DNA from: Xestospongia bergquistia
Taxonomy: Eukaryota > Porifera > Demospongiae > Haplosclerida > Petrosiidae
Assembly: GCA_963965975.1 (NCBI GenBank)
Contig: OZ014424.1
Location: forward strand, 3,906,001 to 3,970,000
Length of the DNA: 64,000 nucleotides
Direction of reading: 5' to 3'
Position 1 is the stretch's first letter. Every line of letters begins with the position of its first letter. Positions 1 through 64,000 of the stretch are shown piece by piece. The translations under genes and the position numbers were made by a program. Below the pieces are notes generated by a model. The model did not search any database, had not been told where the DNA came from, and saw only the letters and a list, made by a program, of their open reading frames with translations.

Positions 1-928
1 AGGAAGCATATATTGTATTAATTATTTAGCTATTTTAATTTCTCATGTTTACTGCAATTGTTAAAATGTGATTTCATTACTTTAATACAGGATATGTCTC
101 AAACTTAGTTTTATAAATTGACTTTTGTCAAGTCTAAATATACATTTATAATAATGTCTACTTTTATATCTTAATATTGGAATCACCTTCCATTTCCAGT
201 CATTTATATATGTGCAAATTTAATAAATTCATATTTTTACATTCAAATTACATACTATCTATTAATGTTTTGTTAAAGTATGATGCAAACTGAAAGTAAA
301 CATTATACTGTTTTCATTCCTAACATACTTTCAGATTGATTGTTTCATTACACTGTTTACATTCCTAACATACTATCACATTAACTGAATATTGTAAGTA
401 CACTAGGAATGAAAACAATGTTATGTTTACTTTTAGTTTGTATTAAATAATTTGCTACATACATATAACCTGTATAGACATATATTGGTTAAACTAACCA
501 ATTAATTTTACAGTGACATACATTATCTTACTTCAAATAATTCAATGTATTGTTTAGATAAAATGACAAACAAACTGAAAGTGTTGTCTTTAGTATCAAT
601 TAGAATATTTTGTAATGAATATATTTAACAACAGCTTATTTTTAAGTAACATTTCTGAAAAACAGAGTAGTTGTATGCAGATATAGAACTTTCAACATAT
701 CAATGATCAAAGAGTGGAGATTTGTGAGTGACTTTATTAATATATATAGCTATTGAGTTTAATTTAAATAATCAATGAGAATATTCTCTCATAAGGAGTA
801 ATATAATTATATAGGTTGTATTTTGTAATCACTACATATTAGAGTGCAGTTGTATAATATATATTTGAAGTTTTAGATCAATATTATTAATGGAAATTAT
901 TGTTCCTTGTAGGATATCATTATAAAGA
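1..928 (+). promoter_or_regulatory. Upstream module of receptor-like gene A, with a predicted 5'-UTR intron
   Basis: This AT-rich stretch has no coding region. It matches 12,649-14,086 collinearly, and its 5' start matches about 36,735 onward, so it is a repeated upstream module that is cut by the window edge. The last 380 bases (552-928) are the best conserved part. Within them GTGAGT at 724 looks like a splice donor and TTGTTCCTTGTAG ending at 912 like an acceptor, which predicts a 189-nt intron in the 5' UTR just before the ATG at 929. The equivalent sites exist in gene B (13,903-14,069). A partial MITE with inverted arms lies at 283-440. The promoter role is inferred from conservation and position. 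Confidence 0.5.
283..530. mobile_element. Partial MITE, same family as 23,171-23,536
   Basis: Inverted arms at about 283-325 and 399-440 share the core ATTCCTAACATA and its complement. The right end (to about 530, with CAGTGACATACAT) matches the terminal repeat of the full element at 23,171-23,536. The outer left arm is missing. Partial relatives lie at about 10,140-10,290 and 13,430-13,540. It is non-coding and was probably mobilised by a DNA transposase in trans. Confidence 0.55.
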
Positions 929-3900
929 ATGGCATCATTTCATAGTATGATTTTGGTGATACTTGTTATTGCTCTTTTAAACTTTATTAAACTACTTTCT
1001 ACTCATATTGTCCAAATTAATACAAGTAATCAACTTTGGTTCTGGTTATGTAGTGATAATATACCATTGCAAAATAACTTGACACTTCATTTGACACAAA
1101 GTAACTACATACTTCATAACATGAGCTTCTGTCTTATTGAAAATGTTAGTAATCTTACATTAAAAGGAATGGGATCTGATGGGAAATCATCAATTAAATG
1201 TCAATTACAAGATGACTCAACTACTGGTTTTGGCTTTGTCAATATATCCAGTGTTACTTTAGAAAACTTAGAGTTTACTGGATGTGGAGCAACAATAACA
1301 AAGTCAGCTGTGACATTCTTTAATAACACCCACCCACATTTAGGATATAAACAGAAAGCATTACTGGTATTTAACCATTGTCACAATATAACAATACAAC
1401 ATGTTAACATCACCAATTATATTGGATATGCTATCTTCATGTTAAATCCTCTTAACTCGTCATTAATGAATCATGTTAGAGTCACAATGGGAACAGCTGG
1501 TGCTAGTGACTGTACTGATTCTAGTATGTTTGGTTGTGCTGGTAGTGGTATATTTATAATATTTAAAGACACTCAACAAACCTCTCCTAATATGGCACCT
1601 GTTAATGTTATATTATCACATTCTAACCTTCAATTCAACTTCAACATTATACCAAATATACCTCCCTTGACTCTTATAGGACATGACATATGTAGTTTTC
1701 CTGTGGTTGGTGCTGGTGGTCTAACAGTACTTTTTAATCAGTCATTTCTGGCAAGATTTTCAAGTCAAAGTGTGCTAATTGGTTATGGTTTAGGTAATGG
1801 TGGAACAGTAACAGGAAATATATTAGTGATATTTTATAATGGTATGGTCAACTCTCAACTGTCACTGACAGATACTGATATACCTAATGGATATCTTTTT
1901 CCTTCAACTAATCAAATTGGTGGTGCATGTCTTACTATTATCTCAACTTTGTGTCAAACATGTCCTTTTATTGGTACTAAAGAATTTCCGGTTTGGACAC
2001 CAATTTCTTTAAATAATGTCCAAATATATGCTTGTGGGTCTGGGAGTAGTATGGGAACAGAAGAAACGTTTGTCAAATATGGAGGAGGATTCTCTCTAAA
2101 AATTCTTGAATTTTGTGGAGCTAGATCAATTGTCTTGCTACTTAAAAGAGTGCAATACAGAAGAAACTATGCTTACAAATCTGGATCATCTCTTTATGCA
2201 TTTGTAACCAATTCTGTCTTAAGAGACAACAATATATCTCTAATAATAGAAGATGCTAACATAACATTTAGTTATAAAGGTGCTGCTACTTATACACTCT
2301 ATTCTACAGTTGCAGGTTTAACATTAATTAATTGGAACAATGTTACATTTAGAGGCAACAGCCAGTTTACTGAAAATAACTCTCCAATGATTGCAGCATA
2401 TAACAGTAATATACACATGACAGGACAACTATTGTTTAGAAAGAATACTGGTACAATGGGAGCTGCCATACAATTATTTTCTTCATTCCTTATTCTTCAT
2501 GAACCACTGAATGCTACATTCCTTGACAATAGTGCTTTATTATATGGTGGAGCTATATATGGTGATAATGTTGTGATCCCTGGTCATCATAGATGTGTAA
2601 TACAAATTAACACTAACAAAACAGACCTATACAATATAGACATCATATTGAAATTTAAAGGGAACATAGCAGGACTTGCAGGAAACAACATTTATGCTAC
2701 TCCTCTCTACAACTGTTCCTTTCTTTATCAACAACATGATTCGTTTGAATTAGTCCACTTTGACTGGAAATCAATTGCACATTTTAATACACCAAACTCT
2801 CTCAACAATGGACTGGAACCAATGTCTTCTAAACCAGTCAAAATATGCTCTTGTCAATTTAACAACAACACAAATAAAGTAGTCAAAAAATGTTCACAAT
2901 TTTATGCTATTCCTAATGTCATTAACACATATGCTGGTAAGACAGTAACCATATCATTGTGTGCAGTTGATGATTCTGGTACCATTGTTTACTCTCCTGC
3001 TGTTCTTTCTATCACAAATTATCACTATAAACAAGATAAATTGTCAGAAAATGGATTGTATTTAAAGCAAGGACAAACACTTGTACCTTTGTCAGGAAGT
3101 AACTGTACACAAATCCATTACATTGTCCTTAGTAAACTAGATGAACTCAAACATGGAAGGCTTCACATTGCAGCACCAGGTAGTCCACCATCTTGGTCAG
3201 CTGAACTTTATATACATCCTTGTCCAATGGGATTTATGTTAAAAGAAGATGAGTGTGTATGTGATAGTTTCATTGTTGACATGTTACCCTCTACAAAATG
3301 TAATATTACTACAACAACTATTACAATATATTCTGGTCAATGGTTGGGTCATATATCTTCTGACAATAAAAGTAAATTGGTATTTGCCTCAGTTTGTCCT
3401 CCTGGTAACTGTAAAATTGACACTCTACTATTTAATGTGACAGATCCCTTCTCTATTTGTGAGTCCAATAAGATGGGGATACTCTGTTCACAATGTCAAC
3501 ATAATATGAGTGTTGTATTTGGTAGTACAGAATGTAGAACATGCTCTGATATGTGGTTAATTACAATAGTGGGATATGCTTTATCTGGTCTGCTATTGGT
3601 AGCAATAATGCTTGCATTGCCTCTGACTATATCAGAAGGACCATTAGGTGGTATTATAATAGCTATGAATATCACTTCTGTTTCAACTATTGACTATTTG
3701 GATAGTAACAATTGGTTTGTGTACACTGCTAGAATCTTTGTTTCCCTCATGAACCTTAATCTAGGTTTTCCGATGTGTTTGTACAATGGAATGACACCAA
3801 CTGTTAAAACTGTTATACAATTTGTTTATCCAGTGTACTTGTGGGTTTTGATAATTGGATTCATCATATTCAGTCATTACTCAACTAGAATCTCAAACAG

Positions 3901-4672
3901 AACAGCAAGTTATTCTGTTCAAGTCCTGGCTAGTCTCATCCACCTCTCCTTCTCCAAAGTTCTCATCACTTGTATAGACATCATAGCTTATGTTCCTGTT
4001 CATACAGCAGAAGAAGGAACAATGGTAGTGTGGTATGGTGATGGTAATGTTGAATATCTCTCCAGTCCTCAACATATTGTTCTGTTTACTGTAGCTATGA
4101 TAAGTTTGTTGTTGTATATAGTACCTTATATATTGTTTGTTACTTTGGGTAGATATTGTATGAGATGGAGATGTGTAAATAAGTACTTGCGTCCATTTCT
4201 AGAGGCTTTTCAAGGTCCTTACAAACAAGAACAAGGTTACTGGTATGGAGTGAGGATGATAACTGTTGTATATGTCTATTTGATGTGGGCAGTTTTTAGA
4301 GGATATAATTTTAACATAATGTTGTTAATGCAACTAACACCAGTTCTTATATTATGCATCATCCAGGCATCTCTTAAACCATTTCGTAGTTCCAGGTTAA
4401 ACCATGTTGATACATTTTGTCTGATATTGTCCATATGTCAAATTCTGTTGGCTCTTGTTTTTGGTTATAGATATTACTGGTTGTCTTTTGTGATGGCTTC
4501 ATTTAACTACATAATTCTTATTTTATTAATGGTTGTGATTGGATGTCAATGTTTGCAGAAATTGAAATGCAAGTTAAGAAGAAAAAGAAGCCATAGTCAT
4601 GGTCATGTAATTATCCCATCAGATGAAGAGGATGATGAGATGAGACAAGCTCTGTTATTACTTGCTGATTAA
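929..4672 (+). CDS. Receptor-like membrane protein A: beta-helix-like ectodomain plus multi-span C-terminus
   Basis: This is an intact single-exon gene of 1247 aa. Residues 1 to about 28 form a signal peptide (a hydrophobic run after MASFHSM). Residues about 60-600 are rich in N-glycosylation sites and in short repeated beta-strand-like turns, which suggests a right-handed beta-helix. A cysteine cluster (GILCSQC, then FGSTECRTCS, residues about 850-873) precedes about seven hydrophobic segments (about 875-1215), with PFLEAFQGPYK between spans. The tail is basic and then acidic (DEEDDE). I know this layout from uncharacterised proteins of sponges, cnidarians and choanoflagellates; the ligand and signalling are unknown. 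The ATG at 929 follows a predicted UTR splice acceptor and heads the signal peptide. Gene B is a close paralogue and gene C a decayed one. Surface location and a receptor role are inferred. Confidence 0.8.
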   Translation: MASFHSMILVILVIALLNFIKLLSTHIVQINTSNQLWFWLCSDNIPLQNNLTLHLTQSNYILHNMSFCLIENVSNLTLKGMGSDGKSSIKCQLQDDSTTGFGFVNISSVTLENLEFTGCGATITKSAVTFFNNTHPHLGYKQKALLVFNHCHNITIQHVNITNYIGYAIFMLNPLNSSLMNHVRVTMGTAGASDCTDSSMFGCAGSGIFIIFKDTQQTSPNMAPVNVILSHSNLQFNFNIIPNIPPLTLIGHDICSFPVVGAGGLTVLFNQSFLARFSSQSVLIGYGLGNGGTVTGNILVIFYNGMVNSQLSLTDTDIPNGYLFPSTNQIGGACLTIISTLCQTCPFIGTKEFPVWTPISLNNVQIYACGSGSSMGTEETFVKYGGGFSLKILEFCGARSIVLLLKRVQYRRNYAYKSGSSLYAFVTNSVLRDNNISLIIEDANITFSYKGAATYTLYSTVAGLTLINWNNVTFRGNSQFTENNSPMIAAYNSNIHMTGQLLFRKNTGTMGAAIQLFSSFLILHEPLNATFLDNSALLYGGAIYGDNVVIPGHHRCVIQINTNKTDLYNIDIILKFKGNIAGLAGNNIYATPLYNCSFLYQQHDSFELVHFDWKSIAHFNTPNSLNNGLEPMSSKPVKICSCQFNNNTNKVVKKCSQFYAIPNVINTYAGKTVTISLCAVDDSGTIVYSPAVLSITNYHYKQDKLSENGLYLKQGQTLVPLSGSNCTQIHYIVLSKLDELKHGRLHIAAPGSPPSWSAELYIHPCPMGFMLKEDECVCDSFIVDMLPSTKCNITTTTITIYSGQWLGHISSDNKSKLVFASVCPPGNCKIDTLLFNVTDPFSICESNKMGILCSQCQHNMSVVFGSTECRTCSDMWLITIVGYALSGLLLVAIMLALPLTISEGPLGGIIIAMNITSVSTIDYLDSNNWFVYTARIFVSLMNLNLGFPMCLYNGMTPTVKTVIQFVYPVYLWVLIIGFIIFSHYSTRISNRTASYSVQVLASLIHLSFSKVLITCIDIIAYVPVHTAEEGTMVVWYGDGNVEYLSSPQHIVLFTVAMISLLLYIVPYILFVTLGRYCMRWRCVNKYLRPFLEAFQGPYKQEQGYWYGVRMITVVYVYLMWAVFRGYNFNIMLLMQLTPVLILCIIQASLKPFRSSRLNHVDTFCLILSICQILLALVFGYRYYWLSFVMASFNYIILILLMVVIGCQCLQKLKCKLRRKRSHSHGHVIIPSDEEDDEMRQALLLLAD

Positions 4673-4894
4673 ATTTAGTCATATCCTTAGTTATATGTAT
4701 TAAGAAGTTTGTATGTAATTTTGTAGTTTAGATATAATAATGATTCTTCTAAAATTTTATAAACAAATTCATGAATAATGAGTGTTTCAAGTTAATCAAT
4801 GTACACTAGCTTACCTCCTTAACCAGTTACACAACCCCTACAACACAATTAAAGAATTGTAATTAATTATGGTAGTATGTTAATTGACTTATCA
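4673..4894. other. 3' flank of receptor gene A
   Basis: This non-coding sequence is similar to the flanks after the other receptor copies (17,831 onward, 33,713 onward and 40,968 onward), so the duplicated unit continues past the stop codon. No RNA gene was seen. Confidence 0.5.
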
Positions 4895-5838
4895 TAGGGA
4901 AGCTCTGTATGCAGATCAGTAGTTCTTAAACTAGGTGATTATTTTTGCTTTATACCTTCTTAGAAACTAATGATCATTATGGTTATTCTCCTTTACTTAT
5001 TATCAAAATATAATGATCCCTGCTGTATTAGCAGAAGACTTTGCTAACTTTGGAATAGATTATCCAAAGTCTTTGTAGAAGAAATACTCCTATGGAGATT
5101 GTTTTAGTCTGACATGACCAAGTCATACAGTCACTGGAATATCTACTTTTTACATTCCTCTTAATGTTTTTAAGGAATTCAATCCTACTATCTCTTTCAA
5201 TTGTCAATAATTAATAAAGAAGTTGATGCAAAGAAATTTAATGCATTAGCGACACGCAAGATATAAGTGGGTATGGTCCATGAGAGATCAGAGCAATTGA
5301 GTCACTTTATGATTATACTATATCATAATGACAAAGGCTGTTTCTGAGGACATTGCTGTTCAGGCTGCTGTCCATTTTGTGACTGATTCCCAATTTGTTT
5401 TCAAGTGTGTGGATGACCTTGATTATATCAACAGATACACTATTTACTTCTTCAGTGATCTGACACAAAATTTGGGCAAGTCACAGCTGTCGTTGCCATG
5501 CTTCAAAAGATATCTCTGATCATGTGGAGTGAAATCTATCTAGCAAATGTAAAGGGTGTAATAATTCTTGTAAAGGGAGAGAAGCTCCCAATAATTGGTA
5601 AGGTTTGGATAAATAATGTTTGCATCAAAAGAATTACCTTTACCAGCCAAACGCTCTCTTTGTCTGAATCTGGTGGTAACCCATCTAATGTAGAGCTTAA
5701 CCAAATAGGTAAAGTGATCTGGTTATATTATTAGTGACAAGTATATTGGAAAGATAGCTCTTCATCAGACAATCAATCCTATTGATCAGAATATAGTTTA
5801 CACATCTGTGTTAGACCAGAAGAAAGGCATATTTAATA
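4895..5838 (+). pseudogene. Methyltransferase relic, unit A (tetrapyrrole-methylase/borosin-like)
   Basis: This is a decayed plus-strand gene. Readable pieces are a YAD start near 4910, a segment near 5010-5060 that equals the MIPAVLADDFANLGID block of the unit B copy, and a segment near 5140-5200 with the STFYIP motif. A C-terminal part with no family that I recognise follows (5225-5830; AAVHFVTDSQFVFK, GKVWINNVCIK). The first blocks align by eye with fungal omphalotin-type N-methyltransferases (LPGVSAEDCLYADL, VSTFYIPP). Much of the N-terminal domain is deleted here, and stops and frameshifts interrupt the rest. The same relic follows every other receptor copy or stump. The family assignment rests on the consensus of several copies and is not certain from this one alone. 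Confidence 0.55.
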
Positions 5839-5839
5839 T

Positions 5840-6545
5840 TAGGTGAAAGCTGATAGGATACTTTTAACAGTAATATATAGAGGCCATTGTTTTCTAACCT
5901 GAGCAATAAACCATACAGTGATCATCACTACTACTTTACTCAGTGTCACTGTTGTATGTGGTACAATCAATGATAAATAACACAATATATCAGATCTAGC
6001 GATGTGATAGAGATAGGTCTCTTGTATGAACTCCCAACCATAACACCAATAACACAATGTAGTGACAATAAAAATGTACTAACAGTAACAAACTTACTCA
6101 CCTTACACTAACTCAGTCAATATTATATTTTTTGGTTTTTTAGGTCCTTTTACCAAAGGGTTCTCTCCACTGTTAGGAACAATGATATTGAATAAATCAC
6201 AGGATAAATTTTGACATGGACAGCCATACCATACAATAAATCATCTACCACTAACTGACCACACTCTAGATAATATATACAAAGTAACAATGATACTGCC
6301 ATTGTTGATTCAGCATTTCCCAGACTGGAAACAATTGCTGTCAGAGGATTAAACAACCAGAATATACATGATAGCATCTTCAAGTGTTTAGGAAGATTTT
6401 GTAATGTAAAAATCTTGTAAATTATCCAACCAGCATACACATCAAGTGTTATAAAGAGTGTTTTACCAAATGCAAGATGTTTAGGTATTAGCAACCAAGC
6501 TATTATAGGGGTGTAGCGATAAGTAGGTCAGAGATAAGGGAAAGA
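5840..6545 (-). pseudogene. PIGM: PIG-M pseudogene (GPI mannosyltransferase I)
   Basis: On the minus strand, 6540 to about 6150 reads as the N-terminal half of PIG-M, the ER enzyme that adds the first mannose to GPI anchors. The visible motifs are TYRYTPIIAWLLIP, NPLTAIVSSLGNAES and LYGMAVHVKIYPVIYS. A second piece (6057-5840) continues with CYGWEFIQETYLYHI and then a later segment, MITVWFIAQ. The middle is missing, there is no start or full C-terminus, and the frame changes between the pieces. PIG-M is normally about 400 aa with 8-11 membrane spans, so this is a dead copy or an exonic fragment of the host gene. A shorter relative lies at 35,925-36,135 in the same relative position. Confidence 0.8.
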
Positions 6546-7080
6546 GCCTTCAAGTACATACATGACATTATCTGAAGAAACCAATAATCAATATCAGTGA
6601 ATTTGACAACCATTACTCTATCTTGCCATTCTCCATAGACAATAAGTCCAACTCTTAGTAACTACATATGAGATAGTGAACAGTGTTCTTTTAGTTAACC
6701 ATTGGTTCAATCTTACAGATAAGAAGACCATTTAGAAATGATAAATTTCAGCATCTTCTGTGATCTCATAAGTCATAACAATAAACATGTTTATGCATTT
6801 AAAATGTGTAAACAGGGATATTTTACTTCATGATCACAGAGTAATTTTCTAATTAGAGTATTAATAATATGCTATAGAATTGACCATTTCTGCTGCTAGT
6901 TCTCAGTGGTATGGAAACTTTGTTTAGCTCAGACAAAATACAAAGTTTAATATGCAAGATCTTTAAATCAGACTTTCAAAGACTTTGTTTTTAGCTTAAT
7001 ATACTGGTTGGTTATATCATATACAAGTTCTTTCTAATACCCACTTGTTGGATCACATTCTCATTAGTAATTGCATTGCC
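6546..7080. other. Intergenic, nothing recognised
   Basis: AT-rich sequence with no coding stretch, RNA or repeat that I can support. It may hold further decayed PIG-M or module sequence. Confidence 0.4.
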
Positions 7081-7205
7081 TTTAATATAGTATTACCAAC
7101 AATACCAGTATTATCTAAAATACCTGTATTTACTAACAACACTAGTATTATCAACATTACCAGTATTACTTATAATATTAGTATTACTAACAATACCGGA
7201 TTATC
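7080..7205. repeat. Degenerate short tandem repeat
   Basis: About six imperfect copies of an 18-24-base unit of the form TATTACCAGTATTA / ACTAACAATACC. In one frame it gives an Asn/Thr/Ile-rich open frame, which I treat as a by-product of the repeat and not a gene. Confidence 0.6.
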
Positions 7206-7284
7206 TACAACAACATTTCTTAACCCTATGATGTCATAGTGATGTTATCATAGGGCAAATTATACCATACACCAAACCTGATAG

Positions 7285-7550
7285 AAATTGAGAGTTAACA
7301 ATTCAGAATTAAATAACATATACAAAGGCGTTGCTGCTTTACAATACAGACACAGAGGTTTAACAATTCACAATTAAGCAACAGAAACATGGAGTTAATT
7401 GCTTTAAATGATGAACACAGAATGTCAACAATTACAATTATAAAACAGAAACAAAGGAGTTAACAAATCTGGCTTTTACAACAAAGACAGAAGACAAACA
7501 ATTTAGAATTATATGACAGACACAAGCTGGTTCAATAACATCTTAAGATG
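7285..7550. repeat. Degenerate minisatellite, about 60-70-base unit
   Basis: At least four diverged units, each with a TTAACAATTCAGAATTA-like core followed by an ACAGAAACAAAG-like core, start near 7290, 7350, 7425 and 7490. There is no coding content. Confidence 0.5.
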
Positions 7551-8845
7551 AAACAACAGCTATAACAATATACAAAGTGATGGGATTTCTGCTTTACATT
7601 AAATGAGAGTAGGCAATATGAGTCTATCCCATTAGAAAAGGCTTACATAATAACATAATATATACATGAGAGGGTCTGACATTAGGTTTATATCTATTAT
7701 CAGGGGGGTGGGTTATCATTACACATCCCTTATGATGTACTGTAGTAGTCTTGGGTGTAGCTAAACAAAAAACAAAGATGACTAGAATGTGCTATAACAC
7801 AAGAAAATGAAGGAGGAGTATAATAAAGTAATGCAAAAATGTTCAAATCTCCACTCAGTTGCCTATCAATACTGAAGACTCAAGAACGCACACAACCAAA
7901 ATATGATATCTACAACCCACAAACTGATGTTTGATCATGTTCAAGACATAAAGCCATCAAATTTTATTATCTAAGAGAAGACACAACCTTAAGATCCAAG
8001 AGAAGCCACAACTAGTGATTGATATTATACACTTCTCCAGATCATCAAGCCACAAGCAGTTAATGATGTCCAGCATTAGTTGTAAATAAATGACACAAAA
8101 ATATGTGATATATAAAATATAAAAGTACATTAACATGTACAAGTATTAGGATACAGCTATCATCAAAAATATCATATATAGTACTAAGTTAAGGGACACA
8201 CAAATAGAACATCAACTACAATATGAAACGTGAAATAAAATTAATAAAAAGTATATAAAAGATCAATCTTACAAATAGAGTAGATATTGGGAGATTGTTA
8301 ATAGATCATCTCTCCAGTCCAGTCAACAATGTCTGCCACTAATAAAGAATTAAAAAGACATTTTACTACAAGATTATCAATTTAATAATATATCACAATT
8401 TACATTAAAGTTATCAGATAATCTCAATGTCTTGTGTACTAGTAGATCAAAGTCACACTAAACAATTAAAATAGATGTTTAGTACAAGACTGTCTATATT
8501 ATTATATAACAGATATAACATACATTAGTCATCAGATAATGTAAGTGACCATCAACCTGTCCATCTTAATATATAGAACTAAAACAGCTCAATAAACAAT
8601 CAATATATCTAATAAGTTAACTTACAATAGTAGCTATTAACAAACATCATCAGATCATCTCCAGTAGCTACAAATCAACCTACTATAGGTAACAGAATTT
8701 GTTTTAAAAATATAGTTAGTATACAACTCACAAGTATAGAACATTATTCTAACTTATAATTATGCTACAAAATAACAGAAATATGTAGTAAATTAGTTAT
8801 ATTTAATAATAGATATGACTTACTCATAATGGGATAAGTATTGGA
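7551..8845. other. Intergenic, with one diverged tandem duplication
   Basis: There are no genes. A diverged direct repeat of about 118 bases covers 8343-8460 and 8460-8570 (shared cores AATTAAAA and ATCAGATAAT). The rest is AT-rich and unremarkable. Confidence 0.4.
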
Positions 8846-9644
8846 GTTTTTTGGTTTTAGCTAACTAACTATAACTAACTAAATTGAAATCTTAACTTCT
8901 CAAAACTAACTATAACTAGCTAAAACTGTCTGTAGCTCTTCAATAACTAACTATAACAAAGCTAAAATATTTTCATGCCTGAACTAACTAAAATAACTCA
9001 TTTTCTGAGACCTTAGAAGTGTGATGTAGAACTATCATGATATTTAGACTGTAGTATACTATGTACAGTGGTGTAATTGTTCTGTATAGAATGAAGTATA
9101 TTTGGTGTGTATAGATTGCAGCTGCATGTTTGCACATTGCCATTCAATTTCAATTGGCTTTGTGCTCCTAACATGGCATGCATCTGGAAGGCCTAAAGCA
9201 AGTCGTGTATGGGAAAGTTTTGAATTCAGTGAATCGAAGAAGGAAACGAAGTATTTGTTGCTTAAAAATGATTAAGGAATATTGTGTAATGCTAAAGTCA
9301 AGGGTAAAAATCCTGTTGAACGTATTTTCAACGGCAGGATATTTTGTGGAGGGTAAAAGAAATTGACTTAGTGGATCAAGTTTGGAAAATGAAGTGTTTC
9401 TTAAAACAAATAAACAATATGTCCCCTAATATTACATTCTTAATTGTACAATCATTATTACCTAACTACAATAGATTAAGTAGAAATACTTATAAAAACT
9501 AAGCCAATAACTATAACTAACTAAATTGCTGTAGATTATAGTTAAATAACTAAATCTAAACTAAAACTAGATGAGCAAAGAAAAACTAACTAAAAATAAA
9601 TTTCAAAATAGTAGTGTTGTTTAGTTAACTAAAACAACACTACT
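8846..9644 (+). mobile_element. hAT transposon remnant 1
   Basis: The ends are rich in TAACTAACTATAACTAA subterminal repeats (8860-8990 and 9490-9600). Inside, 9300-9420 encodes the hAT C-terminal dimerisation region in two frames: NPVER, then VFSTAGYFVEGKRN, a stop, LSGSSLENEVFLKTNK. Most of the transposase is missing, so the copy is dead. Similar remnants with the same subterminal repeats are at 25,060-25,412 and 49,700-50,230, so one hAT family has been active here several times. The right end forms a near-perfect palindrome at 9607-9647. Confidence 0.7.
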
Positions 9645-9654
9645 ATTTAGTCTT

Positions 9655-9860
9655 TACACACTCATAAAAAGTAATGATCATTATGGTTATTCTCTTGTAC
9701 TTAGGATCAAAGTATATATGATCCCTGCTTTATCAGTAGAAGAATGTCTATTTGCTGACATAAAGAATAGATACATCATTTCCTGGTCTACAACTCTTGA
9801 AGATACTGATCTACTATGTCATAACCCACCATATTGGTATCTAATATTCTACATATAATG
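9655..9860 (+). pseudogene. Methyltransferase relic fragment, between units A and D
   Basis: This short piece matches the middle of the methylase-like relics. In one frame it reads IKVYMIPALSVEECLFADI, followed by a threonine/leucine-rich stretch and HNPPYW in frames interrupted by gaps. It is the clearest copy of the SAEDCLFADL block that identifies the tetrapyrrole-methylase/borosin-like family. It is truncated at both ends and lies next to the hAT remnant. Confidence 0.55.
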
Positions 9861-11216
9861 TTTGTACATAAATAAAATCACAGAAAGGGAAGTGGCCAAT
9901 GAAAAAGTGGCTAAAACAGCATAATAAAGACACTAACTTGATTACCATTGTCCTATGGAATTGACTGTTTATCAAATGATAATGATTCATTTTTTAAAGC
10001 ATAATTAGTTTTACCGTTTTGTAGTCAGCCAGTTTAATAGGACAATAAAAATCACAACTGTTATGTCTCGTTCCTTTTACTTTAGATACTTTCACAGTTA
10101 TACACACTGATAAAAATTATACAAAAATCAATATTTATACAGCACATTAAAAGTAAATTAACATACAGGAAAACCACAGTGCTAAATTAAATGTCATACA
10201 TTACAACAACAGCATTATGTTTGCTTTTAGTTTGTATCATGTAACCTCTAGTGATCATTGTATGCATGCTTATTTAGCAATGGATCCCTCATCATTTTTA
10301 TAATCAACATGCTATCAGTGAGAAACTAGAGAACGTGATATACATAGTATATAACTCTCACACACACAGTAGTAATAACATTTAAGTTACATAAACTAAG
10401 TTAAATTACCTTTATTCCTGTATCTTCAAAATGTAATCATCAAAATGAACACTTCCTTTGCTTAAACTCAACATGCATCACACACACTCTATCAACTAAG
10501 TTATAGCTACGTCTACAACAAATATTAAAGACTATACACTAGTTTATGCTACATATAAAATAGTAAAATAATCTCATGTATATATATGTCTTTACATGCT
10601 CTTCATATTGTCATTCATGTGAGTAGTTACAAGTCATATCTATTATCAACATGATTAATACATCTAATAATAATATCTGTATAACTGTGTATTGATTTCT
10701 TTCAGTACTATGTCTCTACATGTTAACATTAAAACTGATAGGTTGTTGTCATATATAGCAGATGTTTACTGATGAATTAAATAGAACATAAACAATATTC
10801 CTAATCATAGTAACATCTGTATAACTGTGTCCAAAATATATATAGATGTGTCTAGTTTGTTTTAATTCGAGTCTGTCAATTGGACTATGTCTAGATCTCT
10901 ACTGTTAACACATTATAGTTGACTGGTTGTTATCATAGCAGATGTTTACTGATAGCTTAAATAGAATATAATAATATTTCTAATCACAGTAACATCTGTA
11001 TAAGTCCTAAATATATGTGTTTATATTCCAATATGTCAGTTTGACTATATCTCTACATGTTTACCTGATAAGTCAGTACATAGCTATAGTTTATGGACCA
11101 TTTAGTTAATTTATAGTTACTACAACAAATATTATAGACTATACACTAGTTTATGTTACATATAAAATATTAGACTTTATTTGAAATAATCCTATGTATA
11201 TATATGTCTTTACATG
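9861..11216 (+). repeat. Upstream module D (distal part), with an internal tandem repeat
   Basis: From about 10,200 this is collinear with 36,300-37,250, the upstream module of receptor copy C (shared cores include GTGAGAAACTAGAGAA). A segment with TATAGCAGATGTTTACTGAT at 10,755 recurs at 10,936, giving a direct repeat with a period of about 181 bases. A partial MITE of the 23,171 family lies near 10,140-10,290. There are no genes. Confidence 0.5.
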
Positions 11217-11545
11217 TTGTTTAGATAAAATGACAAACTGTTAATGTTGTCTTTAGCATTAATTAACATAATTATTTTGTCATGTATATATTTACTAACA
11301 GCTTGTCTTTATATGAATATTCTAAGAGGCACAGTAGTTGCATGTAAACAGAACTTTCAAAATTAATTATCTATCAAAGAGCAAGGAGTGGAAATTTGTG
11401 AGTGACTTTATTAACACAGCTATTGACTTTAATTTAAATAACCAATAATTTTATTCTGTCATTTAAAGAAATATATATAAATATATAGGCTGTATTTTGT
11501 AAGTATTACATTCTTTGAGGACAGTTGTATTGATGTTATAGACCA
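11217..11545 (+). promoter_or_regulatory. Orphan receptor upstream module with no gene after it
   Basis: This block is strongly similar to 552-860 and 13,733-14,010, including the predicted UTR donor GTGAGTGACTTT near 11,398. Where the splice acceptor and ATG of a receptor gene should follow, the sequence instead switches at about 11,540 to GTTATAGACCAG, which in units B and C' lies after the methylase relic (19,845 and 35,610). I read this as the scar of a deletion that removed a receptor gene and its methylase relic. Confidence 0.5.
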
Positions 11546-12648
11546 GTCAGTGTTGATAATGTATTTACCATCTAATGGTAATATAACCATTCATTATATC
11601 ATTTATATATATACATAATTCATCAAGTTAAATTGCCCACTCTTAAGCTGGCTGGTCATTGTTCTAATTTGTAAAGGTGGCATGGTTCATTATTGAATCA
11701 GTTTCATACTTATAGAAGTTGCTACTACTTTCATTTATCTATTGACATAATTAGAGTATACAAAAGCAGTAACAAGAACTGTACCTCAACTTTCCCAGTG
11801 TCTAGTCAACCAATTTAGGTAGCTCATTTGGGTAAGATCCCAAATTTGGTATGCGTTGATTGTTTACTCCAAATGTTAGACTATCAAATTGTTCTTTCTC
11901 GACATTTGCAGCATGCACCAATGCAGGCATATCTACTACATATAATATAGAATCATCACCAGAGTCTCTAAGTCAATATTGAGACTGTAGAAGTAAAGAA
12001 CTGTGGTAGTCATATCTAATACAACAACAGATATGCTTTCAGATTGCTGTGGCAATTGCTCGTCAAGAGAGGTGAAAAACAGACAATTGAGGAAGAGAGT
12101 ACATGTGATGAAAAAACATGTAGAACACTTGGAAGTATGGAATAATTCATTGACATTGTATATGCTGTAGCCTTCAATTGCCATTAATCTCTAATTAAAA
12201 GAACATGAGGATGCACACAATTAAATACACTAAACTGAGTAGGAAGGGAGGTAAAATTAGTGGAGGGGAGTGGCTAAAATAACAAGAAGCCATATAATCA
12301 CTGGAAATTTAACATAATGATGATTATGTAGTTCTTAAAGTAGATGATCATGATGCAAAATGAAATCTGACTTATAATGAACTAAATATGTGAAAGGTCA
12401 TTGAGACTTTATGTTAGTGTGGACAATCAATGCTAAAATCAATAAACAATACCAAGCTATCTACTCTATTCCAGCTAACTCATTGGCTGTTTGCTATGGA
12501 GTCTTTAAATGTATTTTGATTGGTTGTTGTATTGTTGATTTTAGTATTGGTTGTCCAGACTTGCATAAAGTCTGAAATGTCCTTTAACAACTGTTACGTT
12601 TCTATCTAAGACTTTTCAACAATGAATTAAATAATTTTGTTTGATTAT
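11546..12648 (-). other. Intergenic with a possible decayed minus-strand gene
   Basis: On the minus strand, 12,184-11,936 is open for 82 aa (MAIEGYSIYNVNELFHTS start). A diverged continuation with frame changes down to about 11,800 contains NLGSYPNELPKLV. No family is recognised; the continuation vaguely resembles a Death-fold start. It is low-confidence coding sequence. The rest of the stretch holds nothing I can name. Confidence 0.25.
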
Positions 12649-14086
12649 TAGGAAGCATATATTGTATTAGTTATATAGCTATTTCATGTTTCCAAATGTT
12701 TTTTACACTATTATTAAAAATATGATTACTTAAATACAACAAATGTCTCAAACTTATAAAATTGACTTCGTCAAGTATAAACATACATTTATAATAATGT
12801 CTACTTTTATATCTTAATATTGCAACCACCTTCCATTTCCAGTCAATAATTGTGACCTGATTTGCAAAACAGTCAAAACATTTGTGACCTTACTTGTGAA
12901 AAAAAACATTGTTAAAAATACCCAAAAAAACAGTTTTACATACATATAAAATAGTTATGCATATATAATAACTGTATGTATACAAAACTGCTTTTTGATA
13001 TGTTTTAACAGTTGGATTTTTGACAAATCAGGTCACAAATGTTTTGACAGAAGTGGTCCCTTTTTGCAAATCAGGTCACAATTATGTTTATTTTATACAC
13101 AAATTTGATAAATTCATACTTTTACATTTATAATATAATACATGTCAGTAATTTCTTAGTAAAGTGTAGCTTTTACTGCTAGCCATAGTATAAATAATCA
13201 TAGTAACATCTGTTAAACTGTGTCCTAAATATATATAGATATACCTAGTTTGTTTTGATTCCAGTCAGTCAGTTAGAATATGTTTCTACATGTTTACATT
13301 ATTACTTTTAATAGCAGATAAATACTAATAACATAATCAATATTTAGTATTCAGCTCTTTCATTGTTAATGTTAAAGGACATATCTTGTTTATGGATCAA
13401 TTAATTAATTTATAGCTACTACATCAAAGGTTGATTAAATATCCTAAATACATTAGGAATGAAAACAGTGTGATATATTTATTAGTTTGTATCAAATAAC
13501 TTTGCTACATACATAAAACCTGTATAACTGTATAAAAAAATCAAAAACTCTAATCAACATAGTCAGTTCTTAAATTGAGAGGTCTTACTCATAATAATTC
13601 AATGTATATACTTATTTCTAATATATGGCTACTACGACAAAGACTATAGACTATACACTAGTCTCTGTTACACATAAAATATTAGACTTTACTCAAAATA
13701 GTCCCATGTATATATATGTCTTTACATGTTGTTTAGATAAAATGACAAATAAACTGATAGTGTTGATTTTTGCATTAATTAATATATTTGTCATGAAAAA
13801 TAACAACTTGTCTTTATATGAACATTTCCTAAGAGGCACAATAGTTAGTGCAGATAGGACTTTCCAGTTAATTGTCTATCAAAGATCAAGGAGTGAAGAT
13901 CTGTGAGTGACCTTATTAATATAGCTATTCGAATAATTAACAAATATATTCTGCCATGAAGAGTATTATATATAGGTGGTTTTGTAAGCACTACATATTA
14001 GAGTGCAATTATATACATATTCAAAGATTGTAGATCAATATTATTAATAACAGTCATTGTTCCTTGTAGGATATTGTTATAAAACA
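12649..14086 (+). promoter_or_regulatory. Upstream module of receptor-like gene B
   Basis: It is collinear with 1-928. A MITE is inserted at 12,846-13,085, precisely where the gene A module is uninterrupted. The conserved proximal block is 13,733-14,086. The predicted UTR intron is 13,903-14,069, with donor GTGAGT and acceptor TTCCTTGTAG. The in-frame TTG at 14,057 lies inside this predicted intron and is not a start; the homologous ATG is at 14,087. Confidence 0.5.
12846..13085. mobile_element. MITE with long terminal inverted repeats, 240 bp
   Basis: The ends are perfect inverted repeats of 24 bases beginning ATAATTGTGACCTGATTTGC. A second inverted block just inside (GTCAAAACATTTGTGACC and its complement) extends the arms to about 45-55 bases with a small gap. 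The interior is AT-rich and non-coding. Comparison with the empty site in the gene A module (around 203) shows it is an insertion. No clear target-site duplication is visible, so the superfamily is unknown. Confidence 0.8.
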
Positions 14087-17000
14087 ATGACATCATTTCA
14101 TAGTACAATGTTGGTTATACTTGTTATTGGTCTTTTAAACTTTATTAAACCACTTTCTACTCATATTGTCCAAATTAATACAAGTAATCAACTTTGGTTC
14201 TGGTTATGCAGTGAAAATATACCACTGAAAAATAACTTGACACTTCATTTGACACAAAGTAACTACATACTTCATAACATGAGCTTCTGTCTTATTGAAA
14301 ATGTTAGTAATCTTACATTAAAAGGAGTGGGATCTGATGAGAAATCATCAATTAAATGTCAATTACAAGATGACTCAACTACTGGTTTTGGCTTTGTCAA
14401 TATATCCAGTGTTACTTTAGAAAACTTAGAGTTTACTGGATGTGGAGCAACGATAACAAAGTCAGCTGTGGCATTCTTTAATGACACTCACCCACATATA
14501 GGATATAAACAGAAAGCATTACTGGTATTTAACCATTGTCACAATATAACAATACAACATGTTAATATTAGCAATTATATTGGATATGCTATCTTTATGT
14601 TAAATCCTCTTAACTCATCATTAATGAATTGTGTTAGAGTCACAGCAGGAACAGCTGGTGCTAGTAACTGTACTGATTCTAGTATGTTTGGTTGTGCTGG
14701 TAGTGGTATATTTGTAATGTTTAAAGACACTCAACAAACCTCTCCTAATATGGCAACTGTTAATGTTATATTGTCACATTCAGACCTTCAATTCAATTTC
14801 AACATTATACCAAATGTACCTCCCTTGACTCTTATAAGACATGACGTATGTAGTCTTCCTGTGGTTGGTGCTGGTGGTCTAACAGTATTGTTTAATCAGT
14901 CATTTCTGGCAAGATTTTCAAGTCAAAGTACACAGATTGGTTATGGTTTAGGTAATGGTGGAACGGTAACAGGAAATATATTAGTGATATTTTATAATGG
15001 TATGGTTAACTCTCAATTGTCACTGACAGATACTGATATATTCAATGGAATTCTTTTGTCTTCAACTAATCAAATTGGTGGTGCATGTCTTACTATTATC
15101 TCAACTTTGTGTCAAACATGTCCTTTTAGCAGTTCTAAAGAATTGCCAGTTTGGACACCAATTTCTTTAAATGATGTCCATATGGTAGGTTGTGGTTTTG
15201 CAACTAATATGGCAACTGAAGAAATTTTTATCAAATATGGAGGAGGATTCTATTTAAACATTTTTGAATTTTGCAGAACTATGTCAATTGTCTTACTACT
15301 TAAAAGAGTGGAATACAGAAAAAACTATGCTTATAAATCTGGGTCTTGTCTTTATGCTTTTGTAACAAACTCTGTCTTAAGAGACAACAATATATCTATA
15401 ATAATAGAAGATGTTGAAATAAGATCAAATCGTAAAGGTTCTGCTAAAAGGACACTCTATTCTACAGTTGCAGGTTTAACATTAATTAATTGGAACAATG
15501 TTACATTTAGAGGTAACAGCCACTTTACTGAAAATGACTCTCCAATGATTGCAGCATATAACAGTAACATACACATGACAAGACAACTATTGTTTAGAAA
15601 GAATACTGGTATCATGGGAGCTGCCATACAATTACTTTCTTCATTCCTTATTCTTCATGAACCACTGAATGCTACATTCCTTAACAATAGTGCTTTATTA
15701 TATGGTGGAGCTATATATGGTGATAATGTTGTGATCCCTGGTCATCATAGATGTGTAATACAAATTAACACTAACAAAACAGACCTACACAATATAGATA
15801 TCATATTGAAATTTAAAGGGAACATAGCAGGACTTGCAGGAAACAACATTTATGCTACTCCTCTCTACAACTGTTCCTTTCTTTATCCACAACATGATAA
15901 GTTTGAATTAGTCCACTTTGACTGGAAATCAATTGCACATTTTGATACATCAAACTCTCTCAACAATGGACTAAAATCAATGTCTTCTAAACCAGTCAAA
16001 ATATGCACTTGTCATCTTAACTACAATACATATAAAGTGGTCAAACACTGCTCCCATTCTTATTCTATTCCTAATGTCATTAATACATATGCTGGTAAGA
16101 CAGTAACCATATCATTGTGTGCAGTTGATGATTCTGATACCATTGTTTACTCTCCTGCTGTTCTTTCTATCACAAATGATAATCATAAACGAGATGAATT
16201 GTCAAAAAACGTATTGTATTTAAAACAAGGACAAACACTTGTACCTTTGTCAGGAAGTAACTGTACTCAATTACATTACATTGTCCTAAGTAAACTAGAT
16301 GAACTCAAACATGGAAGGCTTAACATTGCAACACCAGGTAGTCCACCATCTTGGTCAGCTGAACTTTATGTACATCCTTGTCCAATGGGATTTATGTTAA
16401 AAGAAGATGAGTGTGTATGTGATAGTTTCATTGTTGACATGTCACCCTCTACAAAATGTAATATTACTACAACAACTATTACAATATATTCTGGTCAATG
16501 GTTGGGTCATATATCTTCCCACAATAAAAGTAAGTTGGTATTTGCTACAGTTTGTCCTCCTGGTAACTGTAAAACTGACACTCTATTATTTAATGTGACT
16601 GATCCCTTCTCTATTTGTGAGTCAAATAAGATGGGCATTCTCTGTTCACAATGTCAACATAATATGAGTGTTGTATTTGGTAGTACAGAATGTAGACCAT
16701 GCTCTGATCTGTGGTTAATTACAATAGTTGGATATGCTTTATTCGGTCTGCTATTGGTAATAATAATGCTTGCATTGCCTCTGACTATATCAGAAGGACC
16801 ATTAGCTGCTCTCATAATAGTTATGAATATCACTTCTGTTTCAACTATTGACTATTTGGATAGTAACAATTGGTTTGTGTACACTACTAGAGTCTTTGTT
16901 TCCCTCATGAACCTTAATCTAGGTTTTCCAATGTGTTTGTACAATGGAATGACACCAACTGTTAAAACTGTTATACAATTTGTTTATCCAGTGTACTTGT

Positions 17001-17830
17001 GGGTTTTGGTAATTGGATTCATCATATTCAGTCATTACTCAACTAGAATCTCAAATAGAACAGCAAGTTATTCTGTTCAAGTCCTGGCTAGTCTCATCCA
17101 CCTCTCCTTCTCCAAAGTTCTCATCACTTGTATAGACATCATAGCTTATGTTCCTGTTCATACAGCACAAGAAGGAACAATGGTAGTGTGGTATGGTGAT
17201 GGTAATGTTGAATATCTCTCCAGTCCTCAACATATTGTTCTGTTTACTGTAGCTGTGATAAGTTTGTTGTTGTATATAGTACCTTATATATTGTTTGTTA
17301 CTTTGGGCAGATATTGTATGAGATGGAGATGTGTAAATAAGTACTTGCGTCCGTTTCTAGAGGCTTTTCAAGGTCCCTACAAACAAGAACAAGGTTACTG
17401 GTATGGAGTGAGGATGATAACTGTTGTATATGTCTATTTGATGTGGGCAGTTTTTAGAGGATATAATTTTAACCTAATGTTGTTTATGCAAGTAACACCA
17501 GTTATTATATTGTGCATTATCCAGGCATTTATTAAACCATTCCGTAGTTCCAGGATAAACCATGTTGATACATTTTGTCAAATATTGTCTATATGTCAAA
17601 TCCTGTTTGCACTTGTGTTTGGTGGTAGATATTACTGGTTGTCTTTTGTGATGGCTTCATTTAACTACATAATTCTTATTTTATTAATGGGTGTGATTGG
17701 ATGTCAATGTTTGCAGAAATTGAAATGCAAGTTAAGAAGAGAAAGAAGCCATGATTGTGGTCATGTGATTATCCCAATGGATGAAGAGGATGATGAGATG
17801 AGACAAGCTCTTTTATTACTTACTGATTAA
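14087..17830 (+). CDS. Receptor-like membrane protein B: beta-helix-like ectodomain plus multi-span C-terminus
   Basis: This is an intact single-exon paralogue of gene A, 1247 aa from the ATG at 14,087 (MTSFHSTMLVI). It has the same layout: signal peptide, N-glycosylated beta-helix-like ectodomain, a cysteine cluster (GILCSQC ... ECRPCSDLW), about seven membrane spans, PFLEAFQGPYK, a basic stretch and an acidic tail (DEEDDE). Differences from A cluster in parts of the ectodomain (for example around 15,040-15,440), while the membrane region is almost unchanged. That is the pattern expected if the outside face diversifies and the inside is constrained or gene-converted. Two intact paralogues side by side suggest an expanding recognition family; the function is inferred. 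Confidence 0.8.
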   Translation: MTSFHSTMLVILVIGLLNFIKPLSTHIVQINTSNQLWFWLCSENIPLKNNLTLHLTQSNYILHNMSFCLIENVSNLTLKGVGSDEKSSIKCQLQDDSTTGFGFVNISSVTLENLEFTGCGATITKSAVAFFNDTHPHIGYKQKALLVFNHCHNITIQHVNISNYIGYAIFMLNPLNSSLMNCVRVTAGTAGASNCTDSSMFGCAGSGIFVMFKDTQQTSPNMATVNVILSHSDLQFNFNIIPNVPPLTLIRHDVCSLPVVGAGGLTVLFNQSFLARFSSQSTQIGYGLGNGGTVTGNILVIFYNGMVNSQLSLTDTDIFNGILLSSTNQIGGACLTIISTLCQTCPFSSSKELPVWTPISLNDVHMVGCGFATNMATEEIFIKYGGGFYLNIFEFCRTMSIVLLLKRVEYRKNYAYKSGSCLYAFVTNSVLRDNNISIIIEDVEIRSNRKGSAKRTLYSTVAGLTLINWNNVTFRGNSHFTENDSPMIAAYNSNIHMTRQLLFRKNTGIMGAAIQLLSSFLILHEPLNATFLNNSALLYGGAIYGDNVVIPGHHRCVIQINTNKTDLHNIDIILKFKGNIAGLAGNNIYATPLYNCSFLYPQHDKFELVHFDWKSIAHFDTSNSLNNGLKSMSSKPVKICTCHLNYNTYKVVKHCSHSYSIPNVINTYAGKTVTISLCAVDDSDTIVYSPAVLSITNDNHKRDELSKNVLYLKQGQTLVPLSGSNCTQLHYIVLSKLDELKHGRLNIATPGSPPSWSAELYVHPCPMGFMLKEDECVCDSFIVDMSPSTKCNITTTTITIYSGQWLGHISSHNKSKLVFATVCPPGNCKTDTLLFNVTDPFSICESNKMGILCSQCQHNMSVVFGSTECRPCSDLWLITIVGYALFGLLLVIIMLALPLTISEGPLAALIIVMNITSVSTIDYLDSNNWFVYTTRVFVSLMNLNLGFPMCLYNGMTPTVKTVIQFVYPVYLWVLVIGFIIFSHYSTRISNRTASYSVQVLASLIHLSFSKVLITCIDIIAYVPVHTAQEGTMVVWYGDGNVEYLSSPQHIVLFTVAVISLLLYIVPYILFVTLGRYCMRWRCVNKYLRPFLEAFQGPYKQEQGYWYGVRMITVVYVYLMWAVFRGYNFNLMLFMQVTPVIILCIIQAFIKPFRSSRINHVDTFCQILSICQILFALVFGGRYYWLSFVMASFNYIILILLMGVIGCQCLQKLKCKLRRERSHDCGHVIIPMDEEDDEMRQALLLLTD

Positions 17831-18004
17831 GTTTAGTCATATCCTCAGTTATATGTATTAGAAAGTTTGTATTTGATTTTGTAGTTTAGATATAGTAATG
17901 ATTTGTCTGAAATTTGTAAACAAATTCATGAATGATGAGTGTTTACAAGTTCATCAATACACACTGATCTAGTTCGTTATACAGTTATATAACCCATGCA
18001 AAAA

Positions 18005-19600
18005 GAATTGTAATTAATAATGATAGTATGTTAATTGATGATCATATGGAAACTCAGTCTGTAGATAAAGTCCTCTTCTGTGTGACTGGTACTGAAGTCT
18101 ACATCAATGATATGTATGCAGATACAATTTATCTGTATGCAGATGACAAGAAATGTTATGATACATATGTCCTGATGGCTGAGGTATACGTATGTAATGT
18201 CCTCCATGTTGTTGCAATCTTCTATAGTAATCCTGGAACTTACATCTCATTAAGCTATCAAAGTAGTTCTTGACAAGGTGACTATTTTGGCTTTATACCT
18301 TCTTAGAAACTAATGATCATTAATTATGGTACCAGTTGTAATGAGTTAAATGAAAGTATTGTTATTAACTATAGAATGAACTGAAAGTTAACGGTTACAG
18401 AACTAAACTTATAAAGTTAAAACTGCGCTTTTCATATTGCTAGGTTATATGCAGTTAAAATAGTTCTAATCTAATTAGTCCCTCGCATCAGTTGCATTTC
18501 AACTAACGTATGGACAAATGTAATTGGTTGTTTCCGGTACCCGCTCCTTGTCGAATCGAGCGTCGTCACAATGCCTTTACTTAGTATCAAAGTATACATG
18601 ATTCCTGCTGTATTAGCAGATGACTTTGCTAACTTGGGAATAGATTATCCAAAGTGTTTGGAGAAGAAATACTTCTATGCACATTCTTTGAGTCTGATAT
18701 GGCCAAGTCATACAGTCATTGGAATATCTACATTTTACATTCCTTCTAATATTTTTAAGGAAGTCAATTCTACTATCTCTTTCAATTGGGAATAATTAGT
18801 AAAGTTGATGCAAAGAAATTTAACGCATTAATAACAAACAAGATATAAGTGGGTATGGTAATGTTTTTGATGCAAACATTATTTATCCAAACCTTCCCAA
18901 CTAATAGCACCTTCTCTTCCTTCACAAGAATTATCACACCCTTTACATTAGTTGGATAGATTCCACTCCACATGATCAGAGATGTCGTTTGAACCATGGC
19001 AATGTCAACTGTGATTTGATCAAATATTGTGTCATATCACTGAAGAAGTAATTAGTGTATCTTCTTTATACAATCAAGATCATCTACATACTTGAAAACA
19101 AATTGAGAATCAGTCACAAAATGGACAGCAGCTTGCTCAGCAATGTACCAGTAACAGCCTTTGTCATTATGATACTCATAAAGTGAGTCAATTGCCCTGA
19201 TCTCTCATGGACCATACAAAACTCCCTCTTGGTCTAAATCTGGTGGTAACCCATCTAATGTAGACCTTAACTTTATAAGTAAATGTTATCAGGTTTATGG
19301 TATTAGTGGCAAGTATTAGAGAGATCATTCTTCAAAGCCATCTTCAGACAATCTTATTAGTCATGCAGAATATAGTTTACACATCTGTGTTTAACAAGAA
19401 AGCATATTTGATACTAGGTATAAGCAATAATGTTGACCTCGCTATTAAGAAAGCTTTAGATCTGGTGAAAAGAAATATGGCTGTTAGATTTATTACTGTG
19501 CTCATTAAGATCATTATTACCTTGTTACTCTTCCTCAAAGAGAATCCGACTATAAAAATTAAAGCTAGCTCAATGTAGCAAGGGAAGATGTAGATGATGC
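18005..19600 (+). pseudogene. Methyltransferase relic, unit B, with internal inversion
   Basis: This is the best-preserved middle of the family. Residues around 18,058-18,260 read VDKVLFCVTGTEVYINDM and then DDKKCYDTYVLMAEVYV and LHVVAIFYSNPG, which match by eye the omphalotin-type methyltransferase order (ADKVFYCVIDPATE, DTYTQMSEV, GVFYGHPGVF). At 18,571-18,795 come MIPAVLADDFANLGID and GISTFYIP. From 18,860 to about 19,210 the sequence is inverted relative to units A and C'. After it the plus-strand order resumes (GGNPSNVD near 19,250). Several stops and frame changes show it is dead. The known role of relatives is SAM-dependent methylation of tetrapyrroles or peptide backbones. Confidence 0.6.
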
Positions 19601-20300
19601 TTCAAAGAGACAAGCACAATTTGAAGAGAATGTCAGCAATTTAAAATATATAACTAAAGAAATATTTCACTGCAATTTGTGTGAAAATATTCTTCATAAC
19701 TCTATAAAGCTTTACATGTATCTATACTTTGTTGACTTTTATTTAGTAAATAAAAATAAGAGGTACAGCGTTAAGTTCTCCTTACTCAAATTTGACAGTT
19801 TGTCAACAACAAGAATATTCAGTTTATAACTCATGTACCATAGATGTTATAGACCAGCCATACAGTGTTCTTAAGGTAGCTACTACCTAACATTAATATG
19901 GCAAATCAATATCTTCTATAAATGCTGTACATATACAAGACATATTAAGAGAGTAATTAAATTCAGACTGATCTACATTCAGTGATAGTCCTAACTTTTC
20001 CCAATATTGTATCAACTTAAGAACTACCTCAAACTTTGGTAGATACTGAGCAATATCTGGTACAGGTACATCAAGACAGCACACTCCATAATTTTACAGT
20101 TTAATTCAATATTAACCTAGCCTGATTGAACTAGAAGTGTCTTAGCAGACTTTGGTATTTCTTCCTTGTGAGATAATATAGATAGACTTTCAATTTAATA
20201 TAGATAGAGCTCCTTCAATTGGCTGCATTCCATATCACATCTATATGTACAGTATCAATAATAATGATAAAATTCATATATAATCACTACTTTTACTAGT
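19601..20300 (-). other. Mostly non-coding; possible Death-fold fragment on the minus strand
   Basis: 20,084-19,893 on the minus strand is open (63 aa). VVLKLIQYWEKLGLSL resembles the helix-2/3 pattern of sponge Death-like domains (tryptophan followed by a basic residue and LG/IGL). There is no complete domain and no splice context that I can defend. The stretch 19,600-19,880 matches 35,340-35,640 after unit C', so it is part of the repeated unit. Confidence 0.25.
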
Positions 20301-20304
20301 ACCT

Positions 20305-20435
20305 AGGATTAGTTCCTATGAGTCCCATCCAATTTCTTTGTTCAGTAAAGTCAACATATACATCTTGTCCATTTCTGTTAATAGATCTCACTACACAAAC
20401 ACTAGCATGAGAATGAGAACACAACCTTATTTGTA
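20305..20435 (-). other. Candidate orphan exon
   Basis: On the minus strand an acceptor-like TACAAATAAG precedes an open segment with SINRNGQDVYVDFTEQRNWM, which ends at a donor-like CCTAG/GTACTAGT. It looks like an exon of an extracellular protein, but I recognise no family and no partner exons nearby. It may be a stray duplicated exon. Confidence 0.25.
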
Positions 20436-20798
20436 CATAACAAGGACAAAAGACAAACAACAATTGCAATCTGTTCATGTCAAGAAATTGCATTCATAGT
20501 GAATCTATATGTGATCTAACTAACAATACAACCTTGTAAATTTCAGTACACCTCATGTCCAATCTTATATGTAGATATGATATAATGTACTTACTTGCTG
20601 GAGAGCTATGGCCTGTATTGTCAATTGAGCTATTTGTTATAACTAAATCTCTACCTTCTAATTAAATACAATGTTGGATGTGTACCTTATTAAAATTTTC
20701 ACTGAAGAAATTTAGTTCTGAATTTGCACAATACTGTTATACTATACAGTACATGCATATGTTACAATACTATTGTTGTATTATAAGATATAATTAAT

Positions 20799-21178
20799 AT
20801 GACCGGGTGTCAAGGCGTTCTGTATGTACATGTTGTATTATTAACAAGAGTATATATGCATGGTATAATGTAGATCTTCCATATATTATAAACTTGTATA
20901 CCAGTCACAAGAGTAGCTGTATTTACACACAACTGACTCACAGAGAGTTTCATGTGTGTTATGGATGTTATGAGATTCCCAAGTGGTATATTCATATGAC
21001 ATGTTATAATTATAGGACTCACAAAAGATTGCTATGTATACATGTTATCTCTTACATATTTATGGTACCTCATATACCACCTATATATGTAGGTTACAAC
21101 TGGTTAAAAGTAGGCTCAATAGAGACATTATTTAGTTTAACAAATATGATAGATGTTATAAGGAAAGCATACTAGACA
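20799..21178 (+). other. Unrecognised open frame, 122 aa, no ATG in frame
   Basis: The frame open from about 20,807 to 21,175 is Cys/Tyr/His-rich (VCTCC, FHVCYGCYE, MTCYN) with spaced CxxC-like pairs. There is no in-frame ATG at the start, and the ATG at 20,799 is in another frame. It may be a decayed exon of a zinc-binding protein or chance. No family recognised. Confidence 0.2.
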
Positions 21179-21179
21179 C

Positions 21180-22038
21180 ATACAAGACTTAGATAATGTT
21201 TTTGACTGTACTTTTAGTTATTATTGAAATGGTTTTGGTTTAATTTATAGTACAATTGTTTAATATCTGAAATAAAATAAGTATTGACCACAAAGCACAA
21301 AGTTTACAATTATGAGTATGTTTCAAATATTAGACACTGGGATACATAGAGCTCATGTACTTGGCAAGGAGGTTGTGTTAGCTATAAAAAGTGATTATTA
21401 CATTTTTAAAGGTAGTCCTGATTAGCTGGATTGGCTTACATATTTTGCAACAAAGAGTAAACTTTTGCATGAAAAACAAAATCAAGTAGTCAGGGCTAGT
21501 AGCTAGGAACTTCTTTACATTAATGTCATTTAAAATACTAATATCAGTTATATTGGCATTCTACAACTCTACAAAACAGCCAGCACTCACTGGATGATCC
21601 AAGCACAGCTACTCACATTGCAGTGCTATAGGTTTAAGCAGATATATAGTATATTAGATAGAAGGCTCTAGGCTCACAGGAAAATGACAGTTGCAGTTTG
21701 GTATCACTAGCAATCATACATGATAATCAGTTGGTGATAGGAACGCTATAGCATTTTACAAAATTGGTTAGAGAAAGGTACCAAAATATTGTCCCACTTC
21801 ATTAGAGTAATGACCAAATTGTTTAGCATATGTAGCAACCTAAGTGGAAAGTCTGTAAAGAATATTAATGAATGCTGTACTGCAGTATCTTAATGACTTT
21901 AAAATATCCAATGGTCATTAGATTAAAGTTATTATTTAAAAGAGAATTTTTTAAAGTTAAAACTAAAATGAATATTAATAGCCAATAATTAATCAAAAAC
22001 GAAATTCAACGAACAAACGTATTTTCTTCAATGAACAT
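21180..22038. other. Intergenic, nothing recognised
   Basis: AT-rich sequence with no coding stretch, RNA or clear repeat. Confidence 0.4.
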
Positions 22039-23061
22039 ATAGTTCAAAGATATCTAGAGGAACATCTTCATCATTATAAACACCTCCATTAGCTCAGTTC
22101 AATATCATCTTGAGTCATATCATCAAGTACTCGATAGAACCAAGGCATCGTAAAGTTAGTATAACATGCAGCTTCAATACTGTCACAGCTCTTACCATCC
22201 GACAGAGGATCATTAACATAGAGAATTGGTGTTAAAATTTTACCAGGATCAAGACCAGACTCACAGTAGTAATGATTACCAACAAAAGATGAAAGCACAT
22301 TTGCACTGCCAGAGTAACCTGTGTTACATGGGTAACTATATTGAACAACTCTGTCTTCCTGTCTTCCACCAGCATATGTCCAGATGTGTGTATGAGGGTT
22401 TTGTTCATAAACATCATGAACATAATAAATGTCTATACCTTCACTGAGAGGTTCAAATGCATCAGGATTGCAATATTGATATCCTCTAACTTGTCCACAC
22501 ACTTTGGAGTATTTGAGACCAAGAGTGGAAAATGTAGTTGAACTACAACTACTTGAAGAGGAAGAAAAATGGTCGACCACATACTCCATGATCAATATTG
22601 ATATATTGTTGTAGTAAGAGTCCAGGAGGACAGGTAGCACTAGACTCAGTCATATTAAGATAAGCCACTCTAGTCCAACCACCTTTCCCATCACAGTGGG
22701 TACTATTCATGTATCATGTCACAATAAACCTAAATATGTGATATTTAGGCATAATATTATCATTGAGTTATGATACATTACTAAATATGTTCTTAATAGA
22801 GTTTTGTAAACAATAGTTACCAATTGTTGAGTGTCTCTATCAGGATATGTTGGATAATAATAATAACAGTTCTTCATAATACCCAAATCATACCAATCCT
22901 TACAGCTTCTAGGTAGAGGACAATCTATAAAATAATAATGAGTAGAGGAAAATGATATATTTAAATGTAATACCTTGAGGACAGTTTCCATTGACAGTAT
23001 TGATGAGAGTAATAGAGTATAACAGAGCTACTGCTACATACAGAAGGATGTTATACCTCAT
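22039..23061 (-). pseudogene. Secreted cysteine-rich lectin-like protein, damaged
   Basis: Minus strand. Exon 1 (23,061-22,974) encodes a clean signal peptide (MRYNILLYVAVALLY...) ending NCPQ before a GT donor. Exon 2 (about 22,930-22,822) encodes DCPLPRSCKDWYDLG. Exon 3 (about 22,724-22,039) carries GGWTRVAYLNMT, CPPGLLL, CGQVRGYQY, HTHIWTYAGG, NHYYCESG, SIEAACYT, PWFYRVL, and a displaced tail EDVPLDIFELYVH. This is the order of an uncharacterised secreted domain common in sponges and cnidarians. The frame changes at least three times in exon 3 (near 22,705, 22,575 and 22,105) and a short conserved piece is missing near the end. It is probably a pseudogene unless the assembly has errors. A second damaged copy lies at 24,040-24,400. 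Confidence 0.65.
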
Positions 23062-23170
23062 GGTGATTGAAGAACTGTATTTCCTGCTTGCCTTTTTTTG
23101 TTAATCAGTCAGTTTCTTTTATACAAGAATATAAAAGAAACACAAGAACTTAGTACTAGTACATACATAA

Positions 23171-23536
23171 ATACATGTGTCACTGTAAAAATTGATTGGT
23201 TGATTTAACCAATATATGGTTGCATAGGTTGCATGTATGTACCAAATTATTTGATGTAACTAAAAGTAGACATCGCACTGTTTTCATTCCTAACATAGAA
23301 TTACAGTGATTTAGTGTAAGCCCAGGAAGACATTACTAACAGAATATCATATTGACTAAACAGTTAATCTGATTATATGTCAGGAATGTTTAGTCAATCT
23401 AATATATGTTAGGAATTAAAACAGTATAATATTTATCTTCAGTTTGCAATTGTATCAAATAATTTGTTACATAAATGCAATGTGTATAACTATATATTGG
23501 TTAAACCAACCAATCAAGTTTTACAATGGCATGCAT
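23171..23536. mobile_element. MITE with about 125-bp terminal inverted repeats
   Basis: The left arm (from about 23,171-23,181, CACTGTAAAAATTGATTGG) and the right arm (to about 23,528-23,536) are complementary for roughly 125 bases, including TTAACCAATATAT and ATTCCTAACATA. The short interior is non-coding. Partial relatives lie at 283-530, 10,140-10,290 and 13,430-13,540. It sits just upstream of the secreted-protein pseudogene. Confidence 0.75.
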
Positions 23537-24039
23537 ATCATCATTTGTGAAGTCACCTTTCTTGTTAATTCAAGCTGATTGACATAATGTTGAATATATT
23601 ACCATCTTAAATATATTATATATGATTTGTATTTAAAGAAGGAGGCCATTCTTTAGTTCTGTCTTGTATGTTTGTTTTATATTAGATGAAGAGTTTATAC
23701 AATAGTAGTGACATAATGAACTGACTATTTATTTCTTGTAAACAGGTTCATGGAGAAGTTATTCCTAAGTCAAACAGATAGCATCTGTTCGCATACTATC
23801 AATATACTATTACCATTTTTCTTTTTATCAAAATAAAGTATTCATTACTAGTTCAAAGGTGTGTTTGATACAATTACTTGAAACAATTTAATAATAATAA
23901 TACTCCAATTGTAATAATACTTTAATAGGCAGGTCCATGAGAGTCACTACAATAGAAAAAGTTGGATAATGTAACAAAGCTATATGAACAAATTAACCTA
24001 TTACCTTAACTAAACATAGTTCATATATACACTACATAT
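23537..24039. other. Intergenic, nothing recognised
   Basis: AT-rich sequence without coding potential. An AATAAAG near 23,834 could be a polyadenylation signal for an unseen transcript. Confidence 0.35.
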
Positions 24040-24400
24040 CTACCACCAAAGTAACCTGTATTACATGGAAAGCTATCAGCATCTAATAATTTTTCTGTTT
24101 GTCCAGCAGCATATGTCCAAATGTGTGTACAAGGATTTGTCAATAAATAATAGAAATACCATTAACATAATAAGTGTTACTGTAATCTACAAGGCATCAG
24201 GATCCTTATATTGATATCCTCTGATTTGTCTGCACACTTGCAGTAATTGAGTCCAGGAGTGGACAACCAGTTGAAGAGGAAGAAGTAAATCGACCAGACA
24301 GTCCATGATTAATGTTGTTATATTGTTGTAGTGAGAGTCCAGGAGGACAGATAGCACCAGACTGAGTCATATTAAGATAAGTCACTCCACTTTCCTATCA
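24040..24400 (-). pseudogene. Second copy of the secreted lectin-like protein, fragment
   Basis: The minus strand is similar to 22,700-22,300: the TESSATCPPGLLLQQY-type segment, the CGQVRGYQY-type segment and the HIWTYAGG / PCNTGY segments can be matched in order, with deletions and stops. Exons 1 and 2 were not found. It is a clearly dead tandem relative. Confidence 0.6.
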
Positions 24401-24829
24401 CAAGTGTTCATCAAAAGTAGTTGGCACATTTCTTGGAATTTGTTTTGTTCTAAACTTATAGTCATAACAATACAAATCTCAAAACCATTAGAACATCATA
24501 TCATTATACTAGAGAACAATAAGTAGTTAGTAAATTAATATTAATAATAGATTTGACTTAAATATAATTATATCATAGAACCACGCAAGATCTAGATCAT
24601 CTCAGGTTGGTGTGGAATAAGTTACTATAATGTTAATAGATAATAACTGGGCAATATTGTCCTGACAATCAATTTAAATGTATTAAAAGTAGAGAGTGCT
24701 AGAAGTGTCTTCAGTATAGAAATCCAGTTAGACAGTCCAAGATCAGCATATTTATTACTGATCCCTACTCTCTAAACCCTAATCACGAAATGTTAAAGTA
24801 TGTGGCCCAAAGTTTGAAATGTCCCACAG

Positions 24830-25050
24830 CTATTACAGCTATACAAGTGAGCAGTAAGACCACATGTATACCTTTCACCTTGGGTGTATAGTAGAGTAGA
24901 AGAGGAAGACATTACAGCTGATAATGATAGTGCTATTACTGCTATACAATTAAGTGAGCAGTAAGACCACATGTATGCCTTTCAGCTTGGGGGTATAATA
25001 GGGTAGAAAAGAAAGATAATAATGACAGTGTTATTACTGCTTTACAAGAG
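24830..25050. repeat. Tandem direct repeat, about 118-base unit, two copies
   Basis: The block with GTGAGCAGTAAGACCACATG at 24,849 recurs at 24,955, followed in both copies by CCTTTCA(C/G)CTTGGG and an AG-rich run. There is no coding content. Confidence 0.65.
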
Positions 25051-25059
25051 TATTTTTAC

Positions 25060-25412
25060 ACTAGATGACAACTACCAAATTAGATTTTTGGGTAGAAAAT
25101 GAAATGTTATATGCAACTTTAGCACATATGGCTCAGGATATTCTCATTATACCTGTCTCATAAACACCAGTTGAAAGATTTTTTTTCAAAGTTGAGTATG
25201 CATCAAGTGGTAGAAGAACCAATTGGCCGGTACAAATTTAGAGAAAGAAATACTTCTTAAGACAAACAAACAATACCTTTAGTTTAATACTACATGTAAC
25301 TAAAATTATTCTTAAAGCAGAGAAACAAACTAAAATTAATGCTCTTACAGAAAAACTAACTATAACTAACTAAAATTATAAAAAGCTAAACTAAAACAAC
25401 ACTAATGTGCAT
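25060..25412 (+). mobile_element. hAT transposon remnant 2
   Basis: One frame reads FWVENEMLYATLAHMAQDIL followed by IPVS, a stop and TPVERFFFK, the typical hAT dimerisation motif. A shifted frame then gives REREILLKTNKQYL. The 3' end has the TAACTATAACTAACTAA subterminal repeats and CTAAAACAACACTA terminus shared with remnant 1. Only the last part of the transposase is left. Confidence 0.7.
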
Positions 25413-25809
25413 ATATTTCAATTTCAAGTAATCTGTTTAAAAATGCTTCAACATGTTTTATTACCTTGTAGTGTGAAGTGAGCACATTTGAAGCAGACTT
25501 TCATACACTACTTAAAGAATCAACCTCATTTCTATTGATTATCATGTTATTTATACATTTTTTGTTTATATTATTAAATATGAAATTATGATAAATTCAA
25601 TGGAAAGTTTTTGCTGAAATGCTCTTGGGACTCTAGAACTTGTGGCAGTGAAAGAAAAAGTACTGTTGTGTTAATTTAGCTAATCACTGTTTACTGCAAT
25701 AGCTTATATGCAGAATTGAAGACTTCCAGGACAAAGTAATAAAAGCGTGGGAGTTATCACTCCCAGATATATACAATAAGTTGATTATGGAGATTGTTTC
25801 TAAATCATT

Positions 25810-28800
25810 ATGATTGATATAAGTCAATGGAGAGCTAGTATTGGGTTATGGTATTGTCATCAGATACCATATACCACTAAAAAGACCCCTTGTATCACTG
25901 AAACCCCTGGATGGATGAAGTCACAATTGACATTAGGAGATGAGGGTGGTGGTATTTTGATATTTTCTCTAGTTTTGTTTTTCTTACTTCTCCTCATTTT
26001 ATCAGGAGATATTGAACTTAACCCTGGACCTCAAACAGGTCAGTAAACATTAACACACAACTGATGTCTCATTTATTTCAATAGAATTGACATCAAATAA
26101 TGCTCTACAGCTTCTTGTTAAGAGTGGTTTTGTTGTTAAAGATAAATGGACTGAACTCACTAGTCTTCTAGGTGTATCATTGCAGGAGAGGAGAAGACTC
26201 AACAAAATGGCCAGCAGTGATCAAGACTTTCACTCTGCTCTAGAGGAAGGTTTACAATGGTGGATTACAAACAGTACTGCTCCCTCTTGGGAAGAACTTA
26301 TCTCAGCAGTTGAAAGTTGTGGTAATGTGGATGTTGTTATTACACTAAGAAGACAACTAGATATTAAAGATGAAGGTATCTACAATGTATAGTTCATTAT
26401 AATAATAATCAATGTAGTGTAATATATTTGTAAAGTATATAATAGACATTGAAGCTTTACTCTCAGAAAGTGATGGAAATGGCTTGACAGTTCCTTCCTT
26501 TCTTTAACAAGGGCAAATAAAAAGACAGACAGAAGGAACAAGTGATCAAGCTAGAAGGCCTTCATGTGGTAACTCTGTAGATCTTTCTAGTACCATAGCA
26601 AATGCCAGTGCTACAGAAAATGATGAAGTTCAAAAAATATTGAAGAGTATATTGACAAGTCATTTTGCTGACTTAAGTAACCAGTTAAGTAGATGTTTAT
26701 CACGAGTTTCTGCAGCAATGTATTCTAAAAGACTGATAAGCGAATCAGTTAGAGATTCTCCAACTGTTTATAGTGTAATTGGTGAATTTGAAAGTGGAAT
26801 GAATTTAGTGAACAATATTTCAAAGTTACAGAAACATTGTCAACTTTTCTTACAATGTCTATCCAGTGAAGGTGGTCCTACTAAATTAGCTGCTCAAAAG
26901 TTATGTCAAGAATGGGTTGATGAAGTCAAAAGGAAATGTGATATCTCACTAGATCTTACATGTGATGATCTTATACAACAGGATATAAACCAACAAGGTC
27001 AGTATTATAAAATGATCAGGCACTTGCATTTTTGAATGAAGCACAAAATATGTGTTGTTCTTTCTTTATGTTATTATAATAAAATTATGTTAGACATGTT
27101 ACAACGAATCCTCATATATCTGGACTTCTTTAATCTGAACTTTTAGATTATCTGAACAAGCTCATGATATTATTTATTCATGAATACATAATAATTAATG
27201 GATTAATAAAGTCCACATGTTCCAGAACAATGGTTGAAGCTGATCCATACTAGCCAAATTTATTAGTATATCATGATATTGTTTTGATTACTAATACATG
27301 ATGGAATTAACTGTTCGTGTAGCTAATTGTTAAAACTATGATGATTTTATAAATAGCTAGATCAGATGATGTTTATCTAACTACACAAACTGTCAATTCC
27401 ATAGTATCAGTAATCAAAACAGCATATGTTGTTAATACTTCATTGTATTTGTAGGAATGCATGAAACCTAAGTGACTGTATCAGTTAAAACAACTATTTA
27501 ATAGTGAATATAAAACCATTGGTATGTGTATATATGTATATATATACATACATATACACTGTATTTCCTTCATTAAATGCCTATATACTTCAAATAAATG
27601 CCAGCCTTGAATAAACACCTGGAGCAAACACAAGTATTGTGCAAATAAACCCTACCCTGAATAAATGCCAGGTCTAGATTCAAATTACCCTGCTTTTTGT
27701 AAGTAGTGTAACCTTGACTAGTCATTTTACAAAGTGGGCGGGGTAGTAAACCATGTGCAAATCTTCTGAGAAATGAACACCTGCCATATTTAATGTCAGG
27801 TGGAAAATGGTTTGTTTTGATGCTTTTGGTATCCTTTATAAGTTGTTAATTTAGGCTAAACAAGGACTCTGTTTCATTAGTGCTTTCCATTTATGTAGGG
27901 ATTAATTATCAAGAAATAACAGTTACTCCGGACTATCCTGTAGCTGAAAAATTGAAAAGTCTTCACAAAGAATATAATGATTTAGTTAAAAATATTAAAA
28001 ATGCCCTACGTAAACTAATTGATAATGGAACACTTGAACTTATTGATATTTCTGATTATCTTGGAGAATATTTTAGAATAGAAGGATTAACAGATTCTAC
28101 AGATATTCCAAATCTATTTCAGCGACTTTGGCCATATTACAGCTACCTTGATGTTGAGGTATTAGAAGTTATCATTGACAATGATGACTTCCTAATTGAT
28201 GAGAGGATACAGAATGACATTTGTACTTATAAACAGCATCTTGAAGAATTTAAGCAATCAACAACACTTGAAAAATTCAAGAACGCAGTTGAAGAAGCAT
28301 TGATACCAAATCCAGAAGTCACATTAATTACTTGTGAAGTGGTTATCAAACTTAATCGTGAATGGGGAAAAAAAACGTTGGAGAATTTCAAAACACTAAT
28401 TAACTACATGTTTCATCAAAGAATGACTCATATACGAGTGGAGGAAGGGTCATTATGTGTAACTCTACTTGTACTTCGATCGAGATTAGACTATATCTTA
28501 GAAATTGCCACTCTAAAAAATGATTTTGCATTACTTTTTGGTATCTTTGAACTGACTATTGATGATCAACCTATCTTGAAAGAGAAAGAAGAAACTCATT
28601 TTTCTTTTGACCAAGCATTTCAAGAGGCTTCAAGACTTGGCAATAATGAAGCTGTTCAGTTCTTACTTAACTTATTTGATAGTATTAATTTTCAAAGCAA
28701 AGAGAGCAGTACAGCACTTATGCTAGCTAGTAAAGGTGGACATGAACAAGTTGTACAAACACTAATATCAGCTGGAGCTAATCCTAACATTCAAGATAAC

Positions 28801-31800
28801 ACTGGCTATACTGCATTGATGCTAGCATGTGATACAAACTCCTACACTATAGTCAACTGCCTACTCCAGACTGGAGCTAATCCTGATATGCAAAGAAATG
28901 ATGGAGATACAGCTATCATAATAGCATGTCGAAATAATCATTCTGATATTGTGAAGTTATTACTTCAATTTAATGCTGATCCACTTATTACTACAAGAAA
29001 TGATGATACAGCTCTCACTGTATCTGTACATGTAAACTCCATCGAGATAGTGGAAATGTTACTTGATAAACTGCTTGAGAGCCAGAAATCAAGTTTAGTG
29101 GTAACAGCTCTCACTACAGCATGTCAATATGGACACTCTCAACTTATTATCAGTTTATTAGTCCGCTTACTAGACTATTTTACACAAGAGGAATTCCAAC
29201 TTTTCATATTGTGTGCTGAAGGAGATTACATTTCTACAGCAACTCATATTTTTGACTCTACTGTTGATGTCAACTGTACACTAGTCAATGATATCACTCC
29301 TCTTATGATAGCCTCATCTTGTGGACATATAGAGACAGCAGAAGTCCTCTTACAAGGTGGAGCTAATGTCAACAGTACAGACAGTGATGGGTACAGTCCA
29401 CTAGTATATGCTATAACAGGACACAAGTCACTTCAAGTTATAGAACAACTACTTAAAGCTGGTGCTCAGTCTAATGTCTTCATTAATGACCAGAGTATTG
29501 TTGATGAAGTAAGAAAAGAAGGAAGAGAACATATCTCTAAATTGTTACAACAGTTTAATGTTTTTAATATAACAGAAAAAGAAAAGGAGGAGGAACAACA
29601 GTTACAGATCTCTAGTGAATGTTTGATCATCTCTATTATTGAGGCTGCAAAAATAGGCAATACTGAGATGGTTAAATCACTACTCAAAAAGAATGCAGAT
29701 GTTAATATTCAGTCTACAATTGGTGAAACTGCCTTAATGCTAGCTAGTCAATATGGTCATGCCCAGGTTGTTGAACTACTACTCAAAGAGAAAGCAGATG
29801 TTAATATTCAAAAAGAAGATCGATGGACTGCACTAATGCTAGCTAGTCGAAATGGTTGTACCCAGGTTGTTGAGCTGTTACTCAAAGAAAATGCAGATGT
29901 TAATATTCAGTCTACAATTGGTGAAACTGCCTTAATGGTAGCTAGTCAATATGGTCATACCCAGGTTGTTAAACTACTACTCAAAGAGAATGCAGATGTC
30001 AATATTCAAAAAGAAGACCAATGGACTGCATTAATGCTAGCTAGCCGAAATGGTCAAACCAATGTTGTTGAGCTGTTACTCAAAGAGAATGCAGATGTTA
30101 ACATTCAGTCTACAATTGGTGAAACTGCCTTAATGCTAGCTAGTCAATATGGTCGTACCCCAGTTGTTGAACTACTACTCAAAGAGAATGCAGATGTTAA
30201 TATTCAAAAAGAAGATCGATGGACTGCACTAATGCTAGCTAGTCGAAATGATCGTAACAAGGTTGTTAAGCTGTTACTCAAAGAGAATGCAGATGTTAAT
30301 ATTCAGTCTACAATTGGTGAAACTGCCTTAATGCTAGCTAGTCAATATGGTCGTATCCAGGTTGTTGAACTACTACTCAAAGGGAATGCAGATGTTAATA
30401 TTCAAAAAGAAGATCAATGGACTGCACTAATGCTGGTTAGTCGAATTGGTCATACCAATGTTGTTGAACTACTACTCAAAGCGAATGCAGATGTTAATAT
30501 TCAGTCTACGATTGGTGAAACCGCCTTAATGCTAGCTAGTCAATATGGTCATACTCAGGTTGTTGAACTACTACTCAAAGAGAATGCGGATGTTAATATT
30601 CAAAAAGAAGATCAATGGACTGCACTAATGTTGGCTAGTCGAAATGATCGTATCAAGGCTGTTGAGCTGTTACTCAAAGAGAATGCAGATGTTAGTATTC
30701 AGTCTACAAATGGTGAAACTGCCTTAATGCTCGCTAGTCAATATGGTCATATCCAGGTTGCTGAACTATTACTTAAAGAGAATGCAGATGTTAATATTCA
30801 AAAAGAAGATCAATGGACTGCACTAATGCTAGCTAGTCAAAACGGTCATACCCAGGTTGTTGAACTACTACTCAAAGAGAATGCAGATGTTAATATTCAA
30901 AAAGAAGATCGATGGACTGCCTTAATGCTAGTTAGTAGAAATGGTCATACCAAGGTTGTTGAACTACTACTCAAAGAGAATGCAGATGTTAATATTCAGT
31001 CTACAATTGGTGAAACTGCCTTAATGCTAGCTAGTCAATATAGTCATACCCAGGTTGTTGAACTACTGCTCAAAGAGAATGCAGATGTTAATATTCGGTC
31101 TACAATTGGTGAAACTGCCTTAATGGTAGCTAGTCAATATGGTCATACCCAGGTTGTTGAACTACTACTCAAAGAGAATGCAGATGTTAATATTCAAAAA
31201 GAAGATCGATGGACTGCCTTAATGCTAGTTAGTCGAAATGGTCATACCAAGGTTGTTGAACTACTACTCAAAGAGAATGCAGATGTTAATATTCAGTCTA
31301 CAATTGGTGAAACTGCCTTAATGCTAGCTAGTCAATATGGTCATACCCAGGTTGTTGAACTACTACTCAAAGAGAATGCAGATGTTAATATTCGGTCTAC
31401 AATTGGTGAAACTGCCTTAATACTTGCTAGTCAATATGGTCATACCCAGGTTGTTGAATCAATACTCAAAGAAAATGCAGATGTTAATATTCAGGATGAA
31501 TATGGATGGACTGCCCTAATGCTAGCTAGCCAAAATGGTCATACTGGTGTTGTTGGACAACTACTCAAAGAGAATGCAAATGTTGATATTCAGTCTACAA
31601 TTGGTGGAACTGCATTAATGCTAGCTAGTCAATATGGTCATACCCAGGTTGTTGAACTACTACTCAAAGAAAATGCAAATGTTAATATTCAGAATGAATA
31701 TGGGTGGACTGCCCTAATAATGGCTAGTCTAGGTGATCATACAGAAGTTGCTGAACTATTACTCAAAAAGAATGCAGATGTTAATATTCAGAGCACAAAT

Positions 31801-32712
31801 GGAGTGACTGCCTTAATGGTAGCTATTTTGAATGCAAATCTTGAATTAGTTGAATACTTACTACAATCAAAAGCAGATCCTCATATAGTAGTATATTTTG
31901 AAGGGTTTGAAATAACAGCATTGTCATTAGCAATTGTTTCTGGTAAAAGAGATATCGCTAAGATGCTCATTGACAAAAGTGAACCCACTACTGATGAGTT
32001 TGAAAAAAATGTAGTAACATCATGTTATTTTGGTGACCTTACTCTAATTACCTTCCTCTCAAACAAACTTCCACACTTCACTAATTATCAGAGAGAACTA
32101 CTAGACTCATGTATTAATGGAGTTTTACATACAGTTGTATGGAAGGCATTAGATAGTCCAGATACTCCACTGGTATGTGATGTCACTCCACTCATGGTAG
32201 CTTCATCATGTGGACATGTTGATATAGTGGATGCTCTCATACAAGCTGGAGCTGATGTTAATAAACAAGAAAGTTATTGGGGGTTAACTCCTTTATACTT
32301 TGCAATATCTGGTGGACAATCCACTTCGATAGTAGAGATGCTCTTAAAGAATGATGCTAATCCTAATGTTATTGTTAACAATGAAACTCCGTTAGATGTA
32401 GCTAATAAGACTGAGCAGGAAACAATCATTGAGCTATTAATTAAATATGGAGGTAAAACAGCATCACAAGCATCTAATGAAACAACGAACATACCTACAT
32501 CTTCACTAACAACCAGTGAATTGACAAATGAAGTTAACAAGAAACAGACAAACAGAAATAGATTGCCAAATTTGGAGTCCATTAATTTATTCACTTCACA
32601 CATCTTAAATCGTACTCATACATTTAGAGATACCAGTGCAAAACAAGAAAAAATAAAACAAGACAACAAGGAAAAAGGTCAACAAGATTATCTTATTCCA
32701 ATTACATCCTAA
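25810..32712 (+). CDS. 2A/signal - Death domain - ankyrin repeat protein, four exons
   Basis: Exons: 25,810-26,038, 26,085-26,375, 26,512-26,997 and 27,899-32,712; all introns are phase 1 with GT-AG ends; about 1939 aa. Residues about 48-73 are a hydrophobic run leading into GDIELNPGP, a canonical 2A motif (skipping expected between G73 and P74). A second in-frame ATG at 25,915 would give a compact signal-like N-terminus. Residues about 80-170 are a Death domain (KWTELTSLLGVS ... PSWEELISAV). Residues 174-335 are helical; about 336-565 is a conserved region without a known name (FQRLWPYYSYLD, WGKKTLENF). About 566-1855 holds roughly 30 ankyrin repeats, 22 of them highly homogenised. Skipping would yield a short membrane or secreted peptide plus a cytosolic Death/ankyrin protein; without skipping the protein could enter the secretory route. 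Likely an innate-immune or apoptosis adaptor (inferred). Confidence 0.8.
27281..27420. mobile_element. Small MITE in intron 3 of the 2A/Death/ankyrin gene
   Basis: Imperfect inverted arms of about 45 bases start GTTTTGATTACTAATAC and end GTATCAGTAATCAAAAC. The interior is AT-rich. It is an intronic insertion and does not touch the splice sites. Confidence 0.6.
27560..27840. repeat. Interspersed repeat fragment in intron 3
   Basis: It contains several diverged copies of a short AAATAAATGCCAG / TTGAATAAACACC unit in a row, a pattern I associate with dispersed short repeats in invertebrate genomes. Non-coding. Confidence 0.4.
29636..31870 (+). repeat. Homogenised 99-bp ankyrin repeat array inside exon 4
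   Basis: About 22 consecutive 33-residue ankyrin repeats are nearly identical at the DNA level. They mostly alternate between two types, one with DVNIQSTIGETALMLAS and one with DVNIQKEDRWTALMLAS, which gives a 198-bp higher-order period. The alternation breaks at about 30,890 and 31,090 (two repeats of the same type in a row), consistent with unequal exchange. Flanking ankyrin repeats are much more diverged. Confidence 0.9.
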
Positions 32713-33049
32713 TATGGTGTGTATTTTTTTGTTTATATTTTTTATGCACTTTTTTTCGTCCCTTTTGAATAGCCTTGTATTATCATTTAGAAATGATGTT
32801 ATTACCATCTATTTTATTTGTATTGTTTTTTCCTGTAAAGATAACTAAATATTACATTTAAATCTAATAAAATTATTCACTTGTTTGCAATATTTTCAAG
32901 TAGATAAAGGACACCTGTCATAACTCACAACAGACTATCATATAAATGTAACTATAACTAATGACTAATCCTATTGGTAATGTGTTATTTACTAATACAT
33001 TTTGATAGGTAATGCTACAGTAGTTTGTCACATGTAATATTTCACTTAC
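32713..33049. other. 3' flank of the 2A/Death/ankyrin gene
   Basis: A short T-rich 3' UTR. AATAAA at 32,866-32,871 is a likely polyadenylation signal, about 155 bases after the stop. No other feature seen. Confidence 0.5.
32866..32871 (+). terminator. Polyadenylation signal candidate
   Basis: AATAAA about 155 bases downstream of the stop at 32,712, with T-rich sequence shortly after. Confidence 0.45.
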
Positions 33050-33225
33050 TTGATATAAATTCTGAAGCTCAGACATTTCTCTTGTCAAGGACTCAATCTG
33101 AGACTCCAATCTGCCTTGATCCTGAGCTAAACTAGCTCCTTGACTAGCTAGTTCTTGACTCCAAAGTTTTCGTTCTTCATGAAGACCCTTAACAAGACAC
33201 TCTTGAGCTGATAACTTAGTGAATA
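33050..33225 (-). pseudogene. Stray coiled-coil exon (possible centrosomal protein)
   Basis: The minus strand from 33,225 down to about 33,052 is open and heptad-like: KLSAQECLVKGLHEERKLW, then SQELASQGASLAQDQGRLES, then QIESLTREMSELQ. It ends at a perfect donor, CAA/GTAAGT. The composition and motifs recall coiled-coil centrosomal proteins such as LRRCC1, but that is from memory. The 5' side is cut abruptly where the receptor stump begins (33,226), so the exon was either captured or broken by the receptor-unit duplication. No partner exons are visible in the window. Confidence 0.5.
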
Positions 33226-33712
33226 GACCATTTCTAGAGGCTTTTCAAGGTTCCTACTAACAAGAACAAGGTTACTGGTATGGAGTGAGGATGATAGCTG
33301 TTGTATATGTCTATTTGATGTGGGCAGTTTTTAGAGGATATAATTTTAACCTAATGTTGTTTATACAACTAACACCAGTTATTATATTGTGCATCATTCA
33401 GGCATCTCTTAAACCATTTTGTAGTTTCTGGCTAAACCATGTCGATAAATTTTGTCTGGTATTGTCTATATGCCAACTTCAGTCAGCTGTTGTGTTTGGT
33501 GGTAGGTATACTGGTTGTCTTTCGTGATGGCTTTATTTAACTACATAATTCTTATTTTATTAATGGACATGATTGAATGTCAATGTTGGCAGAAATTGCA
33601 ATGCAAGTTGAGAAGAGAAAGAAGCCATGATCGTGGTCATGGTCATGTGATTATCCCATCAGATGAAGAGGATGATGAGATGAGACAAGCTCTTTTATTA
33701 CTTACAGATTAA
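33226..33712 (+). pseudogene. Receptor-like 3' stump (copy C')
   Basis: It matches the last roughly 160 codons of receptor genes A and B, from CCATTTCTAGAGGCTTTTC to the DEEDDEMRQALLLL tail. It has an early stop and a frame change near 33,510. It lacks the signal peptide, ectodomain and most membrane spans. Its 3' flank is collinear with that of intact genes A and B, so the truncation is at the 5' side, against the stray coiled-coil exon. Confidence 0.8.
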
Positions 33713-33849
33713 GTTTAGTAATATCCTCAGTTATATCAGAAAGTTTGTATGTAATTTTGTAGTTTACATATAATAATGATTTGTTTGGAGTTTTGTAAAA
33801 CAAATTCATGAGTGATGAGTGTTCATCACAACACACATTGACCTAGTTC

Positions 33850-35400
33850 CTTATGCAGTTACACAATCCCTACAATTACAAGTTCAGTATGCAGACAAAG
33901 TCCTCTTTTGTGGAGCTGGTCCAGTTATTACTAAAGTTTACATCGAGGATATTTGACCAGATGCAATAAATCTGTATGTTTTTATACTGATGACTAGAAA
34001 TGTCTTGATGTCTGTATTATGCATCTAAAGGTCTCCGTGTTGTTGCAATATTCTAAGGTCATCATGGAGTCTTTGTGACACCATCTCATTGAGCTATCAA
34101 AGCAGTCCTTAAACAAGGTGGCTATCATTCACAGAATCTAACAGTCGTTATGCTTAGGATTAAAGCATACATTTTGTATGCTAATTTAAGAATGATACAT
34201 CATTTCTACAACTTTTGAAGCTACTGATCTATTCATAACCCACCATTTTGGTACTCAATATCTTACATGTAAAATGCTTATAAAAATGCTTCTATGTAGA
34301 TTTTTTGAGTCATATACATGGCCAAATCCTGCAAGCATTAGAATATTTACGTTCCTCCTAATGTTTTTATCAAACTCATCCCTTCTATCTCTTACAATTG
34401 GCATTAATTAATAAAGGCGTTGATGCAAAGAATTGAATGCATTAAAGACAAACAATATATAAGTGGATATGTTTCATGAGAGATCAGTAAATTGACTCCC
34501 TTTATGATTACACTGTTTCAAGTATGTAGATAACCTTGATGGTATCAAGAAGATACACTAATTACTTCTTCAGTGATATGATACAACATTTGACTGAATC
34601 ATAGTTACCATGCCAAGCATCAAAAGACATCGCTGTTCATGTGGAGTGGAATCTATCCAACTAATGTAATGGGTATAACAAATTATTGTGAAGGGAAAGA
34701 AGTTGCTATTAGTTGGCAAGGTTTTGATAAATAATATTTGCATCAAAAACTTTACCTTTGCAAACCAAACACTCTCTTGTCTGAATTTGGTGTAACCCAT
34801 CTAATGTAGAGCTTAAATATATAAGTAAAGAAAATGCTTTATGGCCATAGTGCTAAGTACTGGAGAGATAATTCTTTAAAGCCATCTTCAGACAGTCTTA
34901 TTGGTCAAAATATAGTTTACACATCTGTGTTAGACCAGGAGAAAGGCACATTTGATTCAAAGCCTTGTCCAGATCTTGAGCAAACTTGCAGTATCCGTGT
35001 CATCTGTTGTTACCTCTGAAAGTGGAAAGTCTACCAAAGGTTTTGAGTATAATGAAAATGGCATAGAAATGATGATACAGTCTGATATAGCAACAACACA
35101 TTGACGATACCTTCTCAGGATGACACCTTCATTGGATTAATGAAGCTTGTTATTCTTGTTTTGACTCAAAAAGGTGAAAGCAATAATGTTGATATTATAA
35201 GAAAGCTTAGATCTGGAGCAAGGAAATATGCTTCTTATTTTTGTTACTGTTTTCCTTAAAGAGAATCCAACACTATGGAAAGTGAGGCTAAACTTAATCT
35301 ACCAAAAGAAGATAAGATGTAGATGATGCTTCAAAGAGACATGTACACGTTGAAGAGAATGTCAGCAACTTAAAATATATATATAACTAAAGAAATGTTT
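33850..35400 (+). pseudogene. Methyltransferase relic, unit C'
   Basis: It is collinear with units A and B but uninverted. Readable blocks are YADKVLFCGAGPVITKVYIE near 33,890, a segment near 34,030-34,110 equivalent to the HPGVFVTPSH block, the IKAY block near 34,150, the IFPPN/STFYIP-equivalent near 34,350, and the C-terminal region (GKVLINNICIKNFTFANQT, KYWRDNS, IVYTSVLDQ, KENPTLWKVRLNLPKED). It has many stops and frame changes. The last part, past 34,500, has no family that I recognise. Confidence 0.55.
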
Positions 35401-35924
35401 CAATTGTCTTTTGTCTACAAGTATTTCTTGTAACTGTCTAAAACTTTATATGTATATATAGAGGTTATTGAATTTTATTTAGCATATAAAGATAAGAAGA
35501 ACAATACTTAGTTCAGTAAGATTTCTTACTTAAATTTGACAACTTCTCAACAGCCATTCCTGTAACTACTAACTTTGAGAGTACTCAGTTTATATATCAT
35601 GTACCATAGTTGTTATAGATCAACCATACAGTGTTCTTAATGTAGTTACTGACTAACATCAATATGGCAAGTAAGTACCATGCATCTGTAAATGATGTAC
35701 ACATACATACTATATTAAGTTGAGACTATCCTGTTCCTATTTTGCACCATGAACACAAAAGTCATTGATCATTACTACCACATATTGACATTTTGATTTA
35801 TTACACATTATAATCTATAATTATTCAACTAATACATTGCTATTATTGTAGTTTATTCTATTAGAAGTTGGGTAATTGCATTGATGATGTTATTTTGTGT
35901 TTCTAGTGGGATGTGTTACAATGA
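35401..35924. other. Unit C' tail, nothing coding
   Basis: It is similar to 19,680-19,940 (GTTATAGATCAACCATACAGTG core) and otherwise AT-rich. Confidence 0.4.
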
Positions 35925-36135
35925 CTACATTAATAATAAGGAAACCCAACTAGCGATATGTCCCTTGTATAAACTCCCAGCCGTAACACCAATAACACTA
36001 AAACTAACAGCAACAAACTTCACTTGCCATACACTGATTAGAGCACTCCAGTCAATATTATGTTGTTGTGTTTTTTGCTTTTTTTCCCAAGGGTCTTGTC
36101 CGCTGTTAGGGATAATGATATTGAATAAACGATAT
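35925..36135 (-). pseudogene. PIGM: PIG-M fragment 2
   Basis: The minus strand carries IPNSGQDPWEKKQK and, in another frame, CYWCYGWEFIQGTY, matching the 6,150-6,030 part of the longer PIG-M pseudogene. It is a short, broken relic in the same position relative to a methylase relic. Confidence 0.6.
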
Positions 36136-37253
36136 AAGTAACTACAAGACAATGCACAAGTAGTTGCTTGTTATGAATAATCATATGTAAGTCCTATCTC
36201 TTTGTAAACTAAGGAAAGTACACATATGAAAAGAAAAATATAAGAGAACAATAGCATTACAGACATATTATCTTTTAAATAGTCCAATGTAATATCAGTG
36301 TTAAGGTGGTGTCTATGAGCTTCATTGATTACAGTAACACTGTATGAATCATGTGCTAGTCATGTATCCATACTTACTTAATAATGGATTTCACATCATT
36401 TCTATAATCAAGATACTATCAGTGAGAAACTAGAGAATATGATATACATGTATATAACTCACATATACACTGTAGTAATGAAGTTGAATTTACATCAACT
36501 GACTAAGTTACATTACTTTTATTTTTGTATCTTTCACATCAGTGCAATAATCAAAACGAACACAGTAACAAACCTAAAAATTGAAAAAATAGACATCACA
36601 TTTCAAACTTATTATACATCAATGATCCATTAATGTTCATTGCCTCATGACCCAGAACATGACTCAAATGTAGTAGATGAGTTTATCACAATGAAATATG
36701 TCAATCTTTGACTATAGAGTGAACTAAATAATTTTGTTTTAATGATTAGGAGGCATATCTTGTATTAGCAATTTAGTTATTTCATGTTTCCCATGTTTTT
36801 GGACTAATTATTGTTATAAAAATATACCTCCTTTTCTTAAATACAACATGCATATTACTCACACTCTATTAGTTAATTTATAGTTACTACAACAAATATT
36901 ATAGACTATACACTAGTTTATGTTATATATAAAATATTAGACTTTACTCAAAATAATCTCATGTATATATATGTCTTTACATGTTGTTTATATTGTATTC
37001 ATGTGAATAGTAACAAGTCATCTATTATCAATATGATTAATACATCTAATAATAATATCAGTATAATTGTGTATTGATTTCAGTACTATGTCTCTACATG
37101 TAACATTATAACTGACAGGTTGTTGTCATATATAGCAGATGTTTACTGATGAATTAAATAGAACATAAACATTATTCCTAATTATAGTAACATCTGTATA
37201 ACTGTGTCCAAAATATATGTAGATATGTCTAATTTGTTTTAATTCCAGTCTGG
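36136..37253 (+). promoter_or_regulatory. Upstream module of receptor copy C (distal part only)
   Basis: It is collinear with 10,230-10,880. The proximal block seen before genes A and B (predicted UTR exon, intron and ATG) is absent: at 37,253 the module joins directly to the second base of the lost start codon region. No coding content. Confidence 0.5.
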
Positions 37254-40200
37254 CATCATTTCATAGTATAATATTGGTTATACTTGTTACTGCTCTTTTA
37301 ATCTTTATTAAACCACTTTCTATTCATATTGTTCAAGTTAATACAAGTAATCAACTTTGGTTCTGGTTATGTAGTGATAATATACCACTGCAGAATAATT
37401 TGACACTTCATTTGACACAAAGTAACTACATACTTCATAACACGACCTTCTGTCTTGTTGAAAATGTTAGTAATGTTACACTAAAAGGAGTGCGATCTGA
37501 TGAGAAATCATCAATTAAATGTCATTTACAAGTCTCAACTACTGGTTTTGGCTTTGTCAATATATCCAGTGTTACTTTAGAAAACTTAGAGTTTACTGGA
37601 TGTGGAGCAACAATAACAACGTCAGCTGTGGCATTCTTTAATGACACCCACCCACATTTAGGATATAAACAGAAAGCATTACTGGTATTTAACCATTGTC
37701 ACAATATAACAATACAACATGTTAACATCACCAATTATATTGGATATGCTATCTTTATGTTAAATCCCCTTAACTCATCATTAATGAATCATGTTAGAGT
37801 CACAGCAGGAACTGGTGCTAGTGACCGTACTGATTCTAGTATGTTTGGTTGTGCTGGTAGTGGTATATTTGTAATGTTTAAAGACACTCAACAAACCTCT
37901 CCTAATATGGCACCTGTTAATATTATATTGTCACAGTCATACCTTAGACTCAACTTCAACATTATACCAAATGTACCTCCCTTGACTCTTATAGGACATG
38001 ACATATGTAGTCTTCCTTTGGTTGGTGCTGGTGGTCTAACAGTATTGTTTAATCAGTCATTTCTGGCTAGATTTTCAAGTCAAAGTGGTGATTGCTCAGA
38101 TACTTATGGAGCAATAACAGGAAATATATTAGTGATATTTTATAATGGTATGGTCTACTCTCAACTGTTACTGACAGATACTGATATATTCAATGGAGTA
38201 CTTCTTCCTTCAACTAATCAAATTGGTGGTACATGTCTTACTATTATCTCAACTTTGTGTCAAACATGTCCTTTTATCAGTAATAAAGAATTGCCAGTTA
38301 GGACACCAATTTCTTTAAAAAATGTTGAAATAGTTAGTTGTGGTTCTGGAACTAAAATGGCAACTAAATTTAGTCATATCAAATATGGAGAAGGATTCTA
38401 TTTAAACATTTTTTTAATTTTGGGGAGCTAGATCAATTGTCTTGCTACTCAAAAGAGTGCAATACAGAAAAACTATGCTTACAAATCTGGATCTGGTCTT
38501 TATGCTTTTGTATCAAACTCTGTCATAAGAGACAACAATATATCTATAATAATAGAAGATGTTGACATAAGAGAAAATCATAAAGGTTCTGCTAGTTACA
38601 CACTGTATTTTACTGTTGCAGGTTTAATATTAGTTAATTAGAACAATGTTACATTTACAAGCAACAATAATTTTTATGAAAACAACTCCCCAATGATTGC
38701 AGCATATAAGAGCAATATACACATGACAGGACAACTATTGTTTAGAAAGAACACTGGTACCATGGGAGCTGCCATAGAACTATTTTTTTCATTCCTTATT
38801 CTTCAAGAACAAATGATGGCTACATTCTTTGGCAATACTGCTTTATTATATGGTGGAGCTATATATGGTGATAATGTAGTGATCCCTGGTCATCATAGAT
38901 GTGTTATACAAATTAACACTAACAAAACAGACCTACACAATATAGACATTACATTGAAATTTAAAGGGAACATAGCAGGACTTGCAGGAAACAACATTAT
39001 GCTACTCCTCTCTACAACTGTTCCTTTCTTTATCCACAACATGATAAGTCTCAATTAGTCAACTTTGACTGGAAATCAATTGCACATTTTAATACACCAA
39101 ACTCTCTCAACAATGGACTGAAACCAATGTCTTTTAAACCAGTCAAAATATGCTCTTGTTATCATAACAACAATACATTTATAGTGGTCAAACACTGCTC
39201 CCATTCGTATGCTATTCCTAATGTCATTAACACTTATGCTGGTAAGACAGTAATCATATCATTGTGTGCTGTTGATGATTCTGATACCATTGTTTACTCT
39301 CCTGCTGTTCTTTCTATCACAAATTATCACCATAAACAAGATAAATTGTCAGAAAATGGATTGTATTTAAAACAAGAACAAACACTTGTACCTTTGTCAG
39401 GAAGTAACTGTACTCAATTACATTACAATGTCCTTAGTAAAGTAGGTGAACTCAAACATGAAAGGCTTAACATTGCAACACCAGGTTGTCCACCATCTTG
39501 GTCAGCTGAACTTTATGTACATCCTTGTCCAATGGGATTTATGTTAAAAGAAGATGAGTGTGTATGTGATAGTTTCATTGTTGACATGTCACCCTCTACA
39601 AAATGTAATATTACTACAACAACTATTACAATATATTCTGGTCAATGGTTGGGTCATATATCATCTGGTAAAAAAAGTAAGTTGGGATTTGCTTAAGTTT
39701 GTCCTCCTGGTAACTGTAAAACTGACACTCTATTATTTAATGTGACTGATCCCTTCTCTATTTGTGAGTCCAGTAAGATGGGCATTCTCTGTTCACAATG
39801 TCAACATAATATGAGTGTTGTATTTGGTAGTACAGAATGTAGACCATGCTCTGATCTGTGGTTAATTACAATAGTAGGATATGCTTTATTTAGTCTGCTA
39901 CTGGTAGCAATAATGCTTGCATTGCCTCTGACTATATCAGAAGGACCATTAGCTGGTATCATAATAGCTATGAATATCACTTCTGTTTCAACTATTGACT
40001 ATTTGGATAGTAACAATTGGTTTGTGTACACTGCTAGAGTCTTTGTTTCCCTCATGAACCTTAATCTAGGTTTTCCAATGTGTTTGTACAATGGAATGAC
40101 ACCAACTGCTATACAATTTGTTTATCCATTGTACTTGTGGGTTTTGGTAATTGGATTCATCATATTCAGTCATTACTCAACTAGAATCTCAAACAGAACA

Positions 40201-40967
40201 GCAAGTTATTCTGTTCAAGTCCTGGCTAGTCTCATCCACCTCTCCTTCTCCAAAGTTCTCATCACTTGTATAGACATCATAGCTTATGTTCCCGTTCATA
40301 CAGCACAAGAAGGAACAATGGTAGTGTGGTGTGGTGATGGTAACGTTGAATATCTCTCCAATCCTCAACATATTGTTCTGTTTACTGTAGGTGTGATAAG
40401 TTTGTTGTTGTATATAGTACCTTATATATTGTTTGTTACTTTGGGCAGATATTGTATGAGATGAAGATGTGTAAATAAGTACTTGTGACCATTTCTAGAG
40501 GCTTTTCAAGGTCCCTACAAACAAGAACAAAATTACTGGTATGGAGTGAGGATGATAACTGTTGTATATGTCTATTTGTTGTGGGCAGTTATTAGATGAT
40601 ATAGTTTAAACCTAATGTTGTCCATGCAACTAACATCAGTTCTTATATTGTGCATTACTCAGGCATCTCTTGACCATTTCGTAGTTCCAGGCTAAGCCAT
40701 GTTGATACATTGTGTCTGGTATCGTCCATATGTCAATTTCTGTTGGCTCTTGTGTTTGGTGGTAGATATTACTGGTTGTCTTTTGTGATGGCTTCATTTA
40801 ACTACATAACTCTTATTTTATTAATGGGTGTGATTGGATGTCAATGTTTGCAGAAATTGATATGCAAGTTGAGAAGAGAAAGAAGCCATGATGGTGGTCA
40901 TGTGATTATCCCATCACATGAAGAGGATGATAAGATGAGACAAGCTCTTTTATTACTAACTGATTAA
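37254..40967 (+). pseudogene. Receptor-like copy C, pseudogene
   Basis: It is similar to genes A and B along its whole length, starting at TGGCATCATTTCATAG where A has ATGGCATCATTTCATAG. The start codon and the upstream control block are gone. The 385-codon first stretch is open. After that there are frame changes near 38,400 and 39,000, stops near 38,640 and 39,695, and further damage after 40,460. The tail (DKMRQALLLL) is still recognisable. It is a recent loss, since the open parts remain very close to A and B. Confidence 0.85.
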
Positions 40968-41574
40968 ATTATTAATATCCTCAGTTATATATATATTTTA
41001 GAAATTTTGTATGTAATTTTGTAGCTTGTAGCTTAATAATAATTGTTAGGAAATTTTATAAAACAATTTCATGAATGATGAGTGTATTTTTGTATCCCAC
41101 TTCATAAGACACAGTGAACAGGCTCCTTACTATGCTGTTATAATGGTGGTTTGTTGTTTTTATGCAGTTATACAACCCTTATAACACAGTTAAAGAATTA
41201 TAATAATGATAACATATGTATTACCCCAATGTGGTAAGCATAATTGATTATACTTGTCACTTGAGACTGATGACAACTAACGCTATTAAAAGATCTTCAT
41301 TTACTATAAAAGCAGTAATTTGATTATAGTCTTGTTTGAATGATTTATTTCCTATACAATATAGACACTAATATTTTCCGTGATGAGTGTCTTGTTATTT
41401 TAATATTGATGATGCACCTACAAAGAAACTATCTGCTTCTCAATTCAAAGAAAAACAGAAATGGAACAATCTTACAAATTTCATAGTTCATGATGATACA
41501 AAGGAAAGAAATAAAATACATAATGACATGTAATATGATATATTTAACGTTTCTGTATTATACTTATATCTGTG
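40968..41574. other. 3' flank of copy C
   Basis: It is partly similar to the flanks after A, B and C', followed by unique AT-rich sequence. No gene seen. Confidence 0.4.
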
Positions 41575-42600
41575 GTTGTGTTAGGTTCTGGAATCAAGTG
41601 TGTTGGCCAGTTTACTTTGGAAATCATGTCACGCAATACGTATGCAGATAAAGTCCCCTTCTATATTGCTGATCCAGTTACTGAAGTTTACATCAAGGAT
41701 GTGTGTCCAGATGCAATAAATCTGTGTTTTCTATACTTGTGACAAGAAATGCTATGGTTTACATATATACCCTGATTTCTGAGGCACGCCTGTTTAATGC
41801 TCACAGGGGTCTCCATGTTGTTGCAATCTTTTAAGGTCAACTTGGAGTCTTTGTGATTCCCAGATCATCAAGCTATCAAAGTAGTCCTTAAACATAGTAA
41901 CTATATCGGCCTTATACATTTATAGAAAGTAATGATCATTATGGTTATTCTTCATTACTAGGTATCAAAGCATACATTATCCCTGCTGTATCAAAAGAAG
42001 ATTGTCTCTTTGCTGACTTGGTAATACATACATCATTTCCTGGTCTACAAACTGTTAAAGCTACTAACCTAACTACTACTTAATTAGCACCAAATCTGGT
42101 TCTCACTGATGCTTATGTCATTATCTGGTAAGTTGAATGTGTTCAAGATTTTGAATTCAACAAAGGCTATCTCAATGAAAATTTTCACAATCTAGATCTT
42201 ACTAGTCACCTACAAATATATAGGAAGATGACTATGTCATAACACACTATATATACATAATGATGAAGGCTGATGTTGAGAATGTTGCTGAACAGCTGTC
42301 CATTTGGCAACAGATTTCCAATTTGTTTCAAATTATTTTATTCAGGGATGTAAGTATGGGATGCCCTGATGGTATAGAGAATTCACACCAATGGCTTTTT
42401 TTCCAGTGATATGATGTAATATTTGACAGTATCAAGCTTGAAAAGACATCATGTGGAATGGAATCTATACAACTAAGCTGAAGGTCATAGCAATTGTTGC
42501 ACTAGGAGAGAAGTGACCATTAGATGGCAAGGTTTAAGTAAATACTATATTTGCATCAAAAACATTACCTTTGTCAACCAAACTGAGGTACTATTGTACT
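41575..42600 (+). pseudogene. Methyltransferase relic, unit C (most informative N-terminus)
   Basis: It begins with VVVLGSGIKCVGQFTLEIM near 41,570-41,625 and continues ADKVPFYIADPVTEVYIKD and PDAINL. This order matches omphalotin-type methyltransferases (VGTGIESIGQMTLQ, ADKVFYCVIDPATEAFI). Later blocks are LHVVAIF and GVFVIP near 41,800-41,860, IKAYIIPAV and EDCLFADL near 41,965-42,020, LVLTDAYVIIWQVECVQDF near 42,090-42,150, and DDYVITHYI near 42,220. The glycine-rich SAM-binding start, the SAEDCLFADL signature and the VIIWQV block make the family call firm. Multiple stops and frame changes show it is dead. Confidence 0.7.
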
Positions 42601-42789
42601 AACATTTGTTAGTCTTGTTGAGACAACTATTGATGTGGAAGACAGAAAAAATTTTTTAAATTAAACAAAAGCACTCTTGACCTTTATCACTATACACTAA
42701 ACAATACTGACTAACTGATCATTTCTTGCATTGATATAGTTATATAATGATGAAACAATGATTCACTTTCTAAGGTTGCTGTAAGTTCG

Positions 42790-44340
42790 TTATAACCAAT
42801 TGTACATAAGTAATATTTTCCATAATCTTAAACATATGTCTCAGTATACATGTATACAGATTTGTCAGAAATGTTTCTATTTGTTCATGGAATAGAAGGA
42901 GCTGCACCTGGACACTATCTGAAACAGCTACATAAAAAATAAAATACAAAGAATGTTTGTTAACAAACACAATTGCTATGTTTTTATTGATATAGAAAAC
43001 ATAGAAACAAGCCTACTGATGGTTTTAGTCATTAAAAGGCATTACATTCTCTTTCTTTCATTCAGAATTATGCTGAAGGTAAAGCAATTTACAGATAGTT
43101 GGGTACAGCAAAAATATTTAGGAATTACTCAATTATTTTGTAGGTAGAATACCTGTTTACAAGCATGTGGATTTACAAGATTTACTTTCAAGTACATGTA
43201 AGTAACCTGTACACTGTATGAGCTACTGAGACAACAAATTACAGACCTTATTTTGAGAGTATGTTTTACAGTGTTTGTAATCAATACTTACCTCTCATGT
43301 AATCATAATTACGTCAATGTCAGATTTGCGTTGGCAATGCCAGAGAAATAGTACTACAACTGTGTGAAGCTTTGATGTACATCCTCACAGAATAACATAT
43401 AGCTTTAAATATTGCTGCAAATACCAGTCCACCTGAGATAAATGAAACAGATAAAGAGAGAGATGAAGACAGACTAACAGATTTAAGAGAAGATATTATT
43501 CATGCAAACTTTTCTAGCAATGGTCGTGACTGTAAAGGATGTACTACCAAAACAGTTGAAAATACATTGACAATGTCAGAGATGATATTGCTAAATTGTC
43601 TAAAGATGAACTCAATCTCATAGTCATGGGACAATTACTGGTTAATATTAATATTGGAAAAGTAACAACAGATTTCAGGGATGTTTCTAAGGAACAAAAT
43701 AAACCATCAAGTAATTTCAGTCATCATGGAGTAAAGGTACAGTGAAACAATCAAAACCAAATCAATAAATTCTTTGTTTTATTAGATTTGCAAGAAATGT
43801 TTCGTTTCAATCATGGGATAGGAAAGTATCACCTAATATTATCAAAGACAGCTACATAAAGGATTGAATACAAACACGGTTTGCTAACAAACATGATACA
43901 ATTATTGCTATGTTATTATTGACATAGTAAACATTAAAACAAAGGATGAAAGCCACCTAATGCTTTTAGTCATCAAGATGTATCACATTCTGTTTACTTT
44001 ATTCAGAATAATGCTGAGAATAATATTATTTTATTACAAGGCATGAAAGGGATCACTCATATATTTTGTAGGTAGAATACGTTTATAGAAACACATGTAT
44101 AAAAAACTTTACTTTCAAGTACCTATGAGCAAGCTGTATATCGTGAACAATGTATGAGTTACTAAGACGACAAATGACTGACCTTGTTCTAAAAGCATCT
44201 TTACAGTGTTTGGAATCAATACTTACCTCATGTAATCATTATCAAGCCAATGTCAGATATATGTTGGTAAAAAGCAAGGGATCATTTGAAGGCAATACAG
44301 AAAGAACAAAATTATCACAGAAAAGTCCTTAAAAATTAAA
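42790..44340 (+). pseudogene. Tandemly duplicated decayed gene or element, two units
   Basis: The segment 42,840-43,360 recurs diverged at 43,790-44,290 (shared cores TTGTAGGTAGAATAC, TACTTTCAAGTAC and CAATACTTACCTC). Unit 1 continues into a longer open region at 43,417-43,740 with INETDKERDEDRLTDLREDI and DELNLIVMGQLLVNINIG, ending before a GTAAAG donor-like site. Both units contain an EMFxFxHGI motif (EMFLFVHGI and EMFRFNHGI), which resembles the FLFLHGI/HGN region of an uncharacterised cnidarian and sponge protein family, possibly transposon-derived. Frame changes are present in both. Confidence 0.4.
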
Positions 44341-44602
44341 GGCTGACACACATTTTTCTAACAGATGTTCAACATGCGAGAATGATTAACACATATTACA
44401 ACAACTATTTAATACTGAACTAGTAATGAGATTATTGTCTAATACAATAGTGTGTTCAAAAATGAAATTCATTCAAGACTTTACATGTAATGTTGAGAAT
44501 GGATTAAATAAGGAACTAGGCCACTTCTATTCAAATCTTTGATGAACATTAGTACCTCTTTGTCTCTTATCTTTACAAAGATATAGACATCTTTTAACAT
44601 AT

Positions 44603-44606
<4 letters not shown>
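44341..44606. other. Intergenic, nothing recognised
   Basis: AT-rich, non-coding. Confidence 0.35.

Positions 44607-44647
<41 letters not shown>
44607..44647. repeat. (AT)n microsatellite
   Basis: About 20 uninterrupted AT dinucleotides. Confidence 0.95.
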
Positions 44648-44648
<1 letters not shown>

Positions 44649-44902
44649 TCTTATACTTAATAAATCTACAATCACTTCATCATGGCAAAGAATATGAAGT
44701 TCATTTGATATTGTCTGTAGTGAAGCTGGACTGAAGTCATTGTCTGGTGGACTATATTATGATGTAATGATATCTGTACATGTATAGTATATACGACTAC
44801 ATACTTGGACAGTAAAACGATCTTTGTTCCAAAGTGGGTGTGGTCCATAAGCTGAGCTGGTTCCATCTTTCTCTTTGCTAAACTTAATTTCAAAGATTGA
44901 TT

Positions 44903-44952
44903 GAGAGGGAGAGAGAGAGAGAGACAGACAGACAGAAAAAGAGAAAGAGAGA
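44903..44952. repeat. (GA)n/(GACA)n microsatellite
   Basis: A run of GA dinucleotides followed by GACA units and a GA-rich tail. The open frame that starts here comes from the repeat. Confidence 0.9.
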
Positions 44953-44959
44953 TATTAAA

Positions 44960-46149
44960 AACATAAAGCTCTTAATGCCTCTACTTATGTTTGTCTTCCT
45001 CTCTCCAGTCCTAACCCCTCCCACTATCTTCCTCTTCATCTCTTCTAATAGGTACATTCATAGTATGTATTATTCACACTGTCACATGACAGGTTGTGGC
45101 ATGAATATTTGGAGATTTTGGTCTTTGATGAACTTTCATCAAAAGTTTATACAATGGAGAGGAAGTAGCAAAGAACTCCAACACAGTTTTGCTTAGAGTA
45201 CTAAACAAGAACATACAAATAAAGTACTACGAGATAGATATGTCAGTGATGGGTACATAAAGACTCATGAAGTATAAAAATAATGGATACATAGAAAATG
45301 AATATGAACATAGAGACTATAAATAACATAATATGACATAACATTTGAAATAATGAAATGATGTCTTAAATAGAATTAACAAGTAGATGGTCTGATGTAT
45401 GTACATGTCTCTTACACCCATATTTGGTATATGTTCTTTGTGTATCACATCCTCTAAGGTTATTTCAGAGTGAGGGTTCATTTAAGAACTCTCTCTCTGA
45501 CTCAATTAGATAACATAATCACTTCAGGCTTCCTGTGTATTATTATAATAATCAACAAATAGTTTATGTCATGATCATGACGAAAAAGGTTATGTATCAA
45601 TAGCATATCTACATCTAACTATTAACAATAGATACATTTTATATTTTAACAGGAATAAAACACTACATATTATGAACAGAGGAGTATACTAAGTTTTTTA
45701 AAGCTAAATAAAGAAATGTCATCTTTTCTGAATGAATAAATGAAATATTGATTGTTATGCTACATACTATTGAATGACAGATCACTTGGTCTTATATATC
45801 AACAGTAATGTAGGATACATTGTCATCACAATCATACTAGTAGCCACATACAGACGTTACGATTCCTATTTCCAATTTCAATTAAACGGGGTTATACACA
45901 GTTTAAATGTCTATCCTCAGCTTATGTAAATAATAGACCAATAATATACAAAATTCAGGGACCCAAACCAACTGGAAACATCTCTCTGATGCTCAAATCT
46001 AAGAGACAGTTCGTGATACTCATGCTCTGCATTTTATTAAGTAACAAGAAAAGTCTAGAAATGGTGTACATGCAAAAAATGGAATTAGGAATAAGAAATT
46101 GAAACTCTTAAACTGGGCCCTTAATTGGGATTTTTAAATGCACCCACAT
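44960..46149. other. Intergenic, nothing recognised
   Basis: No coding region or RNA that I can support. A few AT-rich low-complexity stretches. Confidence 0.35.
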
Positions 46150-46545
46150 TCACGGAAGGAATAAGAAATAGCAATTGGAATGTCCGTCTGAGGCTTCCAT
46201 ACAACCATGTACAAATGTCCCTTTCATAATATACTGATTATATAACCTTGATGACTTGTAGTCAGTGACATGAAGAGGTGGAGCTTGGGTGGTTAATTTA
46301 TTCATCAATTTCTTTATCATTTCGAAATTCCTATAGCAGCAAATGATAGACAACATTGTTGTTACCATAAGTGTAGAATATTCTGTAGTTGTGACATCTA
46401 CTTTATTAGACCCAGCCACTTTTACAACTTCTATAGACCTATCTTTATCATTTTCAGCTAGATTAGATAATGACATAGTGGGGTAAGTTAACTGACTAAT
46501 ACATCCATGTATCTTACAAAAGCTATTGGAATTAATAGATGACAT
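46150..46545 (-). CDS. Unrecognised open frame, 131 aa
   Basis: On the minus strand from the ATG at 46,545 (MSSINSNSFCKIHGCISQLT), without a clear signal peptide. One mildly hydrophobic stretch (TLMVTTMLSIICCY) sits in the middle. It has no paralogue in the window and no family that I recognise. The length is unusual for chance in sequence this AT-rich, but there is no supporting splice or polyA context. Low confidence that it is a gene. Confidence 0.3.
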   Translation of the reverse strand: MSSINSNSFCKIHGCISQLTYPTMSLSNLAENDKDRSIEVVKVAGSNKVDVTTTEYSTLMVTTMLSIICCYRNFEMIKKLMNKLTTQAPPLHVTDYKSSRLYNQYIMKGTFVHGCMEASDGHSNCYFLFLP

Positions 46546-46940
46546 CGTACTGACATCACACTTGTTGATAATAATGTATTCTCTACCATAACAAACAGCA
46601 TTTTAAGCCCAAGATGACCACAGCAATAGAAATTATGAAGTATAGGAAACTATCCACTGAGTAAAGGAATATGTTACACACCAGATATTGACATATTACT
46701 TACATAATTATTACCGAAACTTTCTTTAAATCATAGATAGTAACATACTACTATAGCAGTTAATAGTGTACGTATAATAATGAAGATAGTTCAGAAGCTT
46801 AAGTAAGAATACGATAAGCAGGTGCACTGATTAATACCACACCTAACGTCATTGTCACACTCTCACTAAGCCTGAAATTGTGAACATGAAACAAGAGGTA
46901 ATGCGGTTTCTTGAGCTTGTTTGATTATTCTTTGTAGATG

Positions 46941-47412
46941 CTGCTACTCAAATCAAACAATGTTTTCCTCCTGACGACCCAAAAATCAAGTCTCTTGGAT
47001 TACTAAATCCAGATACTCTGCACTCAACAAAAGTAGCAGATGTTCTTCAAATTGCTACAAAGTTTCCAAACATTGTAAGCGTTGAAGATTTATGAAAACT
47101 TGATGACTAGTAGCATGAACTTCAGTTCATGGATAGATCTGACCTTCCTGAATATTCAGGCCATATAGTTGATGTTGGTACATTTTGGGAAAGTATAGTG
47201 AACATTTATGATGCTTCAGGTGGTCTCAGATTTCCAACTACTGGAAAGTTAACAAAATCATTACTTTCCATACCACACTCCAATGCTGATGTAGAAAGAA
47301 TCTTCTCTCGTTTTAATCTCATTAAAGTGAAACAGAGGAACCAACTGAAAACCTCAACTCTAGAGTCTAGATGCCCTGTTGATGGTAAAGCAAGGATTAC
47401 CCTTTGAATCAA
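46941..47412 (+). mobile_element. hAT-type transposase C-terminal remnant 3 (or decayed domesticated copy)
   Basis: After an acceptor-like TTCTTTGTAG, one frame runs from ATQIKQCFPPDDPKIKSLGL through three stops near 47,093-47,125 to LLSIPHSNADVERIFSRFNL, the hAT dimerisation motif, and ends at 47,409. This is the style of ZMYM-like hAT proteins. There is no N-terminal half or inverted repeat nearby. It lies shortly upstream of the ankyrin-Roc-COR gene, in the same orientation. Confidence 0.7.
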
Positions 47413-47778
47413 GTGTCGAATTCAGCCCTAATCTAGATATGCGTCGTTGTATAAATATGAGTATGTACCTGAATGACTCTTCAAACTGTGATTAACTTCA
47501 GTTACAGTCAGCTCTTGGAATATGATAGACTTTGTGAAATTTTATTGTATTGCTTTTTGTCAATTGGGTGTGATCAAAAATAATTTGAAGAAATTTTGAC
47601 ATATGGGGTCAGGGATTTTTTGGGGTAAATCTTGGGAATTATTTAAAGATTTTTTGACATAGGGTCAAGGATTTTTAATTCGAACTTTTGTACGTTCAAA
47701 CGAATTTCTAATTAATGCCCCTGAAGACACTGGTCACGCCTCGTGGGTTCGACCTTTTCATCCTACCAGTTTTGCGCG
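47413..47778. other. Probable promoter region of the ankyrin-Roc-COR gene
   Basis: Non-coding. The last 45 bases before the ATG are less AT-rich (GGTCACGCCTCGTGGG) than the surroundings, as expected near a start site. No TATA box can be defended. Confidence 0.3.
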
Positions 47779-50700
47779 ATGGATCAAAATGAATTGGTAA
47801 GTACTTGTAAAGTATACTGAATTTATTAAAATGAACAATTCTTACAGAACCACTTAATATGAATGGTCAGATTTGTTCAGCCTCCCTAATAACTCTGCCA
47901 GGTTCAAAATATTATTACTATTCACACTAAACATGACCTATTGGATTACTTAATTTTATAATGGTCATGTCTATATGCTTAGTACAATATACTATATTAG
48001 TAGATACTGTACTCTTGTGGTAATATGTCTTCTCTATTATTTTGTCTAAAACTATGTTGTATATGATCTTGACAATGTTATTTATTAATTTTGATATCTT
48101 TGTTAGGTAGGTGTACTGTTTAAATCTGCTCTCAGAGGACAACTAGATGTAGTGAAGAAAGTTTTACAACAAGGAGTAAATGTTAATGCTCAACATTCGG
48201 TATGTAAGCATGTCACAATATAGTACTATTCAGAGATGATGTTTTCTTATTATAAAAAATTATGTTAGTACTTATATTTAGCTGAAATATAAAATTATTT
48301 TTATGCTTCAGTTATATATACAAAGTATGTAGTATATAGATATAGTATGACAATTATAATTTTTATTATGTGTTATATAGTGTAAGGGTGTGGTCAATTG
48401 TTTCTGACCTTATCATTATGTTTGAGCCATTTTTCAAAGTGATAGTTGAGTTTTAGGTAATTATTGTAATACAATTTTAATGAAGATTTGCAGTGAGAAT
48501 TTGGCCATTATGCTAGTAATTCATTTTTATAAACATTTTAGTTTACCATATAGGGAAGGTAGTACATTGTATCTGTCATCTAAAGGCAAAGAGTATTTTA
48601 CAATTGATGGTACTCTAGTTATGACGGGATTTGGAACCTTAAATGTTTATGAATCTATAAATATTATTATCTTGCTATAAATATAATTACATATATCTTT
48701 TTAAGAACATTGTCTATGGTGTGATTAGTCAACACTTTCTATTATATATGTATGCTCCTTCATTCTTTGTATTGTTATTGTTTTCTGGACCAGATCATAT
48801 ATACATATTATTCACATATCATTCTGTGTGCTATCATTTCTATATTGTTTAGCTAATAATATGATAACATTCCTTAATGAGATATTAATTAAATATGTGA
48901 TGTCATATTTTACATGTATACATATTATTATTATATTACATATTAATATTATATTACTTATCATTATAGTCCTGTACATATAAGTAGACATGTATCAGTG
49001 TATGTGTGTATATAATGATTGTACTATTGATATATTGTTAAATGATGATATTGTTACTATTATCGTTACATATAGAGCATGATTACTGCTATATACTTGG
49101 CCTCATCATGCGGATACGTAGATATTGTTCAATATCTATTGGAAAATAAAGCAGATCCTAATATACCTGATGCAGTAAGTGTTTAAGTTTATATTTGTAG
49201 CAAGCTTAAACACTTAATTAATCAGACACTTTCCGACTTTATGTTAATAGTATGAAAGTGCCTTCTATAACAATTTACCAATAAAATTGTATATGCACAT
49301 TACTGTGCTTAAATAATTAATGAATGACTACCATACTTTTTGCAAGTAGCAGTTTGCGTAGCCTTCTAACACAACATTGGGCAAATGAGTTCCTTACCTA
49401 CCTTTAATGACATTGTTAACGTCGAAAAACAATCTGTCTACAAAATAATTATTACTTTGTGTGTTTATAATTTTTATACCTCAGGTTTCATTGCTAAAAT
49501 TTTCCACTACTTCATACTTTAAGTCTTCTTATTTATTAAATCTTACTATTAAACATTGGTTGCTATTTCGATCACATCATTAGTTTTGAAATGCATACTG
49601 AGGTCTCCTTTAGACAATATTTGTCAATAAAAATATTATGATTTCTCTGTGTATGTGATTTTTGCCTGTACTAAAGAACCAACACAAAGTCTTAGAATTG
49701 TTCAAGTATTATAGTGCACACAATTTACAAAGTTAAAGGTTTATTGATGTTCCCAGCTTTTACATTTACTGTGATACTTGCATTTTGAAAATTCTTACAA
49801 ATATGTCATACCAGCTTCCAATGAAAGAGCTTTTTCATGACCTGACTACAAGTCTGGTGGCCAGCTCATGAAATTGTCTGAGTTGGAACCTCTTAGAACA
49901 TGAAGTACAGTCGAAGATGAACTAGCAATACATACATGTATAATATTAAGGTGATTAACCTTTACTGTAAGAGTTTGAAAGCAATGCTATACTTATTACA
50001 AACAACAAATGTCCTTGCTCACAATCAGTAAAAATAAAATGATGTATTGCCAATAAAGTAAAGCTAACTAATATAGATTTGGCTTTAACTAACTAAAACT
50101 AACTAAAACTAAATGATGTAAACACTAAACTAACTAAGTAGTAAAATTCTATGAATAAGAAGTATCTAACTTAAACTACAACTAAAACAATATCTTATAA
50201 CTAAAGCACTAATAACTACTTATGTATTATACATTGATATGTACATAACTGTAGTGCATCAAATGATGTCTATAGACAGTCAACTAAAGTCTAATTAGAT
50301 GACTACAATCATCTTTTACAAATTTTTAAAACAAAAGATCATTTTGATATCTTACATATACAACAGAAAATACACACAACTATGAATAAATGACAGTTAT
50401 GTGTTTATTAGTGGGTGTGTCGTATCATCTATAAACACCTTAACAATTTTATAACATATGGATCTTATAGTACATTAATTCTAACATACGTATTAGGAAA
50501 ATAAGCTTTAGAAAGAGTTGAAAATACTTAATCAATTTATATCTCCAGTTTATTCTGTTTACACAAGATAGGATAAACATTTCACTTAGACATAGGCAAT
50601 GTGACACTTATATTTCAGTTATTTTAATATTTTTTGTAATATACTTGTTATTACTAAAACCACTAATCCACCAAACAACCAATGAATATTATTTCTTTTA

Positions 50701-53700
50701 CAACAAAGTCTTTGAAGTGGGTAGGACTGACATAATAATGTAATCACTAACTAATTTTCCATCTTTGCATACTGCATGTGTCAGATGGTTAAATTGTTTT
50801 GAACGATGTATTGTAAATATATATAGTATATCTGTATAAGCACTTCACAATCACTACATATGTCTCTGAAAACACCTCTTTTCTAGCTAGATATATTTCT
50901 TTAAGCCTATTTTCTCTATAGCTGAATCAACTTATATTGTATTTATTCAATCATTTCTACTCAATCTGAGCTAAGAGTTAATGCTGTTTACTCTATCTGA
51001 TATGAAAGTTTTTCTTATACAGCAATTTCAAGAAATAGGCAAAAACATTTTCTATCATACATTGAGGGTTAATTTGTTATTATGTTTTGAGGGTTAATTT
51101 GATAATATTTCATTTAAAATCACAGAATATAAAAACTTTTATAATAGTCACTCAGCATTTAGAAAAGTAACTAAAATTTTCTTTAAATTTTTGAAATGAT
51201 TATGTATTTTCAAAATCAATTATATCATATTATGTATTGTCATTTAAATTCTTTAAAAATGAGCATATTAATTGGTCGGTATATCAAGTACATGTACATT
51301 GTTATACTTAATGCGTGTCTCTAATTACATTTTGTTCTTATAAATTGCAGACAGGATGTACTCCACTGATAGCGGCTGCACGAGATGGGCATTTAGATGT
51401 TGTATTATTATTACTTAAGCAAGATGTTAATATCAACCATTCTATGAAGGTCAGTATAATTTATTGATGTAGTCTCAATATTATACTCTGTTTTCTATAA
51501 ATGATAGTAAGAGTATAGCCCTTTTTTGTAAATTAAAAAAGTTTGATCAAAACTTTTGCTAATGATCACTCTTAAGTATTCTTTTCAAAACTATTTCTCT
51601 TACTATTTGTTTTAGTGTCACAAATATGTTTTAATCACACTGTGTAATAACGGGCTTGTCAAGACATACAGTCATCATTGCTAAGCAAATACAAAGTAGA
51701 TATGTATATGGTTTTGTGATTTAAGGTCATAAATTACCCTATGTACATATATATATATAATTATATATAGTTATACATACATATGTATGTATATATTTAT
51801 AAGCTACACATATGCAGGATTTTCTAGAGAAATAAGGGTACAATATAAATGTAAAATAATGGTCTTAATTGATTAATTTAGCTTAACTTATGAAGCATTG
51901 GTTAAAAAGTCTTATGTAGTCTAGTGTCTAGCTAGATTTGTAACATCGGAGCATAATAATTGTGGTATTACCTTAATTTGATCCTATTAGTAAATTTATT
52001 AAGGGATACTACTGTTGAAGTATTGTGGTATACAAGGGAATAAATTTGGAATGTATCATATTAGATGAAATAACTATCTCAATCTATGAAGTGAGGACAC
52101 TGATTCTGTCATGAATTGAATCCTATGGCTGGCTACAGCCTACTATTAGACAAGGCTACAATCAATGCTCAACAAAATAGATCTAGGTTACAATAGTAAA
52201 ATATAGTTGACTTAGAGGTTTTGCATGTGCTCAGTGAAGGTAGTCTTCACATGCAATGTGGCATATAATAATATGATTACAAGGAAACATTACGAAGTAG
52301 ACTGGAGTCTTATTTTCAGATCTATATGTATCTTTACTATTAACATAAAGGGACATTCATATAGAATAATCAAATTGCTAAAAGACCTAAAATAACAAAG
52401 GGGCGATTGTGTGTTCATCTCAATTTTTGGTAGGCCAGTATTAATAATATATGCTCCAACAACAATAGAAATAAGACAAAACATTGTTGTAGTTACCCAA
52501 TTTCATTGGTTTGTTCTTTGTCAAAACTCCCTATCTGTTTTCTAGCAATTTGTTCTGACTTTAGCAGGTTTTCTAAATATTATGTGTATTAAGGATTATA
52601 TACTCCTCAGAAAACTAAAAAAAAGGTTTCACTAAGTTTACAAAAGTGCTATGGCAGTCTTGAGTATAATCCTATCTTTCAGCATTAATTAATGTATAAT
52701 TTCACAGTTACACCCATCTAAATTAATTCATTTATAAGGTAATCACTTAACAGTTGGTATATATTTCGTAGTAATTTGCTAGTTTCAAAATAAATACATT
52801 TTGAAGTCTTGATTTCTTTCCTTGATACTAAAGCCATTTTATCAAAGTTTGAAAACGCAAAACACTCTATACATGCCAAAAACTTTTTCCATGAAAAGCA
52901 CTAAAGTGCAAACCCTCGGCGCAAAAGTAAAGTCTGGAATCAGCAGAGATCAAATTATGCCCTACATGTTTCTCAAAGAGAAGATATTGATACCTTTGGC
53001 AGAGCACACTCATCCTATTTTAATTTCCACCTACACCTTTTTTTATGTTAGGCTAAGTTGGCTTTGTAGGAACTGCTTATACAAGATAGGTAAGTAGCAT
53101 TCCAGAACACATGTGCTTTTTCAGCATCATTGTAATCAAAAGGTGGGCTGCACTGTGGTTCTGCAAGCATAACTGTCAAGCCACTTTGGGAAACACCCTA
53201 ACTCTGAATTTAATTAAGTCCGCTTGGTAAGTAATATCGTTTTCATGCCGAATAGCCGTTCGAGAAGGGACTTGAAGCAATAACAGACAGACAGACAGAC
53301 AGACAGACAAACCAACTACTATAACCCTCGCTGCGCATGCGCGCCGAGGGTTAATAACAGTTTCAAATCATATATACCATCTCTAACTGTGTCTTTATCA
53401 AGAACTTCTTTCTTAGTAATTATACTTATAACCTCTTAAGTGAGCCAGTATATGAGGCAGTGATCATTTGTTTAATCCCCATGTTCCCAATGTCTCTTAA
53501 CCTTAACATACTTGTGTAATCTGAAAAATAGTAGGCATGATTTATTGAAAAATTGAAGAATTATCACGCGTATGCATTGAAGTATGTAGAGTCTTGTGTT
53601 GAAAAGAGTGAATAAAAGTATCTTAATTCAAGTTACACAGCAATAATTTTGTTCCTTAAACAAAATTGCTCCCTATGTATTGTGCAAAAGGAAGTAAGTT

Positions 53701-56700
53701 TGACTCAGACCATACTTTAATGTGACTAGGAATATGATGGAAGTTGTCTCTTCCTGAACTACAAGCAAATCTACAAGGGACAAGATATTGGTATTGAGTA
53801 TTTAGAACATGTTCTCTTCCCTTAATGTCTGGCAATGTGGGAGTGGGTGAGATACTGTATCGTACAATGCAAAACAATATTATATGTAGATTTGTGAACA
53901 GAAATGTGGGTGTATGTACTACATAAAAACAGTACAATACATGATAAACAATATGTTTTAGCATTGTCTAGTATGTTGTTTATGGATTTTCCAAGCTAAC
54001 ATTTGAAGACCCTTTTACATTGTGGTTATCTATAGTCAATAGGAAACAATTTACAAATAAGAATTCAAGGCAATCATGTACAAATGTCACTTCTTTTATA
54101 AGCATTATTGTTTTTGCTTAGGAATTAAAGTACAGAACATGAATTATAAGAAAGTTTACTGAATGATTGTGCCAGATATATAGTTCAATTTTATAATGAA
54201 AACATTAAAATGAATGTTTGTTGAAGTTGGTAAAAGGGGTCGAAAATCATTACATACTACATGAAACATGGAGGGATGAAATCAGAGTTTGCCAAAAGTG
54301 ATCAAGAAGATTTGATAATTTTTTCTAAATTTGTTCATACCACTTGCTTAGAACAACCATACAAGGAACTCTCCATCCATAATACTTATTACATCCTTCT
54401 ATAAAACAAAAATCCATTTGAGCAATGAGTATAATTAATTAACTTTATTCTACAAATATTCTAAGTGATGCCACTCACTTGTCTGTCAATAGCCTTATTG
54501 CAAAAAATTATTTTAAATCTATATTGATCCCTAAAATGACTTTCCATTCCTTCTATGGAAAATAGATTAGAGATTATCTTAATTATATAACATAGATAAC
54601 CATAAATGCAAATAGAGACTTAATGTGTGCTTTCATACTAAAATAACAGGCCAATATGAACTATCTACTTTATAATATATAGTTAATCACTCTCTAATCA
54701 ATTCAAAGTAGGTTAACCCTTCTGTTATCATTGTAAAGAACTATAGACCATAGAAAACTTTGTTTGCATTTTATTTTATCTTGAAATGATTAGTACCTTT
54801 AGCTTCAACACTATTCTTGTCAATAGACAGAGACCAATGTAGCTACATCTTTGATAGTATGTCTTCTATATCTGATATACTTTTTCTATTTCTCCAACTA
54901 TAGTTGAGCTTCTTTAGGACAATTACATTAATATCACATAATGTCTGTGCTCACATTAGATTGTGTAGGAAGTATATAGGAATGTAACTGTATAGTAAGT
55001 ACACCATCTTTTTAACAGTTCATACTGGACATTTACCTAAAATTGTTAAAGTTATAATTGTATGATATGTTAGTAGTACATTGAGTTTAAGTTAATCTGA
55101 AAAGTATGCATTGTGTATGTACTGATTCTTTGCTTCATTGCTACAGAGTGGCTGGACTGCATTACATCAAGCAGCTAACAGTAATCACCTAGAGATCATC
55201 AAAGTGTTAATTAGTAATGGTGCTGATATTACTGCTGTCAATGAGGTATAAAGGATAACTGTATAATTGTATTAAGTAGTCATAGATTATGAATAATATG
55301 CTTTTTATATAAACTGTTGTTATAGATCAGTAAATAATTTTTGGTTGTATTTGTTACTGTTTTGTTAAATATGAGGTCTGCCATTATCATTTTTATGATG
55401 TACTTGGAATGTTCAGTATACTAAATTAACATATTTTTTAGATCATGTTATTCATTGCAAACCACCTCCAATTCAGCTGAATAGCAAAAAGAATCATGTT
55501 ATGATTTTAACAGTATGTTAGAAATTTCTAACTATTTTAAGTTATACAAGTGTAATCCACTTGAGGAATAAGTATATTTTTTACTAAATTTCATTCTGGA
55601 ATATATAAAATGATAGCATAATTTTTGTCTGTCAGTAGTGCTTTAGCAAAGTATATAATATATATTAACTATATAATGTATATATCAAATCTGTGTTAAT
55701 CTCTGAAATTTACTCTCCATTATTTTCCTGACAAAAGCAGACTGACAATTGTGTAAAATTAATAACGATAAATGCAAATGAATCCTTACTGATCTGCATT
55801 GACACCATATCAACTACCTAATCTGAAATTTGTACTTTATTATGATCTATCACTCTCTAATTAGCTAGGCTTAACCTTTGGTATAATATGGAAGGCTTTT
55901 ATTTTATAGAAATTATTACTGCATTTAGCTTGAAGTCTTGTCGATATACACTGACTACTCTAGCTACATTTTAGACATCCTCTGTCCTTATATCTAATGC
56001 ACTCTTTGTATTCCTAAAATTAACAAAGGTTTTTTAGCACAATCGTATTAATTATTCACTATATTTAGATGGATTGGTTTGTCAAGAATTTAATATAATA
56101 CCGTGTCTTATATAGTAGACTATATGATAACTATACAGGAACTTAACTATATAATAATTGTAGCATCTTGACAACAACACATGGTGAATGTAAATGCACA
56201 TCAAATCATTTGAATCATAACTATTTTTTGTGTTACTAGTACATTGAGTTGAATTTTTTGTATAAAGTTTGCATTCTGTACAATTGCTTCTCTGTGTTAT
56301 TGCTACAGAAAGATGAAACTGCATTACATTTGGCAGCCTACAATAATCATCAAGAGATTGTTGAAATATTAACTAGTAATGGTGCTAACGTTGATGTTAT
56401 AACTAAGGTATGAAACATCATTGTATAATCGCTGCAAGTAGTTATAAGTTATGAATAATATTATTTTATATCAGTGAAAATGTATATATTGTTAGTTAAA
56501 TGTCTTTAGTTATGCCCTCTTTATGTTTAGTATACCAGATTGACCTAAAAATGTTTTGATCATGTCAAAGCTCTGTATTTCACTTGATCTACGAAAATGA
56601 ATTGCACAAATTAAAAGACATTTGCCACTTTAACTGTTACATATCTAGAAAGTACAATATAATGAGTTTCTAATATAAACGTTTATGCAAAATGTCTGTT

Positions 56701-59700
56701 TGCCAGCTATTTGGATGAAACTATTGGCTTGACTGACTTTTACTTTTCCAAATTTGAAATGGGATGCTTCCATATCCATTCATTTATATGCATATAAGGG
56801 CCTCGGCTTTGTGTATTCATATACTTACTGTTTTGTGTGACTTTTAAGAACAAGAAATGGACTTACATTAGTTACTGTCACCAACTTAAATGCCAATAAT
56901 ATGAATATAATCTTTCTGGTCACAAAGACCTTGAACTTCTAAATTATACTGCAAAAATACAACAAGCTAACACCATTCCTTTTTCATGAAGTAATTGTAT
57001 ATTTGTTATAGTGTAGATTCCTTTTACTTTTCTTGAATGATATTACTATTCACACTTTTCTTTTAGTTTGTCTCCATCATTAATATGTATGCAGCTATTC
57101 TTGCATTTGGAATAATGTGTACCAATAGACTGGCAGTAAAATGATGACTAATGTATTAATTATTATGAGCAAAATTTAAAGTTTCTCCTGTCCATTGCAA
57201 TCTTGCTTTTGCTATAAAAATCCCTTTTTAGGATTTTTACATTGTTTGAGGATGCTCATGACAATTATGTAGTGTGAAGTAGTGATTGTGTCTATTTCCT
57301 ATATGTCCTGACTTTCAAAAAACTTATTCGAAAGTCGGTGTAATATTATGCACACACCTGTTTGCATTATTAAGACAGATCTATGGTCTTACTTTGAAAT
57401 GAAGTAAGAACATTCTTTTTTATCAAAGAATAATAAAGAGATTCTAAAATCATTACAGCTTATGGCTACAACACAGGCCTTGCGGAGCAGGTCCGGTTCT
57501 CCGGAGCAAGATTTGTAAATACAAATTAATTAATTAATAATTATTATTATTATTGGTGGTAGTGGGCATAAAACACATGCAAACATGTTGTATGTTGTTA
57601 TGGTAATGGCTTGTAGTAGTAGTAGTAGTAGCTCTGATCTGCCTGATCTCTCTGTGGAGCCTCATCATCCTTCATCTAATTTTATATTTCCTAAATGGAA
57701 ATTTGGAAAGAAAAAAAAAGTGAAACGTTCGTGTCAATATTCCTTGTTCCAGAATTGGCTTCACTATAGTGAGAATGAAGACCTAGTGTTTTGCTATGTT
57801 TGTGCCTGTGCTCTAAGATCAAAAAAATCATCCTAAACAGGGGTGACGCAGCTTTTGTAAGAAAGGGGTATTGTAACTGGAAGGATGGAACAATTACTTT
57901 TAAAAGCCATGAAACTTCTGCTTGCCACAAAGAAGCTATGCAAGTTATTGTTGTATTGCCTTCTTGTTGTCCTGATATTGGTGAAATGCTTTCTAAACAA
58001 CATGCTGATGGAAAGAGAAACAACAGAAACATTTTTTAAAATTTTGTCAAATGTAAGATATTTAGGGAAGTAGGGATAGCTTTTCATGGAGACGAAGATG
58101 ATAGTGATAATAATGAGCCATCGAAAGAAATTTTATTGCTAAATAATAAATTTTTAAGTTTAATGAAACAACCAAATTTTGGTACTGTTTATGATTCAAT
58201 GTCATCACAAATGACATTGAATCAGAATTCAGTATCAGAAAATGGATCATCATTTTTATCACAGTAATGCCAATCCCATTTAAGCATTGTTCTAATATCC
58301 ATTCTTCTAGCTTATGTTCAAGTTCTGGCTGGAGCTTCTTTGGTTCTGGTCGTTGTAATCGGGCTTACCTAGGTAGCTCTCTTAGTTTGGTCTTCTTGTT
58401 TCTCCAGTCACGAACCAGTTTTTTCGTTTACCTCCCATTTCTTCCCAGCACTTCTATTACCTGAGTTTTCAGCGTACTCGACCACTCTGAGCTTAAACTC
58501 AACAGTATAACTCCTCCGCTCCGCCATTATACAAATGATCCACGTGGCAAAGATGCGTGGCTCCATCCATTAATAATTAATAACCGGTCTACTGCTGAGC
58601 ATTCGGAATATAAATCACACTCATAAAAGGGTAGGTAGAATTTGTGCTACAACTACGACCTATACTCCAGCAAATACAGTACTCATGATGACTGTCCCAA
58701 ACTCAAGGTGTGGTTATGTCAAAAGACAAATAAGCATGCATCACATGATGTTCAGAATGAACTACTTCAAATAATGGTCCTTTCTGTACTGAGGGAAGTA
58801 GCTGCTGGTTTTTTCAGTCAACATTTTTCTGTGTAATGTGCAATGAATTCACAGACTCCTCTAATAGAGAACAGTTACTAGTTTGTATTAGATGGATTGA
58901 TCATCAGCTAGAACCACATCCATCATCAACTGTATTCATGATAGATTTAATCAAATAGGCTACCAAATTTATCGAAACTTGCAAGATCATCTCTTGAAAG
59001 CTGTCAAAAGGAGAATTATGAAGAGTGCTTTTCCTTTGTTCTTATTACAAAGATGACTTCAACCCATCTCAATTACAACTTCATTTCGACACTTTAGCTG
59101 CTAATTTTCCTAATGATGGCAATTCTTCTGTTACAATTTTTGACATTAATGATTATATTTTGGGTTTGTTGCCTGGTGAAAGATGCTTGATCTCAGAAGT
59201 GTGTACAGTTCTTAACTGGTAACTGGTCTTGGTTATGCCCTCAACTAATGCCATGAGTGAGCGTTCATTTAGTGCTTTAAGAAGAGTGAAAAGCTATTTG
59301 CAAAGTGCAATGACACATACTCAATTCAATCACTTGCTTCTGTTACATGTGCCCAAAAATTTTACGGACTCTCTTGATTTGGTTGCTGTCATTAATGAAT
59401 TTGCTAGCAAGTCAGAAGATGGGTTGACTTACTTTGCGAAATTCACTAGTGAAGACACTGTGACTGCTACAATTTGTAGAAAATGTAAATGTATTTTAAC
59501 CTGTAAATTTTGTTCTCAGTCAATTAATTAATGAAACAATTAACCACACCCCCATGAATATATAATTATTTAGAAACTTTTTGCACCGCGCTACGCATGC
59601 CATAACTCCAACCAGACCAATCAGAAATTGCTTCTGCCAGCCCTACAACAATAACATCTTTTACTCTTTATACACATTATCCTTTATAAGAAGTTATCTC

Positions 59701-62700
59701 TATAGCTGGATGTTATTTTAGACCCGAGCTGAGTAGAAAAATATGAGTATTGCAAACATTCACTTATATAACAAATGAATAATTATATGTAGTCATAATG
59801 GTTATATCCATATTTTATCAAGTAAAGTAGTGTGTGTAGTTAATGCCAGGAATTTATACTTAAACTTCACTGAAAATATGTTCTATGAAAATGGATTAGT
59901 TTTGTGACTATTCACTATAATATAGCAATGCAATATTTTTTTGGAATGAATACTATTTTGATTGGTCAAGCTAAAAGAATTCTTTTGATTATTGTTAAAC
60001 TTTTATCTCCTAGAATAAAGTAATGTCTTTTATGTCTAAAATAACATGTTAAGTTAATATATTACTTATCCTGTTGTGCCTAATGGCCTTTTGTTATTTA
60101 TGAAGACAATGCTTCTCCTAAAATAAATCATTTTTATATCAGAATTTTGTTTCTTTAGCTTGGTCATACTCCACTGATGTTAGCATGTATGCAGGGATAC
60201 CTCAATGTAGCTGAATTTTTGTTAAAGAAAGGAGCAGATGCAACAGTAATTAGTAAAGTGAGATAACACATTATACTTACACAATTTATTACTTTGGGAA
60301 TTGTATCTGTGCAATAGCCTATAAGACAACACAATTATAATTAGCAGTTGCAAGTATAGAGTTCATTAAATAGATAACAAAAGAGATAACACAAATAGGA
60401 ATGTTAATATTCATTACATCATTACTATCATTTTGTTGTGTCTTATTCAAAGTTCAAGAATGGTTATAACCATTTTGTTGTATACAAGACACGTTGTAAC
60501 AAAAATTTTATGGAATAATTCATTTGAAAAGTTAATAGTTCTATTACATTTATAATATTATGCAAAATATTTGAAGTATGTATTCATTTATCCTATTGAA
60601 GTTACAAATTACTATTTTTTTTTCATAAGTATGGTGACACAGTTGCAGCATTAGCTAAAATGAAACCTGAAGCCTTTTCTGAAAAGCTCTTGAATACAAT
60701 TGATCAGGTTGATAATGGTAACAATAGAATATATAGAAGACATCCATTAATTAATTTTTTCATTCTAGATAAAAGCATTCTATTTCGAGCACTTGATGAA
60801 GGCTATGTCGTTTTATTAATTATGAAGTTGCTCTTGATTGGACCTCCTGCAGCTGGCAAGACATCCTTAAAACATCTTCTCTTTAACTGGGATCCCCCTC
60901 ATTATCATCACAGCACAGCTATCGCTGATCGACCAATTAGAGCTGCTGAGAGAGTAGCTACACTTGATGGTGACAAAAGCTGGGAAATGATCACAACAAA
61001 AGAGCTAATGGAAATGTTAGCAGAAGAGATTCGCATTCAAGCAGGTTTAAAGACTACAATAATTCCTGCACTCGTGTCCAATAAGACTGGGCATCAAGAA
61101 AGATCATATACAAGCACAGATTACATGAGCTTAACAGATGATTTCTCTAGTCACACAAGACTAGAAGGTCCTGGTTGGTCTATGAATCAGGAGTCAAATA
61201 ATGAGAATGCACAGACAACATTGTCATCAGATGTCAAAGAAAACCCAATAGTACAAGATGTTGTGGCTCTCCACAAGCAACACCAACAAACAGGTACTAA
61301 AAATAATAATATTATTGTAACAGATGATAGTTCTACTCAACAACAATTTGATGTATCTGATTTTTCTATCATAGGCAATAATGTTGCAGTTCACAGAGCT
61401 AAAAAGAAGAAAACCATTCTAGAACTGTCCAAGGATATTTTTAGTGCAATGAGAGGTACAGCAACACGACAACTCTCTGAATCAACTTGGATCTACATGC
61501 TTGATAGTGGTGGTCAACCACAGTTTGCTGATATCTCTAGGGCCTTTGTGCGTGGTAATACGGTCATTGTCATTGTACATAAGTTGACAGACAGACTATC
61601 AAGTAAGCCAGTTTTTCGCTATTCAATTGATGGTAAACTGCTAAGCCAACCTAAGGAGCTTAGGATGACTAATCTTCAACTCATTACAACATATGTGCGT
61701 TCTATCTCATCAGCTAAGCTTGTAGCTATTGATGGTAATGACACTGAAACATTACCTACATTCATTATCATTGGTACTTATGAAGACCAAATGGGTGGTT
61801 CGCATAGGCTGTTCCAGCAGGAGTCATTAAAAGAAAAGAATGCAAAGCTTATATCAGCTCTACGACAATACAAAGATCAATTAATATTCTATAATGAAGC
61901 TAAGCAAGAGCTTATCGTTCCAGTCAACAACATGTGCTTAGAGAATCGCAATAAGCTGTCATCACGTATTAGAACGTATGTTACTGGACATAAGAAATCA
62001 GTCCTTAAAAAAATTGTTCCAATTCGTTGGTATGTTTTGGAATCTAATGTTAAAGATGAAGGTGATAAAGAGGGTCATGGTATCGTATCACGAGCTCAAT
62101 GTGAAGATATTGGTGAAACACTGGGGATGTCAAAAGTACAAGTTTCAAGTGCTGTCTCTTTTTTTAAATCTCTTTCTGTGTTTTTACATTTTGAATCATG
62201 TTCTCGTGTTATTTTCACAAACCCACAATATTTTTTGGATGCTCTCTCCTCCTTAATTCGTGTGTCATTTGTTGATTTCCCCGAAAAGTTGTTTGAAAAA
62301 GGTGTGATGTTACCACCAGATGCTCATCGAAGACTTCAACATGAAGGCTTGTTTACTGATGATTTGCTAGACCTCATTTCTATACAATTTGTCCCAGGTC
62401 TCTTTGAAAAATCTGATTTCTTGCGTTTGCTAAGTGACTTGTGTATTATTGCTAAAGTTCAACGTGACAAAGATACCTACTACTTTATTCCAAGTGCATT
62501 ATCTCCTAAGCATCTCAGTAACCCTGAAAAAAGAAAGTTTTGCAAAACCTGTGAGCCATTGTGTTTGTCATTTGAACATGAAGTTGTACCACAGGTATAC
62601 ATAAATGGTTTGGTATATACACTATTGATATATTTTGTATTTTAGGGTGTGTTTCCAGCAGTGGTTGTGGGATTGCTAAATAGAAAATTGCCTCCCTGCT

Positions 62701-63637
62701 TTACACTGGAATTTCTCACTGCACAGTTTCCATGTCAGCTACGATATGCTGTAAAATTACATTCCACTCTTGGCTCACTACTTCTAGTCGATACAATGTT
62801 ATGGATGGAAGTATACTGGACTGGCAGAGATGCTGAATGTTCTATGCTGCGATCTGTTGTTATGGCTGCCATTGCTTCATGTGCTGAGCCTTTAGTGTAT
62901 CATGCATCAGCCTTAAAATGCTATCCAGCAATTTTATGCAACCAAGAACATCATTATCAACCAAATATTCTTTCTATGCACCTAGCTCTAGTTGATGTTG
63001 GCAGTGACAATGTCATAGTAGCATCATGTACTGTACAAGATTTAGAACCAATTCAGTTATCACAAAAATATTACAAATGGATGGTAGGATTAGGTAAATG
63101 AACTAATTTAATTAGTTTACTTTTACATTATTAAATGGCTATGTTATACATTTTTAACTTAATAATTTCTCGACTAATGACCTTTCTTTATGATTAGAAG
63201 AAGAAGATTATTCAGTTGCTGGTCCAAAACGACCATATTTAGGTATTGTATTGAACTATTTACATAGGCTACTTACAAGTTATTAAATGGCTGTGTTATA
63301 GATTTTTTATACTTAATTTCTCAAATAATGAGATTTTTATTTTGATTAGATGATGAACAGAGTCTTGACGATTTTCCAGTTGATAGTTCCAAACGACCAC
63401 ATTTAGGTATAAGCAATATATAACTGTGAACATTTAAGTACATAAACTAAACTACATGTATCATTTTTATATTTTATGTGACAATATAGCTATATTAAGT
63501 CCTCATAATACCACATATTTTTGATAGATTTGAAAAATGGTTGTGTATGTTTTCCAAAAAAGAGAAAATATGCACTTGCACAAACAATTTTTGAACAAGT
63601 CATCAAGCAAAATGCAAAAACTTTGACTAACGGTTGA
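47779..63637 (+). CDS. Ankyrin - Roc - COR GTPase (Roco family)
   Basis: Exons: 47,779-47,796; 48,107-48,199; 49,076-49,174; 51,351-51,449; 55,147-55,245; 56,309-56,407; 60,159-60,257; 60,630-62,594; 62,646-63,093; 63,198-63,242; 63,350-63,406; 63,528-63,637. The five 99-nt exons each hold one ankyrin repeat, phase 0. Total about 1076 aa, or 1059 if a 51-nt in-frame intron (60,718-60,768) is removed. The P-loop is GPPAAGKTS (residue about 273) and the switch-II motif is DSGGQ (about 494), separated by a long low-complexity insert. The fourth GTPase motif reads GTYED, where related Roc domains usually have THKD or NKxD. COR follows (WYVLESNVK, VIFTNPQYFLDALS). No kinase or LRR. The tail has PKKRK, a nuclear-signal-like motif. 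Roc-COR proteins dimerise through COR and act as GTP-switched scaffolds; the sponge role is unknown. Confidence 0.8.
49177..49215 (+). other. Hairpin over a splice donor
   Basis: A perfect 11-bp stem (AAGTGTTTAAG with CTTAAACACTT, 17-nt loop) begins at the third base of the intron after the 49,076-49,174 exon, so it includes part of the GTAAGT donor. It might modulate inclusion of that ankyrin exon. Function is speculative. Confidence 0.35.
49700..50230 (+). mobile_element. hAT transposon remnant 4, in an intron of the ankyrin-Roc-COR gene
   Basis: ASNERAFS at about 49,815 is a hAT dimerisation motif, and TAACTAAAACTAACTAAAAC subterminal repeats follow at 50,060-50,200. It is a short dead relic of the family seen at 8,846 and 25,060. 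The remaining intron on either side (49,218-49,700 and 50,230-51,350) is AT-rich with nothing recognised. Confidence 0.55.
52911..53352. mobile_element. MITE-like element with AACCCTCGGCGC ends
   Basis: The inverted termini AACCCTCGGCGC (52,911) and GCGCCGAGGGTT (to 53,352) bound 442 bp. The interior is non-coding with a (GACA)n microsatellite at 53,284-53,309, and the end carries a GC-rich palindrome (GCGCATGCGC). It is clearly less AT-rich at the ends than the surrounding intron. The rest of the intron (51,450-55,146) is unremarkable, apart from the duplicated part after about 54,470. Confidence 0.65.
54470..56407 (+). repeat. Tandem duplication of intron plus ankyrin exon
   Basis: About 54,480-55,245 and about 55,620-56,407 are diverged copies of one block, with a period of 1162 bases. 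Shared intronic cores include AATCACTCTCTAATCA/ATCACTCTCTAATTAG, TAGTACATTGAGTT and TTATTGCTACAG (with TTCATTGCTACAG). Each ends in a 99-nt ankyrin exon. It shows how the repeat number of this gene grew. Confidence 0.7.
57470..59650 (+). mobile_element. TTF-type hAT element in an intron, interrupted by a pogo-like element
   Basis: 57,585-58,039 encodes, with one frame change, a TTF-type zinc-finger start (FPKWKFGKKKKV, LVFCYVCACALRS, KSHETSACHKEAMQV). After the insertion at about 58,262-58,640, 58,780-58,930 holds MCNEFTDSSNREQL-type catalytic-region pieces. 59,025-59,531 holds the C-terminus (PSTNAMSERSFSALRRVK, FNHLLLLHVPK) and an unusual cysteine-containing tail (CRKCKCILTCKFC). A serine run at 57,613 comes from (AGT)n. 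Several stops and frame changes show it is inactive. Exact ends and target duplication are not resolved. The host intron (56,408-60,158) is otherwise unremarkable. Confidence 0.7.
58264..58527 (-). mobile_element. Pogo/Tigger-like (CENP-B-type) DNA-binding fragment inside the hAT element
   Basis: The minus strand from the ATG at 58,527 reads MAERRSYTVEFKLRVVEYAE, then (after a frame change) LVRDWRNKKTKLRELP and KLEEWILEQCLNGIG. This is the N-terminal helix-turn-helix and the start of the CENP-B-type domain of pogo-like transposases. No DDE catalytic part was found, so it is a truncated copy. It interrupts the hAT element, so it arrived later. Confidence 0.65.
60718..60768 (+). other. Possible 51-nt in-frame intron in the ankyrin-Roc-COR gene
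   Basis: GTAACA at 60,718 and a pyrimidine-rich TTTTTTCATTCTAG ending at 60,768 delimit 51 nt, divisible by three and without stops. Removing it leaves the frame and the P-loop intact. The neighbouring intron 62,595-62,645 is also 51 nt, so such short introns are used in this gene. It may be constitutive, alternative or simply coding. Confidence 0.4.
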
Positions 63638-64000
63638 TTAAACTGACACAGATTTTAAGTAACAGCCAGTGTTGTCTTAGTTTTAAATAGTTCTTAATAT
63701 AATGTTGTGATTTAGTTGGTCCAAATTATGATTTACAATTTCTTTTATTTGGTTACCTTAACAACTTTTAATTATTTTAGTTTAAGTTGCAGTTTTGTTC
63801 TATCATCAGTTATTGCTTCTAAGTAAATATGTAAAAATGCATACATGGCTATTTTAATTTCACCTGTACTTGCACATTTAGTAATTAAACTAGTACCATG
63901 CATATTTAGATTGAAATACAGTGAAAACGTCACATTATCGTTTTACTTTTCAACTCTAACTGTAGTCATTTTATTTTTACTTTCATTAATAGACATTGCT
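63638..64000. other. 3' flank of the ankyrin-Roc-COR gene
   Basis: AT-rich 3' UTR and flank. No further exon or polyadenylation hexamer that I would defend, and nothing else recognised up to the window end. Confidence 0.4.

Follow-up and report, generated by a model that had tools for sequence, protein, structure and literature searches.

A phase-1 2A/StopGo leader exon shared by many genes, a large part of them of predicted innate-immunity type, in the sponge Xestospongia bergquistia

The window (the whole stretch of DNA analysed, 64,000 nucleotides of contig OZ014424.1 of Xestospongia bergquistia) contains a predicted four-exon gene in which a leader exon with a 2A-type (StopGo) motif is followed by a Death-type exon, an exon of no assigned family and a long ankyrin-repeat exon. 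Its features are:

25810..26038, forward strand: coding part of exon 1, the 2A leader exon (first ATG past an in-frame stop; 150 homologous genome places scored)
25810..25860, forward strand: conserved leader head MIDISQWRASIGLWYCH, residues 1-17 (conservation in 88 leaders, pN/pS 0.37)
25954..26001, forward strand: hydrophobic segment ILIFSLVLFFLLLLIL, residues 49-64 (Kyte-Doolittle)
26005..26031, forward strand: 2A/StopGo core GDIELNPG-P (exact D(V/I)ExNPGP, with LLILSG directly before)
26039..26084, forward strand: intron 1, 46 bp, GT..AG, phase 1 (consensus sites)
26085..26375, forward strand: exon 2, predicted Death-fold domain
26512..26997, forward strand: exon 3, no assigned family (open frame, phase-1 flanks)
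27899..32712, forward strand: exon 4 up to the stop codon, long ankyrin-repeat exon (Pfam Ank_2, open frame)
29679..31825, forward strand: near-tandem ankyrin array within exon 4 (Tandem Repeats Finder)

Read from the in-frame stop at 25801-25803, the frame has its first ATG at 25810, and the leader runs for 73 residues to NPG-P, rather than for the 38 residues that a start at 25915, as in the earlier note, would give; the next residues are P-Q-T plus one base of the following codon, the exon 1 peptide reading MIDISQWRASIGLWYCHQIPYTTKKTPCITETPGWMKSQLTLGDEGGGILIFSLVLFFLLLLILSGDIELNPGPQT-G and ending at the GT donor. The skip point lies between the Gly codon at 26026-26028 and the Pro codon at 26029-26031, and NPGP occurs only this once in the six frames of the whole window. 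Exons 1 to 4 all join in phase 1 under consensus splicing as predicted from the sequence, giving a spliced frame of 1939 residues from 25810 (1904 from the Met at 25915); retention of intron 1 would bring a stop after two codons.

Exon 2 is, in the predicted model, Death-like in fold, with the six helices of the Death fold. Its Pfam Death score is 17.8 bits, below the cut-off of 22.6 bits, and two exons on contig C7 that are similar to it (E 1.5e-10 and 3.3e-10) score above the Pfam Death cut-off. Foldseek with exon 2 returned nothing at E <= 0.001 (best 0.16, a chain of a Fas-FADD complex), and no Death match came up when PDB sequences were searched with a profile of exon 2; the best PDB match to that profile, 9gzg (26 residues, E 0.0003), was set aside as an engineered repeat protein. 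Exon 3 has no Pfam match, and an AF2 model of 26601-26996 within it (pLDDT 49) was too poor to use. Pfam Ank_2 recognises 21 stretches in exon 4, where the array at 29679-31790 has a 198 bp unit in 10.7 copies with 86% matches and a 99 bp row extends to 31825. A search of NCBIfam gave nothing useful, Pfam finds no NACHT in the spliced protein, and none of 95 NACHT matches in the genome falls inside the window. The earlier note had read a perfect 2A octapeptide after a hydrophobic segment, a phase-compatible Death domain beyond it and no reverse transcriptase downstream, and in these points it was right: GDIELNPGP is confirmed in a context of a known StopGo class, the exon at 26085-26375 is in phase with its fold predicted as Death, and no endonuclease, reverse transcriptase or PHD finger was found after the leader exon of the gene.

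Elsewhere on the forward strand of the window, three related large ORFs with similar hydrophobic starts lie at 926-4669, 14051-17827 and 37223-40461 (1248 and 1259 amino acids, the third being split into several frames), without a confident Pfam family in the two that were scanned whole. The ORF at 60600-62642 on the same strand, perhaps extending to 63098, probably encodes a ROCO-type protein (Roc E 0.0009 and COR-A E 0.0019, both below cut-off). Short cysteine-containing ORFs of the CGQVRGYQY type on the reverse strand at 22092-24394 resemble exons of secreted proteins; 22092-22649, the only one scanned, has no Pfam match.

The gene is not singular: there are at least 136 copies of the leader exon with the motif, and they also head NACHT genes and others. 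The DxExNPGP-coding pattern occurs at 164 places in the 146 Mb genome and the reversed pattern at none; for GDIELNPGP alone the figures are 86 and 0. Place lists include 161 of the 164 sites, among them C9:320687, which was judged tRNA-like by eye and left out of the stretches read; L101 is one of the remaining three. In a genome search with the leader peptide (best 150 of 191 candidates scored), 135 of the best 150 matches coincide with a listed motif, and L101, with DIEVNPGP, raises this to 136 of 150. Six of the 14 motif-less matches were read and comprise one with an N-to-K change, two with Gly in place of Asp, two with frameshifts and one with a stop; Gly for Asp is a known functional 2A variant, tied in viruses to other upstream motifs (PMC12846837, excerpt). 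The leader is thus a family shared by many genes, not an oddity of the window gene. About 63 kb upstream of the latter, L030 (C14:3868211-3869710) is a decayed duplicate of its exons 1 and 2, 96-97% identical, with one stop in each exon.

Conservation was followed in 88 leaders that differ from one another in DNA (86 different peptides), all carrying the motif, after exclusion of 22 motif sites that lack the head pattern, including places met more than once, truncated copies and sites of retrotransposon type. Leaders measure 61-77 residues to NPG. In the head, M1, I2 and R8 are present in 88 of 88, W7, G12 and W14 in 87, and Q6 in 86. The best 15-residue Kyte-Doolittle mean has a median of 3.17; this hydrophobic 15-mer starts 38-54 residues in (median 49) and stops short of the skip point by 3-10 residues (median 9). 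D(V/I)ExNPGP is present in all 88, a set itself chosen by DxExNPGP, and the hexapeptide before D is L-rich and ends in (A/S/C)G in every leader (LLILSG in 73), with Leu, not Ser, at p15 in 82. The residues G, D, E, N, P, G and P are invariant in 88 of 88 while their codons vary. Values of pN/pS are 0.37 for the head, 1.02 for the linker, 0.37 for the hydrophobic segment and 0.11 for the core, and in a more diverse set of 50 leaders 0.40, 1.02, 0.42 and 0.11, respectively. Constraint is strongest in the 2A core, in a set that was itself picked by the motif; given that selection, only the variation of codons and the comparison with the other parts are informative.

The leader exon could derive by exonisation from the 5' end of a non-LTR retrotransposon with a 2A, its motif being a relic that has no function in these genes, an explanation that we regard as very unlikely. 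Retrotransposon-type ORFs with a 2A do exist in the same genome: Pfam places a PHD finger after the 2A in L023 and L044, followed in L023 by a weak endonuclease-reverse transcriptase match (E 0.0002, below cut-off), L045 and L017-L019 resemble these ORFs by eye (all six lying on C1 and C4), and a scored reverse transcriptase lies 3.2 kb downstream of the motif at C6:6891582, which does not belong to the leader family. The QWRxxIGLW head, however, is not seen in the stretch upstream of the 2A in such ORFs, and the reverse transcriptases scored (best 150 of 1023 candidates) include none that lies within 12 kb downstream of any of the 135 leader places. Leader exons resemble 2A-bearing non-LTR retrotransposons in that the 2A lies in an animal ORF, and differ from them in having phase-1 splice sites that lead into Death-type exons. 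Leader matches without stops also keep the motif far more often (132 of 139) than those with stops (4 of 11; best 150 of 191; Fisher p 3e-6, which overstates the difference because tandem copies are not independent), which argues against a relic, though not against an ancient retroelement origin.

The domains found downstream place a large part of the predicted leader-headed genes in the innate-immunity type; counts are lower bounds, being intersections of place lists. Among the 135 leader places, at least 72 have a Death exon (located by tblastn) within 3 kb downstream, at least 46 a NACHT match and at least 21 an ankyrin match, the last figure resting on 59 of 249 Ank_2 matches, with the window gene not among them, and comparing with 2 places in an opposite-strand control. 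At least 90 have a match of one of these three kinds, and 45 have no match to Death exon 2, NACHT or ankyrin among the matches listed. Viewed from the other side, a same-strand 2A stands no more than 15 kb upstream of 50 of the 95 NACHT matches (no more than 4.3 kb for 47), whereas for 2 of 95 there is an opposite-strand 2A within 15 kb in either direction. In L021, the NACHT exon aligns to residues 91-424 of NLRP3 (E 1.4e-18). Lines resembling LRRs can be picked out by eye in the leader-bearing paralogues, while Pfam has no LRR match in their scanned exons. Of the other 45 NACHT matches, 29 form one cluster (C2:8.83-9.15 Mb) with no listed same-strand 2A within 15 kb upstream, which seems to be a second NACHT group without the leader.

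A phase-1 join to the next exon was found by pattern for 55 of the 88 leaders, 51 of which continue into the Death exon; the other 33 comprise 7 with another donor spacing and 26 without an acceptor pattern in the stretch examined. Among six loci on C3 and C4 (L037-L042), L037 and L042 have an exon related to the second, Death-like exon of L043 (BLASTP E 6e-19 for L043-L037 and 3e-18 for L037-L042), which itself matches Pfam Death with E 7e-4, below cut-off. Two single cases lead elsewhere: in L056 the leader is followed by Kelch repeats, and in L011 (C1:2165837-2175836, reverse strand) a divergent leader outside the 135 (MIDIGVWRARIGLF...GDVEVNPGP) is followed by TPR and CHAT exons, the latter caspase-like (E 1.3e-44). 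TPR and Kelch exons are, by eye, also compatible with a phase-1 join.

A comparison of 20 leaders with 5.8 billion predicted public proteins gave 713 matches, with DxExNPGP kept in 116 of the best 120, and in 19 of the best 120 the leader exactly matches one of the 88. With six divergent leaders a second search gave 327 matches (best 120 listed), in which relatives of the L011 type that keep the 2A are P0128, P0129, P0133 and P0134. Of 161 public leaders, including that of the window gene, 156 keep (D/G/C/N)(V/I)ExNPGP; since these proteins may come from the same species or close kin, they indicate the breadth of the family and not its age. A public ankyrin protein on a 70 kb contig has 43% identity over 33% of the query part. 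The absence of a retrotransposon protein from the public matches says little, candidates more than 1.75 times the length of the query never having been scored.

StopGo is described as frequent among RNA viruses and as a rarity in genes of cells (PMC12846837, excerpt). The sponge leaders share with the viral sequences the octapeptide D(V/I)ExNPGP, Gly at p11 and the L-rich (A/S/C)G class of hexapeptide, which corresponds to motifs 2 and 6, with Asp at p12 and Ser at p15, motif 6 having been assayed as active (PMC12846837, excerpt); unlike the viral ones, they are cellular, lie in a first exon and mostly have Leu at p15 where motifs 2 and 6 have Ser. The closest precedent is the 2A signal sequence of sea-urchin NLRs: 2A-like sequences are present in 85 of 241 of these and, as a 26-residue N-terminus, in 14 of 87 later entries (PMC4981915). 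SpNLR2A6 skips at about 80%, a qualitative estimate of its authors (Roulston et al. 2016; PMC4981915, excerpt), and its skip-dead mutant goes mainly to the Golgi (same source and extent). In both animals a 2A stands at or near the N-terminus of NLR-type genes in many copies per genome, with hydrophobic residues just before D(V/I)ExNPGP. The sponge leader, a predicted skipping element, differs in its length (73 residues in the window gene and 61-77 in the 88 copies, as against 26), in its separate conserved head, and in also heading Death-ankyrin, Kelch and, as a divergent leader, TPR-CHAT genes. The words "Sponge", "Amphimedon" and "porifera" are absent from PMC4981915. Among sponges, Dysidea avara is reported to have NLRs with transmembrane segments, first reported in Amphimedon, and "NPGP", "2A-like", "skipping" and "recoding" do not occur in this 2026 paper (PMC12909245). 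The NLRs of both sponges resemble the genes described here in being expanded Death/NACHT genes with a putative membrane form.

Two literature matches for 2A wording were unrelated things, a gene named "2a-like" and NPGPx, and no paper on 2A in sponge immune genes was present among the titles and beginnings of abstracts listed. Three works lie outside that scope: Rao and colleagues reportedly surveyed eukaryotic and viral 2A sequences in 2025 (said to be Cell Rep. 44, 115822), Odon and colleagues are said to have described 2A-bearing non-LTR retrotransposons in 2013, and Yuen and colleagues reportedly treated the Amphimedon NLRs in 2014.

With a probability of roughly three in four, we propose that the shared phase-1 StopGo exon heads many genes and mostly skips, and that the unskipped minority goes to a membrane. 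The proposal starts from the observed motif, frame, conservation, phase-compatible splice sites and downstream domain types, together with the predicted model of the Death-like fold. In the window gene, ribosomes arriving at NPG-P would mostly skip the Gly73-Pro74 bond and release the 73-residue leader, with its hydrophobic segment near the C-terminus, after which the Death-ankyrin protein would be made separately in the cytosol with proline as its first residue. In the unskipped minority, the full protein would keep the hydrophobic segment some 50 residues in from its N-terminus, where the segment would serve as a signal-anchor and bring the fusion to the ER or another membrane. With only about 9 residues between its end and the skip point, the segment should remain within the ribosome tunnel at the moment of the choice, and we infer from this that skipping is decided before the targeting machinery can recognise the segment; the residues with an influence on 2A lie no more than 30 from the site, a distance related to the length held in the exit tunnel (PMC2978324, excerpt). 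Near the C-terminus of the leader, the hydrophobic stretch does not make a classical N-terminal signal peptide, and the leader, once freed, would have a tail-anchored shape instead of being simply secreted. Two fates from one mRNA, for which the sea urchin offers a tested precedent (PMC4981915, excerpt), remain the best model, in which transcription, splicing, skipping and its efficiency, and membrane targeting are all inferred.

Alternatively, the leader might be an ordinary membrane signal-anchor in which DIELNPGP is conserved for structure or sorting and the ribosome does not skip. The constraint on the hydrophobic segment (pN/pS 0.37) fits this, as do the transmembrane segments reported for sponge NLRs (PMC12909245, excerpt); the constrained residues, however, are those of the StopGo octapeptide, together with the preceding Gly and the L-rich (A/S/C)G hexapeptide, whose class includes an active motif, and the sea-urchin analogue does skip at about 80% (PMC4981915, excerpt), and we hold this explanation to be highly improbable. 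A different departure from two fates, in our view less likely than not, is that skipping is essentially complete and the leader a separate small membrane peptide made beside each downstream protein. A canonical core with Asp at p12 in a motif 2/6 context would favour near-complete skipping, four assayed upstream motifs including motif 6 have efficiencies of about 93% to almost 100% (PMC12846837, excerpt), and conservation extends to the head of the leader, something not needed in a disposable signal; the sole characterised N-terminal 2A signal, on the other hand, leaves an unskipped part, recoding being estimated at about 80% (PMC4981915, excerpt). Some proteins under translocation inhibit 2A (PMC2978324, excerpt), so that the efficiency in vivo is not readable from sequence, and since leaders of 61-77 residues are far longer than the 26-residue sea-urchin sequences, targeting may differ as well.

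Beyond the mostly skipping exon with two fates, one may tentatively suppose, as a minority possibility, that a single portable phase-1 exon equips an entire innate-immune repertoire (NLR-type, Death-ankyrin, TPR-CHAT and Kelch) with StopGo, that the leader is a second functional product, and that cytosol and membrane forms shift jointly. Each gene of the repertoire would then yield, beside its own protein, a conserved, tail-anchored-like leader peptide of one common kind, and the partition of the repertoire between cytosol and membrane could be tuned through skipping efficiency, for example by translational stress, a control postulated for sea-urchin 2A by Roulston et al. (PMC4981915, excerpt).

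If the leader is active, it would be a second case, remote from the first, of NLR-type receptors whose dual targeting is under 2A control. It would also offer an explanation for sponge NLRs that have been called transmembrane, 2A leaders possibly lying behind such calls at their N-termini, and the role of dual targeting in innate sensors would become testable with many natural variants.
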